DNA from: Acidobacteriota bacterium
Lineage (GTDB): Bacteria; Acidobacteriota; Terriglobia; Acidiferrales; UBA7541
Direction: 5' to 3'
Assembly (NCBI GenBank): GCA_003224085.1
Contig: QHYK01000073.1
Coordinates: forward strand, 1 to 50,494
DNA length: 50,494 nucleotides
Position numbers and translations under genes: made by a program. Of the stretch, positions 1 through 50,494 are shown in pieces. How positions within the stretch are numbered: position 1 is the first letter of the stretch; every line of letters begins with the position of its first letter. The notes below the pieces were generated by a model that was given only the letters and a program-made list of their open reading frames with translations, did no database searches and was not told the origin of the DNA.

Positions 1-1
1 G

Positions 2-112
2 GAAAAAGCACCTAACCGTGTGGCCCTGGTTCTGTCAAAAGAGACCCTGGTTCAGCAAAGCTTGGCCAAACAGCTGGGCTTGGACGCACTGCGGGAGAGC
101 CGACAAGGGTAA
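2..112 (+). CDS. C-terminal end of an unidentified protein (5' part outside window)
   Basis: Reading from base 2, 36 sense codons run to a TAA at 110-112. The translated tail contains VALVLSKETLVQQSLAKQLG, a plausible amphipathic, protein-like C-terminus with ordinary composition, so I read it as the end of a gene that begins before the window. Too little is present to assign a family. It converges with the minus-strand GH36 gene, whose stop lies 124 bases downstream; the gap contains a weak TGCCG/CGGCA stem near 204-223 but no T-run. Confidence 0.5.
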   Translation, partial: EKAPNRVALVLSKETLVQQSLAKQLGLDALRESRQG

Positions 113-236
113 TACGCGGGCTGCTCCTTCAATTTCTTTCCGTTCAGCTACTTACCTCTGTTTTTTCGGAATCCCGAGTAAACTCCCGCTAGTCCCTTTG
201 GACATGCCGGGAACCTCCTCGGCAGTCTCAGTGAGG

Positions 237-2435
237 CTACCGAAGTTTCTCCAAGACGACAGCGGTGCTATCGAAATCGCCACGAAGATTAAAATGAATG
301 CCCGCGCCACCCAGGTAAGCCCCAGTGAACTCTTGCCCTTCTTGCAGCTTGCCTTCGATCGAAGTCATCCCGTAACGCGCTCGCGGATCGAGTCCTCGTA
401 AGCGAATAGTGGGTGCGGGAGTACTGTATTGCTGAGAATGGCGGAAAGCAAAAACTACTGCTTGGTTGCCGTCCTGTGCCACGTATTCGTTGGCCGTCAC
501 ATCGCTGGTTTGCGGCGAAAGCAGGCGGTACAGGTCGCCTGTCTGCACAGTCGGGCGAATGCGCTTGTACAGGGTAATCATTTTTGCCGCCAGTGCAGAG
601 TCTTCCGGAGACCAGCGGTTTACATTCGCGCCGATACCCAAGGCGCCTTGCATGGCAACCAGGAAACGAAACTGCAAAGGTGTGCTCCGCCCGTTCATGT
701 TGGGAACATCTGTAACCCACGAGGACATCAGTTTCGGGGCATAAGCCTCTGTGAAGCCCTCCTGAATGCGCAAGCGATCAAATGCCTCGGTATTGTCCGA
801 AGTCCATACCACATCGACGCGCTGCAAAATCCCCAGATCGATTCTCCCGCCCCCACCGGAGCAAGATTCAATTTCGAGCGTGGGATGTTTAGCTCGCAAG
901 CGGTCCATGATCTCGTAGAGATTGCGGACATAGGCCACCCAAAGTTTCCGTTGGTCTGCCTGAGCGAGCTCCGGCCATCCCGGCTCGGAGAAGGACCGGT
1001 TCATGTCCCACTTGAAATAGCGAATGTTATATTCGCCTGCCAGTTTGTCGAGGACATTGAAGATGTATTCTTTCACGTCGTTTCTCGCCAGGTTGAGGAC
1101 GAGTTGGTTGCGCAGTTCGCTGCGGGGCCGCCCGGGAAAGTTCATGGCCCAGTCGGGGTGTTGGCGGTAAAGTTCGCTGTCAGGATTCACCATTTCGGGC
1201 TCAACCCACAATCCGAAATCCATGCCCAGCCCATTGACGTGGTCAATTAGCGGTTTCAACCCTTGCGGGAATTTCTGCGGGTTCGCGTACCAGTCGCCGA
1301 GGCCGGCTTTGTCGTTATTACGTTTGCCAAACCAGCCGTCGTCCATGACAAACAATTCGACGCCGAGCTTTGCCGCTTTATCGGCAAGCAATTCCTGTCC
1401 GGCTTGGTCTACGTTGAACTCGGTCGCTTCCCAAGAATTGTAAAGCACCGGGCGCAGGCGCGATTTCGCCCCGCCGGGCAAGATTTCCTCCCGCTCAAAC
1501 CGGTGCATCAGGCGCGAGGCGCTGCCACGACCTTCGGAAGTCATTCCCGCAAAGAATGCGGGTGTGTCCAAAGCCTCGCCTGGACGCAATGGATAGGCAA
1601 AATCAAACGTGTTGAATCCGCCCGTCACGCGAACCTGTTCGTAGGGCGTTTGCTCGACGGTGATCCTCCAGTTTCCGCTCCAGGCGAGGGCGCCAAACCA
1701 GACATTGCCTGATTCTTCGGCCGCATCGCCGGCGTCAATTGCAAACCACGGATTGAGGTTGTGGCTGGTATGTCCCTTGCGGCTTTCCAATATTTTCATT
1801 CCCTGGTGAATAGGTTCGTGATTGATCTGCATTTCCGCGGCCCAACGACCACTCAAGTAGGTAAGCTGGTAGCCAGTGCCGTGCGGCAGATGCCAGGCTG
1901 CGGATTGCGCACTTTCGATGGTGAATGCCTGCTTCGCGCCGTTGCGAATGGTGGCATAGCGCCGGACAATGCCGTAGTGGGGATAGACGCGATAATGAAG
2001 AGTCACTTCGATCGAATCTCGAATGTCTCTTAGTTCGATTTCCAGATCGTTTTGCTGAATGCGGTGAGATACATAACGCAGCACCAGGTCGCGGTCGCCA
2101 TCCTCGCGCGTAATCTTAAGGGCTGGTTCCTCGTAGAACGGCCCGCCCCAGCCTGGATATTCGTCATTCACCAACATCTGCGAAGGATCGAAAGACGATA
2201 GGTCGTGGACCGCTCGAGGCGCACTGAGGTCGTCGCCTCGTGGCAGCGGCCGCCCCCAGTACAAGTGCTGCAGTTCTCCGTGCGGGCCCACAGCGAGAAC
2301 ATAAGAATTGTGATCGGTCGAGAGCAGCCAGAGCTTTCCCTTCTCGAAATACTGGACGGACTGTGCCCGTAGCGCGGTGGCCAAAACGGGGATGCTAAAC
2401 AAACAAGCTATGCGAAGAACTTTGTTCCAATGCAT
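237..2435 (-). CDS. Exported GH36 alpha-galactosidase
   Basis: Retaining alpha-galactosidase of glycoside hydrolase family 36, expected to release terminal alpha-galactosyl residues from oligosaccharides or polysaccharide side chains. With the ATG at 2435 the protein is 732 residues, normal for the family. A signal peptide (residues 1 to about 25, ending ATALRAQ) precedes an N-terminal beta-supersandwich, a TIM barrel (WEATEFN, FVMDDGWFGKR, GLWVEPEMVNPDS) and a C-terminal beta domain. The nucleophile is Asp477 in YFKWDMNR and the acid/base is Asp547 in WTSDNTEAFDR, the classic GH36 pair about 70 residues apart; SCSGGGGR is also present. A TTG six codons upstream (2453) is possible, but neither start has a clear Shine-Dalgarno sequence; I prefer the ATG because it gives a compact signal peptide. 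It diverges from the TPR-CRTAC1 remnant and belongs functionally with the galactan genes to its right. Confidence 0.93.
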   Translation of the reverse strand: MHWNKVLRIACLFSIPVLATALRAQSVQYFEKGKLWLLSTDHNSYVLAVGPHGELQHLYWGRPLPRGDDLSAPRAVHDLSSFDPSQMLVNDEYPGWGGPFYEEPALKITREDGDRDLVLRYVSHRIQQNDLEIELRDIRDSIEVTLHYRVYPHYGIVRRYATIRNGAKQAFTIESAQSAAWHLPHGTGYQLTYLSGRWAAEMQINHEPIHQGMKILESRKGHTSHNLNPWFAIDAGDAAEESGNVWFGALAWSGNWRITVEQTPYEQVRVTGGFNTFDFAYPLRPGEALDTPAFFAGMTSEGRGSASRLMHRFEREEILPGGAKSRLRPVLYNSWEATEFNVDQAGQELLADKAAKLGVELFVMDDGWFGKRNNDKAGLGDWYANPQKFPQGLKPLIDHVNGLGMDFGLWVEPEMVNPDSELYRQHPDWAMNFPGRPRSELRNQLVLNLARNDVKEYIFNVLDKLAGEYNIRYFKWDMNRSFSEPGWPELAQADQRKLWVAYVRNLYEIMDRLRAKHPTLEIESCSGGGGRIDLGILQRVDVVWTSDNTEAFDRLRIQEGFTEAYAPKLMSSWVTDVPNMNGRSTPLQFRFLVAMQGALGIGANVNRWSPEDSALAAKMITLYKRIRPTVQTGDLYRLLSPQTSDVTANEYVAQDGNQAVVFAFRHSQQYSTPAPTIRLRGLDPRARYGMTSIEGKLQEGQEFTGAYLGGAGIHFNLRGDFDSTAVVLEKLR

Positions 2436-2751
2436 GGCGTGAGATGATAGCAAAAAAACTTAAGACGGCCGCCCCACCGTGTTTCAAGCGCTTGAGGAGA
2501 ACGCCCCGGAGAATATTGATCAGGGATGTGAGCAGCCATCCGGTAAAGACCTTATCAATAGATAGATTCCGAGCTTCGTTAGATCGCATCCGTTTCCAGA
2601 ACGTTGCCGACGCGGATACGCCAAACTAGCTTCGCCAATGGCCTGGCCAGCCTTGAGTAACGCGCAGAATCGCAGGCGGTGCTTTTTCCATGCCCGCGCG
2701 CAGTGCAAGAATCATGTATGCTTTGGCGAGAATCAGGGAGCAAAGCAAGTC

Positions 2752-3513
2752 ATGGCGAATCGGAGCTCAATTCTCGGCTTCCTTTTTGCCGTTGCCGTGG
2801 GCCCGCTGTCTCTTCTAGTTCATGCACAAGCTGGTCATTCGTCTGAGGTTTCAGGTAGGGCGCCCACAGTCGACGACTTTGAAGAAACAAAGGAATTGCT
2901 GGAGCGTGGATTGCTGGAAGAAGCAGCGGCTGCAGCCAAGCGCGGGCTGAATCGTGCCCCGGGCAGCGTCGAAAGGCTCAATTTGCTTGGCGTCGTTTAC
3001 CACCGGCAAGGCAAGTATGACCAGGCGATCAGAGTATTTGAGGGGGCCCTCTCCATCAACCCTCGTTCGGTGAATATCTTCAACAATTTAGCTACGGGCT
3101 ACGCCGCTCAGAACAAGGCAGACCTCGCCGAAAAGATGTTCCGCAAAAGCTTGCTCTTAGCCCCTGAAAATCCAACCGCAAATTACAATCTCGGAGTGCT
3201 GCTGCTCGAGCGCAACCAGCCGAAAGAGTCCATTCTTCATCTTCGGCGCATTCGCCACCCAGATGTTTCTGCCCGCTTGGGCCTGGTTCGTGCTTACCTA
3301 AGCGCGGGGACCAGCAGCTCGGGGGTTGCAGCGGCCGAAAGCCTTTCCAAGGACTTTCCAAAGGATGCGAAGCTGCATTTTTCTCTTGGGGCCCCGCTGG
3401 CTTCTCATCGTCAATATCAGATTGCTATCCGCGAGTTTGAGCTGGCAAACGCACTTCAACTGATAATCCTTCGCAGGGGCTCCCGGCTATTCCTGCAAAA
3501 TTTACTGAGGTGA
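2752..3513 (+). pseudogene. TPR-containing N-terminal part of a broken TPR-CRTAC1 gene
   Basis: Starts at ATG 2752 with a signal peptide (residues 1 to about 26, ending LLVHAQ), followed by about five tetratricopeptide repeats (for example GVVYHRQGKYDQAIRVFEGA and NNLATGYAAQNKADLAEKMF). The frame stays open to a TGA at 3511-3513, but its last 17 residues (LIILRRGSRLF...) do not look like protein. Shifting frame near 3460 continues the repeat as ALQ-x-DNPSQGLPAIPAKF and runs straight into the CRTAC1 part. Loss of one C in 'caac(c)tgataat' would explain the break. I therefore think this was one exported TPR-CRTAC1 protein of about 800 residues. The alternative is that the 253-residue TPR protein is a separate gene. 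Such proteins are common in Acidobacteriota; their biochemical role is unknown. Confidence 0.6.
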
Positions 3514-5171
3514 CTTCCGCGCTCGGCGTTCATTTCGAGCACGCTGCTCCGCATACATCCAAAAAGTATCTTGTGGAGACGATGGGCTCCGGGGTCGCAT
3601 TGTTTGATTACGACAACGACGGCAAGCTCGACTTGTTCCTCGTAAACGGCGCAGAGATTAACGAGTCCTCTCCTCCAGGCACGATCCCGAAAAAAAAGCG
3701 GGTCGAAATACTGGAATCGTCTTTATCACCAGAAGCCGGATGGCACGTTTGAGGACGTCACGGAAAAGGCGGGCTTGCAGGGTGCGGGATATGGAATGGG
3801 GGTGGCGGTGGGTGACTATGACAACGACGGTTACGAAGATCTATTGTGACGGCGTACGGCGGCAACCGCCTATACCACAACAACGGCGACGGGACCTTCA
3901 CCGATGTTACAGAAAAAGCAGGGCTCGCCGGCGGCGGGTGGTCCACAAGCGCCGCGTGGGTAGACCTGGATGGCGACGGTCTGCTTGATTTGATCGTGTT
4001 GCGGTATCTGCAGTGGGATTTTGGAGACGTCTGGTGCGGTGAGCGGAAAGAGGGTTACCGTTCCTATTGTCATCCCGATCAATTCCAGCCGGTTCCACCG
4101 CTGGTTTATCACAACGACGGAAACGGCCACTTCACCGAGGTCTCGAAAAAAATTGGCCTCGCGAAAGCTGGAAAGGGGCTAGGGATAGCCATCGCGGACT
4201 TCAACGGCGACGGACAAATTAACGTGTTTGTGGCAAATGATTCGGTACCCGAGTTCTTATACCAGAACAAGGGGAACGGAACATTTGAAGAGGTGGGCTT
4301 GCTTGCGGGGGTCGGCGCGGATGGGGACGGGCACGTTTACGCAGGAATGGGCGTGGATTTTTTCGACTACGACAATGACGGTCTGCCGGACCTAGTGATC
4401 AGCAACCTCGCTTATCAGAAGTATGCACTCTATCGGAATAATGGTGATGGCACCTTCGGCTACACAACGGAGAGTTCGGGATTAGGCGAGATGACTCGCC
4501 TTCACTCGGGCTGGGGGCTGCGATTGATGGATTATGACAACGATGCGTGGAAAGCTCTCTTGGTTGTGCAGGCCCACGTACTGGACACCGTCGAACTAGC
4601 CTACCCGCAACTCCATTACCGGGAGCCCATGCTGCTACTGCGAAATACCGGCCATGGATTTGTGGACGTTTCCAAAAGCGCTGGCGCCGTGTTTCACGAG
4701 GCTTGGGCCAGCCGGGGAATGGCCATCGGCGACTTGGATAACGATGGGCAGATGGACACGGTGGTCACCACGAACGGAGGGCCAGCTCACATCCTCCACA
4801 ATAAAACGGAAAGCCATTTCCACTGGCTGGGGCTTCATCTTATAGGGCACAAAAGCAATCGGGACGCGATTGGGGCAGCGGTCAAACTCGTTACCAACCA
4901 AGGGATCCAATACGCAACGGTGAGCACGGCGGTCAGCTATCTCTCGTCGAGCGACAAGCGTTTGCATTTTGGCTTGGGCCAGGAGAGGAAGGCCCAGAAG
5001 CTCGAAATCCGCTGGCCGAGCGGACTCGTACAGATTCTTCAAGACATCGTCGCGGATCAAATGCTGCGCGTGGATGAGCCTGTTGAGCGAGCGCCAAACC
5101 CACCGCCTCATCTTCAAAGGTTGTCGTCCAAGGCCGCCGTCGGCGGTTCCTGCCGAGAGAATGGCCCCTAA
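3459..5171 (+). pseudogene. CRTAC1-family protein (FG-GAP/VCBS repeats plus ASPIC/UnbV), frameshifted
   Basis: The translation is a typical CRTAC1 protein: repeated FG-GAP/VCBS calcium-binding loops ([74 protein letters not shown]) fold as a beta-propeller, followed by an ASPIC/UnbV C-terminus (DAIGAAVKLVTNQG ... LHFGLGQ ... LEIRWPSG). The reading frame changes three times: near 3460 (apparent 1-base loss), in the A8 run 3690-3697 (A7 would stay in frame), and near 3844 (cta-ttg-tga where cta-ttt-gtg is expected). The longest intact piece is 3846-5171. Several loop positions also look eroded (DNDAWKALLV for the usual DNDGWKDL), favouring decay, although single-base sequencing errors could explain the indels. 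Family members are exported; their function is not established. Confidence 0.8.
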
Positions 5172-5236
5172 ACTCGCGGATCAGGTTTTTGTGCGGAACG
5201 CATTTTTCGCTTGACAAGGAACGCTGTTTGGCTGAT

Positions 5237-5269
5237 CGTGCACGTACACGATGGCCGTGTACGTGCACG
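5237..5269. repeat. Perfect 14-bp inverted repeat upstream of the TonB receptor gene
   Basis: CGTGCACGTACACG (5237-5250) and its exact reverse complement CGTGTACGTGCACG (5256-5269) are separated by ATGGC; a G.T and two Watson-Crick pairs extend it to 5234-5272. It lies 65 bases after the CRTAC1 stop and 78 bases before the receptor ATG. No T-run follows, so it is not a classical intrinsic terminator. Each arm contains the 8-bp palindrome CGTGCACG, which also occurs at 14826-14833 overlapping the candidate LacI operator of the GH2 gene. It could be a double operator for the receptor promoter, or a transcript-end structure. Confidence 0.75.
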
Positions 5270-5346
5270 GTCGCCAGGGGCGCGCAGCTTTCCGTTCCTG
5301 AGCTAGTTTTTCAGTTGGGTAGACCCTGAAGTGTGGAGGGGTGCGA

Positions 5347-8300
5347 ATGAGATCCTCTCAAGTAAGCGTTACCCTCGTGCTGGCCGCGGTGGCGGCAGCT
5401 ATTTCTGCCCTGTCCTCAACTCCTGCGCTGGGGCAAGTCGACGCAGGGGCGGTCCGTGGTACCGTTACGGACTCAAGCGGGGCTGTGGTTGCGAATGCCA
5501 AAGTCTCGCTTACAAATAAAGATACGGGTTTGGTGGTGTCCACGATTACGGCGGGCGACGGGACGTACACGTTCAGCCCGGTGAAGATTGGCTCGTATAA
5601 GGTCTCGGTGGAAGCAGCAGGCTTTCGCCAAGCGGCAGCCCAGATTGTCGTCAACGTTCAGGAACAGGCGCGCGCTGACTTTCAATTAGTTCCCGGCGCG
5701 GTGAACGAGACGGTAGAGGTGTCGGCTGCCCCTCCTCAGATGCAGACGCAAGATGCTTCCGTGGGTACGATCGCCACAGGAGTACAGATCAACGATCTTC
5801 CGTTGAATGGTCGCAACTACACCTTTCTCGCCCAACTCGGCGCAGGAGTAACTCCTCTCGTTGCCACGCGGCATCTTGAGGCGAGCGGCAGCTTCGTTGC
5901 AAACGGCTTGACGACGGTCCACAACAGCTACCTATTGGACGGGATCGACAACAACAACGATACCGTGGATTTCCTGAATGGAGCGGCGTACGTCAACTTG
6001 CCTCCGCCAGATGCGATCCAGGAATTCAAGGTGCAAACAAGCAACTTTAGCGCAGAATTCGGGCGGGCCGGCGGAGCGGTGATTAATGCCGCGATCAAGT
6101 CCGGGACCAACCAATTTCACGGAACGGCGTGGGAGTTCGTGCGGAACGACAAATTGGATGCGGTTAGCCTGGATCAATACTTCTTCAATCCTAAACAAGG
6201 AAAGGGCGAGTTGAGGAGAAACCAGTTCGGCGGCGCGTTGGGAGCGCCGATCCGCAAGAACAAGCTTTTCATCTTTGGAGATTATGAAGGCACTCGGGTT
6301 CGCACGGGAGTCGGGCTCCAGGCCAACGTCCCCACCGACGCGGAAAGAACCAGCGGATTTAGTGACTTTCGCGATTTGTTTTCGAACCCCGCGCAGAGTT
6401 TTACGCAGAACGACTTACTGAACCGGACATTCAATGCAGCAACGATACTCGATCCGGCCACGACTCGCCCGGTTAGCAAGGGTCAAGTTGATCCTGTAAC
6501 AGGTTTGCTCGCTACGGGGACCGGCTTTGTGCGCGACCCGTTCTACACCAACGGAAGCATCGTGGGAATCACGGATTTCACCGGCCTGACGCAGTTCCTG
6601 AACCAGCTACCTGGCACGCGTTTGGATCAAAATGCGATCAAACTCCTGGGGCTTTATCCGGCCGCGACTGTGAAAGGGGCATTCGTCAGCAATTACCAGG
6701 TCGTTCGAAGCGAGCCGGACGACAACGATCATTTCGATATTCGAGCGGACCAGAATTTCAGCGACAAAGATCAGATGTTCGGCCGGGTGAGCTACAGCAA
6801 CCACCGCGAGAATATTCCCAGTACATTTACGGGAGACGGGAGCAACATTGGATTTGACCAGGGCGCCATTGTCGACAAGTCGTGGAACCTGGCGGTCAGC
6901 GAAACGCACTCGTTCTCGCCAACGCTAATCGACGAGGCGCGCTTCGGCTACAGCCGGCTGACTGATTCGGCCCAGCCTTCCCTTGCGGACGTCCAGGGGA
7001 TTCCCGCCAAGTATGGAATTCCGGGCATTCCGCAAGGGAGTGGCAATGGCGGGCTGCCTGGGATTGACATCAACGGATTGACTTCGCTCGGCGCCGGAGC
7101 TTTTGCCAGCCCCAACCGCCGCGAAAGCGACACCTACCAGTTTACCGAAAACTTGACCAAAACTTACGGAGGGCACAGCTTCAAAGGCGGATTCGAATAC
7201 CAGAGACTGCATTTCCCCTGGATTGACCCGGCCTGGTCGCGCGGCAATTTCTCGTTTGGAGGTTATACCGGGATCCCCAACGTAGGCGGCAGCACCGGCA
7301 TGGCGGATATTTTGCTTACCCCTACGGCGACAACGGTTCCAAACGGAGTGAATAACGTCGGTGGGGCGAATGCGGTGTTCGCGTCTAACATTACACAGCC
7401 CGACGACCTGCGCAATTACTACGGAACGTACTTCCAGGACGATTGGAAGATGAATTCGAAGCTGACCATTAACATGGGGCTGCGCTGGGAAATCTTTCAA
7501 GGTCTCTCAGAAAGCAGCGGAAAGCAGGCTGGACTCGTGCCCGGCGCGCTCAGCGGAGCCGGGGCCCAATACGTGATACCTTCACAGCAGAAGAACGCGC
7601 CTTTGTCTTCCGCATTCGCTCCGCTTTTGGCGCAGGACGGAATTCAGCTGAATTATATCAGCGGCTCGAGTATCTTCACGACGCCGCTCACGAACTTCGC
7701 GCCGCGAGTCGGTTTAGCCTACCGCTTTACTCCGAAGCTCGTGGCGCGCGCTGCTTATGGCGTCTTTTACGGGGGCTTTGAGAATCTCGGCGGTGCGCCC
7801 GATCCCGGGTACAACTATCCCTTTACGGTGAACCTGGGGTTCTTCCGCGCCAATGACGCCAACCCTCTTGTTTATCCCAACGGCCAGCAGGCCACGCTGG
7901 AGAACGGGTTGACAGCGGCCGATCCGAATCCAGCAAGCGCAAACTTCAGTCCTGTCGGATTGAATCTGGTCGAATACCAGAGACCGTGGAAAACGGCCTA
8001 CACGCAGGAGTGGAATGGGTCGGTAGAATACCAGTTGACGCCGAGCCAGACGGTCACCGTGGCATACGTCGGGAACAATACTCATCACCTCCTGAATGGT
8101 GACAAGGGAAATATCCCGAGCGTTATTCTGCCTCCTGGGACCGATCAAACGGCATACATTCCCTTTGCTGATTTTGCCCGCAACAGCGATTACGTGGCTG
8201 CGAATGGCGCCGCTTACTATCACTCGTTTGCGCTGGCCTTTGAGCGGCGGTTTAGCCAGGGCCTGAACCTGCTCGTAAATTACACGCGCTCAGAGTGCAA

Positions 8301-9024
8301 GACGGACACCAAGAACATTTTGGGCATCGCCGACGGCAATTTCGCGCGGGCTCCTACGCTTGCCGGCTGGGGCCTGAAGAAAGACTATCAGTATTGCGGG
8401 AACGACGTTCCCAACATCTTCCACGCCAGCGGGATTTGGGAATTGCCGGTGGGCAAAGGCAAGAGGGTCGCCAACGGTTCCTCAAGCGCGCTCGATGCCG
8501 TCATTGGTGGATGGAGCACCCAATGGATTCTTACGGTGCAGGATGGCTTCCCGTTCTCGCTCGGAGGCGGTTCGCCAGGGACCGGATGCCCTGTAGCCAC
8601 AACGGCTGACTTCGGATGCTACTCGAATGTGGTTTCCGGCCAGGATATTTATTCCCACAAGGGTCCTCACGGAATTACGCAATTCCTGAACCCGGCCGCG
8701 TTCGAGCAGCCGCCGGTTGCGACCGCGGTGGGCCAAACGGATTACTCACCGCTCGGCGGTTCCCCAACACAGGCCCATGGGCCGGGATTTAGCAACCTGG
8801 ATATGTCAGTCTTCAAGAGATTCCAAGTGACCGAAAGAACGAAGCTCGAATTCCGGAGCGAATTTTTCAACACTCTGAACCATCCGAATTTCGGTACAAA
8901 CGGTAGTCCGAGTGGGACGGGGTTCGTCAGCCTGGATTTTAGAAGTACGTCCACGTTTGCGCGGGTCGATGGCACGCGCGGAATTGGCCGCCAAATCCAA
9001 TTGGCCCTGAAGCTCTATTGGTGA
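5347..9024 (+). CDS. Oar-type TonB-dependent outer-membrane receptor
   Basis: 1,225-residue outer-membrane receptor expected to take up an oligosaccharide using TonB energy. The ATG at 5347 is chosen over the GTG at 5341 because GGAGGG (5335-5340) sits six bases before it. A signal peptide (about 1-29, ending STPALGQ) precedes a carboxypeptidase-regulatory-like beta-sandwich (about 33-115, GAVRGTVTDSSGAVVANAKV). The plug follows (about 120-240, NDLPLNGRNYTFLAQL and YLLDGIDNNND), then a long barrel rich in aromatic beta-strands ending in LALKLYW, the usual terminal aromatic signal for outer-membrane insertion. Length and layout match the large receptors abundant in Acidobacteriota. Its place beside GH36, GH30, GH2 and GH27 genes suggests a galactan or galactoside ligand, which is inference. 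No SusD-like partner is present. Confidence 0.93.
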   Translation: MRSSQVSVTLVLAAVAAAISALSSTPALGQVDAGAVRGTVTDSSGAVVANAKVSLTNKDTGLVVSTITAGDGTYTFSPVKIGSYKVSVEAAGFRQAAAQIVVNVQEQARADFQLVPGAVNETVEVSAAPPQMQTQDASVGTIATGVQINDLPLNGRNYTFLAQLGAGVTPLVATRHLEASGSFVANGLTTVHNSYLLDGIDNNNDTVDFLNGAAYVNLPPPDAIQEFKVQTSNFSAEFGRAGGAVINAAIKSGTNQFHGTAWEFVRNDKLDAVSLDQYFFNPKQGKGELRRNQFGGALGAPIRKNKLFIFGDYEGTRVRTGVGLQANVPTDAERTSGFSDFRDLFSNPAQSFTQNDLLNRTFNAATILDPATTRPVSKGQVDPVTGLLATGTGFVRDPFYTNGSIVGITDFTGLTQFLNQLPGTRLDQNAIKLLGLYPAATVKGAFVSNYQVVRSEPDDNDHFDIRADQNFSDKDQMFGRVSYSNHRENIPSTFTGDGSNIGFDQGAIVDKSWNLAVSETHSFSPTLIDEARFGYSRLTDSAQPSLADVQGIPAKYGIPGIPQGSGNGGLPGIDINGLTSLGAGAFASPNRRESDTYQFTENLTKTYGGHSFKGGFEYQRLHFPWIDPAWSRGNFSFGGYTGIPNVGGSTGMADILLTPTATTVPNGVNNVGGANAVFASNITQPDDLRNYYGTYFQDDWKMNSKLTINMGLRWEIFQGLSESSGKQAGLVPGALSGAGAQYVIPSQQKNAPLSSAFAPLLAQDGIQLNYISGSSIFTTPLTNFAPRVGLAYRFTPKLVARAAYGVFYGGFENLGGAPDPGYNYPFTVNLGFFRANDANPLVYPNGQQATLENGLTAADPNPASANFSPVGLNLVEYQRPWKTAYTQEWNGSVEYQLTPSQTVTVAYVGNNTHHLLNGDKGNIPSVILPPGTDQTAYIPFADFARNSDYVAANGAAYYHSFALAFERRFSQGLNLLVNYTRSECKTDTKNILGIADGNFARAPTLAGWGLKKDYQYCGNDVPNIFHASGIWELPVGKGKRVANGSSSALDAVIGGWSTQWILTVQDGFPFSLGGGSPGTGCPVATTADFGCYSNVVSGQDIYSHKGPHGITQFLNPAAFEQPPVATAVGQTDYSPLGGSPTQAHGPGFSNLDMSVFKRFQVTERTKLEFRSEFFNTLNHPNFGTNGSPSGTGFVSLDFRSTSTFARVDGTRGIGRQIQLALKLYW

Positions 9025-9038
9025 CCGTTCACTTTTGT

Positions 9039-9240
9039 CCAGCGCTAAAGGATGCAGCTCGGCACAGGTCCGGCCTGCTCCTTCTTCAGTCGAAGAGGTC
9101 TTTGAGGTGGGCGTTTGCCGGAAATGCGACTGAATTCCCTGAGGCAGCCTGAGCAGCGCTGAGGCCAGGTGCCTAGATCTCATCATCGTAATTAAAGCGG
9201 ACATCCCAGACGAGACGTACCCCGGACCTTAGCGTTAGGA
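9039..9240. promoter_or_regulatory. Gene-free stretch with two weak palindromic sites before the TPR gene
   Basis: The 299 bases 9025-9323 hold no convincing gene. Two short elements stand out: CCAGCGCTAAAGG at 9039-9051, with the AGCGCT palindrome, and CCTTAGCGTTAGGA at 9227-9240. Both resemble half-conserved LacI-family operators; AGCGCTAA recurs just before the GH27 start (23298-23305). Short sites like these arise by chance, so confidence is low. Confidence 0.2.
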
Positions 9241-9323
9241 TGGGGAAGCGAAAAGCGCGAACGAGCCGGTTGCTCCGTGATGACGAGAGCTAGGCTGCTT
9301 CGCGCCGAAGCTGGATAGACCAA

Positions 9324-10811
9324 ATGCGCGGCATTTCCTCGCCAACACCGATTAAAACGATCACGGGCTGCCTCGCACTTTTTCTTTTGAGTGCAGTGTT
9401 CTTGCTCGCGCCGCCAAGAGCAAAGGCGCACGCCCAAAGCGCGCAGCCAATTCCCCAATCGAACAAAACGGCGGAAGATGCGAAACGTCAGTTTGACGCT
9501 GCGCTGGCTGCTTACCGCGAGCAGCAGTACGCCAAGGCTGAACACTACCTTACCTCCTTGCTCGTTTCAGCTCCCGACAGTTTCGAAGCCAATGAACTGG
9601 CGGGTCTGGTCTTTGTGGCGGAAGGTCAGTACCGAAAAGCTGACCGCTATCTCGCAAGTGCCGTTCGACTGAGGCCGGACGTTGCGGAAGCGCGGACCGC
9701 GCTTGCTACCAACCTTTTCCGGCTGCAAAGAAACAGCGAAGCGGAGAAGCAGTTTAGGAGCGTGGTGGAATCAGAGCCCCGCAGTTACGACGCAAATCAC
9801 AATTTAGGAGAGTTCTACATCCAGACCGGAAAACTTGCCAATGCCATTCCTTTTTTGGAGCGCGCCCAGGGAGTGAATCCCTCAGCATATAGCAATGGCT
9901 ATGACCTGGCCCTAGCCTATGAGCGAAGCGGCAAACCGGACGAAGCCCGGATAATGCTTCAGCAGCTCATCGCATCACAGGACTCTGCAGAGCTTCATAG
10001 CCTGCTCGGAGAAGTGGAGGAGAGATCGGGGAACTATGTGGCGTCCGCGGGGCAGTATGAGCAGGCGGCGCGCATGGAACCGAATGAAGAGAACATCTTG
10101 AACTGGGGCAGCGAGTTCCTTTTGCACCAGACATTTGAGCCGGCAGTTCAAATATTCAAAGCTGGGTTAGCCCGCTTCCCCCAATCAGCTCGCCTGCTGG
10201 ACGGCCTTGGTATCGCCCTTTATGGGCTAGACCGTTTTGACGAGGCGGCCCGCACTTTCTTCCGTGCTTCTGACTTGAATCCCTCCGACGCACTGGCGGT
10301 TACGTTTGCAGGAACGGTATACGACAATCTTTCGCCTCCAATCGCTGCCGAGGCGCGTTCTCGTTTCCAGAGTTTCCTGAAAGCTGATGCGAACAACGCT
10401 GCCACGCGCTACTACTACGCAATGTGCCTGTGGAAAACCAATGAGAAAGAGCCGCAGCCGGAACTGCCCGGACAAATCGAATCTCTTCTGAAACGGAGCC
10501 TCGAGATCGATCCGGATTACGCCGACGCTCACACTCTGCTCGGAACTCTCTATTTTCGTGAGCAGAGGTACCCTGAGGCCATCGCCGAGTATCAGCAGGC
10601 GCTCAAGACCAACCCAAATGACGCCAGCGTTCGCTATCACCTTGCCCAGAGTCTGAGGCGAACTGGCGATAAAGCGCGAGCGGACCAGGAGCTGATAACC
10701 TTCGAGCGGCTGCGCCAGCAGCAGCAAGATCGGGCCAACGAACAACGTAGCCAGATCAAGCTGTTTGTATACACCATGCGCAATGCGAGCAGCGGCGGAA
10801 ATCCTAAATGA
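9324..10811 (+). CDS. Exported tetratricopeptide-repeat protein
   Basis: 495 residues. A hydrophobic signal segment (about residues 13-33, ending PPRAKAHAQ) is followed by roughly ten TPR units spread across 45-470 (ALAAYREQQYAKAEHYLTSL, GTLYFREQRYPEAIAEYQQA, YHLAQSLRRTGDKARADQEL), i.e. an all-helical scaffold in the periplasm. No catalytic domain is visible. The C-terminus is Gln/Arg-rich (ERLRQQQQDRANEQR). TPR proteins of this type often sit next to TonB receptors or CRTAC1 genes in Acidobacteriota, and here it follows the receptor by 299 bases. Start chosen as the first ATG that gives a complete signal peptide; the ribosome-binding site is weak. Its role in the galactan locus is unknown; a protein-protein scaffold is the only supported statement. 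Confidence 0.85.
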   Translation: MRGISSPTPIKTITGCLALFLLSAVFLLAPPRAKAHAQSAQPIPQSNKTAEDAKRQFDAALAAYREQQYAKAEHYLTSLLVSAPDSFEANELAGLVFVAEGQYRKADRYLASAVRLRPDVAEARTALATNLFRLQRNSEAEKQFRSVVESEPRSYDANHNLGEFYIQTGKLANAIPFLERAQGVNPSAYSNGYDLALAYERSGKPDEARIMLQQLIASQDSAELHSLLGEVEERSGNYVASAGQYEQAARMEPNEENILNWGSEFLLHQTFEPAVQIFKAGLARFPQSARLLDGLGIALYGLDRFDEAARTFFRASDLNPSDALAVTFAGTVYDNLSPPIAAEARSRFQSFLKADANNAATRYYYAMCLWKTNEKEPQPELPGQIESLLKRSLEIDPDYADAHTLLGTLYFREQRYPEAIAEYQQALKTNPNDASVRYHLAQSLRRTGDKARADQELITFERLRQQQQDRANEQRSQIKLFVYTMRNASSGGNPK

Positions 10812-10878
10812 AGAGCCGCGAGGGGTATGTCCATGTGCTTGCACCCGTATCCATAGAATGCTTTTTGGGAACTGCCAA

Positions 10879-11862
10879 ATGAGCGCAGGGAAATCCGGCA
10901 TTTCTTCAAAGATAGTACTTACGCCGGTTCAGTTGGCGAACAATTACATTGTCGTTAGTTTCCTCCCGGAACTGGGCGCCAAAATGAACTCGCTCAAGAG
11001 CGTCCGAAGCGGACGGGAATTTCTCTACCGGCTCCCCGATCGTCCGTATCGCCGGGCTGCCTATGGAGCCAGCTTCGCCGCTTACGACACAAGCGGCTTT
11101 GATGAATGCTGTCCCACGATCGCCGAGTGCATATACACCGGGCACGGGTTCGCAGGCAGGAAGATGCCCGATCATGGCGACCTCTGGTCGTCGTCCTGGG
11201 ATTACTGGGCCGGCGATCGAGGGCTGTTTTTCGAAACTCAAGGGAAGAGTCTGCCCTACAGATTTCGAAAAAGCGTGCGGCTTGAAGACAACGTGGCCAT
11301 CCTAGCGTACGAAATAGAGAATACCGGGTCCGGAGAATTTGCATTTCTGTGGTCGGCTCACCCGTTGCTGGCCGTCGAAGCCTCTTGCCGGATTGTGCTG
11401 CCAGGGGAAGTATCACGGCTGTTCGTGGAATGGTCCCGGGGAGAGCGGTTAGGCAAGTTCGGCGACAGCTGCGACTGGCCAATAGCGTCTTGCAAGGATG
11501 GCGAAAGAGTGGATCTTTCGCGACTGCGCCCGGCGAGTGCCGCAACTGCCGACAAACTGTTTGCCTCCCGATTCCAGCATGGAGAATGTGCGCTTTGCTA
11601 TCCCCAGACAAATGAAGCCATCGCATTTCATTTCAATCCACATGACGTTCCGTACTTGGGAATATGGATCTCCCAGGGTGGCTGGCCGTCCCCGGAGCGC
11701 GGGCATTTCACAGTTGGATTGGAGCCGTGTACCGGGTACCCGGACTCTCTTCGAGAGGCGATACATAGAGGCAGCTGCGACGTATTGAGGCCGAAGCAAA
11801 AGAAGAAATGGGCACTGAGAATTGAAATCCAATCCGGAGACGCGAGTTTCGCGGCGAGATGA
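10879..11862 (+). CDS. Galactose-mutarotase-fold protein (aldose-1-epimerase-like)
   Basis: 327 residues from the ATG at 10879. The first part (VQLANNYIVVSFLPELGAKM followed by FLYRLPDRPYR) is the usual opening of galactose-mutarotase-like beta-sandwich proteins: the ligand is met by 'GA/GG' after the second strand. GFDECCPTI and MPDHGDLW are candidate active-site segments with His and acidic residues. There is no signal peptide, so it should be cytoplasmic. It may interconvert anomers of a released sugar, or belong to one of the uncharacterised subfamilies of the fold; the exact reaction cannot be read from sequence. Upstream ATGs (10765, 10858) exist, but the former overlaps the TPR gene and their extra residues are Cys-rich and unlike the family. 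It lies 67 bases after the TPR gene and 113 before the GH30 gene. Confidence 0.7.
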   Translation: MSAGKSGISSKIVLTPVQLANNYIVVSFLPELGAKMNSLKSVRSGREFLYRLPDRPYRRAAYGASFAAYDTSGFDECCPTIAECIYTGHGFAGRKMPDHGDLWSSSWDYWAGDRGLFFETQGKSLPYRFRKSVRLEDNVAILAYEIENTGSGEFAFLWSAHPLLAVEASCRIVLPGEVSRLFVEWSRGERLGKFGDSCDWPIASCKDGERVDLSRLRPASAATADKLFASRFQHGECALCYPQTNEAIAFHFNPHDVPYLGIWISQGGWPSPERGHFTVGLEPCTGYPDSLREAIHRGSCDVLRPKQKKKWALRIEIQSGDASFAAR

Positions 11863-11873
11863 CGTTGAGCATT

Positions 11874-11887
11874 CGCCAGCGTAAACG
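11874..11887 (+). promoter_or_regulatory. Candidate LacI-family operator upstream of the GH30 gene
   Basis: CGCCAGCGTAAACG here and CGCCAGCGTTAACG at 14814-14827 differ at one base of 14. The two copies lie in the short intergenic regions before the GH30 and GH2 genes, with the LacI-family gene between them. The centre CGTwAACG is (nearly) a palindrome, as expected for this regulator family. It sits 89 bases before the GH30 ATG. Confidence 0.5.
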
Positions 11888-11975
11888 TTTTTGAATCCCG
11901 CGGTTACTCTGGCTGGCGCCCAAAACTGGAAGATTCGCAACGATTTGAGAGGTTTAGGAAGGAAGTGGGGCAAGC

Positions 11976-13487
11976 ATGCGGAAATGGCTCAATATGACTG
12001 CGGCGCTCCTATGTGGTCTCGGCTGCCAAGTGCGTGCCCACTTCCAGAACTCACCTGCGATAGGTACAGTGAGGATAGATCCGACGCAAAATCTCGGCAA
12101 ATGGGAAGGATGGGGCAGCTCGCTCGCCTGGTGGGGCCGCGCCGTCGGGGGAACCGCCAATGCCGACTACTATGCGGATCTTATCTACAGCATGAAGTCG
12201 GTCGACGGTTACCCGGGACTCGGGCTCAATCTTGTGCGATACAACGTGGGCGGAGGAGGGATCGGCCAGGCCCGCGAGAACAAAGGAGCCAAGCTGCAGT
12301 GGCAAATGGACATCCACGGCTACTGGGTGGATCCTGGCAGCCAGAAGCCAACGGCGTGGGATTGGTCTGAGGATGGCAACCAGCGTTCCATGATGCTGAA
12401 GGCGCGGGCCAGGGGTGCAAATGTTTTCGAGTTGTTTTCCGACTCGCCCATGTGGTGGATGAACTCCAATCACAGTACAGCGGGGAGCGAGACTGGAGGC
12501 GATTGTCTTGCGCCGGAAAATCAGGAGCCTTTTGTGACTTACCTGGCGCAAGTCGCGCGACACGCGCAGGACGATTGGGGCATACATTTTGGTTCTGTGG
12601 AAGCGTTCAACGAGCCTTCCGCAAATTGGTGGAAGTTTCCAGGGCGCCAAGAAGGTTGCCACTTTGACGTTCGCACGCAGCAGACCATTGTTCAACAGCT
12701 TCGGAAGAAGCTTGATCAACTGGGACTTAGCCACGTAATGGTTGCCGCGGCAGATGAAAACGATGCCGATGTTGCCTTGAAAACGTGGGACGACTATAGC
12801 GAAATAGCGCGGGCGGCCGTGGGCAAGGTCAATGTTCATGGGTACTACCGAGGCACAGAGCCTTACCGTGGTTCTAACAGGGCGGCATTGCGCGGGGCCG
12901 TTGGAAACAAACCCCTCTGGCAGTCCGAGTATGGCGAAAGCGACGCTTCCGGCTACACAATGGCCCGTTCGATCGTTCTCGATATTCGGGGGCTTCGCCC
13001 CAATGCGTGGGTGTACTGGCAGCCGGTAGAGCCCGATTCGAAAGTTTACGGATGGGGTTTGCTCAACGCCAATTATTTCGATACCCAGGATCAGGTCAGG
13101 TCTGACCAATATACTACGCTAATCCGTGTAAACCGTAAGTTCTGGGTCTTCGGCCAGTTCACAAGGTACATCCGCCCCGGTTACCGGGTCGTTGGCATGG
13201 GAGACTCGAACTCCGTCGCTGCCTATGATCCCGATTCGCACATGCTCGTCTTCGTTGTCGTGACCGGAGATACGCAGCAGACTGTCCAATACGATTTATC
13301 CATGTTCAAAGCCGTCGGGGAAACAGCGCAAGTCGTCGCCACAACAACTGCGCCGGAGACGGGGATTCCGGATTGGAAGCAACACGTTGAGGTGGTTCGC
13401 CTGGATGGCAAGGGGGCGAGGAGTCTTACAGTCAGTTTATACCCCCGGTCCGTTTACACATTTCTCATCCAGAATGTTTCAAGTTAG
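11976..13487 (+). CDS. Exported GH30 glycosidase, probably endo-beta-1,6-galactanase
   Basis: 503-residue retaining glycosidase. The opening WEGWGSSLAWWGRAVGG and GLGLNLVRYNVGG are typical of the GH30 subgroup containing endo-beta-1,6-galactanases, which cut the side chains of type II arabinogalactan. A signal peptide covers about residues 1-21 (MRKWLNMTAALLCGL...). The (beta/alpha)8 barrel carries the acid/base Glu213 in EAFNEPSANWW and the nucleophile Glu318 in LWQSEYGESD; NAWVYWQPVEPDS follows. A C-terminal beta-sandwich (about 385-500) completes the normal GH30 layout. The start follows GGAAGTGGGG by several bases. A candidate LacI-type operator precedes it and the regulator gene follows by 67 bases, so it probably forms one regulon with the GH2 gene. 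GH30 also includes glucosidases and xylanases, so the galactanase specificity is inference from the WEGWGSSLAWW signature and the galactosidase neighbours. Confidence 0.85.
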   Translation: MRKWLNMTAALLCGLGCQVRAHFQNSPAIGTVRIDPTQNLGKWEGWGSSLAWWGRAVGGTANADYYADLIYSMKSVDGYPGLGLNLVRYNVGGGGIGQARENKGAKLQWQMDIHGYWVDPGSQKPTAWDWSEDGNQRSMMLKARARGANVFELFSDSPMWWMNSNHSTAGSETGGDCLAPENQEPFVTYLAQVARHAQDDWGIHFGSVEAFNEPSANWWKFPGRQEGCHFDVRTQQTIVQQLRKKLDQLGLSHVMVAAADENDADVALKTWDDYSEIARAAVGKVNVHGYYRGTEPYRGSNRAALRGAVGNKPLWQSEYGESDASGYTMARSIVLDIRGLRPNAWVYWQPVEPDSKVYGWGLLNANYFDTQDQVRSDQYTTLIRVNRKFWVFGQFTRYIRPGYRVVGMGDSNSVAAYDPDSHMLVFVVVTGDTQQTVQYDLSMFKAVGETAQVVATTTAPETGIPDWKQHVEVVRLDGKGARSLTVSLYPRSVYTFLIQNVSS

Positions 13488-13554
13488 ACCGCGTGATTCG
13501 TATACTTGTTATATGTTGCAGTCCACGCAAGACCGGGTCTCAGCTTCCTGACTG

Positions 13555-14724
13555 ATGAGAAAAGTGCACACACGCGGCCGTCCCATCGTTGCGAATACCC
13601 TATCCGGTGGAATGACGGGGCGCCACCAAACGCCAGCCAATCCGCGCCCTGTCGGGATCAAGGACATCGCTAAAGCCTTAGGCTTATCAAATGGGACTGT
13701 AGACCGGGCCCTGCACTCGCGGGGCGGCATAAACCCCTCTACAAAAGATCGCGTCTTGAACATGGCTCGCAAGCTCGGATACAAGCCAAATTTGGCGGCT
13801 AGGTATCTGAAGGCGCCTCGGCAGGTTCGGCTGGCGGTCAACCTTCCTGCCAAGATCGCATCCTTTTTCGACGCGGTGCGCGCAGGCATCATCGAAGCTT
13901 CGGGCCCATTTCAAGCAGGAGTCGATTTGTGTTTCCGTTCTCACCCCACACTTGGGGAGGAAGACGAAGCATTGTTCGAGGAAGCTCTCGTTGACGGGAG
14001 TAAGGGGATTATTATCGCACCCGGCCGCCCGGCAAAGTTGCAACCATGGATTCATAAGGCCAAGGAGAAAGGAATTCCCGTTGTTTGCGTGGCTACAGAC
14101 GCGCCGGGCACGGATCGACTGACCTGTGTGTCCGCCGATCCGTTCATTAGTGGGGGACTTGTCGGTGAACTGCTGAGCCGTATGGCGTCAGGCCCGGGCA
14201 GAGTTGCAGTTTTGACCGGCGACCTGTCCACATTTGACCATTCCGAGAAAGTTCGCGGTTTCAAAAATAGCCTCGACTCAACCCGCAGCCCCCTGGTTCT
14301 TTCGGCTGTGTTGGAGAGCCACGACGATGAGAACGCAGCTTATGACCAAACGCGAAAGCTAGTGCTGAAAGAAGGGCAACTGAAGGCTCTCTATGTGAGT
14401 ACGGCGAATTCTATAGGTGTGATCCGGGCCCTGGAAGAGCTGGATGCGGAGTGTCGTCTGGCAGTCATCACGACGGACCTGTTTCCCCAGATTGCGCCGT
14501 TCGTAAAGTCGGGCAGGATTCTAGCCACAATTCATCAGCGGCCCGAAGCCCAGGGCCGGCTTTCTTTCGAGGCGCTTTACAACTTTTTGGTCGAAGGGAA
14601 GTGTCCTGCGCCGCGCATCAAGCTGAATCCCCACCTTGTTATGCGGTCGAATCTGGACCTTTTTCTCGAACGGATGTCACGCGCGGTTTCCGGGAACGGC
14701 CTGAGCGGAGTCCAACTTCTGTAA
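13555..14724 (+). CDS. LacI-family transcriptional regulator
   Basis: Sugar-responsive repressor. The helix-turn-helix occupies about residues 32-56 (VGIKDIAKALGLSNGTVDRALH) followed by the hinge region (KLGYKPNLAARYLKAPRQVRLAV). The rest (70-375) is a periplasmic-binding-protein-like sensor of the ribose/galactose type: GIIIAPGRP, IPVVCVATDAPG, GRVAVLTGD and LYVSTANSIGVIRALEE mark the two lobes. The ligand is likely a galactose-containing sugar, inferred from neighbours only. An internal ATG at 13612 would give a more usual 13-residue leader before the HTH; neither start has a good ribosome-binding site, so the first 19 residues are uncertain. It lies between the two genes carrying the candidate operator. 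An odd palindrome AGACCGGGTCT (13530-13540) just before the gene could serve autoregulation. Confidence 0.92.
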   Translation: MRKVHTRGRPIVANTLSGGMTGRHQTPANPRPVGIKDIAKALGLSNGTVDRALHSRGGINPSTKDRVLNMARKLGYKPNLAARYLKAPRQVRLAVNLPAKIASFFDAVRAGIIEASGPFQAGVDLCFRSHPTLGEEDEALFEEALVDGSKGIIIAPGRPAKLQPWIHKAKEKGIPVVCVATDAPGTDRLTCVSADPFISGGLVGELLSRMASGPGRVAVLTGDLSTFDHSEKVRGFKNSLDSTRSPLVLSAVLESHDDENAAYDQTRKLVLKEGQLKALYVSTANSIGVIRALEELDAECRLAVITTDLFPQIAPFVKSGRILATIHQRPEAQGRLSFEALYNFLVEGKCPAPRIKLNPHLVMRSNLDLFLERMSRAVSGNGLSGVQLL

Positions 14725-14781
14725 GCAAGGCGGAATAGCGGGCATACGGGCGCTCGGTGCATATTTTTGCGGAAGTTTTTA

Positions 14782-14833
14782 TTGACACCTAGGGCTAACC
14801 ATGGCTAACTAAGCGCCAGCGTTAACGTGCACG
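14782..14833 (+). promoter_or_regulatory. GH2 promoter region: -35-like hexamer, GGCTAAC repeats and candidate LacI operator
   Basis: A perfect TTGACA (14782-14787) is followed by two direct copies of GGCTAAC (14793-14799 and 14803-14809); the -10 is not obvious. Next comes CGCCAGCGTTAACG (14814-14827), matching the GH30 upstream element in 13 of 14 bases. Its core CGTTAACG (14820-14827) is a perfect palindrome that overlaps a second one, CGTGCACG (14826-14833), the same 8-mer found twice in the inverted repeat before the TonB gene. The position, at or just after the presumed transcription start, is where a LacI-type repressor would block initiation. Confidence 0.5.
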
Positions 14834-14847
14834 CAAAGGGAAATCCT

Positions 14848-16953
14848 TTGTTTTCTCGCCGACAATTCCTGACCGCAACTTCCTCCTTGGCGGCCGCTGT
14901 GTCGGTTGAACGAACTCTCGATGCAGAGCGGGCCTCCGGAACAAGCGCGATTCGGACCGCGAGGATACCCCTGGACGGAAGCTGGCAATTTAGGCTCGAT
15001 CCAAACAACCTCGGGCGCACCAGGAACTGGGAAAAAACGGAAGGACCATCGGAGGGATGGAATGAGGTTACCGTTCCTCATACTTGGCAAACGTCCTCCG
15101 ATTCGGCCGGATATTTTGGCATAGCTTGGTACCGGAGAGAGTTTGAAGTGCGACCTGGCTGGAAGGAACAGACGGTTCGAGTTGAATTCGAAGCCGTGTT
15201 TCACTCGGCAACGGTATGGGTCAATGGGCAAGAGGCTGGAAAGCACCTTCGCAAAGGATATACAGCATTCGCGTTCGATATAACCTCCCTTCTTCATGCT
15301 ACCGGAAAAAACTTGCTTGTCGTCATGGTTGACTCCAGTTTCGACCAGAAGATGCTGCCCCGAGGTCATTCCAGTGATTGGTCTCCGGACGGGGGCATTT
15401 ATCGCCCGGTCCACTTGTTGATCGCCCCGAAGGCATACATTGAACGGGTGGACGTGGATGCCGTTCCGGACCTTGCGACCAAAACAGGGAGTCTCGATAT
15501 TTCTGTAGTTCTGCGCAACAGCAGCCATCATGACTTTCGCGGTGAGATTTCCTGCGATGTCATCGATGAAGCTTCGGGCTTGAATGTACTGCACTTCCGT
15601 GGCCCCGGTGTGAGGATCCCAGCAGGAAAGGCGGTAGATCAAACGTTGCCAGGTCTGAAAATAGCCGATGTCCGCCTGTGGCACTTCGATGCCCCGAACC
15701 TGTACTCGGTTTCGGTGGTTTTGGAGGGCAGTGGATCAAGTCATGAATTTACAGCCAGTTTTGGTGTGCGCAAGATTGAAATCAAGGACAGCTCATTCTG
15801 GCTGAACGGCGAACGTGTGCGGCTAATGGGTGTGGAGCGAATGGCCGGCAGCAACCCGGGCTATGGCATGGCGGAACCTGCCTCGTGGATCACGCACGAC
15901 CACGACGATATGAAGAACTTGAACTGCGTTCTTACCCGCGTTCATTGGCCGCAGGACCGGCGTGTTCTGGAGTACTGCGACCGGCAGGGGATTTTCATCC
16001 AGACGGAAGTGCCAGCATGGGGTCCCGATACGTTCAAGGGCATGCAAGACGAACCGGCAGCCGAGATTCTGCAGAATGGCCTCGACCAATTGCAGGAGAT
16101 GATTGCCCGCGACCGGAATCACCCTTGTATTTTTTCCTGGGGCCTCTCGAATGAGATCAACGGCCAGAACCCACCGGCGTACAAGTTTGCCAAGCGCATG
16201 TGCGAGGAGGCTGCAAAACTGGACCCACGAAGACTGCGGTCATACGCCTCGAACTCATTGCAGACGAATCCTGCAAATGATGTGTCTCAGTGGATGGACT
16301 TTATCGAATGGAACGAATACTACGAAAGTTGGTACCGTGGGACGCCTGAAGATCTCCGCCGCAAACTGGACGAGGTCCATCAGGCTTTCCCCGATAAACC
16401 GATTGTTATTTCAGAATATGGATACTGCGCTTGCACACCAGACCGCCCTGAGGGCGACGCTCGCCGCATCGAAATCCTGCGGGAACATACGCGGGTGTTC
16501 AGGGAAACGGAGTACGTCGCGGGTCTGATCTTTTTTTGCTACAACGATTATCGGACACACGTTGGGGACAAAGGATCGGGAGTATTGAAGCAGCGCGTTC
16601 ACGGCGTGGCGGACCTGCTTGGCGCCCCCAAGCCTTCCTACGCTGTTCTTCGCGAAGAATCCAGTCCGATCGAGGCACTTGAGTGCACGGGCAGTACTAA
16701 CTCCTTTGCAATTCATGTGCAAACACGAAAATCCGTGCCAGCTTACACGCTCTTCGGCTACAAGGTGCGGGGGACTCTTTACGGAGACGGGAACATCCCC
16801 TTGGAAGAATGCGAAGCCGCGTTGCCGGCGGTAAAGCCAGGGGGATCGATTTCCGTCTCGCTGCAGTTCAAGGAACCAAGTGCTTCGCGAGTCGAGTTTA
16901 ACATCCTGCGGCCTACTGGCTTTTCCGCGCGCACGCGAACGTGGACTCCGTAG
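14848..16953 (+). CDS. Tat-exported GH2 glycosidase, probably beta-galactosidase
   Basis: About 701 residues from a TTG at 14848. AAAGGG (14835-14840) lies seven bases before this TTG, and the start gives a compact twin-arginine signal (FSRRQFLTATSSLAAAVSV), implying export of the folded enzyme. A GTG at 14827 is possible but lacks a ribosome-binding site and would put the operator inside the coding region. Domains in order are a GH2 sugar-binding jelly roll (about 45-190, LDGSWQFRLDP, VTVPHTWQ, AWYRREFEV), an immunoglobulin-like domain (about 195-310) and a TIM barrel (about 315-600). The acid/base is Glu436 in SWGLSNEINGQ and the nucleophile is Glu523 in VISEYGYC. Beta-galactosidase fits the locus; beta-glucuronidase or beta-mannosidase activity cannot be excluded. 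The DUF5107 gene follows closely, suggesting one operon. Confidence 0.87.
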   Translation: MFSRRQFLTATSSLAAAVSVERTLDAERASGTSAIRTARIPLDGSWQFRLDPNNLGRTRNWEKTEGPSEGWNEVTVPHTWQTSSDSAGYFGIAWYRREFEVRPGWKEQTVRVEFEAVFHSATVWVNGQEAGKHLRKGYTAFAFDITSLLHATGKNLLVVMVDSSFDQKMLPRGHSSDWSPDGGIYRPVHLLIAPKAYIERVDVDAVPDLATKTGSLDISVVLRNSSHHDFRGEISCDVIDEASGLNVLHFRGPGVRIPAGKAVDQTLPGLKIADVRLWHFDAPNLYSVSVVLEGSGSSHEFTASFGVRKIEIKDSSFWLNGERVRLMGVERMAGSNPGYGMAEPASWITHDHDDMKNLNCVLTRVHWPQDRRVLEYCDRQGIFIQTEVPAWGPDTFKGMQDEPAAEILQNGLDQLQEMIARDRNHPCIFSWGLSNEINGQNPPAYKFAKRMCEEAAKLDPRRLRSYASNSLQTNPANDVSQWMDFIEWNEYYESWYRGTPEDLRRKLDEVHQAFPDKPIVISEYGYCACTPDRPEGDARRIEILREHTRVFRETEYVAGLIFFCYNDYRTHVGDKGSGVLKQRVHGVADLLGAPKPSYAVLREESSPIEALECTGSTNSFAIHVQTRKSVPAYTLFGYKVRGTLYGDGNIPLEECEAALPAVKPGGSISVSLQFKEPSASRVEFNILRPTGFSARTRTWTP

Positions 16954-17021
16954 ACTGACCGATCAGCGTTGAGTTGGTGCAACAAAGCAGACCGTTCCTT
17001 TTCGGGAGAAATAATAAGTTG

Positions 17022-20000
17022 ATGGAATCGTCCCGCAAGGATGTCCGAGCCTGGGAAGACGTTGTGACGATCCCGAGCTATCCCGAGCAGTCGGCGGACA
17101 AGAATCCCATGTTCCTCGAGAAGCGGGTTTATCAGGGCAGTAGCGGCAAGGTCTATCCCAACCCCTTTACGGATCGCGTTTCCAATGAGAAATCCGATAG
17201 AGCCTACAAAGCCGTTTTTCTCGAAAATGAATACCTATATTTGATGATCCTGCCCGAAATCGGAGGACGTATCCACGTCGGGCAGGACAGAACGAATGGA
17301 TATGATTTCTTTTACCGGCAACATGTCATCAAGCCTGCGCTGGTTGGCTTGCTAGGTCCTTGGATTTCCGGAGGCGTCGAGTTCAACTGGCCTCAGCATC
17401 ATCGGCCTTCCACCTTCATGCCGGTGCAGCACGCCATCGAGCACAGCGAGGATGGAAGTGTGACCGTGTGGCTCGGCGAGCACGAGCCGATGCAGCGGAT
17501 GAAAGGGATGGTTGGTATATGTCTGCATCCGCATACGGCGTACATCGAAGCCAAAGTAAGGCTTTATAACCGTACGCCGTTCGCTCAAACATTTCTTTGG
17601 TGGGCGAACGTCGGCATTCGTGTGCACGATGAATATCAAGCTTTTTTTCCACCCGACGTAACTTATGTTGCGGACCACGCCAAGCGGGCAATGTCTTCCT
17701 TTCCCACCGCGCGGAACTTCTATTATGGCGTGGACTACCGAAAGGGCGTGGACATCTCCTGGTACAAAAACATTCCGGTGCCCACCTCCTACATGGTAAT
17801 GGAATCCGAGTATGACTTCTTTGGGGGTTACGACCACCGGCAGCAAGCTGGCATCGTTCACTTTGCGGATCATCACATTTCCCCGGGCAAGAAGCTTTGG
17901 ACCTGGGGTAACGCGGAATTCGGATTCGCCTGGGACCGCAACCTCACGGATTCCGATGGTCCTTACATTGAGTTGATGGCCGGCGTTTTCACAGACAATC
18001 AGCCGGACTTTTCGTGGCTCCATCCCTATGAATTCCGCGCTTGGAGCCAGTTTTGGTACCCCATCCAGCAAATTGGCCCCCCAAGGAACGCGAACCGCGA
18101 TGCGGCAGTTAGTCTGACGCAGGAGGGCGAGCGGATCCGCGTGGGTGTATGTGTCACAAAGTCGTTTATGCAAGCGAGACTCTGTGTTATGGCCAACGGT
18201 CAGCCAGTGCTGGAAGAAGTGACCGACTTTTTGCCCGGGAAGCCAATCATCCGCGAATTGGCCAGTGAGGGAAAGCCTTGCGTGCGGCTCTTCACGAAGG
18301 AAGGCAAAGGGCTCATCGACTGCATGCTGGAGGACGTGGCGGAGAGAACTCCGTTACCGAACCCGGCAACAGAACCCACAGCGCCGAAGGAGATTTCCTC
18401 GAACGATGAGCTCTATGTCACCGGCCTTCATTTGGAACAGTATCGGCATGCCACGCGGTATCCGGAGCCATATTGGGAAGAAGCCCTGCGACGAGACCCT
18501 CTGGACAGCAGGTGCAATACGGCTCTAGGTCTTCTCCGGATGCGCCGTGGCCAGTTCGCGGAAGCAGAGAGGCACTTTCGGCGGGCAATCGAGCGGCTGA
18601 CGCTCCGAAATCCTAACCCTGCCGACGGAGAGGCGTTCTACTACCTTGGCGTCACGCTCCAATATCAAGAGCAATTCGAAGAAGCCTACGCTGCGTACAA
18701 CAAAGCTACCTGGAACTACGCCTGGCGGGCCGCCGCGTACTACCACTTGGCTGAAATCGGATGCCGCCGCAATGAATTCCGAAGAGCGCTCGAGCAACTG
18801 GATCGATCGCTGGAAAGCAGTCCAAGAAATCTGAAGTCGAGGAATCTCAAGGCGGCTGCTCTTCGGAAGCTTGGTCTTTTCGCTGAGGCCCAGGAATACG
18901 CAAAAGCGACGGCGGCCGCCGACCCGCTGGATGTTTGGTCGCGCAACGAACTGAGATTGTTGTCGCGTGGCGAAACGGATCTCACTAAGGAGACTAGGTG
19001 GCCCGCGGAGATGCGAACGAGGGTAGAACTCTGTCTAGATCTTGCGTTTGATTATGCCCGGGCAGGCTTCTGGGTGGAGGCTACGGACGTGCTCTCCAGG
19101 GAAGTCGCTCAATCCGGGCAGCAAGTTCATCCCATGGTTTTTTATTCGCTTGCGTACTGTGCCGACCGGATGGGTGACCGCGACAGGGCTTCCAGTTACC
19201 GCGCTGAAGCAGCGAAGGCGTCGCCGGATTACTGTTTCCCCGCGAGCATCGAGGAGATGATCGTGCTCGAAGCCGCGTTGGCCGCCAGCGCATGCGACGC
19301 GAAGGGGCATTACTACCTAGGAAATCTGTTCTACGACAAGAAACGCTACGAAGAGGCAATCCGGGAGTGGGAATCCAGCGCAGGGTTGGATCCTTCGTTT
19401 GCCATTCCATGGCGAAATCTGGGAATTGCATACTTCAATGTACGCAAAGATTCCGAGCGGGCACTCAGGGCATACGAAACGGCTTTTCAGGAAAACCCCG
19501 CAGATGCCCGGCTGCTATACGAGCTCGATCAACTGCGCAAGCGTGTAGGAGTTTCCGCCAATCAGCGACTTGCTCAGCTTGAGTGTCACCCTCATCTTCT
19601 TTCACAGCGCGACGACCTAATGACGGAACTCGTCACGCTGTGCAACCAGACCAGCCAGTCGAGGAAAGCGTTGGAGATACTGGCAGGGCGCCAGTTCAAT
19701 CCGTGGGAAGGCGGCGAAGGATTGGTCTCGGGACAATACGTTTGGGCGAATCTGTTGATGGGCCGTTCTTTTCTTGAAAACGGAAATTGGCAAAAGGCTT
19801 TGGAGCACTTTTCGGCCGCAAGGGAGTATCCACACAATCTTGGCGAAGGCAAACACCTGCTCACGCGTGAAACACACCTTGATTATTTCACGGGAGTCGC
19901 GCTGTCGCATACGGGACGCGTTGAGGAGGCGCGCGAATTCTGGGCGCGCGCCGCAGCAGACGAATTTCCTATCAGTTGGATGTCCTATTTTCGGGCGGTC

Positions 20001-20336
20001 AGCTTGCAGGCGCTCAACCGAAACGCCGATGCTTCGCGGGTCCTTGGGGATATACGCGTGTTCGCCACGCAACAGATAAAAGCCGAAGTTAAAATCGACT
20101 ATTTCGCGACCTCCCTTCCAAATTTGCTGTTGTTTGAAGACGATCTTCAAAAAAGAAACCAAGTGGAATGCCTGTTTTTGATGGCCCTCATTGAACTCGG
20201 CGAGCGCAATTTCGAGCGCGCGTCGACTTTATTAAGCCAAGTGCTTGCGCTTGACGGCAATCACCTGGCTGCGCAAGAAGAGCTGCGGGCTTTGACGTGG
20301 TGGGCAGGGCGGCAAGAGGCGACCGTGGACCGATAA
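17022..20336 (+). CDS. DUF5107-TPR protein of carbohydrate loci
   Basis: 1,104 residues from the ATG at 17022, preceded by CGGGAGA about 13 bases upstream. TTG/GTG codons at 16974/16977 are possible but less likely. The N-terminal 370 residues match the DUF5107 type, a galactose-mutarotase-like beta-sandwich: LMILPEIGGRIHVGQD, WISGGVEFNWPQHH and MEFNTW-like aromatic strands (FDRNLTDSDGPYIELMAGV region). From about 500 onward come many tetratricopeptide repeats (ALGLLRMRRGQFAEAERHFR, YHLAEIGCRRNEFRRALEQL, NLGIAYFNVRKDSERALRAY). There is no signal peptide, so it should be cytoplasmic. Family members recur next to glycoside hydrolases, but no activity has been firmly assigned to my knowledge; sugar binding or anomer handling with a TPR protein-interaction arm is the reasonable guess. 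The gene sits between GH2 and the sugar transporter, probably co-transcribed with them. Confidence 0.82.
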   Translation: MESSRKDVRAWEDVVTIPSYPEQSADKNPMFLEKRVYQGSSGKVYPNPFTDRVSNEKSDRAYKAVFLENEYLYLMILPEIGGRIHVGQDRTNGYDFFYRQHVIKPALVGLLGPWISGGVEFNWPQHHRPSTFMPVQHAIEHSEDGSVTVWLGEHEPMQRMKGMVGICLHPHTAYIEAKVRLYNRTPFAQTFLWWANVGIRVHDEYQAFFPPDVTYVADHAKRAMSSFPTARNFYYGVDYRKGVDISWYKNIPVPTSYMVMESEYDFFGGYDHRQQAGIVHFADHHISPGKKLWTWGNAEFGFAWDRNLTDSDGPYIELMAGVFTDNQPDFSWLHPYEFRAWSQFWYPIQQIGPPRNANRDAAVSLTQEGERIRVGVCVTKSFMQARLCVMANGQPVLEEVTDFLPGKPIIRELASEGKPCVRLFTKEGKGLIDCMLEDVAERTPLPNPATEPTAPKEISSNDELYVTGLHLEQYRHATRYPEPYWEEALRRDPLDSRCNTALGLLRMRRGQFAEAERHFRRAIERLTLRNPNPADGEAFYYLGVTLQYQEQFEEAYAAYNKATWNYAWRAAAYYHLAEIGCRRNEFRRALEQLDRSLESSPRNLKSRNLKAAALRKLGLFAEAQEYAKATAAADPLDVWSRNELRLLSRGETDLTKETRWPAEMRTRVELCLDLAFDYARAGFWVEATDVLSREVAQSGQQVHPMVFYSLAYCADRMGDRDRASSYRAEAAKASPDYCFPASIEEMIVLEAALAASACDAKGHYYLGNLFYDKKRYEEAIREWESSAGLDPSFAIPWRNLGIAYFNVRKDSERALRAYETAFQENPADARLLYELDQLRKRVGVSANQRLAQLECHPHLLSQRDDLMTELVTLCNQTSQSRKALEILAGRQFNPWEGGEGLVSGQYVWANLLMGRSFLENGNWQKALEHFSAAREYPHNLGEGKHLLTRETHLDYFTGVALSHTGRVEEAREFWARAAADEFPISWMSYFRAVSLQALNRNADASRVLGDIRVFATQQIKAEVKIDYFATSLPNLLLFEDDLQKRNQVECLFLMALIELGERNFERASTLLSQVLALDGNHLAAQEELRALTWWAGRQEATVDR

Positions 20337-20396
20337 TTCTGGTGGCGAGCGGGACGGGAGGTGTCTCACAATGCTCGGTTTTGATGGTCGGTGCAA

Positions 20397-21806
20397 ATGA
20401 AAGCAGACAGTACGGTCGAAGCGGTATCGTCACGATTCGACACCGCCTACATTTGGACCGTTTCGTCGGTTGCAGCCCTCGGCGGACTCCTGTTCGGATA
20501 TGACTGGGTGGTCATCGGCGGCGCCAAGCCGTTTTACGAAAAGTTTTTCCAGTTGGCCACCCCAGCCGAGCAAGGTTGGGCCATGAGCTGTGCGTTGGTC
20601 GGTTGCCTGGCAGGCGCGTTGCTTTCGGGGGGCTTAAGTGACCGCCTGGGCCGCAAACGATTGCTGATTTTTTCGGGCCTCGTTTTCACAGTTTCATCGC
20701 TCGGAACGGCGATCGCGCCAACATTTCGAGCTTTCGTGGTCTGGCGGATTATGGGTGGCTTGGCCATTGGGTTGGCCTCAAGCCTCTCGCCGATGTATAT
20801 CGCGGAAGTGGCGCCCGCGGCGTTTCGGGGGAAGTTGGTGTCGCTGAATCAGTTGACGATCGTCATTGGCATTCTTCTGGCCCAACTGATCAATTGGCTT
20901 ATCGCGGAGCCAGTTCCGAGCGACGCTACGGCTCTCCAGATCCTGCACTCATGGAATGGACAGGTCGGATGGCGGTGGATGTTTGGCGTCACCGCAATCC
21001 CTTCCATTCTCTTTTTCGCAGCTATGTTCTTCGTTCCTGAAAGTCCCCGCTGGCTTGCAAAGAACGGTGCGTGGGAAAAGGCCCAGAATGTGCTTGTGCG
21101 GGTAGGGGGAAGGACGTACGCCGCGAATGCACTAAACGAAATCCGGGCTACTCTGACCGCGAGCCCAGGGAAAGGAGATTTCAGGACATTGCTCAATCCG
21201 AGAATGACCAAAGTTTTGTTTCTTGGCGTGGCTCTCGCGGTCTTACAGCAGTGGTGCGGAATCAATGTGATCTTCAACTACGCCGAAGAGGTCTTCACGG
21301 CGGCCGGCTACAGAGTGACCGACATTCTTTTCAACATCGTTGTTACAGGAGCGGTGAATTTGCTTTTCACGTTGATTGCCCTCGAAACAGTGGACAAGCG
21401 CGGCCGCCGCGCCCTGATGCTGATCGGTTCGGGTGGCTTGGCAGGCATCTACGCGCTTCTGGGATCTTTTTACCGCGTTCACAGCCATGGTTTGCACATG
21501 CTGATTTTGGTTGTCAGTGCAATTGCCTGCTACGCCGTGTCACTGGCTCCCGCGACTTGGGTTGTTATTTCAGAAATATTTCCGAACCGCATCCGTGGCA
21601 CAGCCATGTCGATTGCGGTCACCGCGCTTTGGATCGCAAGCTTCATCCTTACCTATACGTTTCCGCTTTTGAACAATGCTTTGGGCGCGGCCATGACTTT
21701 CTGGATCTACGCGGGGATCTGCGTTGCCGGTTTCTTTTTTATCAAAGCTCGTCTACCCGAAACCAAGGGCAAGACCCTCGAGGAGATTGAAGCTTTTTGG
21801 CGGTGA
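20397..21806 (+). CDS. MFS sugar porter (sugar:H+ symporter type)
   Basis: 469-residue inner-membrane transporter of the sugar-porter branch of the major facilitator superfamily, with about twelve hydrophobic helices. Diagnostic motifs are GGLLFGYDWVVIGG in helix 1, GGLSDRLGRKR in the loop 2-3, PESPRWLAKNG after helix 6, an LQQWCGINVIFNYAEEVF helix-7 sugar-binding segment (Gln-Gln-x-x-Gly-x-Asn), and the C-terminal PETKGKTLEEIE. It probably imports the galactose or related monosaccharide released by the surrounding glycosidases. The ATG at 20397 is preferred; an in-frame GTG lies two codons before. It follows the DUF5107 gene by 60 bases in the same direction, so it likely belongs to the same transcript. 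Exact substrate cannot be read from sequence. Confidence 0.93.
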   Translation: MKADSTVEAVSSRFDTAYIWTVSSVAALGGLLFGYDWVVIGGAKPFYEKFFQLATPAEQGWAMSCALVGCLAGALLSGGLSDRLGRKRLLIFSGLVFTVSSLGTAIAPTFRAFVVWRIMGGLAIGLASSLSPMYIAEVAPAAFRGKLVSLNQLTIVIGILLAQLINWLIAEPVPSDATALQILHSWNGQVGWRWMFGVTAIPSILFFAAMFFVPESPRWLAKNGAWEKAQNVLVRVGGRTYAANALNEIRATLTASPGKGDFRTLLNPRMTKVLFLGVALAVLQQWCGINVIFNYAEEVFTAAGYRVTDILFNIVVTGAVNLLFTLIALETVDKRGRRALMLIGSGGLAGIYALLGSFYRVHSHGLHMLILVVSAIACYAVSLAPATWVVISEIFPNRIRGTAMSIAVTALWIASFILTYTFPLLNNALGAAMTFWIYAGICVAGFFFIKARLPETKGKTLEEIEAFWR

Positions 21807-21857
21807 TCTCGCGACGGTGTAGCTTATGCGTCGTAGCCGTTGCAGTGAGAGGGTTTC

Positions 21858-22800
21858 TTGAATCAAACTCCTGTTTGGAAACGAAATCGCCGGCGGTTGG
21901 CAATGAATTCTTCGATCTCGCCTCCCATTACTCGGTGCACCTCCAAAGCCTGGAGTCCCCAAGATCCTGCTCGGCACGTCGCCTTTACACGCCGCGAGTT
22001 CTTGCGCGCCGCAGCCGGCCTTTCGTTGGGAAGCGGGCTGATGGCATCGAGTCTGCTATCCCATACGAGAATCCCTGTAAAAAAGCGAAAGGTGGTCGTC
22101 GTCACTTTTGGCGGCGGCGCACGTGACCAGGAAACCTTTGCGCCGGAGGGGCAAGAGAATATCCCCCGCCTCATTCGCGAGTTGATCCCTCAATCGGCCT
22201 TTTTTACGCAGGTTGTCAATCGAGGAATTCTTGGCCACTATGTCGCCACGGCAAGCTTGGCGACGGGGTGCTAGGAAACTTTCAACAACTTTTCTGCTGT
22301 CCCTCCTGAAAACCCCACGGTTTTCGAATACTTTCGAAAGGATTTGAAGCGGCGCCCGTCTGATGCGTGGGTCGTCGCGCCGAGCAACGGCTTTCATGGC
22401 ATCGGAGCAAGCGGCAATCGCCACTACGGGTCCGGCTGGGGGGCCGGCGTTATTCTTCCCAAGCGCCTGCGAGGGCATACGCCGCACCGACCGCCTGTGT
22501 GCCGAGTTGTGGAAGACGATCCAGAACGAACCCGAATATGCCGGCTGGACGACACTATTCATTCTTCCGGACTTTGGGCGCGACGCGGACGATGATGCGG
22601 GCGGGAACGGATTTCAACATCATCGCACCGGCGACGCTTCCTCTCGGACTACTTGGATGATGGCCTTGGGTGCAGGGGTTCGCGCGGGCCAGGTGTTCGA
22701 CCGTCCGATTCAATCGATCGACCTTGTGCCGACCGTCGGAGCCATGATGGGATTTTCTCCTTCGCTTTCGCAAGGAACACGCCTCGAGGAACTCTTGTAA
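21858..22800 (+). pseudogene. Decayed Tat-exported alkaline-phosphatase-like protein
   Basis: A Tat signal is plain (FTRREFLRAAAGLSLGSGL), followed by KVVVVTFGGGARDQETF, a first strand like that of alkaline-phosphatase/sulfatase-fold proteins, and near the end by TLFILPDFGRDADDD, FQHHRTGDASSRTTWMMALG and QSIDLVPTVGAMMGF, which resemble the metal-binding end of that fold. The frame is interrupted by a TAG at 22272-22274; coding sense continues in the same frame (ETFNNFSAVPPENPTVFEYF) to the G6 run at 22438-22443, where it moves by one base and finishes at 22800. A G5 run would repair the second break. The start is TTG 21858 (GAGAGGG just upstream) or ATG 21903. Possibly non-functional. A phosphatase or sulfatase role would be guesswork. 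Confidence 0.65.
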
Positions 22801-22805
22801 TCGGT

Positions 22806-23094
22806 ATGCTTCCTGCTGAACTCCAAGAGGATAATTTTGATGGCTACCCTCCGGAGGCTAGGAAGCCCGCCATAGGAAGCCTCGCGGTCTTTCGGCGTTT
22901 GCCGCTGGACGTACTTCGACCGGATTAAATCGGAAAACGGACTCGATACTCTCTTAAATGCTGTGACAGCAAGAGCCAAGAGTCTTCCCACCGCGTATGG
23001 CCACTGGTACGTTGACGGGGGACAGGCAGCTTCTCCCCGCCCCGCGGTAACTTCGACCCCGCCGCGCTGCTCCGCGGCCGCAGGACGAAGCTAA
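22806..23094 (+). pseudogene. Degenerate remnant of an unidentified protein
   Basis: No intact gene lies between 22801 and 23322, but two protein-like pieces do. ATG 22806 opens a 40-codon frame (NFDGYPPEARKPAIGSLAVF, then FRRLPLDVLRPD, stop 22926-22928). A second piece in another frame from about 22909 reads TYFDRIKSENGLDTLLNAVT followed by ARAKSLPTAYGHWYVDGGQ, and ends at 23092-23094. Both have the regular composition of real protein, unlike the other frames here. They look like the start and a later part of one conserved protein joined by deletion and frameshift, but I do not recognise it securely. The rest of the gap (23095-23322) is probably the GH27 promoter. Confidence 0.35.
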
Positions 23095-23297
23095 CCGTTC
23101 AAGGCTAGGGTGTTGTCCCCCATCTCTTTACCGCTTTTCCCGGAATTGAGAATCAAGAGTGCCATGACATAAGTCGTGGCGGGGCCTGCTTGTACCCTCG
23201 AGAGTTTTGTCCATGCCCGTACAGTGTCTCCGACTCCGAACTTAAGCCGGTCGGCTCACCTCAATCGTGCACTGGATAAACGTCAGGGTTGCCTGGA

Positions 23298-23318
23298 AGC
23301 GCTAAGTGAAGGGGGGAG
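23298..23318 (+). promoter_or_regulatory. AGCGCTAA site and purine-rich ribosome-binding site before GH27
   Basis: AGCGCTAA (23298-23305), containing the AGCGCT palindrome, is followed by GGGGGGAG (23311-23318) four bases before ATG 23323. The run of Gs ending in GAG is the only good Shine-Dalgarno-like sequence near the candidate starts and decides the start call. The palindrome is a low-confidence LacI-type half match. Confidence 0.3.
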
Positions 23319-23322
23319 AATC

Positions 23323-25560
23323 ATGAGCCTTGTTCATGCGTTCGGAGGCTTGAAGCCAAGAAACACAGAGAGCAAAGGTCCGCCATTTCGAAAATGGATG
23401 CACACAAGAATGCTGGCGCAAAGCTTGACGAATCTCCTTCCGGCGCTTTGCTGGTTACTCGGTTCAGTGGCCAATGCGCAGGTCAGCGGAGTTGGTGACA
23501 AACCATATCTGGGCTGGAGTAGCTTTCCGGTGCAAACTGTACGGAGCAATTTTCTGACTCAGGCGAATATGATAGCCCAATCCGATGCGCTGCTGGCCTC
23601 TGGCCTTCAGGCTCATGGTTTTCGCTATATCAATCTAGATTCGGGATGGCAGGGCAGCTTCGACGGCTACGGGCGCCCGATCCCGAATTCCGCAACATTT
23701 CCCAATATTTCTGCTCTCGTAGCGTACATCCACCAAAATGGCCAAAAAGCTGGGATCTATTGGATTCCCGGAGTCGAATATCCTGCTGTTGCTGCAAACT
23801 CGCCAATCCTAGGAACGCCGTATCATATTCAGGACATACTCGCGGTTCCGTATCGAGCCGGCAATGCTTTTGGCACGCCGGGAACCACTTCTCCTTATCA
23901 CTATAAGATTGATTTCACTAAGCCCGGCGCGCAGGAATACATGAATTCTGTGGTGGACCTGTTTGCCTCGTGGGGCTTTGATCTCATCAAACTTGACGGC
24001 GTTACGCCAGGTTCCTACAGTTATAACTTGTCCATTGACAATCGGGACGATGTGCAGGCTTGGTCCAAAGCGATTGCGCAAAGCGGGCGTCCGATTTGGT
24101 TAACGGTCTCTTGGGCGATGGACAAAGATTATCTTGGTACCTGGCAGCAGTTTTCTAACGCGCGCCGCATTGAGGGTGATGTCGACTGCGAAGGCAATTG
24201 CGCTACGAGCACGAATTGGGCTTTGACCTCTTACCGTTTCTACGACCTTGTCGGCTGGCAGTACGATTCTGGGGCTACACGGGGCTGGAATGATTTGGAT
24301 TCGCTCGAGGTGGGCGACGCGATTTCTGGCTTGAGCGATGAAGAACGACGGACCGCCACAACACTATGGGCCATGGCCAACGCCCCCATCTATCTAGGCG
24401 GCGATTTGACCAATCTGGACAATTTCGGCAAACAGCTCTTGAGCAATGATGAAGTGCTTGCCATAGATCAGTCCGGCCATCCTTCACAGCAGATCTTGGG
24501 TGGCGACACGCCCGTGTGGGCTTCGGCGCTTGGTGATGGAACATATTACGTGGCTTTGTTCAATTTGAATGCGTTTCTCTCTCCTGTCCAGTTCCCCTGG
24601 AGCACTCTGGGGTTTGAGAATGCGATGCAAGTGCGCGATCTGTGGAATCACCTTGATCTTGGAAACTTCAGTCATGTCTTCCGCACCGTTATCCCAGGCC
24701 ACGGCGCGGTCCTGCTAAAGCTGACCGGCCGAGGGGATGCCGGGCGGTCGCCATCGGCCATTTTGCAGACCTACGAGGCGGAATCAGCGACACTCCATGG
24801 CACAGCTGTAGTTGCCAAGTGCCCAGCCTGCTCCGGCGGAGCGAAGGTTGGCGGCCTTTGTTGCGGCGCCAACAACTATATGACTTTCGGAAACGTCGTC
24901 GTGCCTCGGACGGGGACCTACTGGATGCAGGTAGACTCAATGACCCAGGGCCCCCGCTCCTTGCTTTTTCGAGTGAATGGCGGGCACTATACAACGCTCA
25001 ACGTGGGCGGGGGCAGTTTTTTCCTTCCATCCAGCACCACTGTAGCCATCGGGTTGAACGCGGGAGTGAATAGCATCCAATTCGGGAATCCCACGAGTTA
25101 TGCCCCGGACATGGATCGCATTGTGATTAGCGGAGACGGGTCTGCTTTTCCTCCAAACTCAGTTACCTATGAGGCGGAAAATGCCGCACTGGAAGGTGGG
25201 ACCGGGCACTTTTATTGTGAATACTGTTCAGGCGCCGGGGAAGCGGGCTTCATTGGCGGAGGGAGCGGCAACAATGTATTGTTTTCCGACGTTACCGTCC
25301 CAGTGACTGGAACCTATCAGATGGAAATTGACTACTTGACCAGCGGACCACGAGCGTTCTTCGTAAGCGTCAATGGCGGTCCTGACACCGAACTGGACTT
25401 AAACGGAAGCAGCTTTAGCTTGCCCGCTAGCATTGTAGTTCCGGTCCAACTGAAGGCTGGATCCAATACCATCCGATTCGGGAATCCTACCGGCTACGCG
25501 CCTGCACTGGACCGCATTGCTATACCCTTATCACCGGTGAAGACCAAGGAAGACGAATAA
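23323..25560 (+). CDS. Exported GH27 alpha-galactosidase with two CBM35-like modules
   Basis: 745 residues from ATG 23323. A signal sequence with an extended N-region ends around residue 54 (LPALCWLLGSVANAQ); ATG 23398 would give a conventional 28-residue signal and remains possible. The catalytic part (about 60-475) is of GH27 type: PYLGWSSF replaces the usual MGWNSW, YINLDSGWQG lies in strand 2, the nucleophile is Asp225 in DLIKLDG, and the acid/base is Asp286 (or Asp288) in RIEGDVDC; WNDLDSLEVG follows. Two tandem beta-sandwich modules resembling CBM35 occupy about 482-602 and 613-737. Each begins YEAE, contains a CxxCSG element (KCPACSGGAKVG, YCEYCSGAGEAG) and ends FGNP-x-xYAPx-xDRI. They should anchor the enzyme on polysaccharide. 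The Cys pairs suggest a disulphide in each module. Confidence 0.88.
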   Translation: MSLVHAFGGLKPRNTESKGPPFRKWMHTRMLAQSLTNLLPALCWLLGSVANAQVSGVGDKPYLGWSSFPVQTVRSNFLTQANMIAQSDALLASGLQAHGFRYINLDSGWQGSFDGYGRPIPNSATFPNISALVAYIHQNGQKAGIYWIPGVEYPAVAANSPILGTPYHIQDILAVPYRAGNAFGTPGTTSPYHYKIDFTKPGAQEYMNSVVDLFASWGFDLIKLDGVTPGSYSYNLSIDNRDDVQAWSKAIAQSGRPIWLTVSWAMDKDYLGTWQQFSNARRIEGDVDCEGNCATSTNWALTSYRFYDLVGWQYDSGATRGWNDLDSLEVGDAISGLSDEERRTATTLWAMANAPIYLGGDLTNLDNFGKQLLSNDEVLAIDQSGHPSQQILGGDTPVWASALGDGTYYVALFNLNAFLSPVQFPWSTLGFENAMQVRDLWNHLDLGNFSHVFRTVIPGHGAVLLKLTGRGDAGRSPSAILQTYEAESATLHGTAVVAKCPACSGGAKVGGLCCGANNYMTFGNVVVPRTGTYWMQVDSMTQGPRSLLFRVNGGHYTTLNVGGGSFFLPSSTTVAIGLNAGVNSIQFGNPTSYAPDMDRIVISGDGSAFPPNSVTYEAENAALEGGTGHFYCEYCSGAGEAGFIGGGSGNNVLFSDVTVPVTGTYQMEIDYLTSGPRAFFVSVNGGPDTELDLNGSSFSLPASIVVPVQLKAGSNTIRFGNPTGYAPALDRIAIPLSPVKTKEDE

Positions 25561-25568
25561 GGGACGAG

Positions 25569-25588
25569 AACCGCCGACGCCTGCGGTT
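25569..25588 (+). terminator. Hairpin after the GH27 gene
   Basis: AACCGC (25569-25574) and GCGGTT (25583-25588) can pair around an eight-base loop, starting eight bases after the GH27 stop. No T-tract follows, so termination here is only suggested by position. Confidence 0.3.
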
Positions 25589-25620
25589 GTAACTCGCCTT
25601 CTAAATTCCAATCAAGTTCC

Positions 25621-25632
25621 ACACTATAGTGT
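25621..25632. repeat. 12-bp perfect palindrome ACACTATAGTGT
   Basis: ACACTATAGTGT is a perfect palindrome in the gene-poor stretch 25561-26118. It lies 487 bases before the multicopper-oxidase operon start, so it may belong to nothing at all; an operator for an upstream promoter is possible. Single copy as far as I can see. Confidence 0.35.
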
Positions 25633-25645
25633 CGCCGATTTATGA

Positions 25646-25804
25646 ACTAACGCGGATCATAAACACAAAGCTCACCACCCAAATGTCGTCGTGCGCTCGT
25701 TCGAAGCCCACGGTTCGACCGGCGAAGACTTGTGGCGAAATGTTGTGGCCCAGATTGAGCGGCTTTTTGAAGAGTACCACCTGCCCGCCAACGTCCCCCC
25801 GTGA
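25646..25804 (+). pseudogene. Short coding-like remnant, unidentified
   Basis: Between the GH27 gene and the copper-oxidase operon (558 bases without an intact gene) one frame opens after a TGA at 25643-25645 and runs 52 codons to TGA 25802-25804. It reads HHPNVVVRSFEAHGSTGEDL, then WRNVVAQIERLFEEYHLP, with the amphipathic helix and composition of genuine protein, yet it has no start codon with a ribosome-binding site. I take it as a leftover C-terminal fragment of a deleted gene; family not recognised. The rest of the gap (25805-26107) shows nothing convincing apart from the operon's ribosome-binding site. Confidence 0.3.
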
Positions 25805-26118
25805 TGCCCTGCTCCGGGCGCGAACAGAGCGAAGCGATCTCTTACCTCCTGAAATCCCACCTTTCAAACGACTTCCCCCGTGGCGAACATGGCGCCCCGA
25901 ACTGGCGCAGTGCGATTTCCTGGGGGGGTGAGATCTTGTTTCGTACTTTCACATGGTCTTTGCGCTCGGGCATAAAGGCTTTTTCCAAGGCACCGTAGTT
26001 ATGCTTTCTACGGTCGTAGCGCGCAGCAAGATATCCGATTTCGCTTCTGCTTCAGCGATGCAGACGAGAAGGCCAGAGCGAAAGAGCCAAGCGCGCGCGA
26101 TGAAGTTAAGGAGGCGGC

Positions 26119-27867
26119 ATGGCTGCGAGAAAGACATTTTTTCGATTCTGCCTATTCACAGCTGTCCTGTGTCTGGCAGGTCTGTCCGCGAGGGCCCAGA
26201 GCCCGACAGCGCAGGCGGGTGGTTCGTTCATGGTGCAGTGTCCCGGCACCTCACCGCTGCACCCCACTGCCATTAGCAATTCCAATCTCTCTGTGCCGCT
26301 GACGGAGGCTGCGGAGCCGGCCTACCAGGGCCCGGTGGTCACGCAGGAGACCGTCGGCGGAGTGGCGCTGACCTACACGCTCAACGGCGGCACCATCAAG
26401 TGTCAGGAAATCTCCGGCGGCGACGGCTACGCCACCATGGCCGACGGGAACCAGATGTTCATGTTCTCGTTTGGACCTCTTTCCGGCTTGGACCTGATCA
26501 AGAATGGCCAGCCAGGAACGCTGTTCGCCGCGGACTTTAACAATCACTACAACAGCCCGACACTGCCGAGCGTGTGCGGGCGGGCGGCACCTTCAAATTG
26601 TGCTTCCGCGGGGGCGGCGGGCATTTCCAGCAACAGCGCCATCAGCGATCCCACGTATGACGCGAGCCGCCCCATCAGCTTGAACGGCGCAATCGCCGAC
26701 CCAGCCACTATCATGACCGTCGGAGTGCTGAACGGAAACATACCCGCGCCATTGATCGCCTTTGACGAGGACGACGAATTTTTCCTTACCTTGAGCAACG
26801 TTGGCATGATCATGCGCCCGGACCTGTTCGAAGAGCATACCGTGCACTTCCACGGCTACCCGAACGCCTCCTCCTACTATGACGGCGTGCCGGATGCGAC
26901 TTGGGCGATCAACATCGGAGGAAGCGCCACCTACTACTACTTGGCTCCCGATGCGGGCACCTATTTTTGGCACTGCCACATCACCCCGCCCGAGCACCTG
27001 CAGATGGGCATGGTCGGGCAGCTGTATGTGCGTCCGCGGCAGAATCGCCTGCCGGCAGGCGCCTCGCTCTACACCGCAGCCACCACGTGGTATCAACAGG
27101 ATCTGCGGACCGCCTGTCTCAACACGGGAAACAGCAACGGCACGATCAGTCCGGACATTCTCTGCTCGACGCCGCAGCCAGCTATAAACACAGCATTCAA
27201 TCACGTGGCGGGCTACAAGTACGCCTACAACGATGGCGACGGCAGTACGCGCTACGACATTGATGTTCCCATCCAAATTCATGGCTTCGATCCCAACTTC
27301 CATTTCGTCGGTATGACCTTCAACCCCGAAGGATTCGCCGACATGAAGGACAAATATTTCTTGCTGAACGGGCGCAGCTATCCCGACACCGTGGGGATCG
27401 TTGGCTATGCGGGAGGGCCAAGCACCTCCGCAGCGTCTGCCGCAGGCAGTCCGGATGCTGCTTCCGGCGCCATCGGCACCGAAGATTCCGATGGGAGAAC
27501 ACGTTTTTCGCAGCCGCTGCCTACGCTCATCACCCTCGACAGCCACGGCGGACCCGGCGGCACAGGACAGCGGGCGTTGCTGCGCATTGCGGACCTGGAT
27601 GTCACCGAGTATCAGACTTTGGCCTCCCTTGGGATGCCCATGCAACTGGTGGGCTTCAACGCCAAGCTGCTGCGCGATCAGGCGGGCAACAACCTGTATA
27701 TCACCACCAACTCCATCACCTTGGGTGGCGGAGAGTCTTTGGACGTCATTCTCGACAGCACCGGAATCCCACCGGGAACGTACTTCCTTTACACCCCGAA
27801 CCTGGATCACCTGTCTAACGACGCCGAAAACTTCGGCGGGCTGATGACCGAAGTGGTCGTCAAGTAG
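26119..27867 (+). CDS. Multicopper-oxidase-like exported protein with type-1 copper half-set (subunit 1)
   Basis: 582 residues, with a textbook AAGGAGG (26108-26114) before the ATG and a signal peptide to about residue 27 (LAGLSARAQ). The cupredoxin-like middle part has HTVHFHG (His240, His243, His245), and WHCH then EHLQMGM (His285, Cys286, His287, His293, Met298). In multicopper oxidases HxxHxHG and HCHx(n)HxxxGM supply the type-1 ligands (His240, Cys286, His293, Met298) and four trinuclear-centre His. The other four His expected in a complete enzyme are absent. The C-terminal half keeps the cupredoxin frame (YFLLNGRSYPDT, LGMPMQLVGFNAKLLRD, GTYFLYTPNLDHLSND) but has lost the ligands. It is followed after 12 bases by a gene carrying the complementary set. 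Likely location is the periplasm or outer surface; substrate unknown (metal ion or phenolic are the usual choices). Confidence 0.85.
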   Translation: MAARKTFFRFCLFTAVLCLAGLSARAQSPTAQAGGSFMVQCPGTSPLHPTAISNSNLSVPLTEAAEPAYQGPVVTQETVGGVALTYTLNGGTIKCQEISGGDGYATMADGNQMFMFSFGPLSGLDLIKNGQPGTLFAADFNNHYNSPTLPSVCGRAAPSNCASAGAAGISSNSAISDPTYDASRPISLNGAIADPATIMTVGVLNGNIPAPLIAFDEDDEFFLTLSNVGMIMRPDLFEEHTVHFHGYPNASSYYDGVPDATWAINIGGSATYYYLAPDAGTYFWHCHITPPEHLQMGMVGQLYVRPRQNRLPAGASLYTAATTWYQQDLRTACLNTGNSNGTISPDILCSTPQPAINTAFNHVAGYKYAYNDGDGSTRYDIDVPIQIHGFDPNFHFVGMTFNPEGFADMKDKYFLLNGRSYPDTVGIVGYAGGPSTSAASAAGSPDAASGAIGTEDSDGRTRFSQPLPTLITLDSHGGPGGTGQRALLRIADLDVTEYQTLASLGMPMQLVGFNAKLLRDQAGNNLYITTNSITLGGGESLDVILDSTGIPPGTYFLYTPNLDHLSNDAENFGGLMTEVVVK

Positions 27868-27879
27868 GAGAAAACAGCC

Positions 27880-29487
27880 ATGAATCACTTCAAAGCAACT
27901 AGGTTGCGAGTGTGGTTAGTGTGGGCGGGCGTGGGGATGATAGCCGTGGCCTTGCTATGGGCGGGAGCGGCTCAGGCGGCGGTTCCGGGCATTACCGGAA
28001 CAAGCACGGCGAACACTTTTAATCTGGTGGCCACGCAAGGGTATATCACGCAGCCCGATGGCGCCGCGATTTATTCCTGGGGCTACGGGTGCGCCGCGGG
28101 TTCCAGCCCGTCGTTTGTTCCTTACAGCACGGGCGCCTTTTGCCCGGGCATGCAAATCCCCGGGCCCACGCTGATTGTCACCGAAAATGTTCCCTTTACG
28201 GTGACCCTTACGAACAACCTGCCGGCGGCCGTGGGGAACACTTCGCTGGTTTTCCCGGGGCTGCAGATAGTGAGCGTTACAGGTGGTGTGCCCGGCATTC
28301 TAACCCAGGAAGCGACACCCGGTGGTTCGGTCACCTATACATTGTTGGCTACCACGCCCGGCACACACGGCTACATGAGTGGGACCCAAGCGGACCTGCA
28401 AGTGGAGATGGGTTTGTATGGAGCCGTAGTTGTTAAGCCGGCAACTCCTCCGAGTACCTGTGTGTCCCTTGGCAGCGACGTCGCGCAGCACCTGGGGATA
28501 GGGAATCCGGGCATTGACTTCCGGCTGGCGCCGTCGGCTTACGACCACGCCGCAACCTGCTATGACCGGGAATATCTCACGCAGTGGATGGAGCTGGACC
28601 CAAGAATTCACAAAGAAGCGGAGACGCAAGTCCATGCGATCGCAACCTGCGCCGCAAGCACTTCCAGTCCCTGCCCCACCGGGCTCGATGTGAAGACCGA
28701 GCCTTATCATCCGGCCTACTTCCTGATCAATGGACGCTCCATGCCAGACAATATGGACGCCTCCTATGCTCCCAATTATCCGAACCAGCCCTACAACGCG
28801 AACCCTCACATGCATCCAGGGGACTTGGTGCTGGTCCGTATCATCGGGCAGGGCCATTGGCAGCATCCCTTTCACGAGCACGGAAACCATGTGCGTATTC
28901 TGGCACGCGACGGCAACCTGATCCTGAGTCAAACCGATGCCGCCAAACTCGGCGGACGCATGGAGTTCAACACCGACACCACCCCGGGGCAGGCCGAGGA
29001 CGGGATCTTTTATTGGTCGGGCAAGGGACTTGGCTGGGACATTTACGGGCATACCCCGGGTAATGCAGGCAGTCCACCGTGCGTCGCCGACGCGAACGGT
29101 TACTACACCGCAGCCAGCGGCGCTTCCGCCAGCTCGACAAACTATTACGAGTGGTGCGCCGACCACAATCATCCGTTGGAAACAAATCCTGCGGGTCAAG
29201 TGGGTAGCGGCGGCCCCGCGACACAGTTCGACCCCTTAATTGTGACCAATGGCTTGTGGTACAACGGCACGCCGTACCTCGGACCGGACGCCGCGCGGCG
29301 CTCCCGCGGCCCAACACCCCTTCCTCCAGGAATGGCTACGCAGAACCCCATCGAAGAGTCCGGAATCGTCTTCATGTGGCATTCCCACAATGAGCGCGAA
29401 ATCACCACCAACGACGTTTTTCCTGGCGGCATGTTGCAAATGATGGTTGTGGATCCCCCAGTCTGGTACATCGACGAGACACTCTGA
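27880..29487 (+). CDS. Multicopper-oxidase-like exported protein with complementary His set, no type-1 Cys (subunit 2)
   Basis: 535 residues; TAGGAGAAAACAGCC before the ATG gives a clear ribosome-binding site, and a signal peptide extends to about residue 34. The first cupredoxin-like domain (about 40-190) retains the scaffold (IPGPTLIVTENVPFTVTLTN, VEMGLYGAVVVKP) but TSLVFPG stands where HxHG is expected and GTHGYMSGTQ where WxHSH is expected. The second domain (about 235-535) has YFLINGRSMPDN, HMHPGD (His310, His312), HPFHEHG (His329, His332, His334) and MWHSH (His501, Ser502, His503). The Ser in HSH means there is no type-1 copper. These four trinuclear-type His complement those of the preceding protein. 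The stop overlaps an ATG of the next frame (TGATG at 29485-29489). Probably one subunit of a heteromeric oxidase; an electron-transfer-incompetent paralogue is the alternative. Confidence 0.85.
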   Translation: MNHFKATRLRVWLVWAGVGMIAVALLWAGAAQAAVPGITGTSTANTFNLVATQGYITQPDGAAIYSWGYGCAAGSSPSFVPYSTGAFCPGMQIPGPTLIVTENVPFTVTLTNNLPAAVGNTSLVFPGLQIVSVTGGVPGILTQEATPGGSVTYTLLATTPGTHGYMSGTQADLQVEMGLYGAVVVKPATPPSTCVSLGSDVAQHLGIGNPGIDFRLAPSAYDHAATCYDREYLTQWMELDPRIHKEAETQVHAIATCAASTSSPCPTGLDVKTEPYHPAYFLINGRSMPDNMDASYAPNYPNQPYNANPHMHPGDLVLVRIIGQGHWQHPFHEHGNHVRILARDGNLILSQTDAAKLGGRMEFNTDTTPGQAEDGIFYWSGKGLGWDIYGHTPGNAGSPPCVADANGYYTAASGASASSTNYYEWCADHNHPLETNPAGQVGSGGPATQFDPLIVTNGLWYNGTPYLGPDAARRSRGPTPLPPGMATQNPIEESGIVFMWHSHNEREITTNDVFPGGMLQMMVVDPPVWYIDETL

Positions 29488-29501
29488 TGGAGAAAAGAGC
29501 C

Positions 29502-32500
29502 ATGCAATCGAACCAATTGCAAGCGATCTGGAAGAAGTCCGTTTTTGCGGTGCCGCTTCTCTTACTGGCAGCGGCGGCCTGCTTTGGACAGTCGGTGGCC
29601 TTGACGGCAACGCGTCAGACCACCACGCTGCCCGACGGCAATACGGTGCCCATGTGGGGCTGGGTTTGTGGGGCGGTAACGGCACCCGCAGCTTGCACGG
29701 CAATGAATGGATCCGCGCAGACTACGGTCACAGTTGGAACGGTCACGACCACGCCGTGGCAACCGCCGCTCATTACCGTGGCTTTGGCCGCTGGCGCTAC
29801 CACTGCCCCTCTGACCATCACCCTCACCAACAACTTGCCGGTGGAGACCTCGCTGACCATCATCGGACAATTGGGTGGCGGCTTGGGAACTCCGGTTAGA
29901 GAAAGTGGTCCACGAACCGATGGTGCTCACAAAGGGCAAACCACGACGACTTGGACTACAAGTGTGCCAGCCACGTTTGTCCCCCCAGCTCAAGGAGCAC
30001 GTGTGCGATCCTTCGCGGCCGAGGCGGCACCAAACATAGGGACTCAAACCTATACCTGGGCTGCTTTGAAGCCGGGAACCTACCTGATTGAGACCGGAAC
30101 ATATCCTTCCATCCAAGGGCCTATGGGTCTCTACGGAGTTTTGGTGGTGTACACGCCAGCCGCCGCGGGCGGCAGTGCGCTTGGCGCGGGTACAGCCTAT
30201 TCCGGCACGGCTTATACAGCTGCGGCGCCGACCGGAACTGCCTATTCGATCAATTACGACGCGAACGTTCCGTTGTTACTGAGCGAAATTGATGCCAGGC
30301 AAAATACGGCTGTGGAGCAGTTTCTGGAAACTTCGGCGGGCTGCCCGACGACCACACCGGGATCGGGAACATGCAGCGGGGCGATTTCCGCCAGTGCCGC
30401 GACGGCGAAATGGACGCCCGCCTGCGGGGCGGCGCACAGTTGCTATCCCGCCGCGGTCAACTACACTCCGCTGTACTACCTGGTTAACGGGGCGGCGTTC
30501 GATAAAACGACCATGGCCTCCTCGGCAGCTCCCATCGCGCCCACCGCTGCGACCGGTAACGTGCTACTGCGTTTCGTGAATGCCGGTCTGCATATGCACG
30601 TTCCTTCTGTTAACGGCTTGAAAATGTCGCTGATGGCAGAAGACGGCAATGTTCTCCCCGACGTGGCGATCGGCGCTTCACTGACGCCGCAGTCGCTGAA
30701 CGTCAGAGTGCAAAGCGAAGTTTTCCTGCCCGCAGGCAAGGTCTACGACGTTATGGTTAGTCCCGCGAGCAACGCAACCGCGACTACCCCTCCCACCGCG
30801 TTTACTCCGGGAAACTATCAGGTGTTTGCCCGCGACCTGAGTCTTTCAACCGACGGCGCACGCGATGGCGGCATGCAGACCATTCTGCAAGTAGCAGGTG
30901 GCGTAGCAACGGCAGCCGCTACCCCCACGGTGAATAACTCCACCTACTACTGCGCGCCAGGCGTAAATCTGACCGTGTCCGATCCTGGGAAGGGTGTGGT
31001 CGGGAACGCTGTTAACGTCTATGGCGTAATGCTCACGGGCAATCCGCCCAACAACACACTCACTCCCTTCGGCGGGGGCTCACTCACGCTGAATCCCAAC
31101 GGGACCTTTCAGTATACGCAGCCGCCCACCAACACAACTTGCGGGGGCAGCTTCACCTTTTATGCCAACGGAAATCCAACGCTCACCGGATCGGCAACCA
31201 TTAGTCCGTCCCCCACGCTAGCGAACAAGCCGGTTGCCAACAACGACGCTTACACGAGCAACATTTCCAATCTTTTGCGAGTCGCTGCCCCTGGTGTTTT
31301 GGCTAACGATTCTGACCCTAACCATTACCCATTGTGCGCGGCTCCGGCGGGCGCCACGAGTTGCCCGGCGGGAGTGCAAACGATCTCCGCTACAGGGGCC
31401 ACTATTACTCTGAAACCCGATGGCTCTTTCACCGCGACTTTGGCAGCACCGCCGACCACAGGAACCGCTTCCGCAACATTTACCTATATCGCCGTCAACT
31501 CGGAAAATCAGACCAGTAACACGGCTACGGTTACCCTGACCTTCCAGGCGGGCAGCGGCCTGGTTGTGAACGTACAGGATGCGCAATCAAAGGTGGCTAT
31601 CACAGATTACAAGTGGATTATCGAACAGGACCGCACCTTCCACATCGATCCCGCATGTCAGCAAAATGGCGCGGGCGGAACCAAGCCAGCCTACTGTCCA
31701 GCGGGGGTTCCTCCTACTTTGGGCACCAACTTCCATGCCAGCTACATGCCTGTGGTGGCGGTTGGCTGCACCGGGCCGCAGAGTTGCGAAAGAGATCAGA
31801 CGGTATATGACCCCACAACCGGATCGCACGTGCCGGCCGTTTGCGATGGCGGAGTCTGCGCCCCGGTCGGAGCGGGTAGCGCATATTTGCCCACAACCCT
31901 GCCGAGCGCCGTGAATCTGCCGGCGATAGACGCCAACGGGAGCCCGGTGTATTACTACATTTCGATTTTGCCGGGGGACGCCGCCAACTCGTTCAACACT
32001 GGCAACGTCTCTGACCCAACCATTGCGGGTAATTGCGCCGCGGGCAAAACGCCCACAGGACAGTCTCTCGCTTCTGGTTGCGGTCATACCATGGGCGGTG
32101 TACCTATCGCACCCGTCTGTACCGCTTCGGGCACCGCCCAAACATGCGCTCTACCTACTTCTGTGACGGTGAATGTGGAACCCAACCCGCTGCCTACCTC
32201 CACCGTCACCGTATTCGTTTTCGAGGATGACTGGCCGCTTAACGGTGAACCGGATACCGGCGGCGGACCCGATGCTTACCCGACACAAGAAGTGGGGCTA
32301 GGCGATTTCCAAGTCATACTTTGGGACGATGCCGGCGGTAGTGGCGATGCCACGGGGCAGATGACCTACGACATGTTCAATGAGCCCTTGACCAACGCTC
32401 TCAACGGAACCATTGATCCTTTCACCGGCCTTGATGCCTGCCCGATTTCTAACGCCAGCGGGTCGGCCCCGCCCGTGGGTGTGATCATCGTCTGCCCCCA

Positions 32501-35500
32501 ATTCGAGTCTGACAACAAAACCCCTTCGCCGCTGACCGGCCAGGCGGTCATTAGAAATCTGATGCCCGGCAGGTTCGGTGTCATCGTCCATCCCGGAGCC
32601 GCACGAGAAGCTCGGGGAGAAGAGTGGCTCCAGACCAACACGCTGGATGGCACTCACTTCCTGGATTCTTTCGTTAAAGTCGCGGAGCCCGCCTACTTCC
32701 AGGAATATGGGCCGGGTGGCTTCCACGTTTTCATGGGCATGGCCAACGCGAAGATCATCAACGCGCGCTTGCCGCAAATCTGCACCGCAACCGCCACCAA
32801 TCCGACTCCTCCGCCATGCCACAACACCATCAACGGACAAGTCGTGAACCTGCACCAGGGACGCTCCCCCAGCGAGCAGCTCTACAGTAGCGCCGTTTTC
32901 CCGCAGGGCAATGCGGGAAATTATGCCCCGCTAAACTTCACCAGCTGTTATGCCGCCTTGGGTGACCCAGACGGCGCCACCTTTGCATTCGCTAAGTGCG
33001 ATGAAAACGGGAACTTCTCCTTCACGGGAATTCCTGATGGCAACTGGGGGCTCGTGGTCTTCGACCAGTGGCTGGACCTGATCGTCGATGGATCGAGCAA
33101 GACCGTGAACGTGAAGGGCGGCCAGACCCTCAATTTAACGTACGCAGGCTTCACCTGGCAGACGCACCTGTGGAATTCAACCTATATGGATTTGAATGGG
33201 AACGGCATCCAGGATCCCGGCGAGCCCGGGCTGCTCCAAATTCCAACCAGGGTGCGCATGCGGAATGGCAAGTTCAACAATACTTCGCTAACGGATATCA
33301 ACGGCACGGCCCATTTCGACGAAACCTTCCCGCTATTTAACTGGTATGTCACGGAAACCGACAACACGCGTTTTCGCCCAACTGGCGTGCACGTCGTCAA
33401 TGACGCCGGCGGACAACTTGACGGTCCGTCGAGCGGGGGATATACCCCCGGAAACGGGAATAGCGGTCCTTACCAGGGAGTTCTCAATTCGAAAGAGACC
33501 TTCCCAGTTCCCAGCAATCTTAGAGTGCCGGGCGCCGTCTACTGTGGGGTCGCCGCTTGTACCGACGCGAATCTTGGCAATACCCCCAATGGCGGAGGCC
33601 CGGGCGGGTCGACGGGCCGAGTGGACCCTGGGTCAATTGTCACCGAAGGCTGGCAGGGAGGCGTCAGCGAATTCGACGTGATCGATTGGGGCAAGTTACC
33701 CTATGTGCCGGGAGAGACAGGCGGGATTCGGGGCCATGTGGTTTACAGCTCGACTCGACCTTTTGACGACCCTGGGCAGCTCTTTCAAAACCTCTGGGAG
33801 CCGCTCGTTCCCGGCGTCACCATCAATCTCTATCAAGAAGGCACAGGCCCCGACGGCACACAGACTCTGACGTTGATTGATACCACCACAACCAGCAGTT
33901 GGGACAATTGGGCACAGGGCTTCAATCCGACCACGGGCTTGCCCAACATGAACTGCCCCGGACAAGATCCCGCCGATCCTTTCTACAGCTACACGCTTGC
34001 GGGAACTCCCAATTACTTGTTCCCCACCACTGCACTGCCGAACAATTCGCAATACAAATGTTACGACGGCTATCACAACCTCAATCAGATACAACCGGCA
34101 CCTTATGATGGCCTGTACCAATTCCCCAGCCCCTATTGCTTGAGCCATCCCACCGGCAGCTTCACGATCGCGTCGGGGGCCACTGGAACCTGTGCCCTGG
34201 TAGCAAATCCGGCCTTGAGTGCTCCCGTCCACACCGGCGCCGCACCCGCTGTTCTGCCACCCGGAATATACGTGGTTGAAGCTGTAACCCCGCCGAACTA
34301 TGAAATCGTCAAAGAGGAAGACAAGAACATCCTCATTGGCGACAACTTCATTGCTCCCGTGACACAACAGTTCGGCGCCATCACGAATATTTTCATCGTG
34401 CCCGACCAAGCTACCGTCAACAACGCTAACCCTTGTTACGGAACCGGCGGCGGATGCACGAATCCAACGACGGACATGGGTCGGTCGTTCAACGTGGGCG
34501 GCTTTGGGCCTGGCGGACTCATCGAGATGCCGGCGCCTTGTGTCGGCCAACTCCGCATCGTCCCCGATTACATGAGCATGTCTCCAGAATCCGGGGAAGT
34601 GGCGCCATTTGCCGGCGCATCTCGCCATCTGTGCGACCGTAAGGAGGTCACGCTCGCGGACCAGATGCAGGCGCAAACGGACTTCTTCATTTGGACCAAG
34701 ACGCCGGCCGCTTCGCACTTCACCGGGTTCATTTCCGATGACTTCTCCTCCGAATTCGACCCAGCGGCTCCGGCCTACGGCGAGAAGTTTGCCGTGCCAA
34801 ATTCCCCCGTATCCATTAAAGATTACAACGGGGTGGAGATTTCCCGCGTGTACTCGGACCAGTGGGGCATCTTCAATGGATTGGTGTACTCGACCTGGCA
34901 GGTCAATCCACCCAACCCCACCGGCTATGCGCCGGGGATGATGATTACTTGCATGAACGATCCGGGTCCGATTCCGGGCCCAACGCCAGGCAGCTTGATC
35001 ACCGATCCTTACTACAACCCGAATTACAGCAACTTCTGCTACGAGAACCCGTTCATGCCCGCCGATACCGACTACCTGGACACTCCGGTGGTTCCCACGG
35101 CGGCTTTTGCCGAAGGCTACAATCCGCCGGATTGCAACTACCCGGACGGCACTCCTGCAGTCCTGCGAGTGGACGGCGATGGCCCGGGACCTTGGGTAAG
35201 CGCAATTGGCCATAAAATTACCATTACCTCCCTCGGCAACCAAGTTGTGTCTAACAACGCGTATTCCGGCCCTGCCGCAAGCATCTTCCCGTACAACCAG
35301 AAGTTCATCACTCGCCACTACGGCTTTGGGACCGCCCAGGGCACCGTCACTATCGCTGGCAAAAACATGGGCATCGTGAGTTGGAGCGACACCACTATCG
35401 TAGCCAACGTATCCGGGGCTATCCCCGCTTGCACCCGGCAGCAGGTGGGCTACGCCGGCGCGCTGTGCGGGGAATTGACGGTCACGACCGCCACCGGCCA

Positions 35501-38021
35501 ATCTTCGGTCGACGCGGTCACGGTTACCGTTGGCGGCAAAGCTCCCACTTATGTGAACGGGGAAAATCCCAGCAACACTGCCATCCAGTCTGCGATGGAT
35601 GCGGCTAGCCCAGGCGACCTGATCATCGTCAACAGCTCGTTTGCGCCTAGCTCGACAGCTCCTGCCGGAACATCGTGTACCGGCGTCACCGTGGCCACCG
35701 CCACGTGCGTCCCCATAGCGGCAACTTATAACGAAATGTTGCAAATGTGGAAGCCCGTGCGGCTACAAGGCGTTGGCGCGCCGTCGGTCGTCATTAACGC
35801 CAACGCGCACCCAGCAGGCAAGTTGCTTCAGCCGTGGAGGCAGCGCGTGAACTGCTTGTTCGGATTGGCTCTGGACGGCGGCTACATCACCAGCACGCAT
35901 CCCTACGATCCCTCCGGTGCGTTCTCCTGCACTTCGGCGATGCAGAGCAAGGTCGATCCGATCCCCCTCGAGCCTATTGTTGGCTGGGACACCAGCCTCA
36001 ATGGCAATATCGCAGAGCTTTTGCAGGAGCCCACCCTGATGGGCGCCTACGAAGGCGCGGCGATTACCGTTCTGGCCAAAGGCTTGGAGAACAACAATAC
36101 TGCCAACTGCAGCACCACGACCGAGACGGTGACAGGCTGTATCCCGCTCAACAGCAGTACCGGTGCAGTCGCCAACAATGGGTTCAATAATGGTTTGGGC
36201 GATTGCGACACCGCCTCCCAATTCTACGTCTCCAACTTCCTGTGCAACCCATCGCGGATCGATGGTTTGAGCATTACCAATAGTTCCCAGGGGGGCGGTG
36301 GCGTCTTCGTACACGGTTGGGGCCATTATCTGGAAATCGCCAACAACCGCGTCTTCAACAATGGCGGCACACTCGGCGGCGGGATCATCGTCGGCCAAGC
36401 CGAGTCTCCACCGGCGACTTACGATGTGACCGGTCTCACGCAGTTGCCGTTCTTGTTCAACCACGATGTCTACGTGCATCACAACGCAGTCACAGGAAAT
36501 ACCGCCTACGGTGACGAATTGAACTCTAGCTCGCCCGCGTCAGCAGGAGGGGTAGTGTTCTGCGATGGCTCCGATTACTACCGATTCCAATTCAACTGGA
36601 TATGCGGCAACCTGAGCACGAGCGACGGCGGTGGCGTCGCCCACATCGGGTTCATCTATAACGGCAACATCTCGAACAACTGGATCGTCTTCAACCAAAG
36701 CTCGAACCCCACGCTCCCGACCCACGGCGGCGGCTTGGTGGTCATGGGCTTGGGTCCAGATGGAACTGTTTGCGAGGGCGCGGTGACCGATACCGAGTGT
36801 CCCCCGGCCCTTTCTGACGGTGCGGGGCCCAACACAGTGATTGACAGCAATGTGATCATGGGCAACACCGCCGAAAGCGGCAGCGGCGGCGGCATCCGCC
36901 TGCAGCACATCAACGGAACTGAGGTGCAACGCAACCCCAACAATTCTGCAGCCTGGTATCAGGTGACGGTCACGAACAATGTCATCGCCAACAACGTTGC
37001 CGGCTGGACTGGTGGTGGCGTTTCACTTCACAACGCGGTCAGGGTCGACTTCATCAACAATACCGTGGCCTCTAATGACACCACTTCTTCGGCGGGAGTG
37101 CTCTTTGACACGAATGGCGCTTCCTTTTCCACGGTGCCGCCTCCGGGTTGCGACCCCAATTCACCAGCTAGCGCAACCAACAACTGCTCGAACACCGTCA
37201 TCACGCAATCGAATTTCCTGCCCGCCGGATTCGAGACCGAAGCGCACGACGCTAACTTGCTCGCGGCCTTCACGGTTGCGACGGTCGACTGCGGCTCGGG
37301 ACATTCGCAGTGCACGCGGTTCTCCAATCCGCTTTTGCAAAACGATATCTTCTGGCAGAACCGGGCGTTTCGCATCACCACCGGCACCGTTCCGACGACA
37401 CCGGGCATGCAAACCACGGTTCAGCTGGTTCCCTCGTTGACGCAAACCACTACCGGGTCTTGCCCGAGCGGTGCGAACTATTGGGACATCGGCGTCTATG
37501 GCGACACCGGCCCAACCGACCACAGCTCCGGCCTGACGCTCTCGCCGGCTGGCTCGGACCTCAGCACCGGCGGTTACGCTGGAAATGGCAACAGTTCCAC
37601 CAACCCCGGCTTTACCTCTCAATATTGCAACGGTTCCCGCGTGCCGCCGGAGATTGCGACGCTGCTTTGCAGCGGCACGAACGGCAATGCCAATGCTCCC
37701 GGATGCATCCAGCCAGGTACGGTGGGCGTATCGATGACTGCCCCCGCCGGCGTTCCGGACATCAACCAGTTCTACCCTGCCTTCACGCTGGCGCCCGCCG
37801 CCACGGTGGACGAAGGCAACAACTGGATCAACATGTTCTACGGACCGCTTTCCTTATCGAACCCTACTCTCTACACGACAGCGGGGATGGTGATGCTCCC
37901 GCTGGGTAACTACAACCACGTTCCAGGCCCGGCGGGTGCGTCCGCCTATTCACCCTCGCCTCAGTCCCGGCCTCCTAGGCCAGGGGCTCGGGCGCAAGCC
38001 CAGCGCGCGGGGTCAAAGTGA
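29502..38021 (+). CDS. Giant secreted multidomain protein: cupredoxin-like, Ig-like, SdrD-B/Cna-B-like, IPT/TIG and beta-helix
   Basis: 2,839 residues. ATG 29502 is preferred over 29487 because GGAGAAAAGAGCC precedes it, the same leader as the previous gene. After a signal peptide (about 1-30) come two cupredoxin-like domains: 30-215 (MGLYGVLVVYTP; ligand positions replaced by TSLTIIGQ and GTYLIETG) and 225-465 (YYLVNGAAFDKT, LHMHVPSVNG). Two Ig/cadherin-like domains follow (about 475-690, the second with VANNDAY and GVLANDSDP). SdrD-B/Cna-B-like stretches fill 690-1650 (FVFEDDWPLNGEPDTGG, DLNGNGIQDPGEPGL, GGIRGHVVYSS). An IPT/TIG domain lies near 1940-2010 (YGFGTAQGTVTIAGKN) and a right-handed beta-helix near 2015-2560 (repeated N-N-x-V/I-x-x-N, as in ISNNWIVFNQ, VTNNVIANNVAG, FINNTVASND). 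The tail is Pro/Arg-rich. Probably an extracellular scaffold or surface-anchored partner of the two oxidase-like proteins; catalytic role unproven. Confidence 0.85.
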   Translation: MQSNQLQAIWKKSVFAVPLLLLAAAACFGQSVALTATRQTTTLPDGNTVPMWGWVCGAVTAPAACTAMNGSAQTTVTVGTVTTTPWQPPLITVALAAGATTAPLTITLTNNLPVETSLTIIGQLGGGLGTPVRESGPRTDGAHKGQTTTTWTTSVPATFVPPAQGARVRSFAAEAAPNIGTQTYTWAALKPGTYLIETGTYPSIQGPMGLYGVLVVYTPAAAGGSALGAGTAYSGTAYTAAAPTGTAYSINYDANVPLLLSEIDARQNTAVEQFLETSAGCPTTTPGSGTCSGAISASAATAKWTPACGAAHSCYPAAVNYTPLYYLVNGAAFDKTTMASSAAPIAPTAATGNVLLRFVNAGLHMHVPSVNGLKMSLMAEDGNVLPDVAIGASLTPQSLNVRVQSEVFLPAGKVYDVMVSPASNATATTPPTAFTPGNYQVFARDLSLSTDGARDGGMQTILQVAGGVATAAATPTVNNSTYYCAPGVNLTVSDPGKGVVGNAVNVYGVMLTGNPPNNTLTPFGGGSLTLNPNGTFQYTQPPTNTTCGGSFTFYANGNPTLTGSATISPSPTLANKPVANNDAYTSNISNLLRVAAPGVLANDSDPNHYPLCAAPAGATSCPAGVQTISATGATITLKPDGSFTATLAAPPTTGTASATFTYIAVNSENQTSNTATVTLTFQAGSGLVVNVQDAQSKVAITDYKWIIEQDRTFHIDPACQQNGAGGTKPAYCPAGVPPTLGTNFHASYMPVVAVGCTGPQSCERDQTVYDPTTGSHVPAVCDGGVCAPVGAGSAYLPTTLPSAVNLPAIDANGSPVYYYISILPGDAANSFNTGNVSDPTIAGNCAAGKTPTGQSLASGCGHTMGGVPIAPVCTASGTAQTCALPTSVTVNVEPNPLPTSTVTVFVFEDDWPLNGEPDTGGGPDAYPTQEVGLGDFQVILWDDAGGSGDATGQMTYDMFNEPLTNALNGTIDPFTGLDACPISNASGSAPPVGVIIVCPQFESDNKTPSPLTGQAVIRNLMPGRFGVIVHPGAAREARGEEWLQTNTLDGTHFLDSFVKVAEPAYFQEYGPGGFHVFMGMANAKIINARLPQICTATATNPTPPPCHNTINGQVVNLHQGRSPSEQLYSSAVFPQGNAGNYAPLNFTSCYAALGDPDGATFAFAKCDENGNFSFTGIPDGNWGLVVFDQWLDLIVDGSSKTVNVKGGQTLNLTYAGFTWQTHLWNSTYMDLNGNGIQDPGEPGLLQIPTRVRMRNGKFNNTSLTDINGTAHFDETFPLFNWYVTETDNTRFRPTGVHVVNDAGGQLDGPSSGGYTPGNGNSGPYQGVLNSKETFPVPSNLRVPGAVYCGVAACTDANLGNTPNGGGPGGSTGRVDPGSIVTEGWQGGVSEFDVIDWGKLPYVPGETGGIRGHVVYSSTRPFDDPGQLFQNLWEPLVPGVTINLYQEGTGPDGTQTLTLIDTTTTSSWDNWAQGFNPTTGLPNMNCPGQDPADPFYSYTLAGTPNYLFPTTALPNNSQYKCYDGYHNLNQIQPAPYDGLYQFPSPYCLSHPTGSFTIASGATGTCALVANPALSAPVHTGAAPAVLPPGIYVVEAVTPPNYEIVKEEDKNILIGDNFIAPVTQQFGAITNIFIVPDQATVNNANPCYGTGGGCTNPTTDMGRSFNVGGFGPGGLIEMPAPCVGQLRIVPDYMSMSPESGEVAPFAGASRHLCDRKEVTLADQMQAQTDFFIWTKTPAASHFTGFISDDFSSEFDPAAPAYGEKFAVPNSPVSIKDYNGVEISRVYSDQWGIFNGLVYSTWQVNPPNPTGYAPGMMITCMNDPGPIPGPTPGSLITDPYYNPNYSNFCYENPFMPADTDYLDTPVVPTAAFAEGYNPPDCNYPDGTPAVLRVDGDGPGPWVSAIGHKITITSLGNQVVSNNAYSGPAASIFPYNQKFITRHYGFGTAQGTVTIAGKNMGIVSWSDTTIVANVSGAIPACTRQQVGYAGALCGELTVTTATGQSSVDAVTVTVGGKAPTYVNGENPSNTAIQSAMDAASPGDLIIVNSSFAPSSTAPAGTSCTGVTVATATCVPIAATYNEMLQMWKPVRLQGVGAPSVVINANAHPAGKLLQPWRQRVNCLFGLALDGGYITSTHPYDPSGAFSCTSAMQSKVDPIPLEPIVGWDTSLNGNIAELLQEPTLMGAYEGAAITVLAKGLENNNTANCSTTTETVTGCIPLNSSTGAVANNGFNNGLGDCDTASQFYVSNFLCNPSRIDGLSITNSSQGGGGVFVHGWGHYLEIANNRVFNNGGTLGGGIIVGQAESPPATYDVTGLTQLPFLFNHDVYVHHNAVTGNTAYGDELNSSSPASAGGVVFCDGSDYYRFQFNWICGNLSTSDGGGVAHIGFIYNGNISNNWIVFNQSSNPTLPTHGGGLVVMGLGPDGTVCEGAVTDTECPPALSDGAGPNTVIDSNVIMGNTAESGSGGGIRLQHINGTEVQRNPNNSAAWYQVTVTNNVIANNVAGWTGGGVSLHNAVRVDFINNTVASNDTTSSAGVLFDTNGASFSTVPPPGCDPNSPASATNNCSNTVITQSNFLPAGFETEAHDANLLAAFTVATVDCGSGHSQCTRFSNPLLQNDIFWQNRAFRITTGTVPTTPGMQTTVQLVPSLTQTTTGSCPSGANYWDIGVYGDTGPTDHSSGLTLSPAGSDLSTGGYAGNGNSSTNPGFTSQYCNGSRVPPEIATLLCSGTNGNANAPGCIQPGTVGVSMTAPAGVPDINQFYPAFTLAPAATVDEGNNWINMFYGPLSLSNPTLYTTAGMVMLPLGNYNHVPGPAGASAYSPSPQSRPPRPGARAQAQRAGSK

Positions 38022-38596
38022 TGTTTGGTACTGCACAAACCTGTCAACCGATGCTGCTCGCGGCATTTCTCGCGAGCAGCTTTCTCTTTTATCCAACGCT
38101 CGCGGCGAAGGCTCAGACGACGGGAGTGGACCGAGCAGCACAAACACGGCAGGCGGTGTCTTCGCCAACAAGGGCAACCGCCCAGCTCCCGCCCGCTGCG
38201 CGCACGGTGAGAAGCGAACGCGCGGCGATGATGTACCGGCGGCTTTGGGGCATCGAGGACATCACGCTCCGGGCCGCGGCCTCGGGAACTGTGATCCGTT
38301 TCAGCTACCGCGTGGTGGATGCAGGCAAGGCCAAGATTCTGAATGACAAGAAGCAGAATCCGTACTTGCTGGTGGAGAAGAATGGAGAAAGGCTCGAAGT
38401 GCCGACTACGGAAAAAGTAGGACAACTGCGTCAAACGGCGGCCTCGGAAAACGGGCGCGAATACTGGATGGCGTTCGGAAATCGCAATCACACGGTTCAG
38501 CCGGGAGATCGCGTGGAGGTCGTGATCGGCCCGTTTCGCGCCAGCGGCCTTGTCGTGGAACCACCGCATCCCGTCGTGGTATCGAAAGAACCTTGA
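38021..38596 (+). CDS. Small exported protein of the copper-oxidase operon, unknown function
   Basis: 191 residues. The ATG at 38021 overlaps the stop of the giant gene (TGATG, 38019-38023), implying translational coupling; a GTG one codon earlier is also in frame. A signal sequence spans about residues 1-33 (LLAAFLASSFLFYPTLAAKA). A low-complexity linker follows, then a compact domain (about 70-190): MMYRRLWGIEDITLRAAASG, RFSYRVVDAGKAKILNDKKQ, YLLVEKNGERLEVPTTEKVG, and QPGDRVEVVIGPFRASGLVV. The domain is probably all-beta and has no Cys or His cluster, so a copper enzyme role is unlikely; assembly factor or structural subunit is a guess from its position. I do not recognise a named family. 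Confidence 0.75.
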   Translation: MFGTAQTCQPMLLAAFLASSFLFYPTLAAKAQTTGVDRAAQTRQAVSSPTRATAQLPPAARTVRSERAAMMYRRLWGIEDITLRAAASGTVIRFSYRVVDAGKAKILNDKKQNPYLLVEKNGERLEVPTTEKVGQLRQTAASENGREYWMAFGNRNHTVQPGDRVEVVIGPFRASGLVVEPPHPVVVSKEP

Positions 38597-38664
38597 TCTC
38601 CCGAGAGCAGCAGAGTGCGGCGACGAGAGGACCGCAGGCGGAGGAAATAAGACACGAGAAAAAT

Positions 38665-38716
38665 GCCAGCGCGTGACGGATCGCGATCCAACCGGCGGTT
38701 ATCGCGATGCGCTGGC
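38665..38716. repeat. Long imperfect hairpin after the copper-oxidase operon
   Basis: GCCAGCGC (38665-38672) pairs with GCGCTGGC (38709-38716). ATCGCGAT (38680-38687) pairs with ATCGCGAT (38701-38708), being self-complementary. AACC (38690-38693) pairs with GGTT (38697-38700) around GGC. Together they give about 20 base pairs interrupted by a 7-base and a 2-base bulge on the 5' side. The element starts 69 bases after the last operon stop. No T-run follows. It also contains the 12-bp palindrome GGATCGCGATCC (38678-38689). It could protect the 3' end of the long mRNA, belong to a REP-like family, or be a protein-binding site, since the two ATCGCGAT copies are exactly 21 bp apart. Confidence 0.6.
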
Positions 38717-39076
38717 CCACGGGAAAATGACAGGACGGCACCTGGGACTTTGCGCCTCCGCCGCTAGGGGTTTGCCCGTTTTTTCCAAAAGACGCAGTTG
38801 CCGTGAAGCAAAAATCTGACAGGGGATTGCCGCCCGCCTCGGTTGTAATTATAAATATCGTTCCCGGCGATAAGAAAACTCCGCCGCACTTTTCGCCGCC
38901 CGGATTTTCTAACTTTTGCGATTTCTTTCCTATCGGAACGGCGTAGGTACAATTCCTAAGCAAATTTGCAGCAATCTCGGGATTCTCTATACCAACGGAA
39001 AGGACTACTACGTACCACAGTCGGTGCAAGCTACTTAATCTGCCACGACCGCCTAGCCCACAGTCGGGAGGCCCCC
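38717..39076 (+). promoter_or_regulatory. Gene-free upstream region of the Crp/Fnr gene
   Basis: About 360 bases without a convincing gene. It becomes AT-richer from 38840, around TAATTATAAATATCG, where TATCG (38856-38860) and CGATA (38868-38872) form a short inverted repeat; a promoter is likely in this AT-rich part. A T6 tract at 38779-38784 follows only a three-pair stem, so I do not call a terminator. The start of the regulator is set by GGGAGG (39066-39071). Confidence 0.35.
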
Positions 39077-39841
39077 ATGATAGAGACACCTGAGCTATTT
39101 GAAGGTCTTGGTGTTTCCGAACGTAGGAAGATTTTGTCCGGTGCTTGTGCTAGAGATTTTGCTTGTCGCGAAATGATTTTCTGGGCAGGGGAGCCGATAA
39201 AGGAAATCTTCCTGTTAACCAAGGGCCGGGCGAAAATAACTCAACTCAGTATGGACGGACGGGAAATCATCCTTGGGCTAACCGTCCCGGGAGAAGTAAT
39301 TGGATTGCAAGGTCTCGCCAGCGAAAATGTTTACTCCTCAACCGCGCAAGCGCTACAACCCTGCCGAACGCTGGTGTGGAGTCGAGCGAAATTCGAAGCG
39401 GTTATGGGGCGCTTTCCGCTGGTCTATGGCAACGCGCAAAAAATCCTTGCCCGCCAAATGGCGGCGCTTTCGCGTCGCATTTGCGACATCGTAATGGGAA
39501 AGGTCTCATGGCGTCTGGCTTCCGGGCTGCTTCATTTGTTTCGGAAAATCGGTCGCAAGGTGGATGGCCAATTCGCACTCGATGTCACCCAGGAGATCGT
39601 CGCAGGAATGACCGGGATGACCGTGTCCACCGCGAATCGTCAACTCTCTAAATGGGAAGGGCAGGGCCTCGTGAAGTGCCTTAGAAACTGCATTGTCATT
39701 CGAGACTTTTCGGCACTGACGCAGATTTGCCAAGACGGCCAATCCGTCAGTGCCGAAGTCGTTTTTGCCCGAGATTGTCCATCATTCGACCGCCAGAACC
39801 AGTTAATGCCGGCCGCCGCAGAATCCCTGAATCGCACGTAG
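39077..39841 (+). CDS. Crp/Fnr-family transcriptional regulator
   Basis: 254 residues from ATG 39077, five bases after GGGAGG. An earlier in-frame ATG at 38966 lacks such a site. The cyclic-nucleotide-binding-like beta-roll spans about 5-125 (ILLTKGRAKI-type strand FLLTKGRAKITQLS, GREIILGLTVPGEVIGLQ), a dimerisation helix about 125-160, and a winged helix-turn-helix about 170-225 (VTQEIVAGMTGMTVSTANRQ followed by LSKWEGQGLV). There is no N-terminal cluster of four cysteines as in oxygen-sensing FNR, and the cAMP-contact Arg/Ser pattern of Crp is not obvious, so the signal is unknown. It lies downstream of, and in the same direction as, the copper-oxidase operon; control of that operon is possible but not shown. 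It converges with the ADOP permease gene, with 206 bases between holding nothing notable. Confidence 0.9.
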   Translation: MIETPELFEGLGVSERRKILSGACARDFACREMIFWAGEPIKEIFLLTKGRAKITQLSMDGREIILGLTVPGEVIGLQGLASENVYSSTAQALQPCRTLVWSRAKFEAVMGRFPLVYGNAQKILARQMAALSRRICDIVMGKVSWRLASGLLHLFRKIGRKVDGQFALDVTQEIVAGMTGMTVSTANRQLSKWEGQGLVKCLRNCIVIRDFSALTQICQDGQSVSAEVVFARDCPSFDRQNQLMPAAAESLNRT

Positions 39842-40047
39842 CGACGCATGGGCCGAAACAAGACGAGCAAGGCTTACCAGACCGACCTGGGATTACTGAT
39901 TCGACCGCGATCCGCAACTCCCAAAAGATGTGGCCAGCGGGCATCTGTCGGAATGGAGAACAAGCGGTTCGAAGAGCACAGGCTTCATCGAAGATCGGGA
40001 ATGGTTGTCTGCCCCCTAATATTCTTAGGAATCCTGCGGGGGTGGCA

Positions 40048-42726
40048 TTACTCCTGGCGCAGGGCATTCATCGGGTCGATGCGGCTAGCATAACGCGCGG
40101 GCACAAGGCTGGCGAGCATGGCGGCCAAGACCAACAGCGAGATCGTGCTGGCCAGGGTCAAAAGGGAAGTGGGCAGCATTCCCTCTACCAGCCGTTCCAG
40201 CAAGCGTCCGGTGGCCAGAGAGGCGGTAGCGCCAATTCCAACACCGAGAAGAATCATGACCAGGCTTTGGCGGAGGACAAGCCAGATGACCTCAGAAGGG
40301 CTCGCCCCGAGAGCCATACGCAGGCCGATTTCCGGAACACGCTGGCCTGTTAAATAGGCAAGCACGCCATAAACGCCGATGCAGGCAAGCAGCAAAGCTA
40401 GGCCGGCGAAGGCGCTGAACAATAACAACAGGAAGCGCTCGAGTGCCAGCGAGTCGTGAGCAAGCTGCTCCATGGTATGGACTTGATAAAGGACTTGATC
40501 GCCTGCAGCGCCGCGCAATTCCCGGCGCAGTGGTTCTACGAGGGTCAACGGAGAAACGCTGGTGCGCACGGCGATAGACATGAGCTGCGACCAGCGGCGC
40601 AAAAATGGCGGCGCAACTTGGGCGAACGGGTAGTAAAGCTGCGCACGCACCGGGGACTGATCGTCGCCCGCGAGGCCCCAGTAGCGGACGTGGCCAACGA
40701 CGCCCACGATTTTGTACGGCGCAGAGCACGCAACGAATGATTTGTCGTTTTGCTGCGGGCACGGCATATCGGGAATCCACAAGTTCTTTTCGAGAGCATC
40801 CTGCCCGCTGAACGCGCTCTTCGCCAGGATGTCGTCCACCACAATCACCGGCTCGCTTCCCAAACGATCGTGCTCGTCAAAGAAGCGGCCTCCGAGCAGA
40901 GCAATGCGCATCACTTTGAGATAGTCCGGCGTCGCGCTGCTTGCCAGAGCCATGGGCTGCTTGTTTTCGGGCGGGACATCGGCCGTCGTCCAATAGCCGA
41001 TTTGATTGTTGCCTTCCCGCATGGGAACGATATCCACGGCGGTAACGGACTCAACTCCGGGAACGCGCCGCGCTCGATCGATCAACTCTTGCCATGCGCC
41101 GGGAATCCGCGCGGGATCTGCGAGCGAAGCAGGTGAGAGCCCCACACGCATGGTCAGGAGATCGCGGATGTCCAACCCAGGGTCGAGAGAAGCAGCATGC
41201 AACAGCGTGCGCCCCAGCATTCCCGCAGCAACCAGAAGGACAATCGCAAGAGCAACTTCAGAGACGACGAAAGCGGAGTGCAGACGCCGCGTCCCCGACG
41301 TCACTGTCCGGGCTCCTGCGCGCAGGATCTGTTCCACCTCGCGCACGGGGGCCCGCCACGCTGGGGCCAGGCCAAAAAGCACGCTGCTCAACAGGGACAC
41401 ACCGAAAGCAAAAAGCAGCACGCGCCAATCGAGCTGGACTTCCTCGGCCCTCGGCAAATCGCCCGGCCAAAACTTCAAGGAAGGGGGGAGTCCCGCGCCC
41501 GCCAGCATTACGCCGAGAAAGCCGCCCGCAAGGCTGAGGAGCGCGCTTTCCGTCAAGCACTGCCGCACTAACCGGCCGCGGCTCGCCCCGAGAACTACGC
41601 GCATGGCCAGTTCGCGTTCGCGAGAAACGGAGCGCGCGAGCAGCAAACTGGCTACGTTGACGCACGCGATCAGCAAGACTAACCCGACGGCGCCCAGCAA
41701 AAGCCATAGTGTGGATCCAATGCCGCCAACTTCGGGCCGCAGCAATCTGACTTGCAGCGAGCGGCCTTTGTTCGTGTCCGCGTAAGCTTGCGCCAGACGA
41801 TTTCCGGTCAGTGCCACTTCTGCCTGGGCCTGCGCCAGCGTCGCTCCGGGCCGCAGGCGCGCTAACCCGTGGACCGGTTGTGCCGCCCGATTGCGCAAAT
41901 AACCTGCGTGGTCTTGGCCGAGGGGCGTGTAGGCGTCCGGTTCGTATCCATAGGGCCGGAATCCGGCGGGCGCAACACCAACAATGGTGTAGCGTTTCTG
42001 TTCGAGAGTGAGCGAAGTTCCAAGAACGTCAGCTCTTCCTTCAAAGTGGTGCTGCCAGAAGCTATAACCAAGGATGGCGACGGGCGCCGCGCCAATCTTG
42101 TCCTCCTCGGGCAGGAACGCCCGCCCGATAGCCAGAGGCAGGCGCAGGACGGAAAAAATCTCTGGCGAGATTTCGAAGTAGTCCACATACTGGGGCTCGC
42201 CCGGCGAGCTCAGGGTGCCGTTGTTGAAGACCAAGGCTGCCATGACGAGAGAACGGCTTTCGCGCTGGCAATCCACAAAATCAAGATAGGCGAGCTTCTG
42301 TTGGCCATTGATTTTTGTGTTCCAGCCGTCACTATGGCCATTAATTGAGACCAGCCGGTTGGGTTCCGGATACGGCAGAGGCTTCAGAAGCACGCCGCTG
42401 ACCAGGCTGAACATTACGGTGGTGGCTCCAGTGCCCAGGGCGAGAGTCAGAAGCGCTACCGCGACAAAACCGGGCCGCTGCCGAAAACTGCGCACCGCGT
42501 AACGCACGTCTTGAAGAAAATCCACGGCCCGGCGCCAGCCCCACATGTCGCGCGTGGTTTCTTCCGCGATGGGGACATTTCCAAATTCACGACGGGCGGC
42601 ATAGCGGGCTTCCTTTGTTGTTTGGCCCGATTCCACGGCTTCGCGCTCGGCAACAAGCAAGTGAGCCTGAATTTCTTCCTGTAACTCCTCATTGCGCCGA
42701 CTTCTTCGCCAGAGCGCCCATTTCAT
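40048..42726 (-). CDS. ADOP-type MacB-like ABC permease
   Basis: 892-residue inner-membrane protein of the acidobacterial duplicated orphan permease type. A cytoplasmic permease-prefix segment (about 1-60, RNEELQEEIQAHLLVAEREA) precedes two FtsX/MacB permease units. Each unit has a helix, a large periplasmic MacB-PCD domain (VMFSLVSGVLLKPLPYPEPN; GIDIRDLLTMRVG-like second copy) and a three-helix FtsX block (AVGLVLLIACVNVASLLLAR; YGVLAYLTGQRVPEIGLRMA). The last residues MASLVPARYASRIDPMNALR are typical. The usual partner is an ATPase; none is adjacent on this strand, though one lies at 47.3 kb. Its ATG overlaps the stop of the PadR gene by four bases (ATGA), the standard PadR-ADOP pairing. Substrate unknown; such proteins are thought to work in efflux or in mechanotransmission across the envelope. 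Confidence 0.93.
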   Translation of the reverse strand: MKWALWRRSRRNEELQEEIQAHLLVAEREAVESGQTTKEARYAARREFGNVPIAEETTRDMWGWRRAVDFLQDVRYAVRSFRQRPGFVAVALLTLALGTGATTVMFSLVSGVLLKPLPYPEPNRLVSINGHSDGWNTKINGQQKLAYLDFVDCQRESRSLVMAALVFNNGTLSSPGEPQYVDYFEISPEIFSVLRLPLAIGRAFLPEEDKIGAAPVAILGYSFWQHHFEGRADVLGTSLTLEQKRYTIVGVAPAGFRPYGYEPDAYTPLGQDHAGYLRNRAAQPVHGLARLRPGATLAQAQAEVALTGNRLAQAYADTNKGRSLQVRLLRPEVGGIGSTLWLLLGAVGLVLLIACVNVASLLLARSVSRERELAMRVVLGASRGRLVRQCLTESALLSLAGGFLGVMLAGAGLPPSLKFWPGDLPRAEEVQLDWRVLLFAFGVSLLSSVLFGLAPAWRAPVREVEQILRAGARTVTSGTRRLHSAFVVSEVALAIVLLVAAGMLGRTLLHAASLDPGLDIRDLLTMRVGLSPASLADPARIPGAWQELIDRARRVPGVESVTAVDIVPMREGNNQIGYWTTADVPPENKQPMALASSATPDYLKVMRIALLGGRFFDEHDRLGSEPVIVVDDILAKSAFSGQDALEKNLWIPDMPCPQQNDKSFVACSAPYKIVGVVGHVRYWGLAGDDQSPVRAQLYYPFAQVAPPFLRRWSQLMSIAVRTSVSPLTLVEPLRRELRGAAGDQVLYQVHTMEQLAHDSLALERFLLLLFSAFAGLALLLACIGVYGVLAYLTGQRVPEIGLRMALGASPSEVIWLVLRQSLVMILLGVGIGATASLATGRLLERLVEGMLPTSLLTLASTISLLVLAAMLASLVPARYASRIDPMNALRQE

Positions 42727-43091
42727 GCCACGTTCCCCTTTTCAGTGGGATTCAAGATTCCGGCTATGGCGGCGGTAGTACGCTCCCATCGCGAACGCTC
42801 AGACGCCAATTGGCGCTTTCCCGCATTGGTCAGGCGGTAGACACGCAGCCGCGGCCCCAGATCGGAGGCTTTCCATTCCGCGGCGACCCAGCCTTTGCGT
42901 TCGAGCCGGTGAAGCGCCGGATAAAGCGAACCCGTGTCCACTTTCAGAATCTCACCGGAATTTGTGCGCATAGCCTTGCTCAGGGCATATCCATGCCGGG
43001 GCGCCCATTGCAGGGTTTGCAGAATGAGCAGGTCCAAAGTGCCCTGGAGGATCTCGGTGCGATTTTGGTAGCGATTCTTGCGTTTGGACAT
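42723..43091 (-). CDS. PadR-family transcriptional regulator
   Basis: 122 residues from the ATG at 43091 (MSKRKNRYQNRTEI...). The PadR winged helix occupies about 14-90: LQGTLDLLILQTLQWAPRHG, SKAMRTNSGEILKVDTGSLY, ALHRLERKGWVAAEW and YRLTNAGKRQL are the standard landmarks. A short C-terminal helix (RSRWERTTAAIAGIL) mediates dimerisation. In-frame codons upstream to 43169 are possible, but they would carry the inverted repeat inside the coding region, and their translation is unlike the family. No strong ribosome-binding site precedes 43091 (an A-rich stretch does), suggesting weak expression. The stop overlaps the permease start, so the two genes are translated together. PadR proteins of this size usually repress their own operon in response to a small molecule or envelope stress. 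Confidence 0.9.
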   Translation of the reverse strand: MSKRKNRYQNRTEILQGTLDLLILQTLQWAPRHGYALSKAMRTNSGEILKVDTGSLYPALHRLERKGWVAAEWKASDLGPRLRVYRLTNAGKRQLASERSRWERTTAAIAGILNPTEKGNVA

Positions 43092-43099
43092 GTTTTTTT

Positions 43100-43149
43100 T
43101 TGGTAGGTAGACAATCTTCTTACCCCTATGCGAGCATTCTACATACCAA
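43100..43149. promoter_or_regulatory. Inverted repeat, candidate PadR operator
   Basis: TTGGTAGGTAGA (43100-43111) and TCTACATACCAA (43138-43149) are reverse complements at 11 of 12 positions, 26 bases apart. The pair begins 9 bases upstream of the PadR ATG, in the divergent region between PadR and the HlyD-type gene, which is where PadR autorepression usually acts. Two dimer sites or DNA looping would suit the wide spacing. Confidence 0.55.
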
Positions 43150-43323
43150 AGAAGGTAAGGAAACCGCATTTCTCATTCGGGGGTCTGGCCGTCCCAGGCG
43201 GCGCCCTGGCGAGGTCTCGGGGAAGGCATAACAAAGTGCAGCGGTTACAGGCAGGACGCTCGGGATCGCGACCGCGAACTAGGCACCTCCGCCCGGCCGG
43301 CGAAGCAGCCCTTGGCGTGTGAG

Positions 43324-43474
43324 ACATGTGGGGCTAACATGTTCGGAGATGGGACGGGCAATCCCATTATCGGGTAATCGGCGTAAGGCCCTGGCCCGGG
43401 AAACCGGCTAATTCCATGACGCTATGGGACTTAATCAAGGGAACTTTGGGCACGAGAGTTGCGTTTTAACGCAA
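43324..43474. promoter_or_regulatory. Palindromes in the upstream region of the HlyD-type gene
   Basis: The gene-free stretch 43150-43489 contains ACATGT twice (43324-43329, 43337-43342), able to form a six-pair stem around GGGGCTA. Close to the gene is the near-palindrome TTGCGTTTTAACGCAA (43459-43474; TTGCGTT and AACGCAA match exactly), ending 15 bases before ATG 43490. The latter position suits an operator overlapping transcription or translation start. I could not identify a binding family. Confidence 0.4.
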
Positions 43475-43489
43475 AGAACGGACATTAAT

Positions 43490-44749
43490 ATGGATATCCA
43501 ACGACCTTCCAACGCCCGAGCCAAGAAAATTCGCCGGATTATCTACGGCTCGGTTGCCTTCCTCTTGATTGGGGGCGTGAGCTACGGGCTCTCTCGGCTG
43601 CGGCCTGCCGCGCCTACTGTCGACCGGGCCACGATCTGGACCGATGAAGTGAAACGCGGGCCCATGCTACGCGAAGTACGCGGGCTGGGAACGCTGGTTC
43701 CCGAAGACATTCGCTGGATCCCTGCGCAAACCAACGCGAGAGTGGAGAAGATCGTTCTGCGGCCCGGGGTCGACGCCGTGGTCAAGCCCGACTCCATCAT
43801 TCTGGAACTTAGCGACCCGCAAGCGCAGCGCGACATGCTGGACGCGCAATACCAGCTTAAAGGCGCGGAAGCGGACTACGCCAACCTGAAAGTTCAGGTT
43901 AACAGCCAATTGATGAATCAAAAGTCGGCCGAGGCCACCCTTCGCAGTGACTACGAACAGGCCCGCTTGCAGCATGACGTCGACGTGAAACTTCTGAAGG
44001 AGGGCATCCAATCCAGCCACATTGAGGAACTCTCGCGAGTCAAAGAAGAGCAGCTGAAGATTCGCCTGCAGCTGGAGGAAGAGCGGACACGTGTGGCGAC
44101 AGACTCTGCGGCGGCGCAGCTTGCGGCGCAGGAAGCGAAAGTGGACCAGCAGCGTGCGCTCTATACCCTGAAAAAGGTCCAGTACGATGCCTTGCACGTT
44201 CGAGCGGGAATCAACGGAGTGCTGCAGCTTGTCCCGGTGGAAGAAGGGCAGCAAGTGGTGGTCGGAACAAACCTGGCGCGGGTGGCTGATCCCAAAAGGC
44301 TCAAGGCAGAAATCAAGATACCGGAAACGCAAGCAAAGGACGTAGTGGTCGGACAAAAAGCAACGATCGATACGCGAAATGGCCTAGTAACCGGCCACGT
44401 TTTCCGAATTGATCCGTCCGTTCAGAATGGAACGGTGACCGTGGACGTCCGAATCACCGACCCTCTGCCGCAAGGGGCGCGGCCTGATTTGAGTGTTGAC
44501 GGAACGATCGAACTGGAGAATCTGAAGGACGTGCTTTATGTGGGCCGCCCGGTAAATGGTCAATCCGACAGCAAAATAGGAATTTTCAAGCTGACGGATG
44601 ATGGATCGGAAGCGACACGCGTGAACGTCGTGCTCGGGCGGAGTTCCGTGAACACGATTGAAATCCGAGACGGTTTGAAGGTCGGGGACAAGGTGATTTT
44701 GTCGGATATGTCGCAGTGGGACAACTTCGACCGTATCCGGCTCAAGTAA
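43490..44749 (+). CDS. HlyD/MacA-type periplasmic adaptor (membrane fusion protein)
   Basis: 419 residues from ATG 43490. One N-terminal membrane helix (about 15-38, IIYGSVAFLLIGGVSYGLS) anchors it. A beta-barrel/lipoyl half (ALGTLVPEDIRWIPAQTNAR-like segment, IILELSDPQAQRD) precedes a long coiled coil (about 115-225, rich in Gln/Glu/Ala: EEERTRVATDSAAAQLAAQE). The second lipoyl half (HVRAGINGVLQLVPVEEGQQ) and a barrel with IDTRNGLVTGHVFRIDPSVQ follow, then a membrane-proximal domain. It would connect the inner-membrane ABC transporter encoded downstream to an outer-membrane channel; no TolC-like gene is in the window. The permease gene starts 74 bases after its stop. The ribosome-binding site is poor; an upstream ATG at 43424 is less likely because its extension lies across the TTGCGTTTTAACGCAA palindrome. 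Confidence 0.9.
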   Translation: MDIQRPSNARAKKIRRIIYGSVAFLLIGGVSYGLSRLRPAAPTVDRATIWTDEVKRGPMLREVRGLGTLVPEDIRWIPAQTNARVEKIVLRPGVDAVVKPDSIILELSDPQAQRDMLDAQYQLKGAEADYANLKVQVNSQLMNQKSAEATLRSDYEQARLQHDVDVKLLKEGIQSSHIEELSRVKEEQLKIRLQLEEERTRVATDSAAAQLAAQEAKVDQQRALYTLKKVQYDALHVRAGINGVLQLVPVEEGQQVVVGTNLARVADPKRLKAEIKIPETQAKDVVVGQKATIDTRNGLVTGHVFRIDPSVQNGTVTVDVRITDPLPQGARPDLSVDGTIELENLKDVLYVGRPVNGQSDSKIGIFKLTDDGSEATRVNVVLGRSSVNTIEIRDGLKVGDKVILSDMSQWDNFDRIRLK

Positions 44750-44823
44750 AGAGGGCGTGTTCTCGCGGCGCGTTCGGTCTCCGCTGGAAAAGCGGAGGGG
44801 AATCTCGGGGTACGGTGACCTGG

Positions 44824-47241
44824 ATGTATACGCTTTGGCAGGACCTGCGCTACGGCGTGCGAATGCTGGCCAAGAATCCAGCGTTCACCGCAGTCGCCGT
44901 CCTGACTCTGGCCCTGGGCATCGGCGCAAACACGGCCCTATTCAGTTGCATCAACGCCTGGATTATCAAACCATTGCCTTATCCGCAATCTGACCGGTTG
45001 ATGGTGTTCGCCTCGCATGACAAAAAAAATGGATGGACCAGCGAACACATCACTTCCCGTGCGGACTTCTTCGATTTTCAGAAGCAGAACACCTCGTTTG
45101 AACAAACCGTAGCTTGGGCCGGCGCGAGTCTAAATCTCACTGGCGACGGGCGTCCCGAGTTGGTCGACGGCGGACGAGTGACTTGGAATTTCTTTGAAAC
45201 GTTGGGCGCCAAGCCAATCCTGGGACGAACCTTCACGGCGGAGGATGATCGTTCGGGAGCGCCGCACGTCGCCATTCTTAGCCAGGGACTATGGCAGGGC
45301 CGTTACGCCGGAGACCCGAAAATCGTCGGACGCAGCATCACCATCGGGGGCGAGGCGTACAGCGTGGTCGGGGTTATGCCGGGAACGTTTCAGTTTCCGC
45401 TGATGGGCATCGCGAATTTGTGGGCGCCCTTGGCTTTGACCGATAAACAGCGTGCCGACCGCAGCGGTACTTGGCTTCCCGCGTTTGGCCGGTTGAAGCC
45501 CGGCGTAATGCCAGAGCAAGCTGAAGCGGAAACGGCGGTGTTTTTTGCTGGTCTCGAAAAACAATTTCCTCAGTCGAACACCAATCTGACTTGGCTTGTC
45601 AATTCCATGACTTGGGATATTCGCCGAAAAGAAGGCGCTCCCGAGATGATGATTTGTTTCCTGGTTGTGGGGCTGGTTCTGCTGATTGCCTGCGCAAATG
45701 TGGCCAATCTGATGCTGGCCCGCGCGACAAGCCGTACGAAGGAATTCGCGGTGCGCGGAGCGCTAGGTGCGACAGAGAGGCGGCTTGCGCGTCAGCTTCT
45801 GACGGAATCGTTGATGCTGTTCCTTTTTGGGGGAGTCGGCGGAACTCTTTTCGGCTACTGCGGGATGAAGCTGATCGAGTCCTGGATCCCGGGTCACATT
45901 CGCGGATACCTCATAAATTACGGACACGTTGACCTGGATTTCGCGACGCTGGCGTTCACGCTGGGAGTCACGTTGCTGTGCGGCCTGGTCTTCGGTCTTG
46001 CGCCGGCGTTCGAGAATGCAAGGCTAGACGTTAATCGTACGCTTAAGGAGGCGTCCGGCAGTAAGCGCAGCGCGCGGCTCCGGGAAATCTTTGTAGGCGC
46101 GGAAATTGCGTTGGCCGTGGTGGTGCTCATCTCCGCAACGCTGCTGGTGAAAAGCTTTGTCATTTCCGAGCGCTCCAGTCCCGGTTACAACCCCGCGAAC
46201 GTCATGGTTGCGCAACTGGCACTGCCCAGGACGAAATACGTAAATGATTCGCAGCGGAGGGGTTTCGGTGAAGAAGTTCTGGCGCGCATCCGTGCGCTGC
46301 CGGGAGTGGTTTCGGCGGGCGCGGCCAGTAACGTGCCGTTCGGCGGGTTCGGCCAAGGCGTCGAAGTCCAGCCCGTCGGGCGTCTCCTTCAGCCCGGAGA
46401 AAGACCTGGCGCGCGCTATTCGGCCGTATCCGCCGATTATTTTGCGACGATGCAGACGGCCCTGGTCGAAGGCCGCCTTTTTAATTCTATGGATTCGCAA
46501 GGAAGTTCGCCGGTCGTGATTGTCACGCAAACCTTCGCCCGGCAATTTTGGCCGAATAAAGACCCCATTGGACAAAAAGTTCAATTTGGCGAGCAACATA
46601 CCGTCGGTACGATTGTGGGCGTAGTAGGGGACATAAAAAGAGATTACCTGCGGGAGGAGCCCGCGCGGCAGATGTACGTTCCTTTGGCGCAATTTCCTTC
46701 CTCGACATGGGGATTCGTGGTACGCACCGGGGACGACTCTACGACGATGGCGACGGCGATCCGCGACGCGATTTGGGCTTTCGACCGCGACCAGCCTGTC
46801 TCTTCGGTTGAACCCCTGGAAAACCTAATCGCTGCGGTAGACGGCGGGAACCGCGTCGTGGCTAAGCTGATGGTTTTCTTCGGGGCGCTGGCCGTATTTC
46901 TGGGTGCCATCGGGATTTATGGCGTGATGGCGCATCTGGTTTCCCAGCGAATCCGTGAGATCGGTATTCGGATGGCGCTGGGTGCCACTCCATCGCAGGT
47001 GATGCGCATGGTTGTTAGCCAGGGGCTGCAGTTGGCATTGATTGGCGTCACCGTGGGTTTGCTTGTGGCTTTGGGAGCAACTCGAGTGCTCGCCACGGAG
47101 CTTTACCGGGTGACGCCAACCGACCCTCCAACATTTGTTGGAGTCGCGGTTCTGTTTGCCGCGGTTGCGGTGGCTGCGTGTTGCATTCCCGCGCGGCGAG
47201 GTGGGCGCGTGGACCCCCTCGTGGCACTGCGATATGAGTGA
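44824..47241 (+). CDS. MacB-like ABC permease (ADOP family without prefix domain)
   Basis: 805 residues from ATG 44824 (MYTLWQDLRYGVRMLAKNPA), the usual start of prefix-less ADOP proteins. Two permease units are visible: helix 1 with AVAVLTLALGIGANTALFSC, MacB-PCD domain 1 (WNFFETLGAKPILGRTF, GVMPGTFQFPLMG), FtsX block 1 (VGLVLLIACANVANLMLARA), then unit 2 starting EIALAVVVLISATLLVKSF with its own periplasmic domain (VSADYFATMQTALVEGRLF) and a final FtsX block (IGIYGVMAHLVSQRIREIGI). The C-terminus is RRGGRVDPLVALRYE. It lies between the adaptor gene and an ATPase gene and is probably the membrane part of a MacAB-like tripartite system; substrate unknown. Confidence 0.93.
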   Translation: MYTLWQDLRYGVRMLAKNPAFTAVAVLTLALGIGANTALFSCINAWIIKPLPYPQSDRLMVFASHDKKNGWTSEHITSRADFFDFQKQNTSFEQTVAWAGASLNLTGDGRPELVDGGRVTWNFFETLGAKPILGRTFTAEDDRSGAPHVAILSQGLWQGRYAGDPKIVGRSITIGGEAYSVVGVMPGTFQFPLMGIANLWAPLALTDKQRADRSGTWLPAFGRLKPGVMPEQAEAETAVFFAGLEKQFPQSNTNLTWLVNSMTWDIRRKEGAPEMMICFLVVGLVLLIACANVANLMLARATSRTKEFAVRGALGATERRLARQLLTESLMLFLFGGVGGTLFGYCGMKLIESWIPGHIRGYLINYGHVDLDFATLAFTLGVTLLCGLVFGLAPAFENARLDVNRTLKEASGSKRSARLREIFVGAEIALAVVVLISATLLVKSFVISERSSPGYNPANVMVAQLALPRTKYVNDSQRRGFGEEVLARIRALPGVVSAGAASNVPFGGFGQGVEVQPVGRLLQPGERPGARYSAVSADYFATMQTALVEGRLFNSMDSQGSSPVVIVTQTFARQFWPNKDPIGQKVQFGEQHTVGTIVGVVGDIKRDYLREEPARQMYVPLAQFPSSTWGFVVRTGDDSTTMATAIRDAIWAFDRDQPVSSVEPLENLIAAVDGGNRVVAKLMVFFGALAVFLGAIGIYGVMAHLVSQRIREIGIRMALGATPSQVMRMVVSQGLQLALIGVTVGLLVALGATRVLATELYRVTPTDPPTFVGVAVLFAAVAVAACCIPARRGGRVDPLVALRYE

Positions 47242-47326
47242 ACTTTGGTCAACCATTCAACGTAATGACCAATGGGCGGGACGGGTTTCGCGGATCGAAT
47301 TCAATAAGGTTCAATAAGGAGAAGCC

Positions 47327-48037
47327 ATGGTGGAAGCAAATGGAACTCTGATCAAGATGGAAGGCGTGAAGAAGGTTTTTCTCACCGATGAAGTGGAAAC
47401 ACACGCCTTGGAGGAAATTCATCTGGAGATTCGCAAGGGGGAGTACATCTCCATTGCCGGCCCTTCAGGCTGCGGCAAGTCCACGCTGCTCTCGATTCTA
47501 GGGCTGCTCGATTCTCCCACCGACGGCAATTACAAGCTGAACGGCCAGCCGGTGGCGAAACTTACGATCAGTGAACGCACGCGGATCCGCAACCGCGAAA
47601 TCGGGTTTATCTTCCAGGCGTTTAACTTGATCGGGGACCTCACGGTCTATGAGAACGTCGAACTGCCGCTGACCTACCGCGGCACGGGCGCTGCCGAACG
47701 GAAGCAGAAAGTCCAGCAGGCCCTCGAGCGCGTGGGCATGGCCCACCGCTTGCGGCATTACCCGTCGCAGCTCTCCGGCGGTCAACAGCAGCGCGTGGCC
47801 GTGGCGCGCGCGTTGGTCGGTGACCCGCTGATCCTGATGGCGGACGAGCCTACCGGGAACCTCGACTCGAAAAACGGCGAAGCGGTGATGGAGCTGCTCC
47901 GCGACCTGCACCGTAACGGCGCAACCGTCTGCATGGTTACGCACGACCAGCGTTATGCCAACTTTGCGGAGCGTACCATCCACCTTTTCGACGGCCGCAT
48001 TGTCGAGGAGACTCAGGAAGCCCAGGTCGGGGCCTGA
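47327..48037 (+). CDS. LolD/MacB-type ABC transporter ATPase
   Basis: 236-residue cytoplasmic ATPase. Walker A is GPSGCGKST (about residues 45-53), the Q-loop lies in IGFIFQAFNLIGDLTVYENV, the signature is LSGGQQQRVAVARAL, Walker B is LILMADEPTGNLD, and the switch His is in VCMVTHDQRY. The sequence order and the NLDSKNGEAVMELL stretch are those of the LolD/MacB/FtsE branch that energises permeases with large periplasmic domains. AAGGAG lies six bases before the ATG. It follows one permease gene by 85 bases and precedes another by 15, so it may serve both, and possibly the PadR-linked permease as well, since that one has no adjacent ATPase. Confidence 0.95.
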   Translation: MVEANGTLIKMEGVKKVFLTDEVETHALEEIHLEIRKGEYISIAGPSGCGKSTLLSILGLLDSPTDGNYKLNGQPVAKLTISERTRIRNREIGFIFQAFNLIGDLTVYENVELPLTYRGTGAAERKQKVQQALERVGMAHRLRHYPSQLSGGQQQRVAVARALVGDPLILMADEPTGNLDSKNGEAVMELLRDLHRNGATVCMVTHDQRYANFAERTIHLFDGRIVEETQEAQVGA

Positions 48038-48052
48038 CGCGCAGGAGGCGGC

Positions 48053-50494
48053 ATGGGCACAGTTTGGCAGGACATCCGCTACGCTGGGCGCATGCTGTGG
48101 AAACATCGGCTTGCGACTGTGGTTTCCCTGTGGGCATTCGCCGTGGGCATGGGCGCAAATACCGCCATGTTCAGCCTTGCCGAGGCTTTTCTGCTCCATC
48201 CCGCGCCGTTTGAAAACGCGAACCGCATCGTTGCCCTGGTCGATTCCCGCCCGCAGCAGGACATCGACATGAACGGCATTGCCCCGGCCACCTATTTCGA
48301 CTGGCAGAAAGAGGTTCGTTCGTTCGATCGTCTTGCGGCCTATGCGTGGCAGGAAGTGAATTTGACGGGAGATGGTAATCCGCAAAAGGTCCAAACTTTT
48401 CGCATTTCTGCCAACCTATTCGAGACCCTCGGCGTCCAGCCCCAACTCGGCCGTGGGTTTGTCATCGAAGAGCAAGAGCCGGGAAAGGATAGGGCAATCG
48501 TTCTCGGCCACGCCCTCTGGGAGCAACGCTACGCCTCCGACCCCCAAATCCTTGGCAAAAATATCAGAGTGGACGGCAAGAACTGTACCGTCGTTGGAGT
48601 CATGCCCAAGGGCTTTGATTTCCCATTGCCAGCCGAAGCGTGGATTCCTCTGGCCATCAGCATTGAGGGACGCCAAGGCCGCGACAGCCGGTGGCTTTGG
48701 GTGCTTGGCCGTTTGAAACCGGGCGTCTCTTTTTCGGAAGCGTCGGCGGAGATGCAAGCCATGGCGCAGCGCGAAGCCGATGCTTATCCGGACACGAACA
48801 GGGGCTGGCAGCTTCGTCCCATGCCGCTCACAACTTTCATCACCGGCAATCTCACGCGGCAGTACACGTTGTTGTTATTGGGCGCTGTTGGTTTTGTACT
48901 GTTGATTGCCTGCGCGGACGTGGCCAACGTGCAGTTCGCGCGCATGGCCGCGCGCACCAACGAATTTGCCGTGCGCACCGCGCTCGGCGGCAGCCGCTGG
49001 CGGGTTATCCGGCAATTGCTCACGGAAAGCATCCTTCTCGCTGCCAGCGGCGCCGCGCTGGGCTTGCTCATTGCGCAGTGGTGTATCCAGATGATTCTTT
49101 CCCACATGCCGCCGGATGTGGCCAAGTTCATTGCGGGATGGAAGACCATCCGACTGGATTCCAATGCATTCTTCTTTACGCTGGGGATTGTGGTGGTCAG
49201 CGGCATTTTGTCGGGAATCGCTCCGTCTTTGCTGGCATCACGCGGCAACCTGGCCGATTCGTTGAAGGAAAGCGGGCGCGGTTCCACGTCAAGTCGCGCG
49301 CGCGGCCGCGTGCGTGGGGCGCTCGTCGTTGCAGAGATTTCCCTTGCGCTGGTCTTGCTGGTGGGCGCCGGGCTGCTGGTGAAGAATTTTCAGGGTTTAT
49401 TGAACGTGAACGAAAGTTATTCGCCCCAAAGCCTGCTGACCATGAATTTGACGCTTCCGCGAGCGCGATACGCGACGCAACCGCAGCAGCTGGCGTTTTT
49501 TGAGCAAGTGCTTCGGCGGTTGAACAGCCTTCCGGGCGTGCAATCCGCTGCGATGGTGACGCACGTTCCGTACGCGAATGGCGGCGGAGCGGATGAAGAC
49601 TTTTTTTCGATCCGGGAGCACCCTGCGAATAAGCGCGGCGAGCAGCAGGATGCCATCGTTCAGAACATCGCCCCGGGTTATTTTCGCATGATGAATATCG
49701 CGCTTCGCGACGGACGGCTGCTGAGCGACGCAGACGGTCCCAACTCGGCGAAGGTTACTGTCATCAGCGAGAGCTTTGCGCGGCGATATTTTCCCGGCGA
49801 GAACCCGTTGGGCAAACACCTCAGTGCTGGCCGCAACCCAGCCGATACTTCGGACACCGGCGTCTCGGAACACCCGTGGTGGACGATCGTAGGGGTTGTG
49901 AGCGACGTGCATTACAGCTGGATCAACAAAGAAGATATCCCGACGATTTACGGTTCGTTCCGGCAATGGCCGCCGTACTACACGACAATCGTTCTGCGCG
50001 CTGCCAGCGAACCTACTCAGCTGATTTCCGCGGTCCACGCGGAAATTGCAGCGGTCGATCCCGAACTCCCGCTCTACAACATCAAGCCCATGGACCGGGT
50101 CATCACCGAATCCATCATTGGAATCGCCTACGTTGCCGCCATGATGGCGGTCCTCGGAGTCATGGCCTTGGTACTCGCGTCTGTCGGTGTATTCGGCGTG
50201 ATGTCGTACTCCGTGAGCGAGCGCGTTCATGAGATTGGCGTGCGCATGTCGCTTGGGGCGCAGACCGGGGACATCGTGCAAATGGTGTTGCGGAGCGGCA
50301 TGCTTTTGACCATCATCGGCTTAGCGATCGGACTGCCCGTCGCATTCGTCCTGGCGCTCGCGCTATCCTCCTTGCTATTTGGCGTAAAGGCCGCCGATCC
50401 ATTTTCGTTCATCGGCTTGCCTCTCTTGCTTACGGCAGTCGCAGCCCTGGCGTCGTATTTGCCCGCGCGGCGTGCAGCGCGCGTTGATCCGCTC
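48053..50494 (+). CDS. MacB-like ABC permease (ADOP family), 3' end outside window
   Basis: ATG 48053 has AGGAGG (48043-48048) four bases upstream, and the frame stays open for 814 codons to the last base of the window. It begins MGTVWQDIRYAGRMLWKHRL, again the prefix-less ADOP start. Unit 1 has MGANTAMFSLAEAFLLHPAP, a periplasmic MacB-PCD domain (TFRISANLFETLGVQPQLGR, GVMPKGFDFPLPAEAW) and FtsX block 1 (GAVGFVLLIACADVANVQFA). Unit 2 starts VVAEISLALVLLVGAGLLVK, then NIAPGYFRMMNIALRDGRLL and a last FtsX block (VFGVMSYSVSERVHEIGVRM). The final residues LPARRAARVDPL are near the usual C-terminus, so only a handful of residues should be missing. It is tightly linked to the ATPase gene. Confidence 0.93.
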   Translation, partial: MGTVWQDIRYAGRMLWKHRLATVVSLWAFAVGMGANTAMFSLAEAFLLHPAPFENANRIVALVDSRPQQDIDMNGIAPATYFDWQKEVRSFDRLAAYAWQEVNLTGDGNPQKVQTFRISANLFETLGVQPQLGRGFVIEEQEPGKDRAIVLGHALWEQRYASDPQILGKNIRVDGKNCTVVGVMPKGFDFPLPAEAWIPLAISIEGRQGRDSRWLWVLGRLKPGVSFSEASAEMQAMAQREADAYPDTNRGWQLRPMPLTTFITGNLTRQYTLLLLGAVGFVLLIACADVANVQFARMAARTNEFAVRTALGGSRWRVIRQLLTESILLAASGAALGLLIAQWCIQMILSHMPPDVAKFIAGWKTIRLDSNAFFFTLGIVVVSGILSGIAPSLLASRGNLADSLKESGRGSTSSRARGRVRGALVVAEISLALVLLVGAGLLVKNFQGLLNVNESYSPQSLLTMNLTLPRARYATQPQQLAFFEQVLRRLNSLPGVQSAAMVTHVPYANGGGADEDFFSIREHPANKRGEQQDAIVQNIAPGYFRMMNIALRDGRLLSDADGPNSAKVTVISESFARRYFPGENPLGKHLSAGRNPADTSDTGVSEHPWWTIVGVVSDVHYSWINKEDIPTIYGSFRQWPPYYTTIVLRAASEPTQLISAVHAEIAAVDPELPLYNIKPMDRVITESIIGIAYVAAMMAVLGVMALVLASVGVFGVMSYSVSERVHEIGVRMSLGAQTGDIVQMVLRSGMLLTIIGLAIGLPVAFVLALALSSLLFGVKAADPFSFIGLPLLLTAVAALASYLPARRAARVDPL

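Follow-up and report, generated by a model that had tools for sequence, protein, structure and literature searches.

The window, a stretch of 50,494 nucleotides from an Acidobacteriota bacterium, probably encodes an exported multicopper oxidase built from three paralogous chains: P1, P2 and the module P3, which opens the giant protein P3-G (Table 1). These chains would form a heterotrimer with one catalytic interface that is tethered to the giant protein. The initial annotation had described an oxidase split between two adjacent genes; it overlooked a third homologous subunit, with which the following gene (29487-38021) begins.

Table 1. Position of cassette genes, modules and ligand motifs in the window
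Feature	Positions	Strand	Remarks
P1	26119..27867	+	two-domain cupredoxin chain, 582 aa
P1 HTVHFHG	26836..26856	+	H240 type-1 ligand; H243, H245 trinuclear
P1 HCHITPPEHLQMGM	26971..27012	+	H285, H287 trinuclear; C286, H293, M298 type-1
P2	27880..29487	+	two-domain cupredoxin chain, 535 aa
P2 HPFHEHG	28864..28884	+	H332, H334 trinuclear; H329 former type-1 position
P2 HSH	29380..29388	+	H501, H503 trinuclear; S502 in place of Cys
P3-G	29487..38021	+	giant protein, 2844 aa, signal-like N-terminus
P3 module	29589..30986	+	two cupredoxin domains, P2/P1 homologue, without trinuclear ligands
G part of P3-G	31584..37586	+	about residues 700-2700; matches separate giant proteins
S	38018..38596	+	small secreted-looking protein, 192 aa, GTG start

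The copper ligands are divided between P1 and P2. In a joint alignment of 17 P1, 17 P2 and 17 P3 rows with five one-gene two-domain oxidases, domain 1 of P1 featured the full type-1 set along with four trinuclear histidines, and the ligands were gone from its domain 2. All eight domain-1 ligand columns were kept in 17/17 P1 rows. At these columns, P2 rows showed a ligand letter at two positions only (H in 3/17, M in 1/17), and likewise the P3 rows (H in 3/17, H in 1/17). P2 has a ligand-free domain 1, and its domain 2 holds four trinuclear histidines without the type-1 cysteine; S502, which replaces it, was invariant in a 16-row P2 alignment. Both trinuclear histidines of the domain-2 HxxHxH motif were found in every P2 row and in none of the 17 P1 or 17 P3 rows. 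HCH occurred in all 17 P1 rows and HSH in all 17 P2 rows, and P3 rows had neither. No chain combined both half-sets: the domain-1 set was confined to P1 and the domain-2 set to P2, and P3 had none. Across P1 and P2 together, the type-1 set and eight trinuclear histidines that mark a multicopper oxidase are present and conserved.

The residue numbers given by the initial annotation were right for both proteins (the H240 to M298 set in P1; H329, H332, H334, H501 and H503 in P2), and its statement that the other cupredoxin domains are devoid of ligands holds in the joint alignment of P1, P2 and P3 rows. It had placed the half-sets in two adjacent genes, and both open reading frames lie where it put them. 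The halves are also kept elsewhere. Among the best 80 of 199 relatives taken from a scan of genome contigs, all eight P1 ligands were retained in 79/80 homologues, the exception being H245S in locus L035. For P2, counted at the loci of these best 80 of 199 relatives after leaving out four with P2 frames below 400 aa, all five positions were retained in 75/76, the exception (L015) lying at a contig end. Each half-set was invariant over 16 widely spread rows. Conservation of the partition is far above chance, and it is no local accident.

P1 and P2 are inherited together. The initial annotation had proposed looking for conserved adjacency of the two genes, and P2 followed P1 in 80/80 loci of the best 80 of 199 relatives. 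P3 came next in 74 of these 80; the other six end inside P2 or at most 300 bases past it. In larger genome samples, where the first few candidates per genome were scored and weak members may be missed, P2 came after P1 in 17/18 strong P1 loci from 297 Acidobacteriota genomes, the eighteenth starting at base 6 of its own contig, and in 2/2 loci from 299 Pseudomonadota genomes. The order was the same in five of five held-out loci, found via the P1 profile, and the partition was repeated there in P2 and P3 (5/5). All five P1 loci of a multi-copy genome (G301) also had P2 downstream, and two partial P1s in genome G300 run off their contigs. A P1 without P2 was sought across the 80 loci (best 80 of 199), the genome samples and the held-out loci, and none was found except at sequence ends. 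One further phylum gave one positive among 43 genomes; this was the starting genome itself, and a mis-binned contig is therefore possible there. A search of viral contigs found no relatives. The cassette is patchily spread in Acidobacteriota and Pseudomonadota, and one locus is in Cupriavidus metallidurans CH34. As judged from sequence, there is strong support for half-sites that complement each other in two genes always found as a pair.

The window's P1 and P2 share a reading frame and are separated by TAG plus 12 bases, as if a stop codon or a faulty assembly had broken one ordinary oxidase gene in two. We give this explanation next to no weight. Among the loci compared, P1 and P2 share a frame in only 17/76 and lie in different frames in 59, P2 has its own start and a signal-like N-terminus, read from the sequence as was the signal-peptide-like N-terminus of P1, and hhalign identified the two as full-length paralogues of each other rather than as two ends of one chain. 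The conserved split rules out a broken gene. A three-domain laccase split in two was likewise considered and rejected: its type-1 cysteine motif is expected in the C-terminal piece, but HCH lies in the upstream P1 and HSH in P2.

All three chains are homologous over the larger part of each domain (hhalign 99.7, 100 and 99.1%), and P2 is the closest paralogue of P3. In the phylogenetic tree each formed one clade, with support of 100/100 for P1, 92/77 for P2 and 100/99 for P3; the P2 support is moderate, and the long branches that lead to the outgroup call for caution. The three clades branch in broadly matching order and are related to one-gene two-domain multicopper oxidases, with an inner order of four window-type rows that differs among the P1, P2 and P3 subtrees. 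Among solved structures, each of the three profiles was best matched by the two-domain oxidases 3g5w, a blue copper oxidase of Nitrosomonas europaea, and 2zwn, a metagenome laccase, which like P1 and P2 have two cupredoxin domains per chain. P1 domain 2 on its own matched solved oxidases weakly (10 bits). Copper nitrite reductases were among the nearest structures, and one might envisage an enzyme akin to nitrite reductase whose chains share a mononuclear type-2 site. This is very improbable, as the best sequence matches are oxidases and the HCH and HxH of P1, together with the HSH and HxH of P2, make up eight histidines, i.e., a trinuclear set. We know of no nitrite reductase with such a set.

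Downstream, the cassette varies in gene fusion. The first approximately 500 aa of P3-G are the third cupredoxin module, and the remainder holds SdrD_B. Its G part has homologues in stand-alone beta-helix giants, whose genes lie next to compact P1-P2-P3 cassettes, and in these cassettes P3 forms its own gene adjoining P1-P2 without a giant fusion. The fusion partner of G changes, being P1 in locus L088 and P3 in the window type, and distant cassettes have separate genes for G, P1, P2, P3 and S. The first 4 bases of S are also the last 4 of P3-G, and S homologues come after P3 or P3-G in related cassettes. One compact locus (L095) adjoins a CusB/CusA-like pair. In the annotated record L106, the three main cassette proteins are named hypothetical.

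According to PMC3527528, two-domain laccases need oligomers, with the cluster between domains 1 and 2 of neighboring molecules. The ancestor of the cassette was probably a homotrimeric two-domain oxidase, in which each trinuclear site is formed by domain 1 of one chain together with domain 2 of its neighbor; its gene would have been duplicated, and the copies would have lost copper ligands in a complementary way. With a ring order P1, P2, P3, all ligands would be kept at the interface of P1 domain 1 and P2 domain 2 only. This live interface would comprise 4+4 histidines with the type-1 copper adjoining in P1, and the other two would be dead. Single electrons would enter at the type-1 copper of P1 and pass via its HCH motif to the cluster, so that O2 would be reduced to water at the P1/P2 interface; P1 alone or P2 alone would be inactive. 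Candidate substrates are a metal ion, a phenol or electrons from a cytochrome. We infer a heterotrimer that would bind copper, act as an oxidase and be located at the surface.

The initial annotation had proposed a P1-P2 heteromer. Its complementary 4+4 histidines and constant pairing stand; a 1:1 complex is probably incomplete, since the paralogue P3 is as constant as P1 and P2, which makes a P1:P2:P3 ring likelier. P3 is placed in the ring because of its homology and its co-inheritance with P1 and P2. P3 would close the ring and anchor it to the giant exported beta-helix/SdrD protein. Alternatively, P1 and P2 alone might constitute the oxidase, as a heterodimer or (P1P2)n, with P3 outside the ring and serving the giant protein only for docking. 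The trinuclear ligands are indeed carried by P1 and P2 only, the window type has P3 joined to the giant protein, and dimers have been reported for some two-domain laccases (cited in PMC3527528). We nevertheless regard a docking role as unlikely: P3 is a complete paralogue with both domains and has P2 as its nearest relative, compact cassettes keep it as a separate gene beside P1-P2, as expected for a ring member, and a review gives the homotrimer as the only active form of two-domain oxidases (PMC3738974).

Less likely still, P1 may serve as a type-1 electron carrier or copper binder and P2 as a copper chaperone, separately and without a shared trinuclear site. The complex itself is deduced from sequence, and the CusB/CusA-like neighbors of L095 would suit such roles. 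However, HCH and HxH of P1 would be superfluous in a simple blue copper protein. The HxxHxH and HxH retained by P2 are precisely the missing complement, and the two sets are invariant and co-inherited.

Among the known systems closest to the preferred three-chain ring are two-domain oxidases with type-1 copper in domain 1, labeled "type C", such as 3g5w and 2zwn. The five one-gene relatives that we read have HxxHxH and HCH...H...GM in domain 1, and HxxHxH and HDH in a Cys-free domain 2. They encode both half-sets in one gene, and a homotrimer would have three sites, whereas in the cassette three diverged genes divide one set. Three distinct paralogous genes together argue against a one-gene homotrimer. 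Like ceruloplasmin, the ring would have six cupredoxin domains and a single trinuclear site; in ceruloplasmin, according to PMC3738974, domains 1 and 6 enclose the one cluster, and the type-1 coppers are located in domains 2, 4 and 6. In contrast to this single chain, the cassette has three chains, with the sole type-1 set in P1 domain 1. A hetero-oligomeric fungal laccase of Podospora is mentioned in PMC10673308, and "heterotrimer" in that paper denotes a reaction product. A literature search that covered few subscription papers found no paper on a heteromeric, split or operon-encoded multicopper oxidase, and the three-chain assembly with a shared site is probably new as such.

An evolutionary route is drawn from two-domain oxidases to ceruloplasmin. 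We consider it fairly likely that the cassette encodes a pseudo-threefold ring in which one interface is live and two are dead, and whose dead third chain is the anchor of the giant exported beta-helix protein in a surface-displayed oxidase. Such a ring could stand between two-domain oxidases that form homotrimers and ceruloplasmin-like enzymes, at a stage before chain fusion. If so, a trinuclear copper site would arise from two gene products with a ligand-free third paralogue as structural partner, and its halves could be expressed and mutated separately. A plausible step between the two enzyme types would be opened to experiment, and the patchy cassette of Acidobacteriota and Pseudomonadota, whose main proteins are "hypothetical" in L106, would be explained.

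We ran AlphaFold twice on a fused P1-P2 chain, based on the window and on locus L032. The models (mean pLDDT 59.4 and 62.0, pTM 0.58 and 0.51) were too poor to judge the complex: P2 domain 1 was good, and the P1 copper-site and P2 HSH stretches mostly had pLDDT <50. Foldseek and VIA-align were applied to the window-based model. For this first model, Foldseek returned ceruloplasmin, factors V and VIII and MnxG at query TM 0.29-0.34, values too weak to indicate an assembly; ceruloplasmin reached a weak 0.31-0.33. MnxG of the Bacillus Mnx complex (9bxa) ranked second, at 0.32. Like the proposed ring, MnxG belongs to a multi-protein complex, but its oxidase is a single chain. VIA-align, given here for the P2 part only, superimposed P2 on 3gdc (Z 24.3, rmsd 2.5, 254 aligned) and on 3g5w (Z 24.0, rmsd 3.3, 270 aligned). 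The two-domain oxidase fold is thus assigned to P2 by structure alignment, and to P1 and P3 by sequence profile and hhalign to P2.

In our analyses, a copper-ligand set of the two-domain multicopper oxidase type was divided between two adjacent genes, P1 and P2, and the His, Cys and Met positions that the initial annotation had claimed for each were confirmed in the sequence. By alignment to two-domain oxidases, P1 carries the type-1 set (H240, C286, H293, M298) and one half of the trinuclear set (H243, H245, H285, H287), and P2 carries the complementary half (H332, H334, H501, H503). We aligned 17 rows each of P1, P2 and P3, a third cupredoxin module, jointly with five one-gene two-domain oxidases. 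All eight domain-1 (D1) ligand columns are retained in 17/17 P1 rows; the trinuclear His pair of the domain-2 (D2) HxxHxH motif is present in all 17 P2 rows and in none of the 17 P1 or 17 P3 rows. The other cupredoxin domains had been said to have lost their ligands, and this was borne out apart from scattered letters: at the domain-1 columns, P2 and P3 have ligand letters in at most 3 of 17 rows per column, and the first His of HxxHxH, the sole part of that motif in P3, is retained in 14/17 P3 rows. HCH is found in 17/17 P1 rows, HSH in 17/17 P2 rows and neither in P3, and for this reason an HMH seen in four P3 rows, the window's included, is not the trinuclear pair.

The cassette in the window consists of consecutive genes on the plus strand, with intergenic gaps of 12, -1 and -4 bases.

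Genes of the cassette in the window
Gene	Positions	Strand	Length
P1	26119-27867	+	582 aa
P2	27880-29487	+	535 aa
P3-G, giant (P3 fused to giant protein G)	29487-38021	+	2844 aa
S, small protein	38018-38596	+	

Pfam detects Cu-oxidase_3 in P1 (residues 200-308, 7e-15) and P2 (residues 92-188, 6.7e-12), Cu-oxidase_2 in P2 (residues 274-347, 8.3e-5) and SdrD_B as its sole match in P3-G. P1, P2 and P3-G each start with a signal-peptide-like stretch, as read from the sequence rather than predicted. Domain 2 of P2 has a long insertion between WDIYGH and FMWHSH. P2 of the window type also features conserved Cys 71, 88, 227, 265, 401 and 426 and an HPHMHPG motif (H310, H312), both absent from most P2s of the compact loci, distant cassettes of shorter genes. 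Behind the cassette lie a Crp-like regulator gene (38966-39841), with homologues in 7 related loci, and then, at 40048-48037, ABC transporter genes of the MacB/FtsX type together with an HlyD-type adaptor.

A scan of genome contigs with P1 yielded 199 relatives, and we retained the 80 best. Conserved adjacency and co-retention of both half-sets, the two features that the initial annotation had proposed to search for, were found among these: P2 lies next to P1 on the same strand in 80/80 loci, all eight P1 ligands are intact in 79/80 (L035 alone is altered, H245S), and all five P2 positions are intact in 75 of 76 rows. The P2 exception, L015, runs off its contig end; L009, L024, L080 and L087, with P2 reading frames below 400 aa, were left out of the P2 count. 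A P3 module follows in 74 of the 80 loci, and the other six stop inside P2 or at most 300 bases from it. Going by record titles, most hosts in this set belong to Acidobacteria and Burkholderiaceae, alongside a few other metagenome-assembled genomes. Three such cassettes are present in the window's genome; P1 and P2 of the other two (L103 and L104, contigs C17 and C81) share 62-73% identity with the window's. Genome G301 has five P1 loci (L120-L124), each with P2 and P3-G, and G300 has two partial P1s, both off contig ends.

P1 occurring regularly without P2 had been named as evidence against a split enzyme; in our genome samples it was encountered only at contig ends. Among 297 Acidobacteriota genomes, the P1 profile matched at any level in 26, and above 150 bits at 18 loci in 14 genomes. 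P2 adjoins 17 of these 18, and the only strong P1 lacking it (G136) starts at contig base 6. Any P2 match was found in 54 of the 297 genomes, and the 17 P2 loci above 100 bits all adjoin a P1. In 299 Pseudomonadota genomes at 1e-15, P1 matched in 33 and P2 in 24; above 150 bits each has two loci, in the same two places. The remaining matches score 59-82 bits, and the five retrieved are one-gene two-domain oxidases. In the order of genome G550, P1 was detected at 1e-30 in 6/349 genomes. Five new loci from this order were held out of the profiles, and all five have HxxHxHG and HCH in P1 and HPxHxHG and HSH in P2, plus a P3 that lacks these copper motifs. Two class samples were positive in 3/13 and 2/38 genomes, every locus being already known. 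The P1-P2 pairing is constant as far as sampled, and the distribution of the cassette is patchy.

The start of P3-G resembles P2 weakly by tblastn (25-28%); their profiles match strongly (hhalign 100%, E 9.7e-50), with 99.7% for P1-P2 and 99.1% for P1-P3. The P1, P2 and P3 profiles share the two-domain oxidase 3g5w as top PDB match (1.3e-22, 2.3e-16 and 1.3e-14, respectively) and 2zwn as second. In a tree combining 17 P1, 17 P2 and 17 P3 rows with five one-gene oxidases, for which the program warned of long branches to the outgroup, P1 (100/100), P2 (92/77) and P3 (100/99) each form a single clade. The three subtrees share an outline, with L094 outermost and the window type as one nested clade in which L078 branches first. 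The order of four inner rows differs between them, and compact rows are largely unresolved in the P2 and P3 subtrees. Clades with such a common outline would fit one old triplication followed by co-inheritance.

How could the half-sites come together? A study of a two-domain laccase (PMC3527528) attributes the need for oligomers, of which it cites trimers and also dimers, to the position of the trinuclear cluster between D1 and D2 of neighbouring molecules. A review (PMC3738974) describes two-domain oxidases as active only as homotrimers and places the single cluster of ceruloplasmin between its domains 1 and 6. We infer a heterotrimer with its copper and oxidase activity. In a ring ordered P1, P2, P3, the P1-D1/P2-D2 interface would be complete and the P2-D1/P3-D2 and P3-D1/P1-D2 interfaces empty; the reverse order would yield zero complete sites. 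The pattern of ligand loss would thus fit one ring order exactly, since only P1-P2-P3 gives a complete site. The two surviving half-sites could meet, and the four dead ones would meet each other. Type-1 copper would reside in P1, electrons would pass via its HCH to the shared cluster, and P3 would close the ring and tie it to G. Two AlphaFold models of fused P1-P2, window-based and L032-based, have mean pLDDT values of 59.4 and 62.0, with the copper-site stretches poorly modelled; the P2 part of the first aligns to the two-domain oxidases 3gdc (VIA-align Z 24.3) and 3g5w (Z 24.0). In the literature searched, which covered only a minority of subscription papers, no paper described a split or heteromeric multicopper oxidase from bacteria. 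We rate the probable chemistry, shared with two-domain multicopper oxidases, as known, and its distribution over three genes, in which the system differs from them, as apparently new.

Eight distant Acidobacteriota loci, the compact loci, encode the cupredoxin chains in shorter genes that are separate from each other. A separate giant G, truncated at the contig end in L095 and L097, lies upstream of P1 in seven of them and is a homologue of the remainder of P3-G (29-35% across stretches that span 350-1890 columns). In L088, a 2290-aa frame (5857-12726, minus strand) joins G to the P1 N-terminus, with cadherin-like domains between the beta-helix giant and P1; in the window type, G is fused to the P3 C-terminus. 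Of five G proteins scanned, three contain SdrD_B and four right-handed beta-helix domains. S lies behind P3 or P3-G in the window, 6/8 compact loci, the CH34 and Paraburkholderia loci, L107 and 4/5 held-out loci, and is conserved in compact and giant cassettes; because the S profile derives from its own hits, independent cases are limited to L107 and the held-out loci. The compact locus L092 stops before the S position, none was found in L091, and the held-out stretch L114 stops inside P3-G. S, which looks secreted, matches no Pfam family in the window or in Paraburkholderia. It is likely a fifth component of the cassette. Alternative fusions within one constant set are a classic indication that proteins act jointly. 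In L080 (13342-14376), the P3 N-terminus continues into S in one frame without the giant part, either a deletion or an assembly error.

In the one annotated record examined, from Paraburkholderia largidicola, P1, P2 and P3-G are each a 'hypothetical protein'. Cupriavidus metallidurans CH34 carries its cassette on the second large replicon (unannotated in the record used). Cassette neighbours differ: a cytochrome c/binding-protein gene, a weakly LolA-like pair, subtilases, a multihaem cytochrome or a CusB/CusA-like pair. The downstream cytochrome c/LolA-like set is a possible electron partner of the cassette. In P. largidicola (L106, 25860-29188), the downstream region contains a weakly LolA-like gene pair and a gene in which cytochrome c is linked with a periplasmic-binding-like domain; the latter gene is also downstream in L078, L083-L085, L089, L097 and L105, and the LolA-like pair in L058, L080, L099, L100 and L105.
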